Source: Pseudomonas flavescens (GTDB lineage Bacteria; Pseudomonadota; Gammaproteobacteria; Pseudomonadales; Pseudomonadaceae). Taken from it: a stretch of 64,000 bases of DNA. Numbering within the stretch: the first letter of the stretch is position 1; each line of letters opens with the position of its first letter. The DNA is taken from contig NZ_JACBYV010000001.1 of NCBI RefSeq assembly GCF_013408425.1, positions 248,001-312,000 on the forward strand. The letters are read 5' to 3'. The notes under the pieces are model-generated. The model did not search any database, was not told the origin of the DNA, and saw only the letters and a list, made by a program, of their open reading frames with translations. Positions 1-64,000 of this stretch are shown piece after piece. The position numbers and the translations under genes are program-made.

Positions 1-2
1 GC

Positions 3-197
3 CGCCTGCTCGGCTCCCGGCGGTTTTCCTGGTTCTCACTCGTGTGCACGCTATTGGCACTCGGCACCCTGCCGTTGATGGCGGCCGCCGTGCAAAGTGG
101 ACAGGGCTTTGGTTTCTATCAGCGCATCAACTACGGGGTGTCGCTGCTGTGGGTGGCCACGCTGGCATTGGTGCTGATGCGCCGCTCCCGGGGATAG
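3..197 (+). CDS. C-terminal end of a membrane protein, possibly DUF998 family (partial)
   Basis: The window opens inside this gene; only the last 64 codons are visible, ending at TAG 195-197. The translation shows two hydrophobic stretches separated by a short glycine/glutamine-rich loop (VQSGQGFGFYQR), then a basic tail (MRRSRG). This resembles the last two membrane segments of DUF998-type integral membrane proteins, but the fragment is too short to be sure. It belongs to the inner membrane by composition. No function can be given. Confidence 0.55.
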   Translation, partial: RLLGSRRFSWFSLVCTLLALGTLPLMAAAVQSGQGFGFYQRINYGVSLLWVATLALVLMRRSRG

Positions 198-288
198 TTC
201 GCGTTTACTTACGATTTGCCGGTGTTGCCCGGCGCAGGGAGTTGTTAGGGTCTTGACTCACCTTTCATAGGGATATCAAGGGGATAAC

Positions 289-1179
289 ATGAGCGAGCAA
301 CCCAGGAGCGACGCAGCTCCGGTCAGCGTTCTGCTGGCCACCGACCTGAGCGTGCGTTGCGATCGCGCACTGGATCGGGCCGCGCAACTGGCCGGTGAAT
401 GGCAGGCCATGCTGGTAGGCGTCAACGTGCTGGAAACAGGCCAGGCGCCGGATCTGGTACTCGGTTGGGCCAGCGCTCGGGACGACGCGAGCCTGGCGCG
501 CTTCGCCGAGCAGCGGTTGCAGGAGGATCTCGCCGGCCTCGACGTGCCTGTGCGGCTGCGTATCGAGCGTGGCGAACCGGTGCAGGCCATCGCCAAGGCT
601 GCGCGGGAAACCGGCAGCGCACTGGTGGTGACCGGCGTTGCCAGCAACGAGCTATGGGGCCGGCTGTTGCTCGGCTCAACCGTCGAGTCACTGATCCGGC
701 AACTGCCACAGCCCTTGCTGGTGGTTCGCCAGCGGCCGCGCGGCCGCTACCAGCGCATTCTGGTCGCCACCGACTTTTCCGATTCGTCGCGCCATGCATT
801 GCATGCCGCTGCCCGCTACTTTCCGGACCGCGAGCTGGTGCTCTATCACGCCACCGAAGCGCCGATGTCCGACCGTCTGGAGCGAGTGATCGACGGGCAG
901 ACGCGTCAGCATATCGAAGAGGGCGATTACGCGGCCTTTCTTGCGGCCAGCGATCTGCCGGAGGGGGCGGGCACGCGTATCCGCATCGTCATCGAACAGG
1001 GTTCGTTGGGAGCTTCACTGAGCCACTACGTGCGTGAGCATGCGGTGGATCTGGTGGTGATGGGCACCCACGGCCGCAGCGGGCTGATGAACGTGTTGTT
1101 GGGCAGTGCGGCCAGCGAACTGCTGCAGTGGGTGCCGTGCGACACGCTGGTCGTGCGCGAGCCCCGCGCCGGCGAGTAG
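289..1179 (+). CDS. Universal stress protein, two tandem UspA domains
   Basis: A cytoplasmic stress protein of 296 residues made of two UspA folds (about 10-145 and 150-295). The second domain keeps the ATP-binding signature G-x2-G-x9-G-S near its end (GTHGRSG...LLGS). The first has a degenerate version (LLLGS kept, the upstream glycines changed), so probably only one half binds nucleotide. Tandem UspE-type proteins act in oxidative, anaerobic or motility responses; the exact role here is unknown. Its TAG stop abuts the rlmF stop with no intergenic base. The start ATG at 289 follows an AAGGGG ribosome site. Confidence 0.9.
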   Translation: MSEQPRSDAAPVSVLLATDLSVRCDRALDRAAQLAGEWQAMLVGVNVLETGQAPDLVLGWASARDDASLARFAEQRLQEDLAGLDVPVRLRIERGEPVQAIAKAARETGSALVVTGVASNELWGRLLLGSTVESLIRQLPQPLLVVRQRPRGRYQRILVATDFSDSSRHALHAAARYFPDRELVLYHATEAPMSDRLERVIDGQTRQHIEEGDYAAFLAASDLPEGAGTRIRIVIEQGSLGASLSHYVREHAVDLVVMGTHGRSGLMNVLLGSAASELLQWVPCDTLVVREPRAGE

Positions 1180-2157
1180 TTAGCGCGCTTGCAGCCAGCG
1201 CCGACGCTGCTCGGCATCGTGGAACGTCCAGGCCACGAAGCGGCTCTGCTTCTGGCCCTGGCTCATTTCCACGGTCCGCGTTTCCACGGCGCCGACTTTC
1301 TTCAGTGTGGCGTACACGCCAGGCAGGTTGCCGGATTTGGAGATCAGCGTGCTGAACCACAGCACCTGCTCGCGGTGATCGGCGCTTTCACGAATCAGCC
1401 GGGCGACGAATGCCGCTTCGCCGCCCGGACACCACAGCTCGGCAGCCTGGCCGCCGAAGTTCAGCACCGGCAGCTTGCGCTTGGGGTCGAGCTTGCCGAG
1501 GTTGCGCCATTTGCGCTTGCTGCCGCTGGCGGCTTCGTCCGCCGAGGCGTGGAAGGGCGGGTTGCACAGGGTCAGTTCGAAGCGCTCCTCAGGCTTTAGC
1601 AGGCCGCTGAACACATGCCCGGCATCGGGTTGCAGGCGCAGGTCGATCTGTTCGCTAAGGCCTTGATTCGACTGCACGATGGCCTTCGCCGAGGCGATGG
1701 CCTGAGAGGCGATATCGGCACCCAGAAAATGCCAGCCGTACTCGCGGTTGCCGAGTAGCGGGTAGATGCAGTTGGCGCCTACGCCGATATCCAGCGCCCG
1801 TATCGTCGCGCCTCTGGGGATCTCGCCGGTGTTGTCGGTCGCCAGTAGATCGGCCAGGTAATGCAGGTAATCCGCACGCCCGGGAATGGGCGGGCACAGG
1901 TAGTCCGCCGGAATGTCCCAGTGCGTGATGCCATAGAACTGCCGGAGCAGCGCGCGGTTGAACACCTTCACCGCCGCCGGGTTGGCGAAATCGATGCTCT
2001 CCTTGCCATATGGATTGATGATCACGAACGCCGCCAGCTCCGGGCTGGTCTTGATCAGCGCCGGAAAGTCATAACGCCCCTGATGGCGGTTGCGCGGATG
2101 CAACTGGCCCTTGTCGGCTGACGGGGCGGATGGTTTCGGTGGGCGTTTGGCGGACAT
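1180..2157 (-). CDS. rlmF: 23S rRNA (adenine1618-N6)-methyltransferase RlmF
   Basis: A SAM-dependent methyltransferase that modifies A1618 of 23S rRNA during large-subunit assembly. In the 325-residue product the SAM-binding motif [12 protein letters not shown] lies at about 122-133 and the N6-adenine methylase motif NPPFH at 199-203. The N-terminus is basic and proline/lysine-rich, as in YbiN/RlmF proteins, and the length is close to the E. coli enzyme. It is a single gene, convergent with the universal stress protein gene. Confidence 0.93.
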
Positions 2158-2277
2158 GCTGATGGATCACGGCAGGGGTGGGGGCGCATTTTCCCACAGG
2201 TGATAGTGGTGTGCTTGCCGGCTTTCGCCGATCCCTGGAAAACCGCAGCGAGCTGCCCTCGGTTGTCGGGATGCGTA

Positions 2278-2319
2278 CTGACTCAGGTCAAGGGGCTACT
2301 GCCTGCGCAGCCCTAGACT
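2278..2319 (+). promoter_or_regulatory. Possible ANR/DNR (FNR-type) box and -10 for the bacteriohemerythrin gene
   Basis: CTGACTCAGGTCAA at 2278-2291 contains the inverted repeat TGAC-N4-GTCA and resembles the FNR/ANR consensus TTGAT-N4-ATCAA. A -10-like TAGACT lies at 2314-2319. The distance from box centre to -10 centre (about 32 bp) is what a class II FNR-type promoter needs. Oxygen-linked control would suit a hemerythrin. This is pattern matching only. Confidence 0.4.
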
Positions 2320-2353
2320 GGCTCCATCTAGGGGAATGACAGGGAGGCCGGAC

Positions 2354-2821
2354 ATGGCCTATCTCAGATGGAGCGATGACCTGAATACCGGAATCGCGGT
2401 GATCGACGGCCAGCACCGGCGTATCGTCGACATGATCAATGAGCTGTACGTCGCTCAGCAGGAGGGTGCGCGCGAGGGCGTGGCCCTGGTGATCGAGGAG
2501 CTGTTGGATTACACCACCTCGCACTTCGCCTTCGAAGAGGCGATGCTCGAGGAGGCCGGCTACGTCTTCACCAAGGCCCATAAGCGGGTGCACGACATTT
2601 TCATCAAGCGGGTCGACGACTACCGCACGCGATTCAAGCAGGGCGAAGACGTCTCCGACGAATTGCGCAGCCTGCTCGGCCGCTGGCTGTTCGGGCATAT
2701 CCGCAACGACGACCAGAACTACGTGGCCGCGGTCACCGAAAACCTCCGCCGCCTGGCCGCCGACAAGACCGAAGAGGGGTGGTTGAGCCGCGCCAAGCGC
2801 CGCTTCTTCCACGCGGCGTAG
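2354..2821 (+). CDS. Bacteriohemerythrin
   Basis: A small cytoplasmic oxygen-binding protein with a non-heme di-iron centre in a four-helix bundle. From the ATG at 2354 it is 155 residues, the usual length. The ligand pattern is complete: His21 (GQHRR), His57 and Glu61 (HFAFEE), His76 and His80 (HKRVH), His115 and Asp120 (HIRNDD). ATG 2354 is preferred over the in-frame ATG at 2336 because AGGGAGG (2341-2347) sits seven bases before it. Such proteins store or deliver O2, or sense it, in microaerobic pseudomonads. Confidence 0.92.
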   Translation: MAYLRWSDDLNTGIAVIDGQHRRIVDMINELYVAQQEGAREGVALVIEELLDYTTSHFAFEEAMLEEAGYVFTKAHKRVHDIFIKRVDDYRTRFKQGEDVSDELRSLLGRWLFGHIRNDDQNYVAAVTENLRRLAADKTEEGWLSRAKRRFFHAA

Positions 2822-2876
2822 CGGGCTGTTCCATGGTCGTGATCGTTCCTCACGCTCCGCCTTGGATGCGGCCGAT

Positions 2877-2951
2877 GGGTGGGCTGAAGCGGATCGCCGC
2901 CCGGCTCACCCTACGATCCTGTGCGGGCTGTAGGGTGGGCTTCAGCCCACC
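2877..2951. repeat. Small intergenic inverted-repeat element (GTGGGCTTCAGCCCAC type)
   Basis: The gap between the hemerythrin and SLC13 genes holds nested inverted repeats. GGTGGGCT and AGCCCACC (2934-2951) form a tight hairpin with a 2-nt loop. CACCCTAC (2907-2914) pairs with GTAGGGTG (2930-2937). A diverged half copy, GGTGGGCTGAAGC, begins at 2877. This layout is typical of short REP-like or MITE-like intergenic repeats in Pseudomonas. It lies between convergent genes and may also act as a bidirectional transcription end. Confidence 0.6.
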
Positions 2952-2969
2952 AAATCGAAGGACCGCCCG

Positions 2970-4799
2970 CTAGAGCGGGAAGATCCACGGCACCATTACC
3001 ACGCTGACGATCATCACCAGGATGGTGAACGGCACGCCGATACGCACGAAATCCCCGAAACGGTACTGCCCCGGCCCAAGCACCAGGGTATTCACCGGCG
3101 ACGAGATCGGTGTCATGAAGGCAGCCGAGGCGGCCAGGGCGACCGTCATGGCGAAGGGCACGGGTGACGCTCCCAGTGCCTGGGCCGTGGCGATCGCCAC
3201 CGGAGCCATCAGCACCGCCGTGGCGGTATTGGAGATGAACAGGCCGATGAGGGCGGTGACAGCGAACAGGCTGGCGAGGATCACCCGCGGCCCGGCTTCG
3301 CCGAGCGCACCGACCAGCCCGTTGACCGCCAGATCGATTCCTCCGGTTTTCTGCAGGGCCAGGGCGAACGGCAGCATGCCGACGATAAGAATCAGGCTCG
3401 GCCAGTGGATCGACCGGTAAGCGCTGGGCATGTCGACGCAGCGGAAGGCGCCCATCAGCAGGCAACCGATCAGTGCGGCCATGACATTGGGCACCAGGCC
3501 GCTGATCATCAGGCCGACCATCACCGCCAGGCTCAGCAGGGCATAGGGTGCCTGGCGCGCGGCGGGAGCCACTTCATCGACTTCGGCGGGCAGGCTGAGT
3601 ACCAGAAAGTCGCGATTGAGGCTTTGCAGGTGATGGATCCGCTTCCAGCTGCCAGCCACCAGCAGGGTGTCGGCGTGGGTCAGCTTCTCGTCCACCAGCA
3701 GGCCTTCGAGCGCCTGACCATGACGGCGCAGGCCGACCACGTTGAGCTTGTAACGGCTGCGCAGACCGAGCTCCTGAATGCTTTTGCCCGGCAGGTGCGA
3801 TTCCGGCGGCAACGCCACTTCGGCCAGCCCCAGTTCATGGGAGTGCACGCTGTAGTAGGAATTGCGCAGCGGCAACGCTTCCAGGCCCAGCTCCTGATAG
3901 GCGCCGAGCAGGGCGATGGCCGGGCTGGCCAGGTCGACCAGCAGCACGTCACCGGCCTGAAGTTGAGTATTGCCGGTCGCCATCAGCAGTAGAGTGCGGA
4001 ACTGCCGCTGACGCTCCACGGCGATCACGTTGATGCCGTACTGCGAGCGCAGGTGCAGCTCGTCCAGCGCCTGGTTGGCAAGCGGCGAATCGGCGCGCAC
4101 GCGCAGACGTCGTTCGCGCTCGTTGAGGCGGTAGCTGTTGGCCAGATCGCTCAGGGTCAGTCGCGGCGGTACAGAGGCGTCACCGTCGGCATCACGCTGC
4201 AACCAGCGACGTGTGGCAAGCATGTAGAGCACGCCCAGTACCAGCACGGCGAGCCCGATTGGGGTGAAACTGAAGAAGTCGAAGCCCGGCAGGCCAGCGC
4301 GAAGCAGCTCGCTGTGCACCACCATGTTCGGCGGCGTGGCCACCAGGGTCAGCATGCCGCTGATCAGGCCGGCGAACGCCAGTGGCATCATCAGCCGGCC
4401 CGGTGCGATCTTCAGGCGCGCCGCCACACCCAGCACCACCGGAATGAAGATCGCCACCACGCCGGTCGAACTCATCACCGAGCCGAGCCCGGCCACTGCC
4501 ACCATCAGCAGGACCAGCAGGCGGGTTTCGCTGCTGCCGGCTTTGGCCACCAGCCAGTCGCCGAGACGGTAGGCGATACCGGTGCGCACCAGGCCTTCAC
4601 CGATCACGAACAGCGCGGCAATCAGGATCACGCTGGGGTCGCTGAAGCCGGCCAGGGTTTCCTGGATGCTGAGCACGCCGGTCATCGGCAGGGCGACGAT
4701 GATCATCAGTGCGACCACGTCCATGCGTGGCTTGTCGAGGACGAACAGCACCACTGCGGTGAACAGCAGGCCCAGCACCATGAAGAGGTCGAGGGTCAT
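2970..4799 (-). CDS. SLC13/DASS-family permease with two RCK_C (TrkA-C) domains
   Basis: An inner-membrane anion transporter of the divalent anion:Na+ symporter (ArsB/NhaD-like) superfamily, 609 residues. Hydrophobic segments fill about 1-195. Two cytoplasmic RCK_C domains follow (about 218-295 and 325-390), and the second membrane half runs from about 400 to the end. Helical-hairpin signatures are visible, such as SSTGVVAIFIP in the first half and SNTATAVLMAP in the second. Internal RCK_C pairs are typical of large SLC13 members annotated as sulfate, citrate or dicarboxylate carriers, and probably gate transport by binding a ligand. The substrate cannot be read from sequence. It appears monocistronic. 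Confidence 0.88.
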   Translation of the reverse strand: MTLDLFMVLGLLFTAVVLFVLDKPRMDVVALMIIVALPMTGVLSIQETLAGFSDPSVILIAALFVIGEGLVRTGIAYRLGDWLVAKAGSSETRLLVLLMVAVAGLGSVMSSTGVVAIFIPVVLGVAARLKIAPGRLMMPLAFAGLISGMLTLVATPPNMVVHSELLRAGLPGFDFFSFTPIGLAVLVLGVLYMLATRRWLQRDADGDASVPPRLTLSDLANSYRLNERERRLRVRADSPLANQALDELHLRSQYGINVIAVERQRQFRTLLLMATGNTQLQAGDVLLVDLASPAIALLGAYQELGLEALPLRNSYYSVHSHELGLAEVALPPESHLPGKSIQELGLRSRYKLNVVGLRRHGQALEGLLVDEKLTHADTLLVAGSWKRIHHLQSLNRDFLVLSLPAEVDEVAPAARQAPYALLSLAVMVGLMISGLVPNVMAALIGCLLMGAFRCVDMPSAYRSIHWPSLILIVGMLPFALALQKTGGIDLAVNGLVGALGEAGPRVILASLFAVTALIGLFISNTATAVLMAPVAIATAQALGASPVPFAMTVALAASAAFMTPISSPVNTLVLGPGQYRFGDFVRIGVPFTILVMIVSVVMVPWIFPL

Positions 4800-4877
4800 T
4801 CTGGCTCCTTGCCCGATCTCTTGCTCTGGCCGTTACTCAGGCCTTGGCGCGAGATCGTCTGAGTTTGCTGCAGTGTT

Positions 4878-5192
4878 TCAGGGGTAGCCGAGAACGGCCT
4901 TGACCTGCTGCAGATTGGCGGCGATCCAGCCTTTGTCGATGGCGCCCCAGTCGCGGATCACGTAGTGGCCTGCATTGTTGCGTTCGCCGTCCTGTTGCTG
5001 GAACTGGCAATCGATATCCAGCTCTTCCAGCGCGCTCAGGGTGTCCTGTGCGGTACGCCTGGGCATGCCCGTGGCGGCCATCAGCGCCGGCACGCTGTCG
5101 GCCGCGCCGCTGTCGATCAACCAGGCGACGTAGAGACGGCGGTAGAAACTGGTCTTGGTCTTGCTCACTTCCATTTGCAGGGGCCCGATCAT
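4878..5192 (-). CDS. Small winged helix-turn-helix protein
   Basis: A putative DNA-binding protein of about 100 residues. The central part (VPALMAATGMPRRTAQDTL, then EELDI) reads as a helix-turn-helix followed by a wing, and the C-terminus (HYVIRDWGAIDKGW) is aromatic. No ligand domain is visible. The open frame extends to 5279, but that extension runs through a 14-bp hairpin (5253-5293), so a later start is likely: ATG 5192 (used here), ATG 5174 or GTG 5168. None has a strong ribosome site. It lies downstream of valS in the same direction. Its target is unknown. Confidence 0.7.
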   Translation of the reverse strand: MIGPLQMEVSKTKTSFYRRLYVAWLIDSGAADSVPALMAATGMPRRTAQDTLSALEELDIDCQFQQQDGERNNAGHYVIRDWGAIDKGWIAANLQQVKAVLGYP

Positions 5193-5252
5193 GTGGGGAG
5201 TTTCGAGGATACTGCGTGCCGGGCCGGGATAACAAACCGCCTGACCACAAAC

Positions 5253-5293
5253 GACAACGGCCTGCCGGGCTTTAGCCACGGCAGGCCGTTGTC
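5253..5293 (-). terminator. Hairpin downstream of valS, probable transcription end
   Basis: GACAACGGCCTGCC (5253-5266) and GGCAGGCCGTTGTC (5280-5293) form a perfect 14-bp stem with a 13-nt loop. On the minus strand it is followed by GTTTGTGG, a weak U-tract. It lies between valS and the small winged-helix gene, so it could end valS transcripts or shield mRNA ends. Confidence 0.5.
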
Positions 5294-5315
5294 AGTTGCG
5301 CACTGGATACAGGAT

Positions 5316-5443
5316 GTTGAAAAACGTAGGCGAGGTAGCCAGCGCAAGGCGAAGGTAGGCAAAAAAGCGCAGTGTACGAGTTGTACATGAGCATTTTTTG
5401 CCTGCCTTCAACGCTGCGAAGGCAACGCAGGTAGTTTTTCAGC
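5316..5443. repeat. Dispersed palindromic repeat, copy 1 (128 bp)
   Basis: This element sits just beyond the valS stop. Its ends are inverted: GTTGAAAAAC at the left, GTTTTTCAGC at the right. Read on the minus strand it aligns along its whole length with the 18217-18342 element. Shared blocks include TGAAAAACTACCTGCGTTGC, AATGCTCATGTAC, GCCTTGCGCTGGCT and CCTCGCCTACGTTTTTCA. There is no coding capacity. It is a non-autonomous intergenic repeat, MITE-like or REP-like, with a CATGTAC core. Confidence 0.8.
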
Positions 5444-5450
5444 CGCCTGG

Positions 5451-8282
5451 TTACAGGCTGGCGATCTTGCCGCGCTGCTCCACCAGATTGGCCAGCGCCT
5501 GCTCGGCTTCGGCCAGCTTGGCGCGTTCCTTCTCCAGTACTTCAGCCGGCGCCTTGGCGACGAAGCCCTCGTTGGCCAGCTTGCCGCCGACCCGCTTGGC
5601 TTCACCTTCCAGGCGCTGGATTTCCTTGTCCAGACGCGCCAGTTCGGCTTCCTTGTCGATCAGCCCGGCCATCGGCACCAGGACCTGCATGTCGCCGACC
5701 AGGGCAGTGGCGGACATCGGTGCCTCTTCGCCGGCTGCCAGTACCTTCACCGACTCGAACTTGGCCAGCTTGTTGAGCAGCGGGGCGTTGTCGTTCAGGC
5801 GGCGCAAGTCTTCGGCATTGGCGTTGGCGAGGATGACGTCGATGCGTTTGGCCATGGAGATCTTCATCTCGCCACGGATCTGCCGCACGCCGAGCATCAG
5901 TTGCTTGACCCACTCGATGTCGCCCTCGGCGGCCGCGTCGATGCGGCTTTCGTTGGCCACCGGCCAGGGTTGCAGCATCAGCGTTTCGCCGCTGACGCCG
6001 GCTTGGCCCTTGATGCGCTGCCAGATTTCTTCGGTGATGAACGGCATGAACGGGTGAGCCAGGCGCAGGATCACTTCCAGCACACGCACCAGCGTGCGGC
6101 GGGTACCGCGCTGGCGCTCGATGGGGGCGTTCTCGTCCCACAGCACCGGCTTGACCAGTTCCAGGTACCAGGCGCAGTACTCGTCCCAGACGAATTCGTA
6201 CAGGGCCTGGGTGGCCAGGTCGAAGCGGAAGGCGTCGAGGTGGCGGGTCACGTCCTGCTCGCAACGCTGCAGGGCGGAGATGATCCAGCGATCGACCGGC
6301 GACAGATCCACGGCTTCATCATTGATGCCGGTGTCCTGGCCATCGGTGTTCTCGATGACGAAGTTGGCAGCGTTCCACAGTTTGTTGCAGAAGTTGCGAT
6401 AGCCCTCGACGCGGCCCATGTCGAACTTCACGTCGCGGCCGGTGGTGGCCAGCGAGCAGAAGGTGAAACGCAGGGCGTCGGTGCCGTAGCTGGCGATGCC
6501 TTCCGGGAATTCTGCCTTGGTCTGCTTGGCGATCTTCTCGGCGAGCTTGGGCTGCATCATGCCGCTGGTGCGTTTGGCCAGCAGGGTTTCCAGATCGATG
6601 CCGTCGACGATATCCAGCGGATCGAGGACGTTGCCCTTGGACTTGGACATCTTCTGGCCCAGGCCGTCGCGCACCAGACCGTGAACGTAGACGGTCTTGA
6701 ACGGGATCTGCTTGGTCAGGTGGGTGGACAGCATGATCATCCGGGCAACCCAGAAGAAGATGATGTCGAAACCGGTAACCAGCACGTCGGTCGGGTGGAA
6801 GGTCTTCAGGAAGTCGGTCTCTTCCGGCCAGCCGAGGGTGGAGAAGGTCCACAGGCCGGAGCTGAACCAGGTATCCAGTACGTCGTCGTCCTGGCGCAGC
6901 GGGATGTCGCCCAGGTTGTGCTTGGCGCGTACTTCCGCTTCGTCACGACCCACAAAGACATTGCCTGCCTGGTCGTACCAGGCCGGAATGCGGTGGCCCC
7001 ACCACAGCTGACGGCTGATGCACCAGTCCTGGATGTCGCGCATCCAGCTGAAGTACATGTTCTCGTACTGCTTGGGCACGAACTGGATTTCACCGTTCTC
7101 GACCACTTCGATGGCCTTCTCGGCCAGCGGCTTGGTGGACACGTACCACTGATCGGTCAGCCACGGCTCGATGATGGTGCCGGAGCGGTCGCCCTTCGGC
7201 ACTTTCAGGGCGTGGTCGTCGATCTTTTCCAACAGGCCGAGGGTATCGAACGCGGCGACGATCCGCTTGCGTGCTTCGAAACGGTCCAGGCCAGCGTACT
7301 CGGCAGGCAGGCTGGCATCGAGCAGGGCGTTGACGCTGCCGTCGATGTTGAAGATCTGCGCACCCGGCAGCACGGCTGCGTCCTGGTCGAAGATGTTGAT
7401 CAGCGGCAGGTTGTGGCGCTTGCCGACTTCATAGTCGTTGAAGTCATGGGCCGGAGTGATCTTCACGCAGCCGGTGCCGAATTCCGGGTCGCAGTAGTCG
7501 TCCGCGATGATCGGGATGCGGCGGCCAAGCAGCGGCAGTTCGACGTACTGGCCGATCAGAGCCTTGTAGCGTTCGTCTTCCGGGTTCACGGCGACGGCGG
7601 CGTCACCCAGCATGGTTTCCGGGCGCGTGGTGGCGACGATCAGGTAGTCGGCGCCTTCGGCGGTCTTGTTGCCGTCAGCCAGCGGATAGCGCAGGTTCCA
7701 CAGGTGGCCTTTCTCGTCGTGGCTTTCCACTTCCAGGTCGGAAATGGCGGTGTGGAACTTGGTGTCCCAGTTGACCAGGCGCTTGCCGCGGTAGATCAGG
7801 CCATCCTCGTGCAGGCGCACGAAGGCTTCCTTGACCGCCTCGGACAGGCCGTCGTCCATGGTGAAACGCTCGCGCGACCAGTCCACGGACGAGCCCAGAC
7901 GACGAATCTGCCGGGTGATGTTGCCACCGGACTCGGCTTTCCACTCCCAGACCTTGTCGAGGAATTTCTCGCGGCCCAGATCATGGCGATCGATACCCTG
8001 GGCGCCCAGTTGGCGTTCCACCACCATTTGCGTGGCGATGCCGGCGTGATCGGTGCCCGGCTGCCACAGGGTGTTGCGGCCCTGCATGCGGCGGAAGCGG
8101 ATCAGGGCATCCATGATCGCGTTGTTGAACCCGTGGCCCATGTGCAGGCTGCCGGTCACGTTCGGTGGCGGGATCATGATGGTGTAAGGCTCACCGGAGC
8201 CCTGCGGGGCGAAGTAGCCCTTCGCCTCCCAGTTTTCGTACAGGGCGGTTTCGATGGCGTGGGGCTGGTAGGTCTTGTCCAT
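5451..8282 (-). CDS. valS: Valyl-tRNA synthetase
   Basis: A class I aminoacyl-tRNA synthetase that charges tRNA-Val and edits mischarged threonine. At 943 residues it is near the E. coli length (951). The HIGH-type motif is HMGH at 47-50, the KMSKS motif occurs intact mid-protein (GQKMSKSKG), and a charged coiled-coil tail typical of bacterial ValS ends the protein (about 880-943). The order valS, small gene, holC, pepA is the standard Pseudomonas arrangement. Confidence 0.98.
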
Positions 8283-8426
8283 GCGCGGCGGGACCCTTCT
8301 GGCGTCTGATCGGAAAAGCCGAACAGTATAACGCCTATGAGCGGCAAGCCATAAGCGGCTAGCGACAAGTTGAGCGCGAGTTTTTCTCTCGCGCTTCGAT
8401 GCTTGCGGCTTGCCGCAGCTTTCGGG

Positions 8427-8843
8427 CTATTTGCGCGGTGGCAGCAGACGATGCAGGCGAGCCTGCAGGCGGCGTTTGAGCTCGGCTTCGATCTGCGGCA
8501 CGAAGTCGTCGATCACGTCCTGCAGCAGCAACTGGGCGGCGGCGCGCAGTTCGCTGTCCAGACGGTTGATCTCGTTGTCCCGGCCAATGGCGCGTTGCAC
8601 CGTCTGGCGCAGCTCGTCTTCCGAGGCCATGCCGGCAGTTCTGCCAGTGGCTGCCACTGGCTGCGAGCTGGGTGCAGGCGAATGCGCGGCAGCAGGAACC
8701 ACATCGGAGAGCAGCGGAATATCGTCGGGATCGAATTTTTCGGTCAGCAAGGGCGGATCGAGGTCATCATCCAGCAGTTCGCGAATCGATTCGAGATCGG
8801 TCAGCAAGGCGCCGGGCTTGTGCGGTGGGTTCAGGTTGTCCAT
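8427..8843 (-). CDS. Conserved hypothetical protein between valS and holC
   Basis: A 138-residue acidic protein in the position of the small uncharacterised gene between holC and valS in other pseudomonads. The N-terminal part is rich in Asp, Leu and Pro. The C-terminal half (about 70-138) is predicted helical, ends in a basic stretch (ELKRRLQARLHRLLPPRK) and may form a coiled coil. No catalytic motif is recognised. It lies 8 bp downstream of holC on the same strand, so the two are probably co-transcribed. Confidence 0.8.
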   Translation of the reverse strand: MDNLNPPHKPGALLTDLESIRELLDDDLDPPLLTEKFDPDDIPLLSDVVPAAAHSPAPSSQPVAATGRTAGMASEDELRQTVQRAIGRDNEINRLDSELRAAAQLLLQDVIDDFVPQIEAELKRRLQARLHRLLPPRK

Positions 8844-8851
8844 GGGGGAAT

Positions 8852-9271
8852 TTACAGTTCGACACGTTTGGGATCATAGCCCCGTTGACGGTAGCTGCGG
8901 AAATTCTCCCGGCAGGCGGTCAGCAGGTCGGGTTCCTGGTTGACGATCTCGATCACTCGACTGAAATGCTCGATGTGTGGGCTGAGCGTACTGCCCAGGT
9001 TGATCAGCACGCCCTGAGTCGCCTCGGGCGCCTCGTCGACACCGATCACGATGGGCGATTTCGGGTCGTCCTGATGCAGATCGTGGGGAATGAAGCTTTC
9101 CTGGCGAGCCCGCCAGAGCAGCTCGTCGAGCTCGCTGCATTGGGCCGCGTCGCTGCCACGCAGGAACACCGGCAAGCCATGACGCCAGGCCTTGCCGGCA
9201 AGCTGACAGGCCGCGCGCAGGCGCTCGGCCGTGGTGCTCGACGACAGTACGTAGAATTCTATTCGGGGCAT
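8852..9271 (-). CDS. holC: DNA polymerase III subunit chi
   Basis: The chi subunit links the clamp-loader (via psi) to single-stranded DNA-binding protein at the replication fork. The product is 139 residues, typical of HolC. The N-terminus (RIEFYVLSS) and the central region rich in Arg and Ala (LRAACQLAGKAW) match the family, as does the position directly downstream of pepA. It is followed by the small conserved gene and valS, the usual Pseudomonas order. Confidence 0.93.
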   Translation of the reverse strand: MPRIEFYVLSSSTTAERLRAACQLAGKAWRHGLPVFLRGSDAAQCSELDELLWRARQESFIPHDLHQDDPKSPIVIGVDEAPEATQGVLINLGSTLSPHIEHFSRVIEIVNQEPDLLTACRENFRSYRQRGYDPKRVEL

Positions 9272-9338
9272 GTAAGGTATCCGCAGACAGCCATCAGGCC
9301 GTGCGCCGCCAGCCAGCGGCGCACGGCTCAGGCTGCTA

Positions 9339-11281
<1,943 letters not shown>

Positions 11282-11716
11282 ATGATCGCCATTCGACCCA
11301 TGACAATCGCCGATCATGAGGCATTGATGCACCTCATGAAACATACGCCAGGGGTGTCGTTGCGAGACGCGGACTCACTCGAGGCAACGGCAAGGTATCT
11401 GCTGCGAAACCCCGGCCTGAGTTTCGTTGCCGAGCACGGGGCGGTCATCTGCGGGTGTGTCATGTGCGGACACGACGGGCGTCGTGGTTATCTCCAGCAT
11501 CTGCTGGTAATTCCTGAGTACCGTCATCGGGGAATCGCCAGCAGGCTTGTGGAAAGCTGCATTCTCGGTCTCGAAAGCCTTGGCATACGCAAGTGTCATC
11601 TGGATGTATTGAAGGACAATGAGGCCGCAGCCGGCTATTGGGTCAGTCAGGGGTGGCAACTGCGCCGTGACATCGATCGATACTCCTTTACCCGGCCAGG
11701 GGATGAAAATGCCTGA
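11282..11716 (+). CDS. GNAT-family N-acetyltransferase
   Basis: A 144-residue acetyl-CoA-dependent acyltransferase of the GCN5 superfamily. The pyrophosphate-binding motif A is clear: LLVIPEYRHRGIASRLVES (Q/R-x-x-G-x-A type). The C-terminal HLDVLKDNEAAAGYW block is typical of motif B, with the conserved Asn and Tyr. The substrate is unknown. It stands alone between pepA and lptF, oriented with lptF but separated from it by more than 300 bp. Confidence 0.88.
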   Translation: MIAIRPMTIADHEALMHLMKHTPGVSLRDADSLEATARYLLRNPGLSFVAEHGAVICGCVMCGHDGRRGYLQHLLVIPEYRHRGIASRLVESCILGLESLGIRKCHLDVLKDNEAAAGYWVSQGWQLRRDIDRYSFTRPGDENA

Positions 11717-12035
11717 CGACAATGCTTTCGCGCTCTTCGCTCGCTGCCCATGACCTGCGCGTGCACCGTCTCCTGCGTTCGCGCCTGGCGGCGATGTTGA
11801 TGGGGGTGTGAGCGTCGTTGCTCCGCGTTTCGTGCGTTGGGCAATGGGCGTATTCGAACGGATCGCACCCGCTTGCGGTCTAGAAATGGCGCGCCCATGT
11901 TCCTCAGTGACACGCCGATCCAATCGCAGGATAATGGCGACAATTTTTTCGCGGGTTCGCCTAATACGCGTACCGGCATGCAGTGCGGCGGGTTCGAGCG
12001 CCGCCGCCTGAGCCTGACAACCCTGGAGTGTCTGT
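11717..12035. other. Intergenic region upstream of lptF (319 bp)
   Basis: No gene is supported; open frames here are shadows. The stretch presumably contains the lptFG promoter. An AT-rich patch (GGATAATGGCGACAATTTTTTC, about 11931-11952) is a possible promoter area, but no convincing -35/-10 pair could be fixed. Confidence 0.5.
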
Positions 12036-13148
12036 TTGATCGTCTTCCGATATTTGTCCCGAGAGGTTCTGGTTACCTTGAGTGCGGTCAGCGCCGTGCT
12101 GCTGGTGATCATCATGAGTGGCCGCTTCATCAAGTACCTGGCCCAGGCGGCTCAGGGGATACTCGATCCGAGCGTGCTGTTCCTGATCATGGGCTTTCGC
12201 CTGCCTGGCTTTCTGCAACTGATTCTGCCGCTGGGGCTATTCCTCGGTTTCCTGCTGGCTTACGGGCGTCTGTATCTGGACAGCGAGATGACCGTGCTGT
12301 CGGCAACCGGCATGAGCCAGCAGCGGCTGTTCGTCTACAGCCTGGCACCGGCTACCGTGGTGGCGCTGCTGGTTGCCTGGTTGAGCATGGGGCTGGCGCC
12401 TCAGGGCGTTTCCCAGGTGGCCAAGATCTTCAACGAGCAGGACGCGCTGACCGAGTTCGATACGCTGGTGCCGGGGCGCTTCCAGTCCATGCGCAATGGT
12501 TCGCGGGTCACCTACACCCAGGAACTGTCGGAAGATCGCACCGAACTGGGTGGTATCTTCATCTCCGACAAGCGTTTGTCCCGGGCTGGTGACAAGGAGC
12601 GCGGCATCACCGTGCTGGTGGCCGAGAATGGTCGTCAGGAAGTGCAGAGCGACGGCAGCCGTTACCTGATTCTGGAAAATGGCTATCGCTATGACGGCAA
12701 TCCGGGGCAGGCCGATTACCGCGTCGTGCAGTACGACACCTACGGTGTGCTGCTGCCCAAGCCTTCGGTGACCGCAGACATCAGCGAGCGCGAAGCCATA
12801 CCGACCTCGCAGCTGTTCGGCAGCGACGAGCCGCGTCTGCAGTCCGAATTGCAGTGGCGCCTATCCATTCCATTGCTGGTGTTCATCGTCACCCTGATGG
12901 CGGTGCCGCTGTCTCGGGTCAACCCGCGTCAGGGTCGCTTCCTCAAGTTGCTCCCGGCGATTCTGTTGTACATGACCTACCTCGGTTTGCTGGTAGCGGC
13001 ACGCAGTGCGCTGGACAAAGGGCGCATTCCGCCAGCAGTCGGTCTGTGGGGCGTGCACCTGTTGTTCCTGGTGATCGGTCTGGCCCTGCTGTATTGGGAA
13101 CCGATGCGCCTGAAGCTGGTAAGTCGTCGGGAGATCGCTCGTGGTTAA
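12036..13148 (+). CDS. lptF: LPS export ABC transporter permease LptF
   Basis: One of the two inner-membrane permease subunits of the LptB2FG complex that extracts lipopolysaccharide and drives it across the periplasm. The product is 370 residues with three N-terminal membrane segments, a periplasmic beta-jellyroll-like domain (about 130-265) and three C-terminal segments, as expected. Translation appears to start at TTG 12036 (Met-Ile-Val-Phe-Arg), with GGAG at 12024-12027 eight bases before it. The stop overlaps the lptG start by 8 nt, so the two are translationally coupled. Confidence 0.96.
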   Translation: MIVFRYLSREVLVTLSAVSAVLLVIIMSGRFIKYLAQAAQGILDPSVLFLIMGFRLPGFLQLILPLGLFLGFLLAYGRLYLDSEMTVLSATGMSQQRLFVYSLAPATVVALLVAWLSMGLAPQGVSQVAKIFNEQDALTEFDTLVPGRFQSMRNGSRVTYTQELSEDRTELGGIFISDKRLSRAGDKERGITVLVAENGRQEVQSDGSRYLILENGYRYDGNPGQADYRVVQYDTYGVLLPKPSVTADISEREAIPTSQLFGSDEPRLQSELQWRLSIPLLVFIVTLMAVPLSRVNPRQGRFLKLLPAILLYMTYLGLLVAARSALDKGRIPPAVGLWGVHLLFLVIGLALLYWEPMRLKLVSRREIARG

Positions 13149-14202
13149 GCTGGATCGTTACATTGGCGCGCAGGTGCTGTTCGCCATTCTGGCTGTGCTC
13201 GGCATCATCGTCGGCTTGGCTCTGCTGTTCGCCTTCATCGACGAGCTGGGCGATATAGAAGGTAACTACAGCCTTGGCGATGCCCTGTGGTACGTCTTTC
13301 TCACGGCGCCGCGGCGTATCTACGACATGCTGCCCATGGCTGCACTGGTGGGCTGTCTGATCGGTCTGGGTACCCTGGCGAGCAACAGCGAACTGACCAT
13401 CATGCGTGCCGCTGGCGTGTCCATCGGGCGCATCGTCTGGGGCGTGATGAAACCGATGCTGGCGCTGATGCTGGTCGGCATCCTGATCGGTGAGTATGTC
13501 GCCCCCTGGAGCGAGAACCAGGCTCAGGCCGGTCGTGCCATGGCGCAAGGCGGTGGTGAGGCGCAAACGTCCAAGCGTGGCATGTGGCATCGCCAGGGCC
13601 AGGAGTTCGTGCATATCAACGCCGTACAGCCCGATGGCGTGTTGTTCGGTGTGACGCGCTACCGATTCGATGATCAGCGTCGCCTGGAGTCGTCCAGCTT
13701 CGCTCGTCGCGCAACCTATGAAGGCAGCTACTGGCAGCTGGAAGATGTGGCGACCACCCAGTTCCACGAGCGCAGGACCGAAGTGGTCAGCGTGCCGAGC
13801 GAGCGCTGGGATATCGAACTCAATCCGCAGTTGCTCGGCACCGTGGTGCTGGAGCCTGAGGCGCTGTCGGTCAGCGGCCTGTGGCGTTACATTCACTACC
13901 TGAAAGAGCAGGGGCTGAACAATGGCCAATACTGGCTGGCGTTCTGGACCAAGGTGCTGCAGCCGCTGGTGACCGCGGCGCTGGTGCTGATGGCGATTTC
14001 CTTCATCTTCGGGCCGCTGCGCTCGGTCACGCTCGGTCAGCGTGTGTTCACCGGTGTGCTGGTCGGCTTCGTGTTCCGTATCGCACAGGATCTGCTCGGT
14101 CCGTCGAGCCTGGTATTCGGCTTCTCGCCGCTGTTCGCGGTGCTGATCCCGGCTGGCATCTGCGCGGTGGCAGGCTTCTGGCTGCTGCGCCGCGCAGGCT
14201 GA
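13141..14202 (+). CDS. lptG: LPS export ABC transporter permease LptG
   Basis: Partner permease of LptF in the LPS export machine, 353 residues. It has the same topology: membrane segments near 15-110, a periplasmic domain, then three C-terminal segments (about 265-350). The start (ATG or GTG region at 13141, VKLDRYIGAQV) overlaps the end of lptF. A hairpin TCTCCCG/CGGGAGA (14215-14233) follows the stop without a T-run. The next gene is convergent. Confidence 0.95.
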   Translation: MVKLDRYIGAQVLFAILAVLGIIVGLALLFAFIDELGDIEGNYSLGDALWYVFLTAPRRIYDMLPMAALVGCLIGLGTLASNSELTIMRAAGVSIGRIVWGVMKPMLALMLVGILIGEYVAPWSENQAQAGRAMAQGGGEAQTSKRGMWHRQGQEFVHINAVQPDGVLFGVTRYRFDDQRRLESSSFARRATYEGSYWQLEDVATTQFHERRTEVVSVPSERWDIELNPQLLGTVVLEPEALSVSGLWRYIHYLKEQGLNNGQYWLAFWTKVLQPLVTAALVLMAISFIFGPLRSVTLGQRVFTGVLVGFVFRIAQDLLGPSSLVFGFSPLFAVLIPAGICAVAGFWLLRRAG

Positions 14203-14313
14203 TCGGTCGCGTCTTCTCCCGGCTCGCGGGAGAGGGCGCGGTAGCACCCTCGGCGTTTGCTCTTCTCTTCAGGCAGGCATTCACGGTGGTGGAGGCCGGT
14301 CGTTCTGCTCTCG

Positions 14314-14808
14314 CTATTCGCGATGCGCGTTCTTCGGCAGTTGCACGGTAAGGCTGTCCGAATAGCGGTCGTGCCAGCTGAGTCTGCGTTTGTCGAAAAG
14401 TATCCACAGGTAGCCCAGCCCAAGGGTCAGCCCTGAAGCGATGGCGACCAGAAAGCGCAGCAATGCCTGCCACAGGCTGATCGCCGTGCCGTCTGCATTC
14501 TGTACACGTATACCCCAGACCTGCATGCCCAGCGTCTGGCCGTTGTGCGTCCAGAACTTGGCGAAGAAACCGAACAGGCTGAACAGCAACAGGGTGGATA
14601 GCAGGGGATCGCCGTCCAGCGCTCCGGCCTCTGACCATTGGCGTAACTGCGCTTCGCCGTAGATGGCCATCTGAATCAGCTTGTAGATGAAGGTGACGAC
14701 GATCAGCAGGGCAATGCACAGAAAACTGTCGTAAAGCACCGCAGCCAGGCGGCGGCCCAGGCCGGCTGCGGGGAAGTCACCTTGCGGGCGCAGTGCATGT
14801 TTCGGCAT
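14314..14808 (-). CDS. RDD-family membrane protein
   Basis: A 164-residue inner-membrane protein with three predicted membrane segments (about 25-48, 65-85 and 110-130). It contains the RDD family hallmark Arg followed by Asp in the first segment region (GRRLAAVLYDSFLC) and the conserved WHDRYSD near the C-terminus (about 150). Function is uncertain; some RDD proteins are linked to ion homeostasis. It is usually found beside lptFG in pseudomonads. Confidence 0.87.
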   Translation of the reverse strand: MPKHALRPQGDFPAAGLGRRLAAVLYDSFLCIALLIVVTFIYKLIQMAIYGEAQLRQWSEAGALDGDPLLSTLLLFSLFGFFAKFWTHNGQTLGMQVWGIRVQNADGTAISLWQALLRFLVAIASGLTLGLGYLWILFDKRRLSWHDRYSDSLTVQLPKNAHRE

Positions 14809-14856
14809 GGAGGGCTCGTGATGTGGGTAGGGCAGGGCATACTAAATTGCAGGCAT

Positions 14857-14888
14857 AAAAAAACCCCTGATATGCATCAGGGGTTTTT
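14857..14888 (-). terminator. Rho-independent terminator of the cold-shock gene
   Basis: AAAAACCCCTGAT, loop ATGC, ATCAGGGGTTTTT: a 13-bp perfect stem ending in a U-run on either strand. It lies 12 bp past the cold-shock protein stop and upstream of the RDD gene on the same strand. Confidence 0.9.
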
Positions 14889-14899
14889 CAGACAGCGGC

Positions 14900-15112
14900 T
14901 TATTCCTGGACTTGAACCTGGTCAGCCTGCATGCCTTTTTGACCTTGTACAGCGACGAAGCTAACTTTTTGGCCTTCTTTCAGGCTCTTGAAGCCGTTAC
15001 CTTCGATAGCGCGGAAGTGTACGAACAGATCCGGACCGCTTTCTGGAGTGATAAAACCAAAACCTTTCTCGTCGTTAAACCACTTGACGGTACCGTTCTG
15101 ACGATTCGACAT
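14900..15112 (-). CDS. Cold-shock domain protein (CspA family)
   Basis: A 70-residue single OB-fold RNA/ssDNA chaperone. Both nucleic-acid-binding motifs are present: RNP1 as KGFGFITPE (about 16-24) and RNP2 as LFVHF (about 29-33). It opens with the usual [14 protein letters not shown]. An AAGGAAAAGAG ribosome site precedes the start. Family members resolve RNA structure under cold or stationary-phase stress. The specific paralogue cannot be named with certainty. Confidence 0.95.
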
Positions 15113-15458
15113 GTCTCTTTTCCTTGGAACTAGAGTTGATGACAGCCTCCATGTGTAGAGGACTGAAGACTGGTTGCAAGGAGTGTTGGAAGTCGAACGG
15201 GATGTAGCGGATCTTGAGCGATCTACTGCATCAGGTCACGATTCTCGGCGACCCATGCAAACACAGTGACTGAACTCTACGCTAACTCTGAAGCAAATGC
15301 CAACCCCTCGGGCACGCATAATCCCACGCAAGATTCGTGAGGCTTTAAGGCGAGTTCCGAGTTGGTTTTTTATAATGGCTAATTGATTGCGCGAAGAGGA
15401 GTCACGCAGCACAGCTTTGGTGCGAACTGTCACAAGTAGGTAACAGTTGAAGGATATA
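15113..15458. other. Leader of the cold-shock gene and spacer to tRNA-Leu (346 bp)
   Basis: No gene is seen. On the minus strand the part next to the cold-shock gene is its untranslated leader, which is long in this family. A possible promoter is TTGCAA-16 bp-TACACA reading minus, about 15148-15175. The rest separates it from tRNA-Leu, which is transcribed in the same direction. Confidence 0.5.
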
Positions 15459-15543
15459 TGGTGCCCCGGGGGAGACTCGAACTCCCACTTCTTTCGAAAA
15501 CGGATTTTGAATCCGCCGCGTCTACCGGTTCCGCCACCGGGGC
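15459..15543 (-). tRNA. tRNA-Leu (CAA)
   Basis: The minus strand from 15543 reads GCCCCGGTGGCGG at the 5' end and CCGGGGCACCA at the 3' end, so the acceptor stem closes and CCA is encoded. The anticodon loop is TTCAAAA, giving anticodon CAA, closed by a 5-bp stem. The long variable arm and 85-nt length fit a class II leucine tRNA. The T-loop reads GTTCGAGTC. Confidence 0.96.
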
Positions 15544-15556
15544 ACAATGGCGGCGC

Positions 15557-15585
15557 AGTATAGGGAGCAAGTTGCCATTGGTCAA
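15557..15585 (-). promoter_or_regulatory. Promoter of tRNA-Leu(CAA)
   Basis: Reading the minus strand, TTGACC (15580-15585) and TATACT (15557-15562) are separated by exactly 17 bp. The -10 ends about 13 bases before the tRNA 5' end, followed by a GC-rich (GCGCCGCC) discriminator typical of stringently controlled stable-RNA promoters. Confidence 0.8.
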
Positions 15586-15656
15586 TGCACTTGCGTGGTC
15601 ACCGTGTAGGAATTCCGGTAAGCTGCTCCGCCCTGCAAGACGACACCTTTTCCACC

Positions 15657-17836
<2,180 letters not shown>

Positions 17837-17875
17837 TGATTCGATGGCTAAAAGAACTTTTAACAGGAGTGTCAA

Positions 17876-18211
17876 ATGAGCTTTTTTATTCCCGCTGCCT
17901 ACGCTGATGCCGCTGGCGCAGCTGCCGGCCCGGCTGGTTCCGGTTTCGAGTGGATCTTCCTGGTCGGCTTCCTGGTCATCTTCTACCTGATGATCTGGCG
18001 CCCTCAGGCCAAACGTGCCAAAGAGCACAAGAACCTGCTGGGCAATCTGCAGAAGGGCGACGAGGTGGTGACCTCCGGTGGCATCGCCGGCAAGGTTTCC
18101 AAGGTCAGCGACGATTTCGTGGTGATCGAAGTGTCCGATACCGTCGAACTGAAGATCCAGAAAGGTGCCATCGCAGCAACCCTGCCTAAGGGCACGCTGA
18201 AAGCCATCTGA
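17876..18211 (+). CDS. yajC: Preprotein translocase accessory subunit YajC
   Basis: A 111-residue single-pass inner-membrane protein of the SecDF-YajC complex. A short N-terminus is followed by one hydrophobic segment (about 22-41: WIFLVGFLVIFYLMIW), the RPQAKR motif and a soluble beta-rich domain (GDEVVTSGGIAGKV). An AACAGGAG ribosome site lies before ATG 17876. It is upstream of secD as usual, but the gap to secD is widened by a repeat element. Confidence 0.95.
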   Translation: MSFFIPAAYADAAGAAAGPAGSGFEWIFLVGFLVIFYLMIWRPQAKRAKEHKNLLGNLQKGDEVVTSGGIAGKVSKVSDDFVVIEVSDTVELKIQKGAIAATLPKGTLKAI

Positions 18212-18216
18212 TGACG

Positions 18217-18342
18217 GTTGAAAAACTACCTGCGTTGCCATCGCTGCGTTAAAACAAGCTCGGAATGCTCATGTACCAAAGTACGCTCCGCTTCCTCGCC
18301 GGTTTTTGCCTTGCGCTGGCTGCCTCGCCTACGTTTTTCAGC
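18217..18342. repeat. Dispersed palindromic repeat, copy 2 (126 bp), between yajC and secD
   Basis: This element begins GTTGAAAAACTACCTGCG and ends CTCGCCTACGTTTTTCAGC, so its termini are inverted. It is homologous over its full length to the 5316-5443 element, in opposite orientation. It occupies most of the 213-bp yajC-secD gap, the rest being a short secD leader. Both copies are non-coding and carry ATGCTCATGTAC near the centre. It splits what is normally a tight operon junction. Confidence 0.8.
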
Positions 18343-18424
18343 GGTTTGTTGACTATCTGTTCCAGTTTTATCCATCCCGCGGGGCGCAGATTGCGCCCCG
18401 CGTCATAAGCGGGCGGCGTCATTC

Positions 18425-20293
18425 ATGCTCAACAAATACCCTCTGTGGAAATACCTGCTGATCGCAGCCGTACTCGGCATCAGCCTGATTTATTCCGCAC
18501 CCAATCTCTACCCCGATGATCCGGCCATTCAGGTCAGCGGGGCCAGCTCGGCACAGACCATCGAGCAAGCCGATCTGGATCGCGTCAGCAAGGCGCTGAC
18601 CGATGCCGGTATCGAGGTCAAGGCATCGAGCGTTGCCGAGCAGGGCCGTAGCGGCCTGCTGCGTCTGACCAAGCAGAGCGACCAGCTGCCGGCCAAGGAT
18701 GTCGTGCGCAAGACGCTCGGCGACAACTATGTAGTGGCTCTCAACCTGGCTCAGACCACTCCCGACTGGCTGCGTAATCTGGGCGCGAGCCCGATGAAGC
18801 TCGGCCTCGACCTGTCCGGTGGTGTGCACTTCCTGCTCGAAGTCGACATGGACAAGGCGCTGGACGTGCGTCGCCAGGTCTATGAAGGCGAGCTCAAGAG
18901 CCTGCTGCGCAAGGAGCGCGTGCGCTATCGCAGCATGCCGCAGCAGGGTGGCGCCATCCAGCTTGGCTTCGCTGACAGCGAAACCCTGGAAAAGGCCCAG
19001 CAGCTGATCCGCAAGGATTTCAACGATTTCGAATTGAATGCCCAGGAACGTGGCGGCCAGCAAGTGCTGCGCGTAACCATGACGGCAGCCAAGATCGCCG
19101 AGATTCGCGAATACTCGATCCGCCAGAACCTGACCACCGTGCGTAACCGGGTCAACGAACTGGGCGTCGCCGAGCCGCTGGTCCAGCGTCAGGGTGCCAA
19201 CCGCATCGTGGTCGAGCTGCCAGGCGTGCAGGACACTGCCGAAGCCAAGCGTATTCTCGGCAAGACCGCCAACCTCGAGTTCCGTCTCGCCGCCGATCCG
19301 AATGCGCCGCGTGGCACTACCGAGCAGTTCGGCTTCCGTGAGGAAGGCCGTCCGCCGGTGCAGCTCGAGCGTGAGCTGATCATCACCGGTGATCAGGTCA
19401 CCGACGCCCAGGCCAGCTTCGACGAAAACGGCCGCCCGCAGGTGAATATCCGTCTGGATGGTCACGGCGGCGACCTGATGAACCGCGCTACTCGCAGCAA
19501 CGTCGGGCGCAGCATGGCGGTGATCTTCATCGAGCAGCGTCCGCTGACCCGCTATGTGAAGCAGATGGTCGACGGCGTCGAGCAGGAAGTGCAGGTCGAT
19601 TCCTTCAAGGAAGAGAAGCAGATCATCAGCCTGGCGACCATCCAGTCGCCGCTCGGTAGCCAGTTCCGCATCACCGGCCTGAACGGCCAGGGCGAGTCGT
19701 CCGAGCTGGCGCTGCTGCTGCGCGCCGGTGGTCTGGCTGCGCCGATGTACTTCGCTGAAGAGCGCACCATCGGCCCGAGCCTGGGGGCCGAGAACATCGT
19801 CAAGGGTATCGAGTCCACCGAGTGGGCCATGATCTTCGTGTCGCTGTTCATGATCGCCATCTACCGTTTCTTCGGTGTTCTGGCGACCGTGGCGCTGGCG
19901 TTCAACCTGGTGCTGCTGGTGGGGCTGATGTCGGTAATCGGCGCGACCCTGACCCTGCCGGGTATCGCCGGTATCGTGCTGACCCTGGGCATGGCGGTCG
20001 ACGCCAACGTGTTGATCTACTCACGGATACGTGAGGAGCTGAACAACGGCCTGTCGGTACAACGGGCGATCCACGAAGGTTTCGACCGTGCCTACTCGGC
20101 GATTCTCGACAGTAACCTGACCACGCTGCTGGTCGGTGCCATCCTGTTCGCGCTGGGTACCGGGCCGATCAAGGGCTTCGCCGTGACGCTGTCGATCGGG
20201 ATCATCACCTCGATGTTCACCGCGATCATGTTCACCCGAGGGATGGTCAACCTGATCTTCGGTGGCCGTAACTTCAAGAAACTGTGGATCTGA
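18425..20293 (+). CDS. secD: Protein translocase subunit SecD
   Basis: The larger subunit of the proton-driven SecDF motor that pulls exported proteins through SecYEG. The product is 622 residues: one N-terminal membrane segment, a large periplasmic region (P1 base and head, about 30-450) with the LGLDLSGGVHFLLEVD signature near 120-135, and five C-terminal segments holding GMAVDANVLIYSRIREE. Length and motifs match proteobacterial SecD. secF follows after 9 bp. Confidence 0.97.
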   Translation: MLNKYPLWKYLLIAAVLGISLIYSAPNLYPDDPAIQVSGASSAQTIEQADLDRVSKALTDAGIEVKASSVAEQGRSGLLRLTKQSDQLPAKDVVRKTLGDNYVVALNLAQTTPDWLRNLGASPMKLGLDLSGGVHFLLEVDMDKALDVRRQVYEGELKSLLRKERVRYRSMPQQGGAIQLGFADSETLEKAQQLIRKDFNDFELNAQERGGQQVLRVTMTAAKIAEIREYSIRQNLTTVRNRVNELGVAEPLVQRQGANRIVVELPGVQDTAEAKRILGKTANLEFRLAADPNAPRGTTEQFGFREEGRPPVQLERELIITGDQVTDAQASFDENGRPQVNIRLDGHGGDLMNRATRSNVGRSMAVIFIEQRPLTRYVKQMVDGVEQEVQVDSFKEEKQIISLATIQSPLGSQFRITGLNGQGESSELALLLRAGGLAAPMYFAEERTIGPSLGAENIVKGIESTEWAMIFVSLFMIAIYRFFGVLATVALAFNLVLLVGLMSVIGATLTLPGIAGIVLTLGMAVDANVLIYSRIREELNNGLSVQRAIHEGFDRAYSAILDSNLTTLLVGAILFALGTGPIKGFAVTLSIGIITSMFTAIMFTRGMVNLIFGGRNFKKLWI

Positions 20294-20302
20294 GGTGAGG
20301 CT

Positions 20303-21223
20303 ATGAGACTTCCATCCCGCATTCCGTTCATGGCGATACGCAACATCGCGTTCGCCGTAACCGTGGTCATCAGCCTTATTGGTCTTGGTAGCCTGTTCAA
20401 GCATGGCCTCAACTTTGGCCTGGATTTCACCGGCGGTACGCTGATCGAGCTGACCTACGAGCAGCCGGCCGACCTGGAACTGATCAAGCGCGAGCTGGGT
20501 CAGGCAGGTTATCCGGATGCCGTGGTGCAGAGCTTCGGTTCCACCACTGACGTGCTGGTGCGCATGGCTGGCGACTCGGCCGATCTTGGCAACGAAGTGG
20601 CTGCCGCGCTGCGCAAGATCGACGTCGATACCTCGTTCGAGGTCAAGCGCGTCGAGTTCGTCGGCCCGCAGGTGGGTGAGGAGCTGCGTGACCAGGGTGG
20701 CCTGGCCATGCTTCTGGCGCTTGGCGGCATCCTGCTGTACCTGGCCTTCCGCTTCCAGTGGAAGTTCGGCCTGGGTGCCGTGGCCTCGCTGGCCCATGAC
20801 GTGATCGTTACCCTGGGCATCCTGGCGTTCTTCCAGGTGCCGTTCGACCTGACGGTGATGGCGGCCGTGCTGGCGATGCTGGGTTATTCGCTGAACGACA
20901 CCATCATCATCTATGACCGTATCCGCGAGAACTTCCGGGTACTGCGCAAGGCCGACATCATCGAGAACATCGACGTGTCGGTTACCCAGACCCTGCTGCG
21001 TACCATCGCCACGTCGACATCGACTGCCATGGCGCTGGTCGCGCTGCTGGTGTTCGGTGGTGACAGCCTCGCAGGCTTCGCCCTGACGCTGCTGATCGGT
21101 GTGTTCGTGGGTACCTACTCCTCGATCTACATCAGTGCTCCGGTACTGATCTGGCTGAAGCTGTCCTCCGAGGATCTGATTCCTCCGGTGGCCACTGCAG
21201 AGGGTGCCGACGAGCGTCCCTGA
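20303..21223 (+). CDS. secF: Protein translocase subunit SecF
   Basis: The smaller SecDF motor subunit, 306 residues with six membrane segments. Seen directly: an N-terminal segment, the GLNFGLDFTGGTLIEL signature opening the periplasmic domain (about 33-48), then LGYSLNDTIIIYDRIREN in the C-terminal membrane region. It is co-transcribed with secD and followed by a strong terminator. Confidence 0.97.
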   Translation: MRLPSRIPFMAIRNIAFAVTVVISLIGLGSLFKHGLNFGLDFTGGTLIELTYEQPADLELIKRELGQAGYPDAVVQSFGSTTDVLVRMAGDSADLGNEVAAALRKIDVDTSFEVKRVEFVGPQVGEELRDQGGLAMLLALGGILLYLAFRFQWKFGLGAVASLAHDVIVTLGILAFFQVPFDLTVMAAVLAMLGYSLNDTIIIYDRIRENFRVLRKADIIENIDVSVTQTLLRTIATSTSTAMALVALLVFGGDSLAGFALTLLIGVFVGTYSSIYISAPVLIWLKLSSEDLIPPVATAEGADERP

Positions 21224-21259
21224 GGTGTGATGCACTGCTCTGTTCGCAGTGGATAAAGG

Positions 21260-21289
21260 CGGGCGACAAGGGAACTTGTCGCCCGTTTT
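21260..21289 (+). terminator. Rho-independent terminator after secF
   Basis: CGGGCGACAAG, loop GGAA, CTTGTCGCCCG, then TTTT: an 11-bp perfect stem with a UNCG-like tetraloop. It lies 37 bp past the secF stop and closes the queA-tgt-yajC-secDF transcription unit. Confidence 0.9.
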
Positions 21290-21348
21290 GCGTTTCCAAG
21301 GCAGGGAGTAAAGCGCAATGGCGCTGCAGTTGTGATCAGGAGGTTCGC

Positions 21349-21894
21349 ATGAACAAGTCGTTGTTGGTTGGAGCTGTGTTAGGTGCTGTTGGTGTCACTG
21401 CAGGTGGCGCTGTCGCGACCTACAGTTTGGTCGGCGGCGGCCCTCAGTACGCCGAAGTCCTGGCGGTCAAGCCGGTGACTGAAACCATCAAGACCCCGCG
21501 TGAAGAGTGCAAGGACGTGGCCGTTACTCGCCAGCGCCCCGTTCAGGATCAGCATCAGATCGCAGGTACCGCCATCGGTGCCGTGGTCGGCGGTCTGCTC
21601 GGCAATCAGGTGGGTGGTGGCAATGGCAAGAAGATCGCTACCGTGGCCGGCGCCGTGGGTGGTGGTTACGCAGGTAACAAGGTGCAGGAAGGTATGCAGA
21701 GCCGCGATACCTATACCACCACCGAGACGCGCTGCAAGACCGTCACCGACTCCAGCGACAAGATCGTTGGCTATGACGTGAAATACGATCTGGATGGCAA
21801 GATCGGCAAAGTGCGCATGGATGAAGAGCCCGGTAGCAAGATCCCGGTGCGCGACGGCAAGCTGGTGCTGGCCGGTTCCGAGGCGGACGAGTAA
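21349..21894 (+). CDS. Glycine-zipper 2TM domain protein (SlyB/OmpA-lipoprotein-like)
   Basis: A 181-residue envelope protein. The N-terminus is a hydrophobic, glycine-rich segment (about 4-30) that looks like a signal anchor; no lipobox cysteine is seen. The centre carries the glycine-zipper 2TM motif with repeated G-x3-G spacing (IGAVVGGLLGNQVGGG and VAGAVGGGYAGNKVQ). The C-terminal domain is soluble and beta-like (YDVKYDLDGKIGKVRM). Its position after secF and before suhB is conserved in Pseudomonas. A structural role in the cell envelope is likely but not shown. Confidence 0.85.
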   Translation: MNKSLLVGAVLGAVGVTAGGAVATYSLVGGGPQYAEVLAVKPVTETIKTPREECKDVAVTRQRPVQDQHQIAGTAIGAVVGGLLGNQVGGGNGKKIATVAGAVGGGYAGNKVQEGMQSRDTYTTTETRCKTVTDSSDKIVGYDVKYDLDGKIGKVRMDEEPGSKIPVRDGKLVLAGSEADE

Positions 21895-21915
21895 TTCGCA
21901 TTGGCTAGATGCACG

Positions 21916-21941
21916 AAAGGCGCTCTCGGGAGCGCCTTTTT
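21916..21941. terminator. Terminator after the glycine-zipper gene
   Basis: AAAGGCGCTC, loop TCGG, GAGCGCCTTTTT. The stem is perfect and has A/T runs on both sides, so it can act in both directions between the convergent glycine-zipper and suhB genes. Confidence 0.85.
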
Positions 21942-21951
21942 CATGGGCAAT

Positions 21952-21977
21952 AAAAAACCGGCGCCAGGCCGGTTTTT
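21952..21977. terminator. Terminator after suhB (second of a back-to-back pair)
   Basis: AAAAAACCGGC, loop GCCAG, GCCGGTTTTT. It lies ten bases from the previous hairpin and 15 bp past the suhB stop on the minus strand; the A-run on the plus strand becomes the U-run for suhB transcripts. Confidence 0.85.
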
Positions 21978-21991
21978 CATAGGTGCAGCTA

Positions 21992-22807
21992 TTAGCGCTT
22001 GAGCGATGCCGAAAGATGCGGCTGGATCGCGGTCAGCACTGCCTTGAAGCACTTGGTGTTGCCGGCGACGATCTGACCCTTCTCGAGGAATTCATGACCA
22101 CCGCTGAAGTCGCTGACCAGGCCGCCTGCTTCCTGAATCAGCAGGGCGCCAGCTGCCATGTCCCACTCGGACAGGCCGAATTCCCAGAAGGCGTCGAAAC
22201 GGCCTGCGGCTACATAGGCCAGGTCCAGGCTGGCAGCGCCGGCGCGGCGTACGCCTGCGGTCTGGCCGACCAGGCTGCGGAACATGCCCAGGTAGTTTTC
22301 CAGATTGTCCAGCTGGCTGTCGCGGAACGGGAAGCCGGTGCCCAGCAGGGCGCCGTCCAGGCTCTTGCGATTGCTGACGCGCAGGCGGCGGCCGTTCAGG
22401 GCGGCGCCACGGCCACGGCTCGCGGTGAATTCCTCTTGGCGTACCGGATCGATGATCACGGCGTGCTCGAGGCGGCCGCGGTATTTGCAGGCCACGCTCA
22501 CGGCGAAGTGCGGCACGCCGCGGATGAAGTTGGTGGTGCCGTCGAGTGGATCGATGATCCACTGATAGTCGGCGCCGTCACCGCTGCCTTCGAGCAGGCC
22601 GCCCTCTTCGCCGAGGAAGCTGTGGGTCGGGTACGCCTTGCGCAGGGCCTGGACGATCATCAGCTCGGCAGAGCGATCGATCTCGGTCACGTAGTCCTTG
22701 GCGTCCTTTTCATCTACGGAGATGACGTCCAGGCGTTCGATTGAGCGGAAGATCATTTCACCGGCGCTACGGGCTGCGCGCAGCGCGATATTCAGCATGG
22801 GCTGCAT
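21992..22807 (-). CDS. suhB: Inositol-1-monophosphatase SuhB
   Basis: A Mg2+-dependent phosphatase fold protein that in gammaproteobacteria also joins the rRNA antitermination complex and affects virulence gene expression. The product is 271 residues. The metal-binding motifs are FLGEEGG (about 69-75), WIIDPLDGTTNF (about 85-96) and the C-terminal WDMAAGALLIQEAGG. It is a single gene, convergent with the glycine-zipper gene and divergent from trmJ. Confidence 0.96.
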   Translation of the reverse strand: MQPMLNIALRAARSAGEMIFRSIERLDVISVDEKDAKDYVTEIDRSAELMIVQALRKAYPTHSFLGEEGGLLEGSGDGADYQWIIDPLDGTTNFIRGVPHFAVSVACKYRGRLEHAVIIDPVRQEEFTASRGRGAALNGRRLRVSNRKSLDGALLGTGFPFRDSQLDNLENYLGMFRSLVGQTAGVRRAGAASLDLAYVAAGRFDAFWEFGLSEWDMAAGALLIQEAGGLVSDFSGGHEFLEKGQIVAGNTKCFKAVLTAIQPHLSASLKR

Positions 22808-22935
22808 GGAAGTTCACCTGGGGTCGTAATAAAGCCGGCCATTCTAGCAGAAAAGCCTGTCGCTTGAAGTGCCGTCCGTGTCCTGCGTGGCATAAAGCAG
22901 GGGGCTTCTGTAAGATTTGTCACCTTATTTATCCG

Positions 22936-23730
22936 ATGCGGGCGTCTCCCTTGCTGCAGAACATTCGAGTGGTACTGGTCAGCACCAGTCATCCCGGCAA
23001 CATCGGTGGGGCGGCTCGCGCCATGAAAAACATGGGGCTGTCGCGGCTGGTGCTGGTCGAGCCGCGGCAGTTTCCGAGCGAAGAGGCGGTGGCTCGAGCG
23101 TCCGGGGCTACCGATATTCTCGATTCTGCCCTGGTGGTTTCGAGTCTCGAAGATGCCCTCGTCGGTTGCAGCCTGGTATTCGGCACCAGTGCCCGTGAGC
23201 GACGCATACCCTGGCCGCTGATCGATCCGCGCGAGTGTGGCGTGGCGGCTGTGGAAAAAGCTGGTGCCGGCGGCGAGGTGGCGCTGGTGTTCGGTCGCGA
23301 ACACGCCGGCCTGACCAACGAAGAGCTGCAGCGCTGTCACTTTCATGTGCACATCCCGTCCGACCCCGCGTTCAGTTCGCTGAACCTGGCGGCCGCCGTG
23401 CAGGTGCTGACCTACGAGGCGCGCATGGCCGCCCTGGCGCTGGAGAATGCGCCCCTTGTGGCGCCTCGTCAGGAGGTTGCTGTCGATGAGGGTGAGCAAC
23501 CGGTGACCGCTGACGAGATGGAGTCCTTCTATGGGCACCTCGAGAAATCGTTGGTGGAAATCGGTTTTCTGGACCCGGTCAATCCGCGCCATCTGATGAG
23601 TCGCCTGCGTCGTCTGTACGGCCGCAGTGGCGTGACCAAGCTGGAAATGAACATCTTGCGCGGCGTGTTGACGGAAACGCTCAAGGCGGCGCGCGGCGAG
23701 CACCATAAGCGGGGAAAGACTGATGTTTGA
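22936..23730 (+). CDS. trmJ: tRNA (cytidine/uridine-2'-O-)-methyltransferase TrmJ
   Basis: A SPOUT (trefoil-knot) methyltransferase that 2'-O-methylates tRNA position 32. From ATG 22936 it is 264 residues. The N-terminal motif [19 protein letters not shown] and the knot motif [13 protein letters not shown] (about 125-137) are clear. A C-terminal extension (about 165-264) matches the dimerisation/tRNA-binding domain. The frame is open to 22741, but that part overlaps suhB. The gene overlaps cysE by 8 nt, so the pair is coupled. Confidence 0.94.
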
Positions 23731-24502
23731 GCGCATGCGGGAAGATATCCAGGGTGTTTTTCATCGTGATCCGGCGGCGCGCAATGCGTTCGAAGTGGTC
23801 ACCTGTTACCCCGGGTTGCATGCGGTTTGGCTGCATCGTGCCGCGCATGGGTTGTGGGTGTCCGGTTGGAAATGGCTGGCGCGCAGCGTGTCGAACTTCA
23901 GTCGCTGGCTGACCGGCATCGAGATTCACCCGGGTGCGGTGATCGGCCGGCGTTTCTTCATCGACCACGGTATGGGCATCGTCATCGGTGAAACCGCGGA
24001 GATCGGGGACGACGTGACGCTCTATCAGGGCGTGACCCTGGGCGGCACCAGCTGGAGCAAGGGCAAGCGCCACCCGACGCTCGAAGATGGCGTGGTGGTG
24101 GGCGCTGGCGCCAAGGTGCTCGGTCCGTTCACGGTCGGTGCCGGTGCCAAGATCGGTTCCAACGCAGTGGTCACCAAGGCGGTGCCGGCTGGTGCGACGG
24201 CGGTGGGTATCCCCGCCAAGATCATCGTCAAGGACGATGACGGGCTCGAGGCGCAGCGCCAGGCCATCGCCGACAAACTGGGTTTCGATGCCTACGGCGT
24301 CAGTCAGGACATGCCCGATCCGGTGGCGCGGGCGATCGCGCAGCTGCTCGATCACCTGCATGCGGTCGACAATCGCCTGGAAGGCATGTGCGAGGCGCTC
24401 GGTGCGCTGGGTAGTGACTACCGTGCCAAGGATCTGCCGGAACTGCGTGCCGAGGACTTCGACGGTGTCTGCAAGGGGCAGGGCGACAAGCCGGCCGCCT
24501 GA
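23723..24502 (+). CDS. cysE: Serine O-acetyltransferase
   Basis: Makes O-acetylserine from serine and acetyl-CoA, the first committed step of cysteine synthesis; cysteine also feeds IscS next door. In 259 residues there is a helical N-terminal domain, then left-handed beta-helix hexapeptide repeats from about 70 ([23 protein letters not shown], with the catalytic His in IDHG), and a C-terminal tail. It sits directly upstream of the isc operon, as in P. aeruginosa. Confidence 0.94.
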
Positions 24503-24585
24503 TGCGTGGCGGGCGTAGCTTTGCTATGATCCGCCGCCATTCCGGGCGTGCAAGGCGCCTAAACCCGAGTGTTTTGGTAGGTCTT

Positions 24586-24618
24586 ATAGTTGACTTAAAT
24601 ACTCGGGAATAGGATAAT
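24586..24618 (+). promoter_or_regulatory. isc operon promoter with overlapping type 1 IscR box
   Basis: The -35 is TTGACT (24590-24595) and the -10 is GATAAT (24613-24618), with a 17-bp spacer. The segment 24586-24611 (ATAGTTGACT...CGGGAATA) matches the type 1 IscR operator pattern, in which a GACT half-site is followed by an AT-rich centre and an imperfect AGTC half. The operator covers the -35 and spacer, so [2Fe-2S]-IscR would block polymerase. This predicts the usual feedback of the ISC machinery on its own operon. Confidence 0.85.
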
Positions 24619-24650
24619 TGCGCCACATTGTGATTCCTTGGTAACCCTTC

Positions 24651-25148
24651 ATGCGACTGACTACCAAAGGCCGATACGCCGTGACTGCCATGCTCGATCT
24701 CGCGCTGCATGCGCAGAACGGGCCGGTATCCCTCGCCGATATCTCCGAGCGCCAGGGTATTTCTCTCTCCTATCTCGAGCAGCTGTTCGCCAAGCTTCGC
24801 CGTGGGAGTCTGGTATCCAGCGTGCGTGGTCCGGGTGGCGGCTATCAGCTGTCGCGCAACATGCAGGGTATCCAGGTCGCTGAAGTGATCGACGCGGTCA
24901 ACGAATCCGTCGACGCCACCCGTTGCCAGGGGCAGGGCGGTTGTCACTCCGGCGACATCTGCCTGACCCACCACCTGTGGTGTGATCTGAGCCAGCAGAT
25001 CCACGAGTTCCTCAGCGGCATCAGCCTGGCCGATCTGGTCACGCGCCGCGAGGTGCAGGAAGTCGCCCAGCGCCAGGATCAGCGCCGCTGCAACAACAAT
25101 GGCAGGGCACACCTTCTGGATAAGATTGAAGCGTCCACCGTCGATTGA
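24651..25148 (+). CDS. iscR: Fe-S cluster assembly transcription factor IscR
   Basis: An Rrf2-family regulator that binds a [2Fe-2S] cluster and represses the isc operon when clusters are plentiful. The product is 165 residues. A winged-helix N-terminus ([18 protein letters not shown]) is followed by the dimer helix and the cluster ligands Cys92, Cys98 and Cys104, with His107 (C-x5-C-x5-C-x2-H) exactly as in E. coli IscR. It is the first gene of the complete iscRSUA-hscBA-fdx-iscX operon. Confidence 0.97.
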
Positions 25149-25191
25149 GCACGCAAGGCGCCGGCCTTATACCTGATTAGGAGATACCGAA

Positions 25192-26406
25192 ATGAAATTG
25201 CCGATCTACATGGACTACTCCGCGACAACGCCGGTCGATCCTCGCGTTGCGCAAAAAATGATCGAATGCCTGACCAACGAAGGCAACTTCGGCAACCCGG
25301 CTTCGCGTTCCCACGTGTTCGGCTGGAAAGCCGAAGAAGCGGTAGAGAATGCCCGCCGTCAGGTTGCCGAACTGGTCAACGCCGACCCTCGCGAGATCGT
25401 CTGGACCTCCGGTGCCACCGAGTCCGACAACCTCGCGATCAAGGGCGTAGCCAGCTTCTACGCAAGCAAGGGCAAGCACCTGATCACCTCGAAGATCGAG
25501 CACAAAGCGGTGCTCGACACCATGCGTCAGCTCGAGCGTGAAGGCTTCGAAGTCACCTACATCGAGCCCGGCGAAGATGGCCTGATCACCCCGGCCATGG
25601 TCGAGGCGGCGCTGCGTGAAGACACCATTCTGGTGTCGATCATGCACGTCAACAACGAAATCGGTACCGTCAACGACATCGCAGCGATCGGTGAGCTGCT
25701 GCGCGCCCGTGGCGTGTTCTTTCACGTCGATGCCGCCCAGTCGACCGGCAAGGTGGAAATCGACCTGCAAACGCTCAAGGTCGACTTGATGGCCTTCTCG
25801 GCGCACAAGACCTACGGTCCGAAAGGGGTCGGCGCGCTTTACGTACGCCGCAAGCCACGCATCCGTCTGGAAGCTCAGACCCACGGTGGCGGCCACGAAC
25901 GCGGCATGCGTTCCGGCACCCTGGCGACCCACCAGTGCGTCGGCATGGGCGAAGCCTTCCGTATCGCCAAGGAAGAAATGGCTGCAGAGAACGCCAAGGT
26001 GCTGGCCCTGCGCGACCGTTTCTTCAAGCAGGTCGACGGCCTGGAAGAGCTGTACATCAATGGCAGCATGACTGCCCGTGTACCGCACAACCTGAATCTC
26101 AGTTTCAACTACGTCGAAGGCGAGTCGCTGATCATGGCCCTCAAGGACCTGGCGGTATCGTCCGGTTCGGCCTGTACCTCGGCCTCCCTGGAGCCTTCCT
26201 ACGTGCTGCGCGCCCTGGGCCGTAACGACGAATTGGCACACAGCTCCATTCGATTCACCTTCGGTCGTTTCACCACCGAAGAAGAAGTCGATTACGCCGC
26301 GGAGAAAGTACGCGAGGCAGTCACCAAGCTGCGCGAACTGTCGCCGCTCTGGGATATGTTCAAAGAAGGTGTCGACATTTCCAAGGTGGAATGGGCAGCA
26401 CACTAA
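25192..26406 (+). CDS. iscS: Cysteine desulfurase IscS
   Basis: A PLP enzyme that removes sulfur from cysteine as a persulfide for Fe-S clusters, thiolated tRNA and other pathways. At 404 residues it is the same length as E. coli IscS. The PLP-lysine lies in [11 protein letters not shown] and the persulfide cysteine in [13 protein letters not shown] (the Cys328 position). The C-terminal IscU-docking tail is present. The gap of 43 bp to iscR contains a TTAGGAG ribosome site. Confidence 0.98.
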
Positions 26407-26448
26407 AAGCTGCCGGTGAGCGGCGCCTGATGAAAGAGGATTGATAAC

Positions 26449-26835
26449 ATGGCTTACAGCGAAAAGGTCATCGACCACTACGAGAACCCGCGCAACGTCG
26501 GCAAGATGAACGCGGAAGATCCTGACGTCGGCACCGGCATGGTCGGCGCGCCGGCCTGCGGCGACGTGATGCGTCTGCAGATCAAGGTCAACGAGCAGGG
26601 CGTCATCGAAGACGCCAAGTTCAAGACCTACGGCTGTGGCTCCGCCATCGCCTCCAGCTCCCTGGCCACCGAGTGGATGAAGGGCAAGACGCTGGACGAG
26701 GCAGAGACCATCAAGAATACCCAGCTCGCCGAAGAGCTGGCTCTGCCACCCGTGAAGATTCACTGCTCGGTGCTCGCCGAGGACGCCATCAAGGCGGCCG
26801 TGCGCGACTACAAGCAGAAGAAAGGTTTGCTCTAA
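26449..26835 (+). CDS. iscU: Fe-S cluster scaffold IscU
   Basis: The scaffold on which IscS sulfur and iron form [2Fe-2S] clusters. It is 128 residues, the standard length. The three ligand cysteines lie in GAPACGD, YGCGSAIA and KIHCSVL. The HscA chaperone recognition motif LPPVK is intact just before the last cysteine. It is followed within 12 bp by iscA. Confidence 0.98.
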   Translation: MAYSEKVIDHYENPRNVGKMNAEDPDVGTGMVGAPACGDVMRLQIKVNEQGVIEDAKFKTYGCGSAIASSSLATEWMKGKTLDEAETIKNTQLAEELALPPVKIHCSVLAEDAIKAAVRDYKQKKGLL

Positions 26836-26847
26836 GGAGGTTTGTCG

Positions 26848-27171
26848 ATGGCCATCAGCATGACTCAAGCCGCTGCCCAGCATATCCGTCGTTCGCTCGA
26901 CGGTCGTGGCAAGGGTGAGGGTATCCGCCTGGGTGTACGCACCACCGGCTGTTCCGGTCTGGCTTACGTGTTGGAGTTCGTCGACGAAACCGCCGGCGAA
27001 GACCAGGTGTTCGAGAGCCATGGCGTGAAGGTGATCATCGATCCCAAAAGCCTGGTTTACCTCGACGGCACCGAGCTCGATTTCGTCAAGGAAGGGTTGA
27101 ACGAAGGCTTCAAGTTCAACAACCCGAACGTCCGTGGCGAATGTGGCTGTGGCGAAAGCTTCAACATCTGA
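26848..27171 (+). CDS. iscA: Fe-S assembly protein IscA
   Basis: An A-type cluster carrier that moves iron or Fe-S clusters to apo-proteins. From ATG 26848, seven bases after AAGGAGG, the product is 107 residues. The conserved cysteines are in TTGCSGLAY and the C-terminal GECGCGESF. The TTG six bases upstream (26842) is an unlikely alternative start. Its stop overlaps the hscB start by one base. Confidence 0.96.
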
Positions 27172-27698
27172 TGAACAGTTCCGGTCCCTGCCATTTCGCC
27201 CTGTTCGAGTTGCAGCCGAGCTTTCGTCTGGATCTCGATCAGTTGGCGGCTCGTTACCGCGAGTTGGCTCGTAGCGTGCACCCCGATCGTTTCGCCGACG
27301 CTTCCGAGCGCGAGCAGCGCCTGGCGCTGGAACGCTCGGCGAGCCTCAACGAGGCCTACCGCACGCTCAAGAGCGACTCGCAGCGGGCTCGTTATCTGCT
27401 GGCGATGCGTGGCCCCGAGCTGCCGCTGGAAGTCACCGTGCAGGATCCCGATTTCCTGATGCAGCAGATGCAGTGGCGTGAAGAGCTCGAAGAGTTGCAG
27501 GACGAGGCCGACCTGGCTGGTGTTGCCGCTTTCAAGGGCCGCCTGAAGATCGCCCAGCAGGAACTGAACGAACGTTTCGCCGAGGCTTGGGAGGACAATG
27601 CGCGCCGAGAAGAGGCTGAACGCCTGATGCGCCGCATGCAGTTCCTCGACAAGCTTTCCCACGAGGTGCGCCAGCTGGAAGAGCGCCTCGACGATTAA
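27171..27698 (+). CDS. hscB: Co-chaperone HscB
   Basis: A J-domain protein that delivers loaded IscU to HscA and stimulates its ATPase. From ATG 27171 it is 175 residues. The N-terminal J domain has the essential HPD tripeptide in [10 protein letters not shown] (about 38-47). The C-terminal helical domain (about 85-175) binds IscU. The reading frame extends upstream into iscA, but the ATG at the TGATG junction gives the family length. Confidence 0.96.
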
Positions 27699-27752
27699 TG
27701 CTCGTACGGCTGCCGTGGCCGTGCCTGATACCCAGATAAGCACCGACTACCT

Positions 27753-29618
27753 ATGGCTTTATTGCAGATTGCTGAGCCCGGACAGAGCCCACAACCACAC
27801 CAGCGTCGTCTGGCTGTAGGGATCGACCTGGGCACCACCAATTCCCTGGTCGCTGCCGTGCGCAGCGGCGTCAGCGAGCCGCTGCCGGACACTGAAGGGC
27901 GCCTGATTCTGCCCTCGGCCGTGCGTTATCACGCCGATCGCGTCGAGGTCGGTGAAACGGCCCGCCGTGACGCCGCCAGCGACCCCTTCAACAGCATCCT
28001 GTCGGTCAAGCGCCTGATGGGCCGCGGCCTTTCCGATGTGAAGCAATTGGGTGAGCAACTGCCTTACCGCTTCGTCGCCGGCGAGTCGCACATGCCCTTC
28101 ATCGACACCGTGCAAGGGCTGAAAAGCCCGGTTGAAGTGTCCGCCGACATCCTTCGGGTATTGCGTCAGCGTGCCGAGTCGACCCTGGGTGGCGAGCTGG
28201 TGGGCGCGGTGATCACCGTGCCGGCCTATTTCGACGATTCCCAGCGTCAGGCCACCAAGGACGCTGCGCGTCTGGCCGGTCTCAGCGTGCTGCGCCTGCT
28301 CAACGAGCCCACCGCCGCTGCGGTCGCCTATGGCCTCGACCAGAACGCCGAAGGCGTGGTGGCGATCTACGACCTGGGCGGCGGCACCTTCGATATCTCC
28401 ATCCTGCGCCTGACCGGTGGCGTGTTCGAGGTGCTGGCCACCGGTGGCGACAGTGCGCTGGGTGGTGACGATTTCGATCACGCCATCGCCGGCTGGATCG
28501 TCGAGCAGGCCGGGCTGTCCGCCGATATCGAGCCGGGTGCCCAGCGCAGCCTGCTGCAGACCGCCTGTGCCGCCAAGGAAGCGCTGACCGCTGCCGAGAG
28601 CGTCGAGGTCGTGCATGGCGATTGGCGCGGCGTGCTGTCCCGTACCGATTTCCAGGCGCTGATCGAGCCCATGGTGGCGCGCAGCCTGAAGGCCTGCCGT
28701 CGCGCCGTGCGTGATTCCGGTGTCGAAGTCGAAGACGTCGGTGCCGTGGTCATGGTTGGCGGCTCGACCCGGGTGCCGCGTGTGCGCGAAGCGGTTGGCG
28801 AGCTGTTCGGCCGTCAGCCGCTGACCGATATCGACCCCGATCAGGTGGTCGCCATCGGTGCGGCGATCCAGGCCGATGCCCTGGCTGGCAATCGCCGTGC
28901 AGACGGCGAAGAATTGCTTCTGCTGGACGTCATCCCGTTGTCCCTGGGGCTGGAAACCATGGGCGGGCTGATGGAGAAGGTGATTCCGCGCAACACCACG
29001 ATTCCAGTGGCCCGTGCACAGGAATTCACTACCTACAAAGATGGCCAGAGCGCCATGATGATCCACGTGCTGCAGGGTGAGCGCGAACTGATCAGCGATT
29101 GCCGGTCCCTGGCGCGTTTCGAGCTGCGTGGCATTCCGCCCATGGTGGCTGGCGCGGCGAAGATCCGCGTGACCTTCCAGGTGGACGCCGACGGTCTGCT
29201 CAGTGTAAGTGCCCGCGAGCTGGCTTCGGGCGTCGAAGCCAGTATCCAGGTCAAGCCGTCCTACGGCCTTACCGATGGTGAGGTGGCGCGCATGCTGAAG
29301 GACTCCTTCCAGCACGCCGGTGGTGACAAGGCCGCCCGCGCGTTGCGCGAGCAGCAGGTTGACGCCCAGCGTCTGATCGAGGCGGTCGAGGCTGCCCTGC
29401 AGGTCGATGGCGAGCGTCTGCTGGATGCCGAGGAGCGCATGGTGATCGACCTGCAGATGCAGGAATTACGTGATTTGTTGACCGGTACCGATGGCGTGGC
29501 CATCGAGCAGCAGACCAAACGTCTGTCGCAAGTGACCGATGCTTTTGCAGCCCGCCGCATGGACCTGACGGTGAAAGCCGCGCTGGCCGGGCGCAACCTG
29601 AATGAGATCGAGGAATAA
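27753..29618 (+). CDS. hscA: Fe-S assembly chaperone HscA (Hsp70 family)
   Basis: A specialised Hsp70 that uses ATP to release clusters from IscU by binding its LPPVK motif. The product is 621 residues. The ATPase domain starts [12 protein letters not shown] (about 24-35), with [20 protein letters not shown] and [12 protein letters not shown] further on. The substrate-binding domain begins near 390 ([14 protein letters not shown]). It is shorter than DnaK at the C-terminus, as expected for HscA. Confidence 0.97.
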
Positions 29619-29621
29619 CTG

Positions 29622-29963
29622 ATGCCTCAGGTAATTTTTCTGCCCCACGAGAAATTCTGTCCGGAAGGGCTGGTGGTTGAGGCTCAGCCTGGTACTTCCA
29701 TTCTGGAGCTGGCCCACGAGCACCATATCGAGATGGAAAGCGCCTGTGGCGGCGTGTGTGCCTGCACCACCTGCCACTGCGTCGTGCGTGAAGGTTTCGA
29801 TTCGCTGAACGAAGCCGACGAGCTCGAAGAGGATTACCTCGACAAGGCCTGGGGGCTGGAAGCTCAGTCGCGTCTCGCCTGTCAGGCTATCGTTGGTGAA
29901 GAAGACATCACCGTCGAAATTCCCAAGTATTCGCTCAACCACGCCGCCGAAGCGCCGCACTGA
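29622..29963 (+). CDS. fdx: ISC-type [2Fe-2S] ferredoxin
   Basis: An electron donor for cluster assembly, 113 residues with an adrenodoxin-type fold. The cluster cysteines follow the pattern C-x5-C-x2-C...C: CGGVCACTTC around 42-51, then ACQAI near 87. It is acidic overall, which fits docking to IscS. It lies three bases after hscA. Confidence 0.96.
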   Translation: MPQVIFLPHEKFCPEGLVVEAQPGTSILELAHEHHIEMESACGGVCACTTCHCVVREGFDSLNEADELEEDYLDKAWGLEAQSRLACQAIVGEEDITVEIPKYSLNHAAEAPH

Positions 29964-29978
29964 TCAGGAAGCCCACGC

Positions 29979-30179
29979 ATGAGCCTGAAATGGGTTGATG
30001 TTCTCGAAATCGCCATCCAGCTCGCCGACGGCAAGCCGGATGTGGATCCCCGTTACGTGAATTTCGTCCAGCTGCATCGCTGGGTGGTAGAGCTGCCGGA
30101 ATTTTCCGACGACCCGCAACGCGGCGGCGAAAAGGTGCTCGAAGCCATTCAGGCGGCCTGGATCGAAGAGGCGCAATGA
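29979..30179 (+). CDS. iscX: Fe-S assembly protein IscX
   Basis: A small acidic protein (66 residues) that binds IscS and iron and tunes desulfurase activity. The family signature is plain: LKWVDVLEIAIQLAD at the N-terminus and the DP-YVNFVQLHRWV region, with conserved acidic residues. It is the last gene of the isc operon, followed by a terminator-like hairpin. Confidence 0.95.
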   Translation: MSLKWVDVLEIAIQLADGKPDVDPRYVNFVQLHRWVVELPEFSDDPQRGGEKVLEAIQAAWIEEAQ

Positions 30180-30258
30180 CCCGTCAGGGCGGCTTCGGTC
30201 GACCCCGGCGTGCAGGGTGGAGGGGCAGTATGGGCTCCGCTCTTATGCTTTTGACTGG

Positions 30259-30289
30259 AACCCGCGTATAATTCGCGGGTTTAATTTTT
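30259..30289 (+). terminator. isc operon terminator whose loop spells TATAAT
   Basis: AACCCGCG (30259-30266) and CGCGGGTT (30274-30281) form an 8-bp stem and are followed by TAATTTTT, a rho-independent terminator shape for the isc operon. The 7-nt loop is TATAATT. This equals a consensus -10 (30267-30272) and may be the ndk promoter, since ndk starts 48 bp later. No good -35 at 16-18 bp was found, so either role, or both, is possible. Confidence 0.6.
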
Positions 30290-30319
30290 GGCTTTAATCC
30301 ACTGTTTCTGGAGTTTCAA

Positions 30320-30751
30320 ATGGCTGTTCAACGCACGTTCTCCATCATCAAGCCTGATGCCGTCGCTAAAAACGTCATCGGCGAGATCACCACTCGTTTC
30401 GAAAAAGCCGGTCTGCGCATTGTCGCTTCCAAGCAACTGCAACTGTCCGAGCGCGAAGCTGCTGGCTTCTACGCCGAGCACAGCGAGCGTGGTTTCTTCA
30501 AGGATCTGGTTGCATTCATGACTTCCGGCCCGGTCATCGTCCAGGTTCTGGAAGGCGAAAACGCCATCGCCAAGAACCGTGAGCTGATGGGCGCTACCAA
30601 CCCGAAAGAAGCTGCTGCCGGCACCATCCGTGCCGACTTCGCCGTTTCCATCGACGAGAACGCCGTTCACGGTTCCGACTCGGAAGCTTCCGCTGCTCGC
30701 GAAATTGCTTACTTCTTCTCCGCTACCGAGGTAAACGCTCGCATTCGCTAA
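30320..30751 (+). CDS. ndk: Nucleoside diphosphate kinase
   Basis: Balances nucleoside triphosphate pools by moving the gamma phosphate through a phosphohistidine. The length of 143 residues is standard. It opens with [14 protein letters not shown], and the active-site histidine lies in NAVHGSDS (the His117 position). A CTGGAG ribosome site precedes the ATG. It sits between the isc operon and rlmN as in P. aeruginosa. Confidence 0.98.
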
Positions 30752-30775
30752 GGCGAAGCGTGCGAAGGTGACGTC

Positions 30776-31924
30776 ATGACCGACACGAATGGCAAAATCA
30801 ACCTGCTGGGCCTGACCCAGCCGGAAATGGAGCAGTTCTTCGACAGCATCGGAGAGAAGCGCTTTCGTGCCGGTCAGGTCATGAAGTGGATTCACCACTT
30901 CGGCGTCGATGATTTCGCCGCCATGACCAACGTCGGCAAGGCCTTGCGCGAAAAGCTCGAGGCCGCTGCCTACATTCGCGGGCCCGAAGTGGTCAGCGAA
31001 GACATTTCTTCCGATGGCACCCGCAAGTGGGTCGTGCGTGTGGCGTCGGGCAGCTGCGTGGAAACCGTGTACATCCCCCAGGGTGGGCGTGGCACGCTTT
31101 GCGTTTCCTCACAAGCTGGCTGTGCTCTGGACTGCAGCTTCTGCTCCACGGGCAAGCAAGGTTTCAACAGCGACCTCACCGCGGCCGAGATCATCGGCCA
31201 GGTGTGGATCGCCTGCAAATCGTTCGGCAGCGTGCCGGCGAAGATCGACCGTGCCGTCACCAACGTGGTGATGATGGGCATGGGCGAGCCGCTGCTGAAC
31301 TTCGACAACGTCGTCGCCGCCATGAAAATCATGATGGATGACCTCGGCTACGGCATTTCCAAGCGCAAGGTGACCCTGTCGACCTCCGGCGTGGTGCCGA
31401 TGATCGACAAGCTCGGTGAAGTGATCGACGTGTCCCTGGCGCTGTCGCTGCACGCGCCGAACGACGAACTGCGCAGCCAACTGGTACCGATCAACAAGAA
31501 GTACCCGCTGGAGATGCTGCTGGCTGCCTGCAAGCGTTATGTTTCGCGCCTCGGCGAGAAACGTGTGCTGACAATCGAATACACCCTGCTCAAGGACGTG
31601 AACGATAGACTCGAGCACGCCGAGCAGATGGTCGCGCTGCTGGCCGACATGCCCTGCAAGATCAACCTGATTCCGTTCAACCCGTTCCCCCATTCGGGTT
31701 ATGAGCGTCCGAGCAACAACGCCATTCGCCGTTTCCAGGAACTCTTGCAAAAAGCCGGTCACAACGTCACGGTGCGCACCACCCGTGGTGAAGATATCGA
31801 CGCGGCGTGCGGGCAACTGGTTGGCCAGGTAATGGACCGTACCCGCCGCAGCGAACGTTACATCGCCGTGCGCCAGCTGAACGGCGATGCGGATACTCCG
31901 CGTCCTGCCGTCAGTCGTACCTGA
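30776..31924 (+). CDS. rlmN: Dual-specificity 23S rRNA/tRNA C2-adenine methyltransferase RlmN
   Basis: A radical-SAM enzyme that methylates A2503 of 23S rRNA and A37 of some tRNAs. The product is 382 residues. The Fe-S cluster motif C-x3-C-x2-C is present as [15 protein letters not shown] (about 119-133). The methyl-carrying cysteine lies near the C-terminus in DAACGQLVG. It has a serine/arginine-rich tail. pilF follows closely. Confidence 0.97.
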
Positions 31925-31934
31925 GAGGATCTCC

Positions 31935-32699
31935 ATGACCGTGCTGCGTTCCATGCTGTTTCTGCTGAGTGCAAGTCTGCTCACCGGCTGTGTCTCCACC
32001 GGTGACGTCGACCCGATGAAGACCACCGAAGGCCGCAAGAAGGCTTACGATTCTTTCGTCCAGCTTGGCATCGGCTATCTGCAGCAGGGTGAAACCGGGC
32101 CGGCCAAGGTGCCGTTGAAGAACGCCCTGGATATCGATTCGTCCGCTCCCGATGCTCACGCCGTACTGGCCCTGGTGTTCCAGCGTGAGATGGAACCGAA
32201 GCTGGCGGATGAACATTTCCGCAAATCACTGTCGAACAACCCCAAGGACGCACGGCTGCTGAACAATTACGCCGGCTTCCTGTTCGAACAGAAACGCTAC
32301 GACGAAGCGCTGCAGCGCTACAGTCTCGCCGCCGAGGACAGCCTCTACCCAGAGCGCGCCCGGGTGTTCGAGAACCTTGGCATGACCGCCATGATGCTCA
32401 AGCAGCGTGACGAGGCCAAAGCCTATTTCGAGCGTTCGCTACGCCTCAACAGCCGCCAGCCGCGTGCGCTGCTGGAAATGGCGAACCTCTCGTTCGAAGA
32501 CAAGCAGTACGTCCCGGCGCGCAGCTATTACGAAGGCTACAGCGCCATTGCCGAGCAGAACGCCCGCAGCCTGTTGTTGGGTACGCGCCTGGCCACGATC
32601 TTCGAGGATCGTGACCGCGCCGCCAGCCTCGGCCTGCAGTTGAAACGTCTTTATCCCGGTACGCCGGAATATCAGCAATATCTGTCGGAGCAAAGATGA
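31935..32699 (+). CDS. pilF: Type IV pilus pilotin lipoprotein PilF
   Basis: An outer-membrane lipoprotein needed to localise and assemble the PilQ secretin. From ATG 31935 it is 254 residues with a lipoprotein signal peptide ending in the lipobox LTGC. The mature part is built of TPR repeats (about 35-235), for example AYDSFVQLGIGYLQQGE and DARLLNNYAGFLFEQKRYDEA. The frame is open back to 31887 inside rlmN, but the later start gives a proper signal. The stop overlaps rodZ (ATGA). Confidence 0.94.
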   Translation: MTVLRSMLFLLSASLLTGCVSTGDVDPMKTTEGRKKAYDSFVQLGIGYLQQGETGPAKVPLKNALDIDSSAPDAHAVLALVFQREMEPKLADEHFRKSLSNNPKDARLLNNYAGFLFEQKRYDEALQRYSLAAEDSLYPERARVFENLGMTAMMLKQRDEAKAYFERSLRLNSRQPRALLEMANLSFEDKQYVPARSYYEGYSAIAEQNARSLLLGTRLATIFEDRDRAASLGLQLKRLYPGTPEYQQYLSEQR

Positions 32700-33733
32700 A
32701 AGCGGCCCAACCTGAAGTTGCAGCAGCTCATCGCGTCAATCCTGGTGAAGCCCTGCGTGCGGAACGCGAGAAAAGAGGCTGGTCGGTCGCCGAAGTAGCG
32801 ACCCAGCTCAACCTCACGCCAATGCGCCTGACCCAGCTGGAGGCCGGCGAGTTCGACAAGTTGCCGGGCAACACCTTCGCCCGTGGCTACATCCGCGCCT
32901 ACGCGAAACTGCTGGGCATGGAGCAAGCGCCTCTGGTCGCCGATTTCGACCAATACACGGGCAGTAACGCCACGGGCAGCAGTGTGCATGCCCTGGGGCG
33001 TATCGAAGAGCCGACGCGCTACTCGCAGAGCATCCTGCGCCTGGTCAGCTTCCTGCTGCTGCTCGGTGTGGGCGGTGCCTGCTTCTACTGGTGGCAGGAT
33101 CAGGGCTGGCAGCTCGATGACCTGAAGAACGTTGGCCTGGGCCATGTCGAAGTCGACGGTGCCGATGGCAATACGCAGATCCACCCGCTCGACGAGCCGG
33201 AAGATCAAGCCGTTGCCGAAGCGCAGAATCAAGGTGCCACCGAGCTGCCGCTGCCGAGCGTTCCTGCCGAGCAGCCAGGCGATACCGCCGACTCCACGCC
33301 GGAAGCCACTGCCAGCGAGTTGCTGGAACAGAATCCTCCGGCCGGCCAGAGCGTCCCAGCCGATGCCGCGCAGGCACCTGCCCAGGCCGGTACGCCTGCT
33401 GCCCCGGCCGCGCCAGCGGCACCGACAGCCCCCGCTGCCAGCGCACCTGCGCCGGCCGCCGCACAGCCCCAGGCGCCAGTCGCCGCGGGTGAAGGCCTGG
33501 TGAGTCTGAAGTTCACCGCCGACTGCTGGATTCAGGTGACCGACGCCAACGGCAAGGTCGTCGCCAGCGGCCTGAAGCGTGCCGGCGACAGCCTCGATGC
33601 CCGTGGCCAGGCGCCGCTCGAACTGCGTCTGGGCTTCGCTCGTGGTGCCCAGGTGACCTACAACGGCGCTGCCGTCGACGTAACGCCGCACATCTCCGGT
33701 GAAACCGCACGCTTGAAGTTGGGTGGACAGTAA
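32696..33733 (+). CDS. rodZ: Cytoskeleton protein RodZ
   Basis: A bitopic membrane protein that anchors MreB filaments and keeps rod shape. The product is 345 residues. A cytoplasmic helix-turn-helix domain (about 15-90, [19 protein letters not shown]) is followed by one membrane segment (about 110-130), a long Ala/Pro/Glu linker (about 185-265) and a periplasmic DUF4115 beta domain (about 265-345). The linker is low-complexity, as in other pseudomonads. It is coupled to pilF and followed by ispG after one base. Confidence 0.94.
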
Positions 33734-33734
33734 T

Positions 33735-34847
33735 ATGCACGGTGAATCGCCGATCAAACGCCGGTTGTCCCGCAAGATCTGGGTCGGTTCTGTACCGGTA
33801 GGGGGCGACGCGCCCATCGCCGTACAGAGCATGACCAACACCGACACCAACGATGTCGCCGCGACCGTCGAGCAGATCCGTCGCCTCGAAGCGGCCGGTG
33901 CCGACATCGTGCGCGTATCGGTGCCGGACATGGACGCTGCCGAAGCCTTTGGCCGCATCAAGCAGCAGGTCAACCTGCCGCTGGTGGCGGACATTCACTT
34001 CGATTACCTGATCGCCCTGCGTGTGGCCGAGCTGGGCGTCGACTGTCTGCGCATCAACCCCGGCAACATCGGTCGTGAAGACCGGGTCAAGGCGGTGGTC
34101 GAGGCAGCCCGCGACAAGGGCATCCCGATCCGCATCGGCGTGAACGCCGGTTCGCTGGAAAAGGACCTGCAGAAGAAATACGGCGAGCCGACCCCTGAAG
34201 CACTGGTCGAATCCGCACTGCGTCACGTGGAGCACCTCGACCGCCTGAACTTCCCTGACTTCAAGGTCAGCGTGAAGGCCTCCGACGTGTTCATGGCCGT
34301 CGAAGCCTATCGTCTGCTCGCCAAGCAGATCGAACAGCCGCTGCACCTGGGCATCACCGAAGCCGGTGGCCTGCGCTCCGGTACCGTGAAGTCCTCCGTT
34401 GGCCTGGGCATGCTGCTGGCCGATGGCATCGGCGACACCATCCGCATTTCCCTGGCCGCCGACCCGGTGGAAGAGATCAAGGTCGGCTTCGATATTCTCA
34501 AGTCGTTGCGCCTGCGCTCGCGGGGCATCAACTTCATCGCCTGCCCAAGCTGCTCGCGCCAGAACTTCGATGTGGTCAAGACCATGAACGAGCTGGAAAC
34601 CCGCGTCGAGGACCTGCTGGTGCCTCTGGACGTCGCGGTGATCGGCTGCGTGGTCAACGGCCCGGGCGAAGCCAAGGAGGCCCACATCGGCCTTACCGGC
34701 GGCAGCCCGAACAACCTGGTCTACATCGACGGCAAGCCCGTCTCGAAACTGACCAACACCAACCTGGTGGATGAGCTGGAACGGCTGATCCGCACAAAGG
34801 CGGCCGAGAAGGTCGCAGCCGACGCGGCCGTGATCGTGCGCGGCTGA
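33735..34847 (+). CDS. ispG: 4-hydroxy-3-methylbut-2-enyl diphosphate synthase (flavodoxin)
   Basis: The penultimate enzyme of the MEP isoprenoid pathway, carrying a [4Fe-4S] cluster. From ATG 33735 ([12 protein letters not shown]) it is 370 residues. The N-terminal TIM barrel includes [12 protein letters not shown]. The cluster cysteines are in [10 protein letters not shown] (two) and CVVNGPGEA (one), near 270-315. A GTG four codons upstream (33723) lies inside rodZ and is not preferred. Confidence 0.97.
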
Positions 34848-34867
34848 CCCGTGCCTAAGGAAAACAA

Positions 34868-36157
34868 TTGAGCAAGTTCCTGCAAGCCATCCGTGGCATG
34901 AACGATATCCTGCCGCAGCAGACCCCAGCCTGGCGTTACCTGGAAACCACCCTGGCAGAGCTGCTGGACAGCTACGGCTATCAGGAAATGCGTCTGCCGA
35001 TCCTCGAGTTCACCGAACTGTTCGCCCGCGGCATCGGCGAGGGCACCGACGTGGTCGACAAGGAGATGTACACCTTTCTCGACCGCAACAACGAATCCCT
35101 GACCCTGCGCCCCGAAGGCACCGCTGGTTGCGTGCGCGCCGTGCTCGAGCATGGCATGACCGGTGGCGGCCAGGTGCAGAAGCTCTGGTACGCGGGCCCC
35201 ATGTTTCGCTACGAGAAGCCGCAGAAGGGCCGTTATCGCCAGTTCCACCAGATCGGCGTTGAAGTCTTCAACCTGCCTGGGCCGGACATCGATGCCGAGC
35301 TGATCACCCTGACCTGGCGCCTGTGGAAACAACTGGGCCTCGGCGATGCAGTGACCCTGCAGCTCAACAGCCTGGGTTCCAGCGAAGCCCGCGCGGTGTA
35401 TCGCGATGCGCTGGTGGCCTATCTGCAGGAGCGTTTCGACCAGCTCGACGAAGACAGCCAGCGCCGTCTGACCACCAACCCGCTGCGGATTCTCGACAGC
35501 AAGGTGGCCACTACCCAGGCGCTGCTTGCCGACGCGCCGACCCTGCACGACTACCTGGACGAAGAGTCCCGTCTGCACTTCGCCGGCCTCAAGGCCCGTC
35601 TCGATGCCGTCGGCATCGCCTACGAGATCAACCCCAAGCTGGTGCGTGGTCTGGACTACTACGGCCGTACCGTGTTCGAGTGGGTCACCGACAAGCTCGG
35701 CTCCCAGGGCACCGTGTGCGCCGGTGGCCGTTACGATGGCCTGATCACCCAGTTCGGCGGCAAGCCGACCCCGGGTGTCGGCTTCGCCATGGGCGTCGAG
35801 CGTCTGGTGCTGCTGCTCGAGACCCTGCAGCGTGTGCCCGCCGAGCTGAGCCGTCCGGCAGACGCCTTCATCTGCGCCTTTGGCGAGCCTGCCGAGCTGG
35901 CAGCCCTGGCCCTGGCGGAGAATCTGCGCAACGAAGTTCCGGGGCTGCGTCTGCTGGTGAATGCCGGCGGTGGCAGCTTCAAGAGCCAGTTCAAGAAAGC
36001 CGACAAGAGCGGAGCCCTGTATGCTCTGATTCTGGGTGAGGACGAACTGGCCAAGCGCGTGGTAGGTTGCAAACCTTTGCGCGATGACAGCGAACAACAA
36101 AGCATTGCCTGGTCGGATCTTGCCGGCCATCTGGCGTCCTGCACCAAGCAGGTTTGA
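34868..36157 (+). CDS. hisS: Histidyl-tRNA synthetase
   Basis: A class II synthetase that charges tRNA-His. In 429 residues, motif 2 ([21 protein letters not shown]), the histidine A motif region ([15 protein letters not shown]) and motif 3 (GGRYDGL and [11 protein letters not shown]) are clear, with an anticodon-binding C-terminal domain. The start is TTG 34868 (Met-Ser-Lys-Phe-Leu-Gln), just after AAGGAAAACAA; no ATG fits the family N-terminus better. Confidence 0.97.
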
Positions 36158-36185
36158 GCGATTTAGCGATTAAGGAGTATCTGGG

Positions 36186-36830
36186 GTGGCGTTGAATAGC
36201 GATGATGATGAACTGGCCGGCCTGAAGGACTGGTGGCAGCGTAACGGCAAGCCTCTGCTGGCTGGCGGCGCTCTGGCGCTGATCGCGGTATTCGGCTGGC
36301 AGGGCTGGCAGAAGTACCAGAGCAATCAGGCTCAGGGCGCTTCGGTGATCTACCAGCAACTGCTCGAGTCGGCCATGACCCCGAGCGGTCAGCCCGATGC
36401 AGCCAAAGTGGCAGCGCTGTCGGGCCAGCTCAAGAGCGATTTCGGCGGCACCCAGTACGCCCAGTACGGCAGCCTGTTCGTGGCCAAGGTCGCGGTCGAG
36501 TCCGGCAAGCTGGACGACGCTGCAGCCGAGCTGCGCAGCGTGGTCGACAAGCCGGCCAATGAGACCCTCGGTGAGCTCGCTCGCCAGCGTCTGGCCCGTG
36601 TACTGGCTGCCCAGGACAAGGCCGAAGAAGGCCTGAAGCTGCTCGAAGGCGACGCCGACAAGGCTTACCTGGCCAGCCGCGAAGAGCTCAAGGGCGACCT
36701 GCTGGTGAAGCTGGGCCGTACCGACGATGCCCACGCCGCCTATGTGAAAGCCAAGGGCGCGCTGTCTGAAGAAGCGGCCGTTGGTGGTCTGCAGATGAAG
36801 ATCGACGACCTGGCCAAAGGGGATGCATGA
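36186..36830 (+). CDS. yfgM: YfgM-family tetratricopeptide protein (SecYEG-associated)
   Basis: An inner-membrane protein with a short cytoplasmic N-terminus, one membrane segment (about 24-43) and a periplasmic TPR-like domain of about 165 residues. It associates with the Sec translocon and PpiD in E. coli. The start is GTG 36186, preceded by AAGGAGT. At 214 residues it has the family length. It lies between hisS and bamB, the conserved order. Confidence 0.9.
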   Translation: MALNSDDDELAGLKDWWQRNGKPLLAGGALALIAVFGWQGWQKYQSNQAQGASVIYQQLLESAMTPSGQPDAAKVAALSGQLKSDFGGTQYAQYGSLFVAKVAVESGKLDDAAAELRSVVDKPANETLGELARQRLARVLAAQDKAEEGLKLLEGDADKAYLASREELKGDLLVKLGRTDDAHAAYVKAKGALSEEAAVGGLQMKIDDLAKGDA

Positions 36831-36831
36831 C

Positions 36832-37974
36832 GTGATGCGTTGGAAGAATGCCGCACTGCTGGCCCTGGCCGTTCTGGTCGTCGGTTGCAGCAGCAACAGC
36901 AAGAAAGAACTGCCACCTGCCGAACTGCCTGACTTCAAGGAAGAAGTGACGCTGCAGAAAGAGTGGAGCCGTTCGATCGGTAACGGTCAGGGCGACATCT
37001 ACAACATGCTCGAGCCCGTGGTCGACGGTGAGCAGATCTTCGCCGCTGACGTCGAAGGCCTGATCGTGTCCATGGAGCGCACCACCGGCAAGGTGTCCTG
37101 GAAGAAGGAGCTGGAAGTACCGGTCTCCGGCGCCGTGGCGGCTGGCTACGGCATGGTCGTGGTCGGCACCCTCAAGGGTGAAGTGATCGCTCTGGACTCG
37201 TCCACCGGCGAAGAGAAGTGGCGCGCCAAGGTGCCGAGCGAAGTGCTCTCCGCTCCGGCCATCAGCAGCGACACCGTGCTGGTGCAGACCCAGGACGACA
37301 CGCTGGTAGCTCTGGACGCCTACAGCGGCCAGCAGCGCTGGATCTTCGAAAACACCCCGGCGGTACTGACCCTGCGCGGCACCGGCAGCCCGGTACTGAC
37401 CAACCAGTTGGCCATCGCCGGTCTGTCCAGCGGCAAGGTCATCGCCCTGGACGCCCAGCGTGGCATCCCGGTGTGGGAACAGCGCGTCGCCATCCCGCAG
37501 GGCCGCTCCGAGCTGGACCGCATCGTCGACATCGACGGTGGTCTGCTGCTCTCCGGTGGCCAGTTGTACGTGGTGACCTACCAGGGCCGCGTCGCTTCCC
37601 TCGATCTGGAAAGCGGCCGTGTGCTGTGGCAGCGCGAAGCCTCCAGCTCCATGGGCGTGGCGCAAGGTTTCGGTAACGTTTACGTGACCCTGGCCAGCGG
37701 CACCGTGGAAAGCATCGACGAGCGCTCGGCTTCGGCCCTGTGGAGCAACGATGCCCTGGCTCGTCGCCAGCTGTCGGCGCCGCAGGTGTTCTCCAGCTAC
37801 GTCGCATTCGGCGATCTGGAAGGCTACCTGCACCTGATCAGCCAGGTCGACGGCCGTTTCGTCGGTCGTATCCGCATCGACAGTGATGGCCTGCGTGCCC
37901 GTCCGCTGGTCGTCGGTGACTGGCTGTACGCCTTCGGCAACGGCGGCAAACTGGTGGCCTTGACCATCAAGTGA
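36832..37974 (+). CDS. bamB: Outer membrane protein assembly factor BamB
   Basis: A lipoprotein of the beta-barrel assembly machine in the outer membrane. The signal peptide ends in the lipobox VVGC (about residues 18-21). The rest is an eight-bladed PQQ-type beta propeller with repeated blades such as TGKVSWKKEL, TGEEKWRAKVP and SGQQRWIFE. GTG 36832 (used here) lies nine bases after AAGGGG; ATG 36835 is the near-equal alternative. It gives about 380 residues. Confidence 0.95.
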   Translation: MMRWKNAALLALAVLVVGCSSNSKKELPPAELPDFKEEVTLQKEWSRSIGNGQGDIYNMLEPVVDGEQIFAADVEGLIVSMERTTGKVSWKKELEVPVSGAVAAGYGMVVVGTLKGEVIALDSSTGEEKWRAKVPSEVLSAPAISSDTVLVQTQDDTLVALDAYSGQQRWIFENTPAVLTLRGTGSPVLTNQLAIAGLSSGKVIALDAQRGIPVWEQRVAIPQGRSELDRIVDIDGGLLLSGGQLYVVTYQGRVASLDLESGRVLWQREASSSMGVAQGFGNVYVTLASGTVESIDERSASALWSNDALARRQLSAPQVFSSYVAFGDLEGYLHLISQVDGRFVGRIRIDSDGLRARPLVVGDWLYAFGNGGKLVALTIK

Positions 37975-38035
37975 GCCCCTGTTCCGCTCGCCCGGCCACG
38001 GCCGGGCGAGCGGGGCGGATAGTGCGAGATTTGTG

Positions 38036-38059
38036 GCCGCTGCCTGTGCAGCGGCTTTT
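38036..38059 (+). terminator. Rho-independent terminator between bamB and der
   Basis: GCCGCTGC, loop CTGT, GCAGCGGC, then TTTT. The stem is perfect at 8 bp and lies 61 bp past the bamB stop, 33 bp before the der start. Partial read-through to der remains possible. Confidence 0.75.
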
Positions 38060-38091
38060 GTATTTTCTGAAATAACGAAGTGGAGAGCCGA

Positions 38092-39564
38092 ATGGTTCCC
38101 GTAATTGCCCTGGTGGGTCGGCCGAACGTCGGCAAATCCACCTTGTTCAACCGCCTGACCCGCACCCGCGACGCGATCGTCGGTGACCTTTCGGGTCTGA
38201 CCCGCGACCGCCAGTACGGCGAGGCCAAATGGCAGGGGCGTACCTATATCGTGATCGACACCGGTGGTATCTCCGGTGACGAAGAAGGCATCGATGCGAA
38301 GATGGCCGAGCAGTCCCTGCAGGCCATCGAAGAAGCCGACGCCGTGCTGTTCCTGGTCGACGCCCGTGCCGGGCTGTCCGCCTCCGACCAGATGATTGGC
38401 GAGCACCTGCGCAAGCGCAACAAGCGCAGCTTCCTGGTGGTCAACAAGGTCGACAACCTCGACCCGGATCTGGCCCGCGCCGAATTCGCCCCGCTGGGCA
38501 TGGGCGAGGCTCTGGCCATCGCCGGTGCCCATGGCCGTGGCATCACCCAGATGCTCGAAGCGGCACTGGGCAGCTTTCCCAAGGATGCTGGCGAGCCTGA
38601 AGAAGGCGAAGAAGAGGAAGTGGTTGCCGAAGGCGAGGAAGCCAAGCGCATTCCCGGGCCGAGCGAGAAGGACGGCATCAAGCTGGCCATCATCGGTCGC
38701 CCCAACGTCGGCAAGTCGACCCTGGTCAACCGCATGCTCGGTGAAGACCGGGTCATCGTCTACGATCAGGCCGGCACCACCCGTGACAGCATCTACATCC
38801 CCTTCGAGCGGGACGACGAGAAGTACACCCTGATCGACACCGCCGGCGTGCGCCGCCGCGGCAAGATCTTCGAGGCGGTGGAAAAGTTCTCGGTGGTCAA
38901 GACGCTGCAGGCGATCCAGGATTCCAACGTCGTGGTGTTCGTCATGGATGCCCGCGAAGGCGTGGTCGATCACGACCTCAACCTGCTCGGTTTCGTGCTC
39001 GAGAGTGGTCGTGCCCTAGTCATCGCCCTCAACAAGTGGGACGGCATGGAGCCCAGCGAACGCGACTACGTGAAAACCGAGCTGCAACGCCGGTTGTTCT
39101 TCGTCGACTTCGCCGATATCCACTTCATCTCGGCGCTGCATGGCACCGGTGTTGGCCATCTGTACAAGTCGGTACAGGCCTCGTTCCAGTCGGCGATCAC
39201 CCGCTGGCCGACCAACCGCCTGACGCAGATCCTCGAAGACGCCGTGCGTGAGCACGCGCCGCCCATGGTCAACAACCGTCGCATCAAGCTGCGCTACGCC
39301 CACCTGGGTGGTGCCAACCCGCCGCTGATCGTGATTCACGGCAACCAGGTCGATGCGGTACCCAAGTCCTATATCCGCTATCTGGAAAATACCTATCGGC
39401 GGGTGCTCAAGCTGGTCGGCACGCCGATCCGCATCGAGTTCAAGGGCGGCGAGAACCCGTATGAGGGCAACAAGAACACCCTCACCGATCGCCAGGTGAA
39501 CAAGAAGCGTCGTTTGATGAGCCACCACAAGAAGGCCGACAAGAAGCGCAAGGACAAGCGCTGA
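38092..39564 (+). CDS. der: Ribosome-assembly GTPase Der (EngA)
   Basis: An essential GTPase with two tandem G domains and a C-terminal KH-like domain that helps mature the 50S subunit. From ATG 38092 it is 490 residues. Each G domain shows a P-loop GRPNVGKS (near 8-15 and 200-207), a DTAG/DTGG switch and NK-D specificity motifs (VNKVD, LNKWD). A highly basic tail ([20 protein letters not shown]) binds rRNA. GGAGAG lies just upstream of the start. Confidence 0.97.
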
Positions 39565-39624
39565 TCGGTGTTCTGGCTGAAAGCGGGTAGCGACCCGCAG
39601 TAACTCAGCCGGTCGCTCCACAGG

Positions 39625-39659
39625 AAAAGGGATAGCTACAAGCGTAGCTATCCCTTTTT
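39625..39659. terminator. Rho-independent terminator between der and the LysR gene
   Basis: AAAAGGGATAGCTAC, loop AAGC, GTAGCTATCCCTTTTT: a 15-bp perfect stem with A and T runs on both sides, so it can serve both convergent genes. Confidence 0.92.
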
Positions 39660-39695
39660 CGTTTCAGGCGCAGGCGATCAGGTTGGCCTGTGAAG

Positions 39696-40595
39696 TCACT
39701 CGACACGCCGACTGCCACGCAGGCGCCACAGCAGCGCGTGGCGGGCATGCGCGACGCGTGGCTGACGCAGCGCGCTGGGCGTCCACAACAGGTGGTACTC
39801 GCGGCTCGCATGGCCGACCGGCGCAGGTATCTCCCGCAGCTCTCCGCGCTCGATAGCGGCCTTGCACAGGTAGGCCGGCAATGTGCTCCATCCAAACCCG
39901 TCGATCAACAGCGTGCGTAGAGTACGCAGATCCTGGCCGACCATTGCAGGGATGGCCGACTCCATTTCTATCTTGTTGATGGCCAGCCACGAATCGATCA
40001 GGGGTAATTCCAGGCTGTAGGCCAGTACGGGCTCGGCTTGCAGCGCACGGTGAAAATCCTTCGCTGTCGTCAAACGCTGCACCACGGCGGGGGCTGCCAC
40101 GGCGATAACGTCATCGGTGTACAGCAATTCATTGCGCAGGCGGCTGTCGTTCGGTGCCGACGCCGCCACGCCCAGGTCGCAGTTGCCCTCCAGCAGCATG
40201 CGGCAGATCAGCTCGTGATCGCCGTGCTGCATGCGGATACGGATGCCTTCTTCCAGCAGCGGTTTGAGCTGTCGGGAAACCACCTCGGCGAGGAAGTCGG
40301 CATGGCCAATGATCTGCAGCGCGCCAGCCAGTTCTATCGAGCGGGCGCGTGCCGAGGCCAGTGCGGCCTCCGCGGAGTCCAGCTTGTCGCCGATGTCGGC
40401 CGCCAGTTCCCGTGCTGCAGACGTCGGCTCCACGCCACGCGCCTGGCGCTCGAACAGGCTCCTGCCAATGGCCGTTTCGAGGCCCGAGATATGCTGTGAA
40501 ACCGCTGGCTGTGTGAGGTTCAGCGTGCGCGCCGCGCCACTGATCGAGCGCTGGCGGTAAACCTCGATGAAGGTCCTCAGGCGAAGCAGAGACAT
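39696..40595 (-). CDS. LysR-family transcriptional regulator
   Basis: A 299-residue DNA-binding regulator. The winged helix-turn-helix fills about 1-62 (FIEVYRQRSISGAARTLNLTQPAVSQHI) and the effector-binding domain about 90-295. It is transcribed divergently from the aldehyde dehydrogenase gene 112 bp away, the standard LysR layout, so it probably controls the dehydrogenase-DJ-1-GST genes. The inducer is unknown. Confidence 0.9.
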   Translation of the reverse strand: MSLLRLRTFIEVYRQRSISGAARTLNLTQPAVSQHISGLETAIGRSLFERQARGVEPTSAARELAADIGDKLDSAEAALASARARSIELAGALQIIGHADFLAEVVSRQLKPLLEEGIRIRMQHGDHELICRMLLEGNCDLGVAASAPNDSRLRNELLYTDDVIAVAAPAVVQRLTTAKDFHRALQAEPVLAYSLELPLIDSWLAINKIEMESAIPAMVGQDLRTLRTLLIDGFGWSTLPAYLCKAAIERGELREIPAPVGHASREYHLLWTPSALRQPRVAHARHALLWRLRGSRRVE

Positions 40596-40707
40596 GGCTC
40601 ATCCATAAAAATATTTATGTGTCGGGTAAAATACCCTGTCTACTCCTGCCTGGGCCAGCTCCCTAACATGGCGTCATTGTTTACCGACGACATCGAGGAG
40701 AAGGGCG

Positions 40708-42126
40708 ATGAACGACCAGCTCAATACACAAGACCTGCAGGCCATTCTGCGCAGCATGAAGCGCGCGCACCTGAACGCAGGGCCTGCCGATGCGCAGCTC
40801 CGTCAGGATCGACTGCAACGCAGCGCCAAGCTGATTCGCGACAACCATCAGGCGATCAGCGATGCGATGAGTGCGGATTTCGGCAACCGCAGCATCTACC
40901 AGTCGATGGTTGCCGATCTGGTCACCACCATCAAAATGCTCGAGCATTCGGCCGTACACGTAGAGCAGTGGATGCAGCCCGAGCAGGTAGAGAGCCCCGG
41001 TCCCGGCATGCAGGCCTGGATCGAGCAGCAGCCGCTGGGCGTGGTGGGCATCATCAGCCCCTGGAACTTCCCGATCAACCTGGCCTTCGGCCCGCTGGCC
41101 GGCGTGTTCGCGGCGGGTAATACCGCGATGCTCAAACCGTCCGAATTGACGCCCCGCACCTCCGAACTGCTCGCCGAACTGGTGGCCCGTTATTTCGATC
41201 CGAACGAGCTGACCGTGGTGCTGGGCGATGCTGGCGTCGGCCAGGCATTCAGCGCGCTGCCCTTCGATCACCTGATCTTCACCGGCAGCACCGCGGTGGG
41301 CAAACACGTGATGCGTGCGGCGGCGGAAAACCTCGTGCCGGTCACGCTGGAGCTGGGTGGCAAGTCACCCGTGGTGGTCGCCGAGGATTTCGACATTCGC
41401 ACTGCCGTGCAGCGCACGCTGACCATCAAGTCGTTCAATGCCGGGCAAATCTGCCTCTCGCCCGACTACATGATGATCGCGCAGAGCGCACTGGAGCCCC
41501 TGGTGCAGGCCGGCAAGGCCTTCGTGGCCGAGAGCTTCCCCAGCCTGATCGGCAACCCCGAATACACCTCGATCATCAACCCGCGTCATTTCGAACGCCT
41601 GGCTGGCCTGCTCGAAGATGCCGAGCGCAAGGGCGCCAGGGTGATCAGCCTGGCTCCAGAGGGTGAGCCTTCGCTGGATGTCAGGTCGCGCAAGATCGCG
41701 CCGCACCTGGTCCTCGATGTCACCGATGAAATGGCCATCATGCAGGAAGAAATTTTCGGCCCGCTGCTGCCCGTCAAAACTTATGCGCATGTCGATGAGT
41801 CCATTGCCTACATCAACGCCAATCCGCGTCCGCTGGCGGCTTACTATTTTGGTGATGATCCGTTGCAGCAGCAGCGCTTCAGCGCGCAAACCACATCGGG
41901 AGGCCTGGTGATCAACGATGTCATGACCCACGTCTCGGTGGACAGCTTGCCATTCGGTGGCGTAGGCGCCTCGGGCATGGGCGCTTACCACGGTGTACAC
42001 GGCTTCCGCCGCTTCACCCACGCCAAGCCCGTGGTGGTGCAGAGCCAGGACGGCGCCTCCAACCTGCGACTGCGTGCGCCGTATGCGGCCAAGGCCCAGG
42101 CACTCGACGCTTTTTTGAACGACTAA
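40708..42126 (+). CDS. NAD(P)-dependent aldehyde dehydrogenase (coniferyl aldehyde dehydrogenase-like)
   Basis: A 472-residue ALDH superfamily enzyme that oxidises aldehydes to acids. The general base Glu215 (LELGGKSP) and the nucleophile Cys249 (AGQICLSPDY) are in place, as is the cofactor motif FTGSTAVGK (about 191-199). The relatively short length, the C-S-P-D-Y context after the cysteine, and the C-terminal membrane-like tail place it near the coniferyl/hexadecenal aldehyde dehydrogenase subfamily. The true substrate is not known. It is first in a run of three detoxification-type genes. Confidence 0.88.
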   Translation: MNDQLNTQDLQAILRSMKRAHLNAGPADAQLRQDRLQRSAKLIRDNHQAISDAMSADFGNRSIYQSMVADLVTTIKMLEHSAVHVEQWMQPEQVESPGPGMQAWIEQQPLGVVGIISPWNFPINLAFGPLAGVFAAGNTAMLKPSELTPRTSELLAELVARYFDPNELTVVLGDAGVGQAFSALPFDHLIFTGSTAVGKHVMRAAAENLVPVTLELGGKSPVVVAEDFDIRTAVQRTLTIKSFNAGQICLSPDYMMIAQSALEPLVQAGKAFVAESFPSLIGNPEYTSIINPRHFERLAGLLEDAERKGARVISLAPEGEPSLDVRSRKIAPHLVLDVTDEMAIMQEEIFGPLLPVKTYAHVDESIAYINANPRPLAAYYFGDDPLQQQRFSAQTTSGGLVINDVMTHVSVDSLPFGGVGASGMGAYHGVHGFRRFTHAKPVVVQSQDGASNLRLRAPYAAKAQALDAFLND

Positions 42127-42160
42127 CTCAACCTCCCACCGCTATCAGAAGGTATTCGAA

Positions 42161-42838
42161 ATGAAAGTATTGATGGTGCTGACTTCCCACGATCAGCTCG
42201 GCAACACCGGCGAGAAAACCGGCTTCTGGCTCGAAGAGTTCGCGGCCCCGTACTACGTGTTCAAGGATGCCGGCGCCGAGGTGGTGCTCGCTTCACCGGC
42301 CGGTGGCCAGCCACCGCTGGACCCGAAAAGCGACCTGCCGGATTTCCAGACCGAGCACACTCACCGCTTCAAGGCCGACCCGGCCGCACAGAAAGCCCTG
42401 GCCAATACCGTCAAGCTGGACACCATCCGGGATGCTGACTTCGACACCGTGTTCTACCCAGGCGGCCACGGCCCGCTGTGGGACCTGGCCGAGTCGAAGC
42501 TGTCCATCAGCCTGATCGAGGCCTTCGAGCGCGCCGGCAAGCCCATCGGTTTCGTCTGCCACGCCCCAGGTGTGCTGCGTCACGTCAAAGCCGCCGATGG
42601 CTCGCCGCTGATCAAGGGCCGCCGCGTCACCGGCTTCACCAACGGTGAAGAGGCTGCAGTGGAGCTGACCGACGTGGTGCCGTTCCTGATCGAAGACGAA
42701 TTCCAGAAGCTCGGCGGCCTCTACGAAAAAGGCCCGGACTGGGCGCCCTTCGTGATCGAAGACGGCAAGCTGATCACTGGCCAGAACCCTGCCAGTTCGG
42801 AAGACGTCGCCAAGGCGCTGCTCGCGCAACTCAAGTAA
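42161..42838 (+). CDS. DJ-1/PfpI superfamily protein (Hsp31/glyoxalase III-like)
   Basis: A 225-residue protein with a class I glutamine amidotransferase-like fold. The nucleophile elbow is FVCHAPG, with Cys133 followed by His134; Glu18 lies in the N-terminal GEKTGFW motif and a second acid follows later. This pattern is that of Hsp31-like glyoxalases and chaperones, which remove methylglyoxal or repair glycated molecules. It is 34 bp after the aldehyde dehydrogenase and closed by a strong terminator. Confidence 0.88.
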   Translation: MKVLMVLTSHDQLGNTGEKTGFWLEEFAAPYYVFKDAGAEVVLASPAGGQPPLDPKSDLPDFQTEHTHRFKADPAAQKALANTVKLDTIRDADFDTVFYPGGHGPLWDLAESKLSISLIEAFERAGKPIGFVCHAPGVLRHVKAADGSPLIKGRRVTGFTNGEEAAVELTDVVPFLIEDEFQKLGGLYEKGPDWAPFVIEDGKLITGQNPASSEDVAKALLAQLK

Positions 42839-42849
42839 CCGCTGAACGA

Positions 42850-42894
42850 GGCTGAATCGCCCGTGCAGATGCTGCGCGGGCGATTCAGCCTTTT
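42850..42894 (+). terminator. Rho-independent terminator after the DJ-1 gene
   Basis: GGCTGAATCGCCCG (42850-42863) pairs perfectly over 14 bp with CGGGCGATTCAGCC (42877-42890), followed by TTTT. It separates the DJ-1 gene from the GST gene, so GST probably has its own promoter or depends on read-through. Confidence 0.88.
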
Positions 42895-42926
42895 CCTGTC
42901 AGCTCGACGATCGACAAGGACATCCA

Positions 42927-43553
42927 ATGATCACGCTTCACCACCTCAACGCCTCTCGCTCGCTGCGTATCCTCTGGCTACTGGAAGAAATAGGTGAGCC
43001 TTACAAGCTGGTTCGCTATCAGCGAAACCCCACCACCCATCTCGCCCCGGACGCGCTCAAGCAGATCCACCCGCTGGGCAAATCCCCGGTCATCGAACTC
43101 GATGGGCAACTGCTGAGCGAATCAGGCGCGATCGTCGAATACCTGATCCGTCGCTTCGCGCCACGGCTGGAGCCGGATTTCAGCTCCCCGGCTTATCTGC
43201 ACTACCTGCAGTGGCTGCACTTCTCCGAAAGCTCGGCGATGGTGCCGGTACTGCTGAAGATCTTCACCCGCTTCGAGCAGGACGCCGGCACCACCTTGGC
43301 GTTCCTCGGCGGCTACACCCAGACCGAGCTCGACAAGGTGCTGGGCTACCTGGATGAGTTTCTCGCCGACAGGCATTTCGTGCTCGGCGAGACGCTGTCC
43401 GGTGCCGACTTCATGCTGGCCTTCGTGGCGATCACCGTGGTCGAACAGCTGGCCCTGGGCGAGCGATATCCCCACCTTGCCGCCTACCTGCAGCGCCTGA
43501 CCGCACTGCCAAGCTGGCAGCGAGCAGTTGCACTGGAAAGCCAGCAGGGCTGA
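42927..43553 (+). CDS. Glutathione S-transferase
   Basis: A 208-residue cytosolic GST. The N-terminal thioredoxin-like domain (about 1-80) has the glutathione-binding LGKSPVIELDGQLLSESGAI block, with the conserved cis-proline and E-S pair. The all-helical C-terminal domain follows (about 90-208). It conjugates or reduces electrophiles. Its placement after aldehyde dehydrogenase and DJ-1 genes supports a detoxification role. It is convergent with the outer-membrane efflux gene, 4 bp apart. Confidence 0.92.
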   Translation: MITLHHLNASRSLRILWLLEEIGEPYKLVRYQRNPTTHLAPDALKQIHPLGKSPVIELDGQLLSESGAIVEYLIRRFAPRLEPDFSSPAYLHYLQWLHFSESSAMVPVLLKIFTRFEQDAGTTLAFLGGYTQTELDKVLGYLDEFLADRHFVLGETLSGADFMLAFVAITVVEQLALGERYPHLAAYLQRLTALPSWQRAVALESQQG

Positions 43554-43557
43554 AGCG

Positions 43558-45027
43558 TCATTCGCCAACGCCGCTGGCGGCTACTTCCGGGTGAGCATGT
43601 GGCTGCCAGCCGCCGCCCAGCGCACGGAATGCCGCTATCGCGGCGCGGGCCGACTCCGTCTGCGCCTGCGCCCTCGCGTCGGAAGCCTGAAGCAGCGTCT
43701 CGTCGGCATTGAGCACATCGATCAAGCTGGCCGTGCCGTTCTGATAAGCGATGAACGAAGATTGTCGGGCCCGCGTCAGCGATGTCTCTCCGGCCACGAG
43801 GGTCGATGCCTGGCTCTCGCGGTTGATCAGGGCGGAGAATGCGTTCTCGACGTCTTCTGTCGCGCGCAGCACGGAGAGGCGATAGCTGGCGAGCGCCTCG
43901 GCCTCCTGGCCCTTGGCCTGATCGATCTGGGCATTGATGCGGCCGAAGTCGAAAAGCCTCCAGCGCAACCCCAGCACGCCCGCCGACTGGCTGGCTCCGC
44001 TGCTGAACAGGTTGCCGCCCGAGGTGGTCGCGCTGCCGATCAGCGCACCGAGTGAAAACTTGGGGTAGTACTCGCTGATCGCCACGCCGATGCGCGCATT
44101 GGCCGCCTCGAGGCGACGCTCGGCGGCGATGAGGTCCGGGCGGCGGCGCAGCAGATCGGCCGGCGAGCCGGTTTCCGAAATCTGCGGTGCCCGAGGAATT
44201 GCGCGGGCTGCAGCGAGCTCGTCGCGGTGCGTGCCCGGCGGTGCGCCGAGCACCACATCCAGCGCGTTCATGGCTGCATCCAGCCCGGCCCGGAGCACCG
44301 GTACGCTGGCCCGAACCTGCGACAGCTCACCCTCGGTCTGATCGACCTGATACTCGGCGGCCAGGCCTCTGCTGTGCAGCAGGCGAACTTTGTCCAGCAA
44401 GTCCTCCTGGGTTTTGACCTGCCGCTCGGCAATCTCCAGGCGGACCTGTAACCCGCGAATGACGGTATAGACATCCGCAGTCTGTGCAGCGATGGCCAAT
44501 CGGGTGGCGACCACGCCAGCCTCGGATGCCTGGTACTCGGCGACTGCGGCCTCGCGACCACGGCGCAAGCCTCCGAACACATCCAGCTCCCAGCTCGCTT
44601 CGAGGTTGGCCTCATAGCTATTACCATAGCGGTCATAGCCAGGCGTGGAGTCGAGCACCTGGCCCAGTGGCGTTTCCACCGACTGGTAGGCGCGCGCGGC
44701 TTGTCCGTTGACGCTACCGGAGGGCAGCAGCGCCGCATTCGCTGCGCCGAGGCCGGCACGTGCCTGGGAAACGCGAGCCCGAGCCTGTGCCATATCCAGG
44801 TTCTGCTCCAGTGCCTTGGCGACCAGACTGCTCAGTAGCGGGTCACCGAAGCCTTCCCACCACTGTGCAAAGCTGGCGGGCGTGGCTGCCGGCCGTTGCT
44901 CGATGGCGGCCTGGCCGAGATAACGGTCGGCCAGCGGAGCATCCGCTCGTTGGTAGTCCGGGCCGACCGCGCAACCTGCGACCAGGCTGGTGCTCACCAC
45001 GAGCGCAAGAATACGGAAGGGAGGCAT
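43558..45027 (-). CDS. RND efflux outer-membrane channel lipoprotein (OprM/NodT family)
   Basis: A TolC-like trimeric channel that completes a tripartite efflux pump. From ATG 45027 it is 489 residues with a lipoprotein signal ending VAGC, then two OEP repeats (about 65-260 and 280-470) rich in long amphipathic helices. The frame opens twelve codons earlier at 45063, inside the operator. It is divergent from tetR, and a copy of the operator lies in its promoter, so it is likely controlled with the adaptor and pump encoded on the other side. Confidence 0.93.
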   Translation of the reverse strand: MPPFRILALVVSTSLVAGCAVGPDYQRADAPLADRYLGQAAIEQRPAATPASFAQWWEGFGDPLLSSLVAKALEQNLDMAQARARVSQARAGLGAANAALLPSGSVNGQAARAYQSVETPLGQVLDSTPGYDRYGNSYEANLEASWELDVFGGLRRGREAAVAEYQASEAGVVATRLAIAAQTADVYTVIRGLQVRLEIAERQVKTQEDLLDKVRLLHSRGLAAEYQVDQTEGELSQVRASVPVLRAGLDAAMNALDVVLGAPPGTHRDELAAARAIPRAPQISETGSPADLLRRRPDLIAAERRLEAANARIGVAISEYYPKFSLGALIGSATTSGGNLFSSGASQSAGVLGLRWRLFDFGRINAQIDQAKGQEAEALASYRLSVLRATEDVENAFSALINRESQASTLVAGETSLTRARQSSFIAYQNGTASLIDVLNADETLLQASDARAQAQTESARAAIAAFRALGGGWQPHAHPEVAASGVGE

Positions 45028-45055
45028 GGCGTTTCTCTCAAGCGAGATATAGGGT

Positions 45056-45079
45056 GTGACCATATTATATATTGGTCAC
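45056..45079. promoter_or_regulatory. TetR-type operator, copy 1 (between outer-membrane channel and tetR)
   Basis: GTGACCA-N10-TGGTCAC, a 24-bp inverted repeat with 7-bp arms and an AT-rich centre (TATTATATAT). It lies 28 bp upstream of the channel gene start and 39 bp upstream of tetR. The same arms and spacing recur at 45743-45766. Binding by the adjacent TetR protein would repress both the channel gene and tetR itself. Confidence 0.85.
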
Positions 45080-45118
45080 TTGCTGTCAATCGGCTCACCA
45101 TGGAGTTAAGCTGCAGGC

Positions 45119-45733
45119 ATGAACGAAAATATGAATACGCCATCCACCCGTGGGCCTTTGGATCACGACGTCCGCGATCAGGTCATCAGTGCGGCGACCA
45201 AGCATTTCGGCCACTACGGTTACGAGAAGACCACCGTGTCCGACCTGGCCAAGGCCATCGGTTTTTCCAAGGCCTACATCTACAAGTTCTTCGATTCCAA
45301 GCAGGCCATCGGCGAGGTGATCTGCTCGAATCGACTGGCCATGATCATGGCGGTCGTCGATGCCGCGATTGCCGATGCGCCGACGGCATCCGAGCGCTTC
45401 AGGCGTCTGTTCCGCTCCATTTCAGAGGCGGGCAGCGATCTGTTCTTCCATGATCGCAAGCTTTACGACATCGCCGCCGTGGCCTCGCGTGACCAATGGC
45501 CCTCGGTCAAAGGCCATGAAGCGCGCATTCGCGGGATCATTCAGCAGATCCTTCTCGACGGTCGCGAGGCCGGCGAATTCGAGCGCAAGACGCCGCTCGA
45601 CGAGGCCGTCAACGCGATCTATCTGATCATGCGGCCCTACATCAATCCGGCACAGTTGCAGTACAACCTCGACGGGACTCCCGAGGCTGTCGTGCATCTG
45701 CCTGCTTTGATATTGCGTAGCCTGGCGCCGTAG
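45119..45733 (+). CDS. TetR-family repressor of the efflux locus
   Basis: A 204-residue regulator. The N-terminal helix-turn-helix (about 20-65; VSDLAKAIGFSKAYIYKFFDS) matches the TetR signature. The C-terminal ligand domain (about 80-204) is variable and would bind the inducing drug or metabolite. It is flanked by two identical-type operators, one upstream of itself and one upstream of the adaptor gene, which strongly suggests it controls the whole pump. Confidence 0.93.
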   Translation: MNENMNTPSTRGPLDHDVRDQVISAATKHFGHYGYEKTTVSDLAKAIGFSKAYIYKFFDSKQAIGEVICSNRLAMIMAVVDAAIADAPTASERFRRLFRSISEAGSDLFFHDRKLYDIAAVASRDQWPSVKGHEARIRGIIQQILLDGREAGEFERKTPLDEAVNAIYLIMRPYINPAQLQYNLDGTPEAVVHLPALILRSLAP

Positions 45734-45742
45734 ATAATTGTT

Positions 45743-45778
45743 GTGACCATTGACAATATTGGTCACAGGTCAAAGAAT
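45743..45778 (+). promoter_or_regulatory. Efflux operon promoter with TetR-type operator, copy 2
   Basis: GTGACCA-N10-TGGTCAC again (45743-45766). Within it lies a consensus -35 TTGACA (45750-45755), followed after 17 bp by AAGAAT (45773-45778) as a fair -10. Repressor binding would cover the -35 directly. The adaptor gene starts 26 bp downstream. Confidence 0.85.
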
Positions 45779-45803
45779 GTGGTTCCCGTATTGCTCTTGA
45801 GTA

Positions 45804-46919
45804 ATGGAACCCATGCGCCTCAAGCCCGCCACTTTCGTCGTTTGCTTATTGCCTGTCGTCCTGGTGGCGTGCGGCGATTCTTCCGTCAGCAAAGATCCAC
45901 GCAACAAGCCGCCGCTGATCAGGGCGGCAGCGGTCGAGAACGCGGTCGACGTTTCTCGTTCATTCACCGGTGTGGTGGTCGCACGCACCCAGAGTGATCT
46001 GGGTTTCCGCGTGTCGGGCAAAGTACTCGAGCGCTTGGTCGACACCGGGCAGACGGTCAAACGCGGCCAGCCGTTGATGCGCCTCGACCCTGTCGACCTG
46101 CAATTGCAGGCGCGCGCCCAGCAGGAGGCGGTCGCATCCGCCAGTGCAAGAGCCAGGCAGACGGCTGATGACGAGGCCCGTTATCGCGGCCTGGTTGCAG
46201 CCGGTGCGGTGTCGGCATCGGCCTACGATCAGATCAAGGCCGCCGCCGATTCCGCGAAGGCGCAACTCAGCGCGGCGCAAGCTCAGGCGGACGTGGCGCG
46301 TAATGCCACGGGCTACGCGGCGCTGCTAGCCGATGCCGATGGCGTGGTGATGGATACCCTGGCCGAGCCCGGCCAGGTGGTCAGTGCCGGGCAACCGGTG
46401 GTGCGCCTGGCACGCGCCGGCCAGCGCGAAGCCATCGTGCACCTCCCCGAAACCCTGCGCCCGGTGCCGGGTTCCACGGCCCAGGCCATCCTGTATGGCG
46501 ACAGCGGCGCTGCCGTTACCGCCAAACTGCGTTTGCTCTCCGAGGCCGCTGATGCCACCACCCGCACCTTCGAAGCCAGGTACGTGCTCGACGGCGCGCT
46601 GGCGAACGCGCCGCTCGGTTCGACCATCACCCTGAACATCGCCAGGGAAAGAAACGCCGCTAACGTGCTGCAAGTGCCCATCGCCGCGCTCCATGACCCT
46701 GGCAATGGCACCGGCGTGTGGGTCATCGCTGGAGAGCCGGCGAAAGTCTCCTGGCGCCCCGTTGAGGTGCTGGGCATCGGTGATGAGGCGGCGCGTGTCG
46801 CCAGCAAGCTGGACGCGGGCGAGCAGGTCGTAGCGCTGGGCGCGCACCTGCTGCGTGATGGTGAAGAGGTGAGGGTGGCCCAGGCGGCTGGCGCGTCGGT
46901 CGCCGGGAGTCAGCCATGA
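45804..46919 (+). CDS. RND efflux periplasmic adaptor (membrane fusion) lipoprotein
   Basis: Links the inner-membrane RND pump to the outer-membrane channel. In 371 residues, a lipoprotein signal ends at VLVAC (about 20-24), then come a barrel-sandwich/lipoyl part (VSGKVLERLVDTGQTVKRGQPL), a coiled-coil hairpin (about 95-165) and beta-barrel domains. ATG 45804 and ATG 45813 are both possible starts; neither has an ideal ribosome site. The stop overlaps the pump start (ATGA). Confidence 0.93.
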   Translation: MEPMRLKPATFVVCLLPVVLVACGDSSVSKDPRNKPPLIRAAAVENAVDVSRSFTGVVVARTQSDLGFRVSGKVLERLVDTGQTVKRGQPLMRLDPVDLQLQARAQQEAVASASARARQTADDEARYRGLVAAGAVSASAYDQIKAAADSAKAQLSAAQAQADVARNATGYAALLADADGVVMDTLAEPGQVVSAGQPVVRLARAGQREAIVHLPETLRPVPGSTAQAILYGDSGAAVTAKLRLLSEAADATTRTFEARYVLDGALANAPLGSTITLNIARERNAANVLQVPIAALHDPGNGTGVWVIAGEPAKVSWRPVEVLGIGDEAARVASKLDAGEQVVALGAHLLRDGEEVRVAQAAGASVAGSQP

Positions 46920-49900
46920 GCGAGGGGCGTTTCAACCTGTCCGCCCTTGCCGTCCGCGAGCGCTCCATCACGCTGTTTCTCATCCTGCTGATCGCGGTGG
47001 CCGGCACGCTGGCGTTCTTCCAGCTGGGCAGGGCGGAAGACCCACCCTTTACCGTCAAGCAGATGACCATCATCACCGCCTGGCCGGGCGCCACCGCCCA
47101 GGAAATGCAGGATCAGGTCGCCGAGCCACTGGAAAAGCGCATGCAGGAGCTGCGCTGGTACGACCGCAGTGAAACCTTCACCCGCGCGGGGCTGGCGATC
47201 ACCATGGTGTCGTTGCTCGACAGCACGCCGCCCTCGGCGGTCCAGGAGGAGTTCTACCAGGCTCGCAAGAAGCTTGGCGATGAAGCCAAGACGCTACCGG
47301 CTGGCGTTGTCGGGCCGATGATCAACGATGAATTCTCGGATGTGACCTTCGCGGTGTATGCCCTGAAGGCCAAGGGCGAACCGCAGCGCCAACTGGTGCG
47401 TGACGCCGAGTCGCTGCGTCAGCGGCTGTTGCACGTGCCGGGGGTCAAGAAGGTCAACATCATCGGCGAACAGGCCGAGCGGATTTTCGTCTCCTTCTCC
47501 CATGACCGGCTGGCCACCCTGGGCGTCACGCCGCAGGACATCTTTGCCGCACTCAATAGCCAGAACGTACTGACGCCCGCCGGATCGGTCGAAACCAGCG
47601 GGCCGCAGGTGGTGGTGCGCCTGGATGGCGCCTTCGACAAACTGGCGAAGATCCGCGAAACCCCGATTGCCGTGCAGGGCCGTACGCTGAAGCTTTCCGA
47701 TGTGGCGACGGTGGAGCGCGGCTATGAAGACCCGGCCACCTTTCTGGTCCGCCATGGCGGCGAGCCTGCGTTGCTGCTCGGTGTGGTGATGCGCGAAGGC
47801 TGGAACGGCCTCGATCTCGGCACGGCGCTCGACGCCGAAACGGCGAGCATCAACGACGCCATGCCGCTGGGCATGACGCTCAGTAAAGTCACCGATCAGG
47901 CGGTCAACATCACTTCGTCCGTCGACGAGTTCATGGTCAAGTTCTTTGTCGCGCTGCTGGTGGTCATGCTGGTCTGTTTCCTCAGCATGGGCTGGCGTGT
48001 GGGCGTCGTGGTCGCCGCTGCCGTGCCGCTGACGCTGGCCATCGTCTTCGTGGTGATGGCCGCCACGGGCAAGAACTTCGACCGCATCACCCTCGGCTCG
48101 CTGATTCTCGCCCTGGGCCTGCTGGTGGACGATGCCATCATCGCCATCGAAATGATGGTGGTGAAAATGGAGGAGGGCTACGACCGCTTCAAGGTGTCGG
48201 CCTATGCCTGGAGCCACACCGCCGCGCCGATGCTTTCCGGCACCCTGGTAACCGCCATCGGCTTCATGCCCAACGGTTTCGCGCAGTCCACGGCCGGTGA
48301 ATACACCAGCAACATGTTCTGGATCGTCGGCATCGCGCTGATCGCCTCCTGGGTGGTGGCCGTGGCGTTCACGCCTTATCTGGGCGTGAAGCTGTTGCCG
48401 AATATCAAACAGGTCGAAGGCGGCCATGCGGCCATCTACAACACCCGCCACTACAACCGTTTCCGCACGCTGCTGGCGCGCGTCATCGCCCATAAATGGC
48501 TGGTGGCAGGTGCGGTCATCGCCCTGTTCGTGGTGGCCGTGCTCGGTATGGGGCTGGTGAAGAAACAGTTCTTTCCAACCTCCGACCGCCCCGAGGTGCT
48601 GGTCGAACTGCAGATGCCATACGGCACCTCCATCGAGCAGACCAACGCCACCGCCATCAAGGTCGAGTCATGGCTGCGCGAGCAGGAAGAAGCCAAGATC
48701 GTCACCTCCTACATCGGCCAGGGCCCGCCGCGATTCTTCCTGGCCATGGCCCCTGAACTGCCCGATCCGTCGTTCGCCAAGATCGTGGTGCTGACGGACA
48801 GCCAGGAGGCCCGCGAAGCTCTCAAGGCGCGCATCCGGGAAGCGGCCTCCGAAGGGCTGGCGCCCGAAGCCAAGGTGCGCGTCACGCAACTGGTATTCGG
48901 CCCTTACTCGCCATACCCGGTGGCATATCGGGTGATGGGCCCCGACCCCATGCAGTTGCGGGAGATCGCTGCTCGCGTACAGGACGTGTTGCAGGCCAGC
49001 CCGATGATGCGCACGGTGAACGCCGACTGGGGCCCACTGGTACCGACCCTGCATTTTTCGCTGGACCAGGATCGCCTGCAGGCCGTGGGGCTGACCTCCA
49101 GCACAGTCGCGCAACAGCTGCAGTTCTTGCTCACCGGCGTACCGATCACCTCGGTGCGCGAAGACATCCGCTCGGTGCAGGTGGTCGGTCGCGCAGCCGG
49201 GGCTATTCGTCTCGATCCCGCGAAGATCGAGGGCTTCACCTTGGTCGGTGCGGCGGGCCAGCGCATTCCGCTCTCGCAGATCGGCGAAGTCGATGTACGC
49301 ATGGAAGACCCCATCCTGCGCCGTCGTGACCGCACGCCGACCATCACCGTACGCGGTGACATTGCCGAAGAGCTGCAACCGCCCGACGTCTCCGCGGCGG
49401 TCTGGAAAGACCTGCAGCCGATCATCGAGACGTTGCCTGCCGGCTACCGTATCGAAATGGCCGGCTCCATCGAGGAATCCGGCAAGGCCAGCCAGGCGAT
49501 TCTGCCGCTGCTGCCGATCATGATCGCCCTGACGCTGCTGATCATCATCCTGCAGGTGCGCTCGATCTCGGCCATGGTCATGGTGTTCCTCACCTCGCCG
49601 CTGGGGTTGATCGGCGTGGTGCCGGTGCTGCTGCTGTTCCAGCAGCCGTTCGGTATCAATGCCCTGGTTGGCCTGATCGCCCTATCGGGCATCCTGATGC
49701 GCAACACGCTGATCCTGATCGGGCAGATCCACCATAACGAAAGCGAGGGGCTCGACCCGTTCAATGCGGTCGTCGAGGCCACGGTACAACGAGCCCGGCC
49801 GGTATTGCTGACCGCGCTGGCGGCCATCCTCGCCTTCATTCCGCTCACCCATTCGGTGTTCTGGGGCACGCTGGCGTACACGCTGATCGGCGGGACTTTC

Positions 49901-50038
49901 GTCGGCACCATCATGACCCTGGTGTTCCTGCCGGCGATGTATTCCATCTGGTTCAAGATTCGCCCCAGCACCGTCACCGCCGAGCGACCTGACGCCGAAC
50001 GAGGCGGGCGCACAGCGAACACGAGGAGCCTGCAATGA
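46916..50038 (+). CDS. RND efflux permease (HAE1-type, TriC-like)
   Basis: The proton-driven inner-membrane pump, 1040 residues with 12 membrane segments and two large periplasmic loops (about 35-330 and 560-860). The paired aspartates of the proton relay are present in GLLVDDAIIAIEMM (about 400-413). The E-M-M context, rather than E-N-V, suggests the subgroup that includes TriC (triclosan efflux), not the MexB subgroup; this is a by-eye judgement. Translation is coupled to the adaptor and to the downstream ketosynthase by ATGA overlaps. Confidence 0.93.
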   Translation: MSEGRFNLSALAVRERSITLFLILLIAVAGTLAFFQLGRAEDPPFTVKQMTIITAWPGATAQEMQDQVAEPLEKRMQELRWYDRSETFTRAGLAITMVSLLDSTPPSAVQEEFYQARKKLGDEAKTLPAGVVGPMINDEFSDVTFAVYALKAKGEPQRQLVRDAESLRQRLLHVPGVKKVNIIGEQAERIFVSFSHDRLATLGVTPQDIFAALNSQNVLTPAGSVETSGPQVVVRLDGAFDKLAKIRETPIAVQGRTLKLSDVATVERGYEDPATFLVRHGGEPALLLGVVMREGWNGLDLGTALDAETASINDAMPLGMTLSKVTDQAVNITSSVDEFMVKFFVALLVVMLVCFLSMGWRVGVVVAAAVPLTLAIVFVVMAATGKNFDRITLGSLILALGLLVDDAIIAIEMMVVKMEEGYDRFKVSAYAWSHTAAPMLSGTLVTAIGFMPNGFAQSTAGEYTSNMFWIVGIALIASWVVAVAFTPYLGVKLLPNIKQVEGGHAAIYNTRHYNRFRTLLARVIAHKWLVAGAVIALFVVAVLGMGLVKKQFFPTSDRPEVLVELQMPYGTSIEQTNATAIKVESWLREQEEAKIVTSYIGQGPPRFFLAMAPELPDPSFAKIVVLTDSQEAREALKARIREAASEGLAPEAKVRVTQLVFGPYSPYPVAYRVMGPDPMQLREIAARVQDVLQASPMMRTVNADWGPLVPTLHFSLDQDRLQAVGLTSSTVAQQLQFLLTGVPITSVREDIRSVQVVGRAAGAIRLDPAKIEGFTLVGAAGQRIPLSQIGEVDVRMEDPILRRRDRTPTITVRGDIAEELQPPDVSAAVWKDLQPIIETLPAGYRIEMAGSIEESGKASQAILPLLPIMIALTLLIIILQVRSISAMVMVFLTSPLGLIGVVPVLLLFQQPFGINALVGLIALSGILMRNTLILIGQIHHNESEGLDPFNAVVEATVQRARPVLLTALAAILAFIPLTHSVFWGTLAYTLIGGTFVGTIMTLVFLPAMYSIWFKIRPSTVTAERPDAERGGRTANTRSLQ

Positions 50039-51327
50039 TCGATTCGCAAAGACATAAACGCATCGTGGTAACCGGCACCGGTATCGTCGGGCCGCTGGGT
50101 TGTGGCGTCGACGAGGTGTGGCGCCGGCTGCTGGCCGGGCGCTCGGGCATTGCCACGCTGCCGACAGCGATCACCGAAGGCACCGGTGTAACCGTGGGCG
50201 GGCAAGTGCCGATGCTGGAGGACGATGCCGTTGCCGGGTACCGACCCGAGCTGATCATCCCCGACAAAGAACGCAAGAAGATGGACCGCTTCATCGAGTT
50301 CGCCCTCGTTGCCGCGCAGGAAGCCTTGCAGCAGGCCGGCTGGCACCCGACCAGCGAAGCAGAGCAGCAGCGAACGGCGACGATCATCGCCTCGGGTGTG
50401 GGTGGCTTCGGTGCCATGGCCGAAGCCGTGCGGATTACCGATTCGCGTGGGCCACGCCGGCTCTCGCCGTTCACCGCGCCGTCGTTTCTCGCCAACATGG
50501 CGGCGGGGCACGTCTCGATCCGTCACGGTTTCAAAGGCCCGCTCGGCGCGCCAGTGACTGCCTGCGCTGCTGGCGTGCAGGCGATTGGCGATGCGGCCCG
50601 GCTGATCAGAAGCGGCGAAGCGGACGTCGCCATTTGTGGCGGCACGGAAGCGGCCATCGACCGCGTGACCCTTGGCTGCTTCGCGGCGGCCCGTGCGCTC
50701 TCCACCGGCTTTGCCGAGCGGCCGCAAGAGGCGTCGCGGCCCTTCGACCGAAACCGCGACGGTTTCGTCATGGCCGAAGGCGCCGGGCTTTTGGTGATCG
50801 AGTCGCTGGAGCACGCCCTGGCACGCGGCGCCACGCCGCTGGCCGAACTGGTGGGCTACGGCACCAGCGCCGACGCCTACCACCTCACGGCCGGCCCGGA
50901 AGATGGCAGCGGCGCCCGCCGCGCCATGCAGCAAGCGCTCGCCCAGGCAGGCCTGAGCGCCGCCGATGTGCAGCACATCAATGCCCACGCCACCTCGACC
51001 CAGGTTGGCGACAAGGGCGAGCTGGCGGCCATCCGCTCGCTGTTCGGCCAGGACTCATCCGTCGCCATCAGCTCGACCAAGTCCGCCACGGGCCATCTGC
51101 TGGGCGCGGCTGGCGGTATCGAAGCGATCTTCACGGTGCTGGCGCTGCGTGATCAGGTCGCGCCGCCTACCTTGAACCTGGGCGAGCCCGATGAGCGCGC
51201 CGCAGGGCTCGACCTGATCGCGCTGACGGCCCGCAAGATGCCCATCACCCACGCGCTCTCGAATGGCTTCGGGTTTGGCGGCGTCAATGCCAGCGTGTTG
51301 TTCCGCCGCTGGGAGGCCACGCCATGA
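50035..51327 (+). CDS. FabF-like beta-ketoacyl-ACP synthase in an efflux operon
   Basis: A condensing enzyme of the KAS II family, 430 residues, that would extend acyl-ACP with malonyl-ACP. The catalytic triad is complete: Cys177 (VTACAAG), His318 (NAHATST) and His354 (SATGHLLGAAGG). The usual NAHGTST is NAHATST here, a Gly-to-Ala change next to the catalytic His. It lies between an RND pump and an MFS exporter, with 4-nt overlaps on both sides, and not in the fab cluster. It could be a drug-insensitive FabF duplicate or a biosynthetic KS; both ideas are inference. Confidence 0.9.
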   Translation: MIDSQRHKRIVVTGTGIVGPLGCGVDEVWRRLLAGRSGIATLPTAITEGTGVTVGGQVPMLEDDAVAGYRPELIIPDKERKKMDRFIEFALVAAQEALQQAGWHPTSEAEQQRTATIIASGVGGFGAMAEAVRITDSRGPRRLSPFTAPSFLANMAAGHVSIRHGFKGPLGAPVTACAAGVQAIGDAARLIRSGEADVAICGGTEAAIDRVTLGCFAAARALSTGFAERPQEASRPFDRNRDGFVMAEGAGLLVIESLEHALARGATPLAELVGYGTSADAYHLTAGPEDGSGARRAMQQALAQAGLSAADVQHINAHATSTQVGDKGELAAIRSLFGQDSSVAISSTKSATGHLLGAAGGIEAIFTVLALRDQVAPPTLNLGEPDERAAGLDLIALTARKMPITHALSNGFGFGGVNASVLFRRWEATP

Positions 51328-52562
51328 GCGCCGAAAGCCAGCCGGTAGCACTCGATGCCGCAACGACTCGCGAAGGCAGCCCGGCATTGACGGGTAAAAT
51401 CGTCGCCTTGCTGGCGAGCCTCTCGGCGATCAGCATCCTCTCCACCAACATCATCCTTCCTGCCTTCCCGGAAATCGGCCAGCAGCTTGGCGTTTCCTCT
51501 CGCGAACTGGGGCTGACTCTCTCCAGTTTCTTCATCACCTTCGCATTCGCTCAATTGGTGGTGGGGCCACTGGCAGATCGGTACGGGCGCAAGCGGCTCG
51601 TTCTGGGCGGCCTCGCGCTGTTCGTGATCGGCACACTGGTCGCAGGTTTCGCCAACAGCCTCGACGTGCTGATTGCCGGGCGCGTCATACAAGCGCTCGG
51701 GGTCTGCGCCGCCGCCGTGCTGGCGCGGGCCATTGCCCGTGATCTGTTCGAAGGCGAAACCCTGGGACGTGCGCTGTCGCTGACGATGATCGCCACTGCG
51801 GCAGCACCCGGATTTTCACCATTGCTCGGCAGCGTGTTGACCACCGCGCTGGGGTGGCGGGCGATCTTCTTGATGGTCGGAGTCGCCGCCGTGGTCATCG
51901 CCTTCTTCTACGCCCGGGGTCTTGGCGAAACACTGCCCCGAGAACGCCGAGTCGCGCTCTCGGCACCGAGCGTGGTGGCCGCTTACGGCAGATTGCTCCG
52001 CGACGGCAAATTCATCCTCCCGGCCGCCTCGGTGAGCCTGTTGATGAGCGGCCTGTTCGCCTCCTTCGCAGCCGCACCGGCGATCCTGATGAGCGGGATG
52101 GGCTTGTCGTCATTGCAGGCCGGGCTGTACTTCGCCGCTACCGTGTTCGTCGTATTCGCCGCCGGCATGGCCGCGCCACGCCTGGCCCATCGCTTTGGTA
52201 GCCGCACGATCACCACCCTGGGCCTGGTCACCGCATTGGTGGCCGGCAGCCTGCTGCTAATCGGCCCGAACAACCCTGGCTTGGGCTGGTACTCGATCTC
52301 GATGGTGATCTTTCTCTGGGGCATGGGCCTCGCCAACCCGCTGGGCACCGCCATCACCATGGGCCCCTTCGGCAAGGAGGCGGGCCTGGCCTCCGCACTG
52401 CTCGGCTTCCTGACCATGGGCGCCGCCGCGATCACCACTTGGCTGGTGTCGGTGCTGGAATTCGCGCCGGTAAGGACGTTGGGCGCAACCCAGGTTGCGG
52501 TTTGCCTTGTTGCGGTGGTGTTGTTCACGTTGAGTAGTAGGACGGTCAGAGCGTCGAGTTAG
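51324..52562 (+). CDS. MFS multidrug exporter (Bcr/CflA-like, DHA1 family)
   Basis: A proton antiporter of 412 residues with 12 predicted membrane segments. The DHA1 motif A is present in the loop after segment 2 (GPLADRYGRKRL, about 78-89) and motif C-like glycines in segment 5 (ATAAAPGFSPLLGS). The best match by eye is Bcr/CflA-type drug exporters. It is the last gene of the TetR-regulated operon and is coupled to the ketosynthase stop (ATGA). Confidence 0.9.
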   Translation: MSAESQPVALDAATTREGSPALTGKIVALLASLSAISILSTNIILPAFPEIGQQLGVSSRELGLTLSSFFITFAFAQLVVGPLADRYGRKRLVLGGLALFVIGTLVAGFANSLDVLIAGRVIQALGVCAAAVLARAIARDLFEGETLGRALSLTMIATAAAPGFSPLLGSVLTTALGWRAIFLMVGVAAVVIAFFYARGLGETLPRERRVALSAPSVVAAYGRLLRDGKFILPAASVSLLMSGLFASFAAAPAILMSGMGLSSLQAGLYFAATVFVVFAAGMAAPRLAHRFGSRTITTLGLVTALVAGSLLLIGPNNPGLGWYSISMVIFLWGMGLANPLGTAITMGPFGKEAGLASALLGFLTMGAAAITTWLVSVLEFAPVRTLGATQVAVCLVAVVLFTLSSRTVRASS

Positions 52563-53046
52563 GAATGGCTGGAGAGGGAGCGGTTGGATGTTCTTTGCGA
52601 GTTAGTGAGGCTTCGATGGGCTATCGACACACTTGAACATCGCTCACAAAAAAGCCCTGCAAAAACAGGGCTTGATGTTTCTAATCTGGGCTTAGGGAGT
52701 CGAACCCTTTTCCAGCTACAGCAAGGCTCCGCAAAGCCCCTGCATTGCTCGCTTGCGCGCGGATTTTACACGCTTTACTCAGCTTTGCACCGCAGTGCTT
52801 TCGACACTTTTTCGACACAGCCTCTCGCGGGCCTTGCACCTTCCCCACGCCTTTGTGTATACACGTCCAGTAGTAATGAAAGCATGAAATATGCAAGTCA
52901 AGCGAGCACGCCTCGGTGGATGTTCTGCATTCTAATTTATTGAAAAATAACGTCTTCCTTGATTTTTGAAGTTAGGCATTTTTGTAGTTATACCGCTTTC
53001 CTCACTATTGGCTTAGCGCGGAAGACTATCTAATTACTGAGCTAGT
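52563..53046. other. Gap after the efflux operon: tRNA-like fragment and left edge of AT-rich DNA
   Basis: No gene is supported. From left to right the 484 bp hold: a short spacer; the tRNA-Gly-like 3' fragment with its terminator (52648-52712); a transition zone with a direct repeat TCGACAC-TTTT-TCGACAC near 52800-52817; and clearly AT-rich sequence from about 52870. That sequence leads to GTTAGGC at 52971-52977, the proposed start of an integron cassette. Confidence 0.7.
52648..52712 (-). pseudogene. Decayed tRNA-Gly(CCC) 3' end with terminator (att-like duplicate)
   Basis: On the minus strand this reads AAGGGTTCGACTCCCTAAGCCC, then AGATTAGAAACATCAAGCCCTG and a hairpin AAGCCCTG/CAGGGCTT. 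It aligns with the T-arm, acceptor 3' end and downstream terminator of the intact tRNA-Gly(CCC) at 60119-60192. The main difference is loss of five bases (GCTCC) at the acceptor end. Nothing of the D-arm or anticodon arm is present. Same orientation and position relative to the intact gene suggest a duplicated attachment site, now degraded. Confidence 0.65.
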
Positions 53047-53322
53047 ATGCACCCTAAGAATATCAAACTATGGCTACTTACTTCGCTCCTGGCACTGTCA
53101 GTACGCTTTTGTGCCAGTATTTATTACCTATATATAGGATGTCCTAGAGTTTTGGGGGAATGCTACAACGAAGGCGCGGATGCTGCTTTCTGGCCGATAG
53201 CAATTTCGATGCTGACATTTTACATATCTGCTCTGGCAATTATTATCATAGTAACAGTCAGAACAGCTATGGTTTTGGTGCGCCTTGCGAGGCAAGTATT
53301 TACATCCAACAGCTCTAACTAG
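53047..53322 (+). CDS. Cassette 1 ORF: small two-pass membrane protein of unknown function
   Basis: A 91-residue protein with two hydrophobic segments (about 8-30 and 48-72) joined by a loop containing three cysteines in total near the membrane (CASIY, CPRV, ECYNE). The C-terminus is basic then Ser/Asn-rich. No family is recognised. Codon use is AT-rich, unlike neighbouring chromosomal genes. The stop TAG overlaps the left core of the following attC-like site, as is usual for integron cassettes. There is no clear ribosome site. Confidence 0.6.
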   Translation: MHPKNIKLWLLTSLLALSVRFCASIYYLYIGCPRVLGECYNEGADAAFWPIAISMLTFYISALAIIIIVTVRTAMVLVRLARQVFTSNSSN

Positions 53323-53380
53323 TAGTTTATGTCGCTCGCTCGGGACGGGCTAAAGCCCGTCCCTTAACCAAACGTTATGC
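53313..53380 (+). repeat. attC-like site of cassette 1
   Basis: The left core is CTCTAAC (53313-53319), then a 5-nt spacer and a GTTTATG inner box. The central perfect 9-bp stem is GGGACGGGC/GCCCGTCCC (53342-53350 and 53355-53363) with loop TAAA. The inner box CTTAACC and right core GTTATGC (53374-53380) follow. It shares CGCTCGCTC, GGCTAAAGCC and CCCTTA with the second site. The left core only partly complements this cassette's own GTTAGGC. Confidence 0.72.
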
Positions 53381-53435
53381 GCCCAGTTGCAATAATTTCA
53401 AAATAAATAGTTATCGCTCTCTGCTTGAGGTCGCC

Positions 53436-54248
53436 ATGTCACGTTACAAAAAAACAAGGATCCTCTTAATGATTTTTGCCACTTTTATATTCTTAATATT
53501 TGCAATAAAAATAAAATACAACATTCCTAACAATAGAGTTATTGGTGTCACAGAAGGTTTTATAGAAATCCCATGCGCCAAACCCGTTCCAGATACAAAA
53601 TGCAGTGCACCCGACCAAAGTAGGATAGCTTTCTATTTAACGGCGCCAGATCAAGCCATATCATACCCTCCAGTCGGGAGGGACTATAATGATTATGTTG
53701 GTATAGGCCTATTTGTGTCCGACAAAACAGTCGAGACCATATACGAAAACAAAAAAAGAGATGGTGCCAGCCAAAATTATCTCATAGGAAGCCACGTCGA
53801 CACTGTGCGCATATCTTACAGCGCTGAGAATGAACTTGGCGCGCAACTGCAGTGGCTAAGTCTTACCCCAAAAGCCAAATATTCTGAAGTCACGAGCGAC
53901 ATAGAGGGCTACCGAAAATTTGATGACACAACCTGCCCTGCAACTGGCGCAGTTATAAATAAAAATTCACTCCCTGAAGAAGATTACATACGCTGTACAG
54001 CAATGCGGAGAGCCTTATATGTCTCTAGAAATCATCCGAACACACTAATTAGCTGCATGCAAATAATGCCCTCAGATAATATTATAAGGTTGCACACGTG
54101 CACGATCACAACAAAAATTGCTTTTGAAGGCCGCGCTAGGTATTCAATTCAGCCGAAACACGTCCTTAGCGGTAAATGGACTGAACTAAATGAAAAAATT
54201 GTTAAATATATTAATGAGCTATTAGTTTCAGCAAACAAGAGCGCATAA
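53436..54248 (+). CDS. Cassette 2 ORF: hypothetical protein with one N-terminal membrane anchor
   Basis: A 270-residue protein. A basic N-terminus (SRYKKTR) precedes one membrane segment (about 9-27, rich in Ile, Phe and Leu). The remainder is a soluble, probably periplasmic domain with six or so scattered cysteines, which could form disulfides. No known family is recognised. GAGG lies six bases before the ATG. Codon use is AT-rich. The TAA stop lies inside the left core of the next attC-like site. Function is unknown; integron cassettes often encode envelope, toxin-antitoxin or defence proteins. Confidence 0.7.
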   Translation: MSRYKKTRILLMIFATFIFLIFAIKIKYNIPNNRVIGVTEGFIEIPCAKPVPDTKCSAPDQSRIAFYLTAPDQAISYPPVGRDYNDYVGIGLFVSDKTVETIYENKKRDGASQNYLIGSHVDTVRISYSAENELGAQLQWLSLTPKAKYSEVTSDIEGYRKFDDTTCPATGAVINKNSLPEEDYIRCTAMRRALYVSRNHPNTLISCMQIMPSDNIIRLHTCTITTKIAFEGRARYSIQPKHVLSGKWTELNEKIVKYINELLVSANKSA

Positions 54249-54320
54249 CAAGTGGTACAAATCGCTCGCTCCGTTCGTTGGGGATTGGCTAAAGCCAGCC
54301 CCTTAGCTTAATCGTTACCA
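54243..54320 (+). repeat. attC-like site of cassette 2
   Basis: The left core is GCATAAC (54243-54249), an exact complement of the GTTATGC that opens this cassette. A 5-nt spacer (AAGTG), an inner box GTACAA, a central imperfect stem GGGGATTGGC/GCCAGCCCC with loop TAAA, and an inner box CTTAGC come next. The right core is GTTACCA (54314-54320). The overall length of 78 bp and bulged stem are like the pseudomonad attC sites described from chromosomal integrons. Confidence 0.78.
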
Positions 54321-54830
54321 TTCGAATAGCTTTAGTCCCACTTGGCTCCATGTGTCCGGGCAATCCAGCGTCTAGCTTCCTGGGTGATCGCTATCCCGCG
54401 TTGGGTTGGCTCAAGTTTCGGTTTGCTTCGTCGTAGTCTGGGCTTGTCTGGCCTATCTCTGGCGCGATCTGCCCGCTAGCAATCCAAAAAGTATATTTGT
54501 AAAAAAGGGGGACAGATTTATTTATGAGCCGCCAGCTGGCTCGGTGTCGGAACTAAAATAATTCTTTCACCTTTTCTATGGTACTGGGGTTCGCGTCGGT
54601 ACGACGGTGGGCCGCTCGCCTCTCTAGATAGCGATGGGGGGCTGTGCGAGCAGGGCTCAGTGGCTGGCACCGATGGGGCGGGTCTGCTCGTGATCCCAGC
54701 GGCTGTGTCTTCAGCCTCTTTGCCCTTTGTGCCTTGCAGATCCGCTGATTTGCATTTGATTCTCCAGTGCAATTGTTAGTGAATATCAACTGAATTAGAA
54801 TCGCGGCCCCTCCCACCAGGACCGCCTTTC
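54249..54830. other. Gap between cassette 2 and the TonB receptor gene (about 580 bp)
   Basis: Apart from the attC-like site at its left end no gene is supported. The middle returns to higher GC. It contains AAAAAAGGGGGACAGATTTA (about 54501-54520), a phrase often seen beside REP-associated or IS-type transposase remnants, though no transposase is visible. The last 80 bp before 54831 are AT-rich and should hold the receptor promoter; a clear Fur box was not found. Confidence 0.55.
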
Positions 54831-56945
54831 ATGCGCTGGAATCACGCCTCAATCTGCCTGCTGTCCCTGTGTTCCGTTGGCGTTCATGCCGCAACGTTGG
54901 CTGCGTCGGAAGGCGCGGCAGTCGAGCTTCCGGATTCCGTCATCACTGGCACCAGCGAGAGTGCCACGGGCCCTGTGCTTGGTTATGGCGCCACGCGTTC
55001 GGCCAGCGCTACGCGCACCGATACCGCCTTGCACGAGACGCCGCAGTCGGTGAGCGTGGTGTCCCGTGATGTGATCGAGGACATCTCCGCGACTCGCTTG
55101 CAGCAGGCGCTGGATCAGGCGGGTGGCGTAGGTCGTGCCAACAACTTTGGCGGCCAGGGGCTGACCACCTTCACGGTGCGTGGCTTTACCACCGGCGAGT
55201 TCTACCGCAACGGCTTCCCGATCAATCGCGGCTATCCCAACTCGCCGGATGCCAACACCCTGGAGCGAGTCGAAGTGCTGCGTGGCCCAGCCGCGACGCT
55301 CTATGGTCGCGGTGATCCCGGTGGCACCTTCAACGTCATCACCAAGCAGCCATTGGCCGAGCAGCGTACGACGGTTGGCAGCCAGTTCACCGATCAGGGT
55401 TTGCGTCGTGGCACGCTGGACACCAGCGGCCCGCTCGACGAGGAGGGCCGCCTGGCCTATCGCCTGAATGTCATGGCCGAAGGGGGCGACAGCTTTCGTG
55501 ATGATGTGGAAAGCGAGCGCTATGGCATCGCCCCGGTGTTGAGCTGGCAGGTGTCGGACGACACGCGCATCGTTCTGGAGGGTGATTTCATGCGCAACAA
55601 TCACCCGCTGGATCGCGGCCTGACCCATTACCCGACCCAGCGCGGGCAACCCAGCCACTCGACCTATTACTGGGAGAAGGGCACCGATAACAAACTGCAC
55701 AACGATAACGCCATGGTGCAACTGCGCTTCGAGCATCAGCTCAATGATGACTGGGCGTTGAGTGGCGGTTATCAGTACCTCGACGGCTCGCTCAAGGGCA
55801 ATGCGGTGGAAGCCAACGGTGTTGCCGTTGATGGTGTGACGCTCAACCGCAACTTCAACTACCGCAAACTCGAATGGACCGACCATGACGTGCAACTGCA
55901 CCTGACCGGTCACTTCGATACCTTCGGTTTCGGCCACACCCTGATCACTGGCGCGGAGTACGAGAACTACGATTACCAGTCGATCATCAATCGCTCCACC
56001 GCTGCGTATCCGATCAATATCTTCAACCCGGTTCTCGGCCAGCCACGCCCAGCGCTGGGCAATATCACCACTCATGATCGCGAAAAGCTGAAGACCTGGG
56101 CGGCTTTCGTGCAGGATCAGGTAGCCCTGACCGAGCGCCTGAAAGTGCTGGGCGGCGTGCGCATCGAGCGTTTCGAACATGATTATGATGATCTCAGGCC
56201 GGTGAACGCCGACTGGGACATGGCCGACAACGCCGTGACCCCGCGTGTCGGCGTTATCTACGACCTGACCGACAGCGTTGCCGTCTACGCCAACGCCTCC
56301 AAATCGTTCAAGCCCAACTCCGGCGCGGCGCGTCTGGGTGGCGGGTTTGATCCGGAGGAGGGCAAGGCCTACGAGCTGGGCATGAAGTGGGCAGCGCTGG
56401 GTGGCTTGCTGAGCATCGATACGGCGGTGTTCCACGTCACCAAGGAAAACGTCCAGACCGTCGACCCGGTCGACCCAGCCTTTCGGATTGCCGCGGGTGA
56501 AGTGCGCAGCCGTGGCTTCGAGGTGAACGTGGCGGGTGATCTGACGCCCGAATGGCGAGTCATCGGCGGCTATGCCTACACGGACTCCGAAGTGACGCGT
56601 GACAACTCGCTACCGCGTGGCACCCGCCAAGCCAACATCCCGCGCAACAGCTTCAACCTGCTGAGCGTGTATGAGTTCCGCGATGGCGCGCTGCGTGGCT
56701 TGGGCCTGGGCGCCAACTTCAAGTACGTGGATGATCGTGCCGGCCAGACGGCGGCGCAGACCTACACCATGGAGAGCTATGCAGTTACCGACCTGCTGAG
56801 CTTCTATCAGGTCAACGAGCACCTGCGGCTGAATCTGGATGTGCGTAACGTCTTCAATAAAGGCTACGAAGAAGGCGCCTTCAACGCCTATGCCTATCCG
56901 GGTGAGCCACGCACCGTTCAGACAGGGTTCGCTTACACCTTCTGA
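54831..56945 (+). CDS. TonB-dependent siderophore receptor
   Basis: An outer-membrane gated channel for ferric siderophores, 704 residues. A signal peptide (about 1-21, ending VHA) is followed by a TonB-box-like segment (LPDSVITG), a plug domain (about 65-180: ETPQSVSVVSRDVIED, FTVRGF, VEVLRGPAATLYGRGDPGG) and a 22-strand barrel ending in a terminal Phe (TVQTGFAYTF), which helps BAM recognition. The plug motifs fit the FhuA/FoxA/FpvA-type siderophore receptor family. There is no N-terminal signalling domain. The ligand is unknown. The next three genes encode the matching inner-membrane importer. Confidence 0.93.
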   Translation: MRWNHASICLLSLCSVGVHAATLAASEGAAVELPDSVITGTSESATGPVLGYGATRSASATRTDTALHETPQSVSVVSRDVIEDISATRLQQALDQAGGVGRANNFGGQGLTTFTVRGFTTGEFYRNGFPINRGYPNSPDANTLERVEVLRGPAATLYGRGDPGGTFNVITKQPLAEQRTTVGSQFTDQGLRRGTLDTSGPLDEEGRLAYRLNVMAEGGDSFRDDVESERYGIAPVLSWQVSDDTRIVLEGDFMRNNHPLDRGLTHYPTQRGQPSHSTYYWEKGTDNKLHNDNAMVQLRFEHQLNDDWALSGGYQYLDGSLKGNAVEANGVAVDGVTLNRNFNYRKLEWTDHDVQLHLTGHFDTFGFGHTLITGAEYENYDYQSIINRSTAAYPINIFNPVLGQPRPALGNITTHDREKLKTWAAFVQDQVALTERLKVLGGVRIERFEHDYDDLRPVNADWDMADNAVTPRVGVIYDLTDSVAVYANASKSFKPNSGAARLGGGFDPEEGKAYELGMKWAALGGLLSIDTAVFHVTKENVQTVDPVDPAFRIAAGEVRSRGFEVNVAGDLTPEWRVIGGYAYTDSEVTRDNSLPRGTRQANIPRNSFNLLSVYEFRDGALRGLGLGANFKYVDDRAGQTAAQTYTMESYAVTDLLSFYQVNEHLRLNLDVRNVFNKGYEEGAFNAYAYPGEPRTVQTGFAYTF

Positions 56946-56952
56946 TGGCTGT

Positions 56953-56984
56953 TCCGGTCAGGCATCTACCCATGCCTGACCGGA
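56953..56984. terminator. Hairpin between convergent TonB receptor and ABC ATPase genes
   Basis: TCCGGTCAGGCAT (56953-56965) and ATGCCTGACCGGA (56972-56984) make a perfect 13-bp stem with a 6-nt loop. It starts 7 bp past the receptor stop and overlaps the last codons of the ATPase gene. There is no T-run, so rho-independent action is uncertain. Confidence 0.5.
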
Positions 56985-57755
56985 GAGCGGCTGCACCACG
57001 GGGCGGTTCTGCCGATCCCGCAGGATGTCGACCGTGACGCCGTAGGTTGCCTTGATCAGCTCAGCGGTGATGATTTCGCCTGGATGGCCGCTGGCGGCCA
57101 GCTTGCCATCGACCAGCACCAGCAGATTGTCGGCGTACTGACAGGCCAGATTGAGGTCGTGAAGAACGACCACCGTTACCAGGTTCCTGGCGCGTGTTTC
57201 ATGCTGCACGCGGTCGAGCAGGGCGACCTGATGGCGCAGATCCAGGGCGCTGACGGGTTCATCCAGCAGCATGACTTTCGGTTCGCGCATCAATACCTGA
57301 GCGAAGAAAACCATCTGCCGCTGGCCGCCGCTGAGTGAGCCGATTGCTTGCCCGGCCAGGTGCGCGATACCTACCTGGCCGAGCTTCTCCATGGCGCGCT
57401 GCAACAGCGCGTCATCGAGGCGCAGGCCGATCTGACCCAGGTTGCCCAGCACCACGACCTCGAGCACCGACAGCGACACCTCGCTGCTGCAGTCCTGAGG
57501 CATATAGGCGAAGTCTTCGCGCCAGGCTTGCAGTACTCGTCGCGAATGCCGGCCGCCAGCTAGGCTCTGCTGCCCCTGGGTAATACGCCCGCCTGCCAGC
57601 GGCAGGTCGCCCATCAGCGCACGTAACAAGGTGGTCTTGCCGGTGCCGTTGGGGCCCAGCACGACATGAATGGCGCCCGCCTGAAGATTGGTGCTCAGCC
57701 CGTTGATGATGGTTCGCCCAGCGCGGGCGATACTGAGTTCGTCGAGCTGGATCAT
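56958..57755 (-). CDS. Iron-siderophore ABC transporter ATP-binding protein (FecE-like)
   Basis: The ATPase of a ferric-siderophore importer, 265 residues. The Walker A is GPNGTGKTT (about 34-42), the signature LSGGQRQ (about 143-149) and the Walker B VMLLDEP (about 160-166), followed by the H-loop region VVLHDLN. It overlaps the permease gene by 4 nt, so the two are coupled. It acts at the inner membrane with the FecCD-type permease and the binding protein. Confidence 0.94.
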   Translation of the reverse strand: MIQLDELSIARAGRTIINGLSTNLQAGAIHVVLGPNGTGKTTLLRALMGDLPLAGGRITQGQQSLAGGRHSRRVLQAWREDFAYMPQDCSSEVSLSVLEVVVLGNLGQIGLRLDDALLQRAMEKLGQVGIAHLAGQAIGSLSGGQRQMVFFAQVLMREPKVMLLDEPVSALDLRHQVALLDRVQHETRARNLVTVVVLHDLNLACQYADNLLVLVDGKLAASGHPGEIITAELIKATYGVTVDILRDRQNRPVVQPLSGQAWVDA

Positions 57756-58804
57756 GGTCTGCCTCGCTGTGGTGCGAATATCAACCAGAGCAGGAATGGC
57801 ACGCCGACGATGGCCGTCACGATACCAATCGGGAACAGTGCGCCGGGCAGGATGGACTTGGACAGCACCGATGCCGCCGACAGCATGAAGGCGCCGCAGA
57901 GTGCGGAGAGCGGCAGCAGGAAGCGCTGATCTTCACCGACCAGCAGCCGCGCGATGTGTGGGGCTACCAGCCCGACGAAACCGATTACGCCAACGAAGCT
58001 GGTCGCCGTTGCAGTCATCACGGCGACGAGTATCAGAATCTTCAGGCGCAGCCAGCGGATGTTCACCCCCAGGCTTACCGCTCGCGCTTCACCCAGGCTA
58101 AGGGCGGCCAGCTTCCAGGCGTCACCCATGAGAATCAGGCAGCAGGCCAGGGTCACCACCGCGGTGATGGTCAGGGTCGTCCAGGTGGCTTTGCCGAGGT
58201 TGCCGAACAGCCAGAAGAGGATCTGCTGGGAGAGCTCCGGCGAGGACAGGAACTGCACGAGCGAGAGCAGCGACTGGAAGAGGAACAGCATGGCGATTCC
58301 TCCCAGAATGATCGTATGGCTGCCGGCTTGACGCAGCGTGGCCAGCGCGAACAGGAACAGAACCGCCAGCATGGAACAGGCGAAAGCGCCCAGTGGCACG
58401 CCGATCAAGGCGCCCAGCCCGAAGCTGCCGAAGGCCAGGCTAAGCGCTGCACCAAACCCCGCTGCAGCTGCCATGCCCAGGGTGTAGGGGCTGGCCATGG
58501 GGTTGTTCAGCAAAGTCTGCATCTGTGCGCCACCGGCGCCCAGAGCGGCGCCTACCGCCAGGGCCATAAGTGCCACGGGCAGGCGCAGATCACGGACGAT
58601 GGTGTCGGTCATTGGCTGGCGATCGCCAATGTTCAGCAGCGATTGCAGCACTTCCCAGGGCGACAGCAGTGAAGGCCCCGTGGCGATATCCAGTACCAGG
58701 CAGCCGCCGCACAGAAGGACGAACAACAGGCAGTTGCGCCAACGCTTGCGCTCACGCAGGCGGTGCTCGGCAATGGCGTCTTTTTCGAGTGTCGATGGGG
58801 TCAT
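57752..58804 (-). CDS. Iron-siderophore ABC transporter permease (FecCD/BtuC family)
   Basis: A polytopic inner-membrane permease, 350 residues with about ten membrane segments, as in FecCD proteins. The family regions LRLPVALMALAVGAALGAGGAQMQ and GFVGLVAPHIARLLVGEDQR are clear; the latter contains the ATPase-docking loop. The N-terminus is charged and cytoplasmic. It is 12 bp downstream of the binding-protein gene. Confidence 0.94.
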   Translation of the reverse strand: MTPSTLEKDAIAEHRLRERKRWRNCLLFVLLCGGCLVLDIATGPSLLSPWEVLQSLLNIGDRQPMTDTIVRDLRLPVALMALAVGAALGAGGAQMQTLLNNPMASPYTLGMAAAAGFGAALSLAFGSFGLGALIGVPLGAFACSMLAVLFLFALATLRQAGSHTIILGGIAMLFLFQSLLSLVQFLSSPELSQQILFWLFGNLGKATWTTLTITAVVTLACCLILMGDAWKLAALSLGEARAVSLGVNIRWLRLKILILVAVMTATATSFVGVIGFVGLVAPHIARLLVGEDQRFLLPLSALCGAFMLSAASVLSKSILPGALFPIGIVTAIVGVPFLLWLIFAPQRGRP

Positions 58805-58816
58805 GGGAGGCTGGGC

Positions 58817-59935
58817 TTAATCATTGACGCCGATGGCGTACGTGCCTTCGGCGGCCACCGGCAAGTACGTGCGGTGGTAGTTCAGGTAATTGGCCACGGG
58901 GTCGAGATCGGCGAACAGCTCCGGGTAGAGCTGCTTGGCGATGAATTGCAGCATGGCGAAATCGCCCAGGCTGCGAGACGCTCCCTGGTAAACCCCGTAC
59001 AGCCGCCCTTCGCGGATGGCAGGCAATTGCGCCCAGCCTGGGCGAGAGGCAAACGCCTGCAATTGCTGGCGCGCCGTCTCGGCTTTTACACCGGGGCCCA
59101 TGGACAGCGCGGTTGGGTTGCTGTTGTCCTCGCGACCGGAGATGACAATGACCTCAGGGCGGGCAACCAGCACCTGCTCAGGATTGATCGGCCCCCACCA
59201 CTCCACGAAGGGAGCCGCAATGTTGTCGCCACCCGCGGCTGTCGCCAGGGCGCCCCACATGTTCTTGCCGTAGGTGAACGAGTATTCGGCCGGCCCCTTG
59301 TTACCGAATTCGAGGTAGATGCGCGGCTTGGGTTTGTGCGCATCGGCAATACGTTTTTCCACGTCCTTGACGGCGGTTGTATAGAGGTCGGCCAACTCCC
59401 GTGCCCTGGCTTCTTGCCCGGTCACGGCCCCCAGCAGCAGGGTGGAGGCGACGTGCCGCTCCAGGGTCTGCGCGTTGTAGTCGATGACCAGTACCGGTAC
59501 ACCGGCCTTTTGCAGGCGTGCCACTTCATCTGGCAAACCCTCGAATTGCCAGGCCGTCAGCACCACCAGATCCGGGTTGAGGCTCAACACTTTCTCGACC
59601 GAGAAGCTCTGCGTTTCCACCTCGCCCACATCAGCAAGGCGATCAAGGGCCGGGCGATGAGCCACATGCAGTTGCCAGTTCAAGGGCACCTTCTTTTCCC
59701 AGGCGCCCCGCGAAATGCCCACCACCGAGTCGAACGCCGAATCACCACCTACGGCTATGTAGTCTTCGAAGTTGAAACCCAGAATCACCCGCTTGGCCGG
59801 CAAGGGCGCGGTAACGCTGCGGCCCAGCACATCGACCACCTGGCGAGACTCCGCATGGGAAAAGCTAGAGAAAAGAAAAGCGAGAAGCATTACTGCCAAT
59901 AGGTAAGCGCGTTGCCTGGTCATCTTTCTCATCAT
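58817..59935 (-). CDS. Iron-siderophore ABC transporter periplasmic binding protein
   Basis: A cluster A-type (BtuF/FepB/FhuD-like) periplasmic solute-binding protein. A signal peptide (RAYLLAVMLLAFLFSSFSHA) is followed by the mature domain starting RQVVDVLGRSVTAPLPAKRVI, with the two-lobe fold joined by a long helix (QTLERHVASTLLLGAVTG). ATG 59935 is used; ATG 59923 and 59932 are equally possible, and the frame opens at 59980. It is the first gene of the import operon and would hand the ferric ligand to the permease. Confidence 0.9.
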   Translation of the reverse strand: MMRKMTRQRAYLLAVMLLAFLFSSFSHAESRQVVDVLGRSVTAPLPAKRVILGFNFEDYIAVGGDSAFDSVVGISRGAWEKKVPLNWQLHVAHRPALDRLADVGEVETQSFSVEKVLSLNPDLVVLTAWQFEGLPDEVARLQKAGVPVLVIDYNAQTLERHVASTLLLGAVTGQEARARELADLYTTAVKDVEKRIADAHKPKPRIYLEFGNKGPAEYSFTYGKNMWGALATAAGGDNIAAPFVEWWGPINPEQVLVARPEVIVISGREDNSNPTALSMGPGVKAETARQQLQAFASRPGWAQLPAIREGRLYGVYQGASRSLGDFAMLQFIAKQLYPELFADLDPVANYLNYHRTYLPVAAEGTYAIGVND

Positions 59936-60079
59936 CCGGTTTATATACGTGGCGGATTCCAGCGGTCGGTCTGGGTACAAGCGGTCATCCGGCTGCGTGA
60001 AATGACACAGGGTTGCAGGCAGTGGCAGCTACTCTTCGCGTCACGTGCCACAACGAGGAACGGCTCCCGCCCAGATACG

Positions 60080-60105
60080 AAAAAGCCCTGCGAGAGCAGG
60101 GCTTT
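60080..60105 (-). terminator. Terminator of tRNA-Gly(CCC)
   Basis: On the minus strand AAAGCCCTGC, loop TCTC, GCAGGGCTTTTTC. It lies 14-39 bp past the tRNA 3' end. A degraded copy of this hairpin follows the tRNA-like fragment at 52648-52712. Confidence 0.85.
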
Positions 60106-60118
60106 GGTGTTTCCGATC

Positions 60119-60192
60119 TGGAGCGGGCTAAGGGAATCGAACCCTCGTCATGAGCTTGGGAAGCTCAGGTAATGCCATTATACGAAGCCCGC
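60119..60192 (-). tRNA. tRNA-Gly (CCC)
   Basis: The minus strand from 60192 reads GCGGGCTTCGTATAATGGCA, with the stem GAGCT-TCCCAAG-like anticodon arm giving anticodon CCC (loop TTCCCAA), the T-arm GAGGGTTCGATTCCCTT and the acceptor end AGCCCGCTCCA. The length is 74 nt with CCA encoded. Its 3' half and terminator are duplicated in degenerate form at 52648-52712, in the same orientation. Confidence 0.95.
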
Positions 60193-60205
60193 TTTTGCGT
60201 GCGTC

Positions 60206-60211
60206 TTTATA
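60206..60211 (-). promoter_or_regulatory. -10 element of tRNA-Gly(CCC)
   Basis: TATAAA on the minus strand, 13 bp before the tRNA 5' end, followed by a GACGC discriminator. The expected -35 position 17 bp upstream reads TTCATT, a weak match. Confidence 0.55.
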
Positions 60212-60290
60212 CCGGAAGTCGTCTGCGAAATGAAGCCCGCGTCGGCCAGAAATGTGTCTGGAGCGGTGTACGGGCCCGGTTTTCTGCTGC

Positions 60291-61169
60291 TCATACGGCC
60301 ATGGCGTGCGGCAGGCCGGGGTAGCTGGTGTAGCGCCGGCTGCTGGCGGTGCTGCCTTGCAGGAAGCCGAGCAGGGCGTTCTGGGTCTGCAGCCAGGCGC
60401 CTTTGTGTTCCATGTCGATGAAGTGGCCAGCGTTGTCGACGGTGGCGAACTGGCAGTCGTCGATGTGTTGGGCGAGCAGGCGGGCGTCGCTGGCGCTGGT
60501 GTATTCGTCGTGTTCGCCGTTGATGAACAGCAGGGGGATGTCGATGCTTGCCAGGCGGTCCATGTGGCAGTGGGCCTGCATGCGCAGCACCTGCTGAATG
60601 TGCGCGTTCATCTGCCGGTATTCGTGGTGGCTCAGGCTGCTGATGTGTTTGTGGTTGTAGCGCTTGAACAGCGCGGGCAGGTATTTGCCGATGGTGTCGT
60701 TGACCAGGTGGCCGACCCTGTCGCTGTCCTGCAGGCACGCCAGGGCGCGGCCCAGGTAGTCGAGCATGGGCGCGTTGAGCACCGGGGAGAACGAGGCGAA
60801 TACCGCTTTTTCCAGGCTGGCCGGGCGTTCGCAGAGGGCCTGCATGCTGGCGATGCCGCCCCAGGAGAAGGCCATCAGGTACTGCGCCTGATAGTGGTCG
60901 ATGAGGTCCAGCAGGATCGCGGCTTCGTCTTCCTGGCTGAGGCAGTGGTCGTTGCGGTTGTGGGGCTTGGAGCGGCCCGCATAGGGCTGGTCGTAGAGCA
61001 CCACGTTGAACTGGGGGCCGAGGTATTTGACCGTTTGCGCGAAGGAGGCGGTCGTCGACAGCGAGCCGTTGACCAGGATGATGGTCTTGCGGGCCGCGGG
61101 GTTGGTATGGAATTCCGTGTGTACCTTGTACGTCCCGTGGACATCGACGACAGCGGTTGCTGGCTTCAT
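60291..61169 (-). CDS. phaG: (R)-3-hydroxyacyl-ACP thioesterase/transacylase PhaG (RhlA-like)
   Basis: An alpha/beta-hydrolase that draws (R)-3-hydroxyacyl groups from fatty-acid synthesis towards medium-chain polyhydroxyalkanoate; its close relative RhlA makes the rhamnolipid lipid part. The product is 292 residues. Blocks shared with PhaG include TIILVNGSLSTTASFAQTV, FNVVLYDQPYAG and LVNDTIGKYLP. The nucleophile is Ser in FSWGG, with a later Asp (NGEHDEYTS) and His (GHFIDME). The C-terminus (HAMAV) is like that of PhaG. No pha or rhl partner is nearby. Confidence 0.88.
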   Translation of the reverse strand: MKPATAVVDVHGTYKVHTEFHTNPAARKTIILVNGSLSTTASFAQTVKYLGPQFNVVLYDQPYAGRSKPHNRNDHCLSQEDEAAILLDLIDHYQAQYLMAFSWGGIASMQALCERPASLEKAVFASFSPVLNAPMLDYLGRALACLQDSDRVGHLVNDTIGKYLPALFKRYNHKHISSLSHHEYRQMNAHIQQVLRMQAHCHMDRLASIDIPLLFINGEHDEYTSASDARLLAQHIDDCQFATVDNAGHFIDMEHKGAWLQTQNALLGFLQGSTASSRRYTSYPGLPHAMAV

Positions 61170-61513
61170 GTGTATTCCTCCTGGCGCAAAAGATGAACAC
61201 GGCTGACGGGCGGGGCCGTAAACCGGGCAAGTCGGATGGTTAGCAAAGCGCCCCGGCGTGACAAGCGCATGTCAGCCAGGAGAATCTTATTATTTATGAG
61301 AAAAATCAGATGGTTAGGGCTGGGTAGAAGGAACCTGCGCGCGCACGGCGGCGGAATTCATTCATTTCCCCAGGCAGGAGCCCTTTCGCGGCAGGCGCGA
61401 GCAACCGGAATACGACAGCAGAGAGCGCACGGGCATTGGCACGCACCGCTGCGATGTCTCGTTCGAGTTAAGCAGCGCTGCGGGGCACTGACAAGGCATG
61501 TGCCGTTACTTGC
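61170..61513. other. Gap between phaG and rsuA (about 344 bp)
   Basis: No gene is seen. Near 61281-61312 an AT-rich patch (ATCTTATTATTTATGAG) on the phaG upstream side is a possible regulatory area. GGAGG lies just before the phaG start. The rest has ordinary GC and no repeats noticed. Confidence 0.5.
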
Positions 61514-62206
61514 TCAGATGCTGTCGATTTCCGCCTGGGTGAGCGGCCGGTAGGCGCCCGGCGGCAGGGTGGGGTCGAGCAGAATCGTGCCAAGGCTCTC
61601 GCGGTGCAGGCCGATGACCTTGTTCTGGAAGTGCCCGAACATGCGCTTGATCTGGTGGTAGCGACCCTCGTGCAGGGTCAGCCTGGCGCGCTGTGGTGCT
61701 TCGATTTCCAGCAAGGCAGGGCGGGTGGTCAGGTCCTCGTAGGCGAAGTACAGGCCGTTGGCGAACACTTCGATGGCTGCCGGGTCGATGACCTGCTCGG
61801 TTTCCACCCGGTAGACCTTGGCGTGGCTGCCGTCGGGGGCGGTGGCGCGGCGTGACCAGAGGCCGTCGTTGGTGATCAGCAGCAGGCCGCTGGTGTTGAG
61901 GTCGAGGCGCCCGGCGAGGTGCAACTGGTGCTTGTCGGGCTCGTCCAGCAGGTCGAGCACGGTGCGGTGTTCCGGGTGGCTGGTGGCGCTGACCACGCCG
62001 ACCGGTTTGTGCAGCATGAAGTAGCGCGCTGCTTTGCCCGCTTGCAGAACCTCGTCATCGAGCTCCACGCGGTGGAAGTCACGCACTTCGGCGCGGCTGT
62101 CGCGGCAGACCTGACCGTCGATACGCACCCGCCCTGCGGCGAGCAGCAGGCGCGCCTCCTGACGGTTGAAACGCGGCAGGTTGCTGAGCAAGCGGTCGAT
62201 GCGCAT
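61514..62206 (-). CDS. rsuA: 16S rRNA pseudouridine(516) synthase RsuA
   Basis: Makes pseudouridine 516 in 16S rRNA. From ATG 62206 (MRIDRLLS) it is 230 residues, matching E. coli RsuA (231). An S4-like RNA-binding domain (about 1-60) precedes the catalytic domain, whose motif AGRLDLNTSGLLL contains the catalytic Asp. EGRYHQIKRMF near the C-terminus is the second family signature. The frame is open to 62320, but that extension overlaps the CWC gene. It is the last gene of a three-gene minus-strand run. Confidence 0.92.
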   Translation of the reverse strand: MRIDRLLSNLPRFNRQEARLLLAAGRVRIDGQVCRDSRAEVRDFHRVELDDEVLQAGKAARYFMLHKPVGVVSATSHPEHRTVLDLLDEPDKHQLHLAGRLDLNTSGLLLITNDGLWSRRATAPDGSHAKVYRVETEQVIDPAAIEVFANGLYFAYEDLTTRPALLEIEAPQRARLTLHEGRYHQIKRMFGHFQNKVIGLHRESLGTILLDPTLPPGAYRPLTQAEIDSI

Positions 62207-62213
62207 GGGCCGC

Positions 62214-62426
62214 TCAGCCGTTTTCCACAGGCAGGGCCTGGGCGCAGCGCGGGCACAGGCAGGCGCGGTCCAGCGCTTCGGGTGGCAGCTCTTGGAGGGC
62301 CTGCGGTTCGACCTCCACATCGAAGCACCAGCAGTGGCTCACCACGCCGTCGCTGTCGGCCTGGGCGCAGCGGTTGGGCTGGCCACAGGCGGGGCAGAGG
62401 CTGGTGTTCACTGGGTTTCTTCGCAC
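62214..62426 (-). CDS. Cysteine-rich CWC-family protein
   Basis: A 70-residue small protein with seven cysteines in paired patterns: C-P-A-C near 11-14, H-C-W-C near 32-34 and C-L-C-P-R-C near 56-61, as in the cysteine-rich CWC family. This suggests a zinc-binding knuckle. Its function is unknown. It overlaps the diguanylate cyclase 3' end by 19 nt and is followed by rsuA after 7 bp, so the three are probably co-transcribed. Confidence 0.82.
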   Translation of the reverse strand: MRRNPVNTSLCPACGQPNRCAQADSDGVVSHCWCFDVEVEPQALQELPPEALDRACLCPRCAQALPVENG

Positions 62427-63883
62427 ATGCGGTTACGCCCGGCCTGCTTGGCTCGATACAGCGCGCGGTCGGCGCGGGCGATCAGCGCCTGCAGGTCGTC
62501 GCCTTCCTGCAGGGTCGCCAGGCCGATGCTGGTGGAGGTGTGCAGGTGCTGGCCGGCGAATTCGAAGTGGCTGCTGGCGGTCTGCTGGCGGATCTTTTCG
62601 CCGAGCTGGCGGGCGGCGTCGAGGGCGGTGTCCTTGAGCAGCAGGATGAATTCCTCGCCGCCCCAACGGCAGATGATGTCGGACTGGCGCAGGTTCTGCT
62701 GCAGGTGGCGAGCGAAGCCGCGCAGCACGGCATCGCCAGCCAGGTGGCCGTGGCTGTCGTTGAGCTGCTTGAAGCCGTCGAGGTCGAAGAGCAGGGCGCA
62801 CAGCGTGCTCTGGCTACGCCGCGCTTCCTGAATGGCCTGGTTGGCCAGCAGTTCGAAACCGCGGCGGTTGGGCAGCTCGGTCAGCGAGTCGGTGGTCGCC
62901 AGCGCGGTGATGCGGGCCTGGTAGCGGCGCAGCACCAGGGTGACCAGCAGCAGGACGGTCAGGGTGACGACGCCGCAGATCAGCAGGTTGAGGTAGAGCG
63001 ACTGACGAATGCCCGCCAGCGCGCCGCTCTCGTGCTTGTCGACGAGCAGGTACCAGTCCAGCTCGGGGATGAAGCGCACGTTGAGGAAGTGGCCACGACC
63101 GTGATCCTGATAGAAGAAGTCGCCGCTCTGCGGATGCGGTAGCTTGCTGTGCAGATCCTCGAGGCCTTCCACCTCGCTCAGCAGGTCACCGATGCGTGCG
63201 CCCATGGGGCCGCCGCTGGCGCCGGTGAGCACGATGCGGCCGGTGGTGTCGACGAAGTACACGCTGCGGTCATAGCGCTTTTGGTACTCGTCGATCAGTT
63301 GCACCACGGCGTCCACGGTCAGCCCGACGCCGGTAGCGCCGATGAAGCGGTGCTGGTAGTCGAAGACCTTGTAGTTGATGAAGACCGTCATGCGGTCCTG
63401 GTTGGCCATGTCGATGTCGACATTGATCTCGTAGGGCTCCTTCATGTCGCGCAGGCGGTAGTACCACACGTCACGGCTGGCCTGTTCGTCGATCTGCTTC
63501 AGCACGCCCTTGGCCTGGTAGTAAGTCTTGCTCTGCTCGGAGACGAAGAAGCTGGTGACGGTGCCGTAGTGGCTCTGCACTTCCTGCAGGTAGCGGGTCA
63601 TGGGCTCGAGATCCTGCTCGCCGCCGAGCACCCAGTCACGCAGGAAGGTATCGCGGGACATCATCGAGGAGATGAGGATGGGGCGCACCAGGTCCTTCTG
63701 GATTTCCGAATAGACGTTGTCCGAGGTGAGCGGCAGCTCGGTGTTGACGATGTTGTCGCGGATCGAGTCGAGGGCCGCGTAATAGCTGGCCAGCGAGGTG
63801 GCGATGAAACCGCAGCCGAGCAGAACGAGCAGCAGAAACACCAGCGAGCGTGGGCTGGCGGTTTTGGGTGACGGTGATGGCAT
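62408..63883 (-). CDS. Membrane diguanylate cyclase with periplasmic Cache-type sensor
   Basis: Makes the second messenger c-di-GMP. In 491 residues, one membrane segment (about 14-34) and a second (about 298-318) enclose a periplasmic PDC/dCache-like sensor (about 40-295; VYFVDTTGRIVLTGASGG). A GGDEF domain follows (about 325-485) with the active-site signature GGEEF at 408-412. The inhibitory I-site RQSD (399-402) lies five residues before it, so product feedback is expected. No EAL domain is present. Confidence 0.92.
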   Translation of the reverse strand: MPSPSPKTASPRSLVFLLLVLLGCGFIATSLASYYAALDSIRDNIVNTELPLTSDNVYSEIQKDLVRPILISSMMSRDTFLRDWVLGGEQDLEPMTRYLQEVQSHYGTVTSFFVSEQSKTYYQAKGVLKQIDEQASRDVWYYRLRDMKEPYEINVDIDMANQDRMTVFINYKVFDYQHRFIGATGVGLTVDAVVQLIDEYQKRYDRSVYFVDTTGRIVLTGASGGPMGARIGDLLSEVEGLEDLHSKLPHPQSGDFFYQDHGRGHFLNVRFIPELDWYLLVDKHESGALAGIRQSLYLNLLICGVVTLTVLLLVTLVLRRYQARITALATTDSLTELPNRRGFELLANQAIQEARRSQSTLCALLFDLDGFKQLNDSHGHLAGDAVLRGFARHLQQNLRQSDIICRWGGEEFILLLKDTALDAARQLGEKIRQQTASSHFEFAGQHLHTSTSIGLATLQEGDDLQALIARADRALYRAKQAGRNRMCEETQ

Positions 63884-64000
63884 CGTGCTGGCTTCTTGGT
63901 AGATGCCGCAATGCTAGGGTCTGTTGACGTTTCAGCGCAAGCCGAGCAGAGCGAAGACCGGGGTTTCGCCCTGCTGTGCTTACGGTCTTTACTCAGACTG

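Follow-up and report, generated by a model that had tools for sequence, protein, structure and literature searches.

Known systems

Integrons are described in a passage of PMC3108266 as always uniting an integrase gene (intI), an attI site and a Pc, and integrase-less arrays are described in part of PMC9024848 as probably degraded integrons. In Xanthomonas, integrase-less cassette arrays (CALINs) occupy fixed chromosomal loci away from intI, and one report states that their mobilization in trans is possible (PMC12444791). The window examined here, that is, the whole stretch of 64,000 nucleotides of Pseudomonas flavescens DNA that was analyzed, resembles a CALIN in having two attC sites and no integrase nearby. 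It is unlike a CALIN in that an attI site stands before its array, and attI sites outside class 1 are, in the words of PMC9024848, poorly described and not detected by IntegronFinder 2.0. With the sedentary chromosomal integrons of pseudomonads the window shares the attI core and the attC family, as does the integron relic found elsewhere in its own genome; unlike them, it carries no intI in cis, its LexA-type box is degenerate and its chromosomal place is different. The delta-attI-type cassettes of mobile integrons also bring attI-like sequence away from intI, but there, as their description in PMC12901181 has it, attI remnants act as a site downstream of a cassette, whereas a long attI lies upstream of the array in the window. 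A further parallel is the class 1 integron copy on pMUR, in which a GGG insertion is described as abolishing LexA binding while cassettes were kept (PMC3108266). In pMUR, intI1 is reported to persist in inactivated form and a second Pc to have been gained (PMC3108266), whereas intI is gone from the modules treated here and a promoter is at most suggested by conservation.

We propose, with a probability of about 0.65, that an ancestral intI was lost from this platform and that the orphan attI kept exchanging cassettes through IntI made from another locus in the same cell. The proposal draws on sequence comparisons, namely the attI homology, the attC sites, the boundary of cassette 2, the intI-free window, the truncated intI relic 3.0 Mb away and the recurrence of such sites with varied cassettes. 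A conserved class of integrase-free attI sites whose first cassettes vary by species would open both the origin and the activity of these arrays to direct tests, and searches for intI and attC only would miss it.

Two gene cassettes in the window

The original prediction described two AT-rich units with a single ORF each, both ending in attC sites, and named an attC model among its checks. Our attC model (R2) was made from 23 sites (alignment A3) of pseudomonad genomes other than P. flavescens, with zero from its own genome, and it recovered both sites at their predicted positions. The window has two strong matches, one at 54243..54320 (66.9 bits, E 1.4e-19) and one at 53313..53380 (58.1 bits, E 1.4e-16), each of them on the bottom strand, and two weak matches (E 0.0027, inside site 1, and E 0.063) lie on the opposite strand. 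In the structure assigned automatically to R2 the stem is paired and the outer boxes are not, so the scores test sequence and stem rather than the full attC fold. The GC content of the cassette stretch is 41-45% in 500-base windows, against 57-70% over most of the flanks. Judged by these features both AT-rich units are integron gene cassettes, and the two attC sites stand close together as expected for a CALIN.

Cassette 1 (53039..53373, + strand) has a decayed left junction and encodes a protein of 91 aa (53047..53322, +); its attC is the site at 53313..53380 (+), of which the bottom strand is expected to be recombinogenic. Cassette 2 (53374..54313, +) encodes a protein of 270 aa (53436..54248, +) and ends in the attC at 54243..54320 (+), whose right core is GTTACCA. 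This second attC opens with GCATAAC, the exact complement of the GTTATGC that starts the same cassette, just as had been pointed out for this unit. The statement that the cassette proteins belong to no recognized family also agreed with our searches, since Pfam, PADLOC and NCBIfam gave no match for either ORF; for cassette 2 a possible fold similarity to a Type IV secretion immunity protein (6pdk-like) is a weak lead. Rfam returned zero matches at the two attC sites. The suggested folding of the bottom strands had a divided outcome: as DNA, site 1 was well apart from its shuffles (z -3.65) and site 2 was not (z 0.34).

An attI-type site in front of the array

The array had been taken to begin at GTTAGGC (position 52971), where the possible remains of an attI were also seen. 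An attI does appear to be present, but it is a well-kept block of about 230 bp that contains position 52971, and cassette 1 starts only at 53039. This attI-type site without integrase (52810..53038, +) was recognized by homology. A DNA search showed 52810-53039 to be one homologous block in four genomes (G084, G012, G198 and G223) at 75-76% identity over about 230 bp, and alignment with the attI region of the genome's own integron, over a stretch picked by eye, gave a global score of 35.5 against -6.6 (sd 5.0) for 500 shuffles. Alignment with attI sites beside intact or broken intI revealed the common core ATCTAATCACTG followed by GTT, and the distance from a fixed motif to the start of the first cassette was 254-255 bases in 15 modules. 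The window also scored 191.9 bits with our attI model (R1), a sequence model made from 13 solo modules, but the window itself supplied a row of that model, so this score is no independent proof. GTTAGGC at 52971 was rejected as a cassette start, the attI homology running past it to 53038 and the heptamer not being conserved there.

Crossover is expected at 53039. The first junction of the window reads ACTGAGC, and GAGC at 53039 replaces the GTTAGAGC predicted from the attC of cassette 1, which indicates that the junction has decayed, perhaps by the loss of four bases. By homology, the window has the putative attI that an integron carries in front of its array. We consider it an attI platform without integrase rather than a bare attC cluster, so that the earlier description as a CALIN holds for the cassettes and the missing intI and not for the site in front of them.

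The same homology bears on another explanation, in which the cassettes were inserted at a chance target of the attG type and no attI was ever involved. Insertion at attG has been described for E. coli (a report in PMC12444791), but the left flank of the window is homologous to attI sites beside intI and has the same core and spacing; we rejected a chance target, which would require this homology to be coincidental and which we find hardly credible.

Inside the block, GTG-N10-CAG (52855..52870, +) occupies, in the alignments, the place of the LexA-type CTG-N10-CAG of intI-linked attI sites. A further block, CTTGC...TGTGTATA, is kept in 13 of 13 modules, although a consensus scan listed no promoter there; its conservation suggests that it may be a promoter. 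Beside the attI core, one type of intI-linked site has the arms GGAAGGC...GCCTTCC, and most solo modules of the MbnB-family locus described below have GCCTTCC...GGAAG, so that the inverted arms seem to have swapped places.

The integrase of the P. flavescens genome

The genome (5.95 Mb, one contig) was searched as a whole with an integron-integrase profile. None of the six matches fell inside the 64 kb window, in agreement with the earlier statement that no intI is visible. The window is, in this respect, as a CALIN should be, with the integrase absent nearby, and it lacks the intI in cis of a complete integron. Four of the six matches come from a pair of full-length tyrosine recombinases (299 and 302 aa), which look like the XerD and XerC types; similar matches were obtained in 14 of 14 control genomes.

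The other two matches lie at 3,327,081-3,327,561, 3.0 Mb from the window. They fall in separate short frames that align with positions 12-56 and 90-171 of the 315-position profile, with no C-terminal part seen before the next gene. This intI relic is accompanied by an attI (R1, 46.9 bits) and by nine attC sites of the same family as those of the window, the closest pair being 91% identical. A truncated intI together with attI and attC sites points to an integrase that this genome formerly possessed; a usable one is no longer seen. If this was the source of IntI for the window, its truncation means that the array is probably frozen. The original prediction had offered a relic or a trans-fed cluster; a truncated intI with an array of its own is indeed present in the genome. 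The relic itself spans about 3,322,800-3,327,600 of the contig (C1; L007 5300-10110), and among the products of its cassettes are a protein of the Barstar family (E 1.1e-16) and one with DUF3916.

Solo and linked attI sites in other genomes

A search of species genomes with the module pattern uncovered loci in eight named genomes: P. khazarica, P. composti, NCCP-436, P. alcaliphila, ZH-FAD, P. toyotomiensis, P. cuatrocienegasensis (two modules) and P. mendocina EF27. Beside these loci tblastn detected no integron integrase, and weak tyrosine-recombinase similarity in two. Elsewhere in the genome, at least one uninterrupted intI was found in four of the eight (P. composti, NCCP-436, P. alcaliphila and EF27) and an interrupted one in two (ZH-FAD and P. 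cuatrocienegasensis), while P. khazarica and P. toyotomiensis had no genome-wide intI match at E 1e-30. The two solo modules of P. cuatrocienegasensis are in tandem, 2.7 kb apart (L069 401 and 3129), and the same contig has a 497-codon ORF (L069 4172-5665) that, by eye, resembles a eukaryotic-type AFG1 ATPase and that we presume could be foreign or contaminating DNA. Three attI-model matches lie within 10 kb in another genome (G570; C45 240325, 243054 and 249723).

Within the genus, R1 had matches in 33 of 398 genomes (E 0.001, a count that takes in partial matches), and within the family in 51 of 298, spread over six of 19 genera (E 1e-5); few candidates were scored per genome, so the site numbers of both scans are lower bounds. 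When 29 selected genomes were scanned more fully, 28 of them had sites at E 1e-5 or better, 55 in all. The 53 sites outside the P. flavescens genome comprise 39 without intI in cis (solo) and 14 with an intact, broken or fragmentary intI (linked), as judged from flanks of about 1.8 kb on the upstream side and mostly 3.5 kb on the downstream side, a solo share that is biased upwards because R1 was built from solo modules and five of the 39 (L162-L166) are rows of it. The 39 include two partial matches without attI core (L114 and L167), one with an altered core (L157) and one with a 29-residue intI remnant (L142, 35 bits), and two of the linked sites (L121 and L168) were entered as such on fragments.

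R2, which was trained partly on arrays scanned here and on none from the P. flavescens genome, found attC sites on the downstream side at 28 of the 39 solo sites and at 12 of the 14 linked ones. All 105 matches were downstream and in the correct orientation, with zero upstream. In 11 of the 28 solo arrays (permutation mean 1.5, maximum 6 in 5000) and in five of the 12 linked ones (mean 0.9; five was reached in six of 5000 trials), the first cassette began with the exact complement of the first attC box. The boundaries of the other 17 solo and seven linked arrays were not exact, which counts against our proposal. The LexA-type box CTG-N10-CAG was present in 13 of 14 linked versus three of 39 solo sites (Fisher p 8.7e-9).

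A second sample consisted of the best 20 of at least 59 sites outside the genus, one at a contig end having been skipped. Among these best 20, eight were linked, 11 were solo (L202 being entered as solo with a 27-residue remnant) and one with 78 bases upstream (L200) was unclassified; the LexA box was found in eight of eight linked versus two of 11 solo sites. R2, which was made in a single genus, found 16 attC at eight of the 20, all downstream and in the right orientation, and as only one of the eight linked sites was among them, R2 evidently misses other attC types.

The losses can be ordered into a decay series, with intI fragments of 72, 44, 29 and 27 residues (L121, L168, L142 and L202), then the LexA box alone (L116, L120, L130 and L186) and then bare attI. 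In our reading the intI beside the ancestral attI would have been lost and the LexA box would have decayed along with it, presumably because the box serves intI only. The decay series, and likewise the decayed first junction of the window, would also suit a plainly degraded integron, whose own integrase loaded the cassettes before intI was lost, with no feeding in trans; the loci compared further below make this unlikely.

The census speaks as well to where IntI for solo sites may come from. Nine genomes of the 53-site set, and five more among the best 20 of at least 59 sites, have both solo and linked sites, which argues against a source in plasmids or passing elements rather than in a resident integron. 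Solo arrays do occur in genomes that now have no intI (G134, G154, G324, G338, G411 and others), which counts against a resident source of IntI, and exact boundaries in intI-free G324, G338 and G411 speak for a passing one; we regard such a source as quite improbable all the same.

Chromosomal place at tRNA-Gly

The window's module lies at the edge of a stretch that differs between relatives. A degenerate copy of part of tRNA-Gly(CCC), covering its 3′ end and terminator region, is found at 52646..52708 (-), with 78% identity to 60077-60145, and is also present in G185 and G001. It is adjoined by the repeat TTTCGACAC (52799..52818, +), which also occurs to the left of other solo modules. In G185, collinearity with the left flank (89%) extends to 52807, within this repeat; the genome then carries LmuB- and LmuC-like genes (Lamassu-type defence; L169 9950-13347) in place of the cassettes, and collinearity resumes at tRNA-Gly(CCC), located at 60119..60192 (-) in the window. 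The window's genes for a TonB receptor and a siderophore importer adjoin tRNA-Gly in G001, and the attC and attI models find nothing at that place, so that this genome has part of the content without the cassettes. Both comparisons point to 52.8-60.1 kb as a variable segment at tRNA-Gly(CCC), with the degenerate copy at one edge and the tRNA gene at the other.

The repeat was considered as a part of attI, but pieces of it match many other places. The end of a phage-integrase-family ORF in P. khazarica (L063 5058-5621) contains residues matching TTTCGACAC, and from these stray matches and this ORF we take the repeat to be the probable edge of a tRNA-targeted element. An integrase gene belonging to such an element was not apparent by eye in the ORF list from 46000 to 62000, and the integron-integrase profile had no match in the window. 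By inspection, the solo modules of P. composti, NCCP-436, G134 and P. cuatrocienegasensis have look-alikes of tRNA 3′ ends to their left, where ARAGORN reports no tRNA; we therefore offer as a suggestion only that a tRNA-targeted element may have carried the solo attI module to the tRNA-Gly edge.

Differing cassettes at orthologous solo loci

Clustering of upstream flanks defined four orthologous solo loci, in 10, 4, 4 and 3 genomes, the ten-genome locus adjoining an MbnB/TglH/ChrH-family gene (Pfam PF05114). The starts of the first cassettes, copied manually from the locus comparisons, differ within every locus (21 of 21 genomes, four solo loci). For three of the four, no intI was found at the same flank among the compared loci. 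That ten species share one solo locus with ten different first cassettes, and that none of the compared loci has intI at that flank, speaks against cassettes loaded by a local integrase that was later lost. At locus B (L134, L137, L146 and L148) four species carry intI at the same flank (L045, L046/L071, L072 and L054/L080), so intI was probably lost in place there, and for that locus plain loss could suffice.

A one-cassette difference at an intI-less site also argues against plain degradation. At the MbnB-family locus, the 2 kb leading up to attI show 92.5% identity between P. mendocina EF27 and G012; EF27 then has 675 bp that are absent from G012, exactly at the solo attI, after which identity resumes at 99.6% over 276 bp, G012 differing by one base at the right junction. 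The 675-bp segment (L070 6489-7163) starts with GTTAGCT, contains one ORF of 215 codons and has a short end site that opens with AGCTAAC, the exact complement. EF27 has two uninterrupted intI elsewhere, and G012 has none above the cut-off. The end site is attC-like but of another type than is usual in pseudomonads, scoring 9 bits with R2, and may have come from another lineage, a feature that would also suit IntI brought by a passing element.

Because solo sites recur while their cassettes differ by species, it seems that an integrase made elsewhere can serve them, and under the trans-fed reading IntI supplied in trans would join attC to the solo attI. We would give even odds to the broader view that pseudomonad integrons are multipartite, with one integrase and several dispersed integrase-free attI platforms that are restocked in trans, many CALINs being docking sites in use. 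In this view some platforms would adjoin tRNA remnants, perhaps carried there by tRNA-targeted elements, with intI and LexA control lost and attI kept. If true, a genome would hold several cassette stores with one SOS-controlled integrase.

Cassettes were also compared between arrays. Within single genomes, linked and solo arrays had no cassette in common at the thresholds used (170 bp or more, 75% identity), which counts against feeding in trans. Between species, one cassette was shared by two solo arrays at 98.5% over 519 bp, and another by a linked and a solo array at 88.8% over 502 bp. A repeated element of about 1.3-1.4 kb was seen in many arrays, in the downstream parts of L116, L119, L126, L127, L135, L148, L152 and L166, several copies lying exactly at the first attC; we presume that it could be an insertion sequence of the IS1111-attC type.
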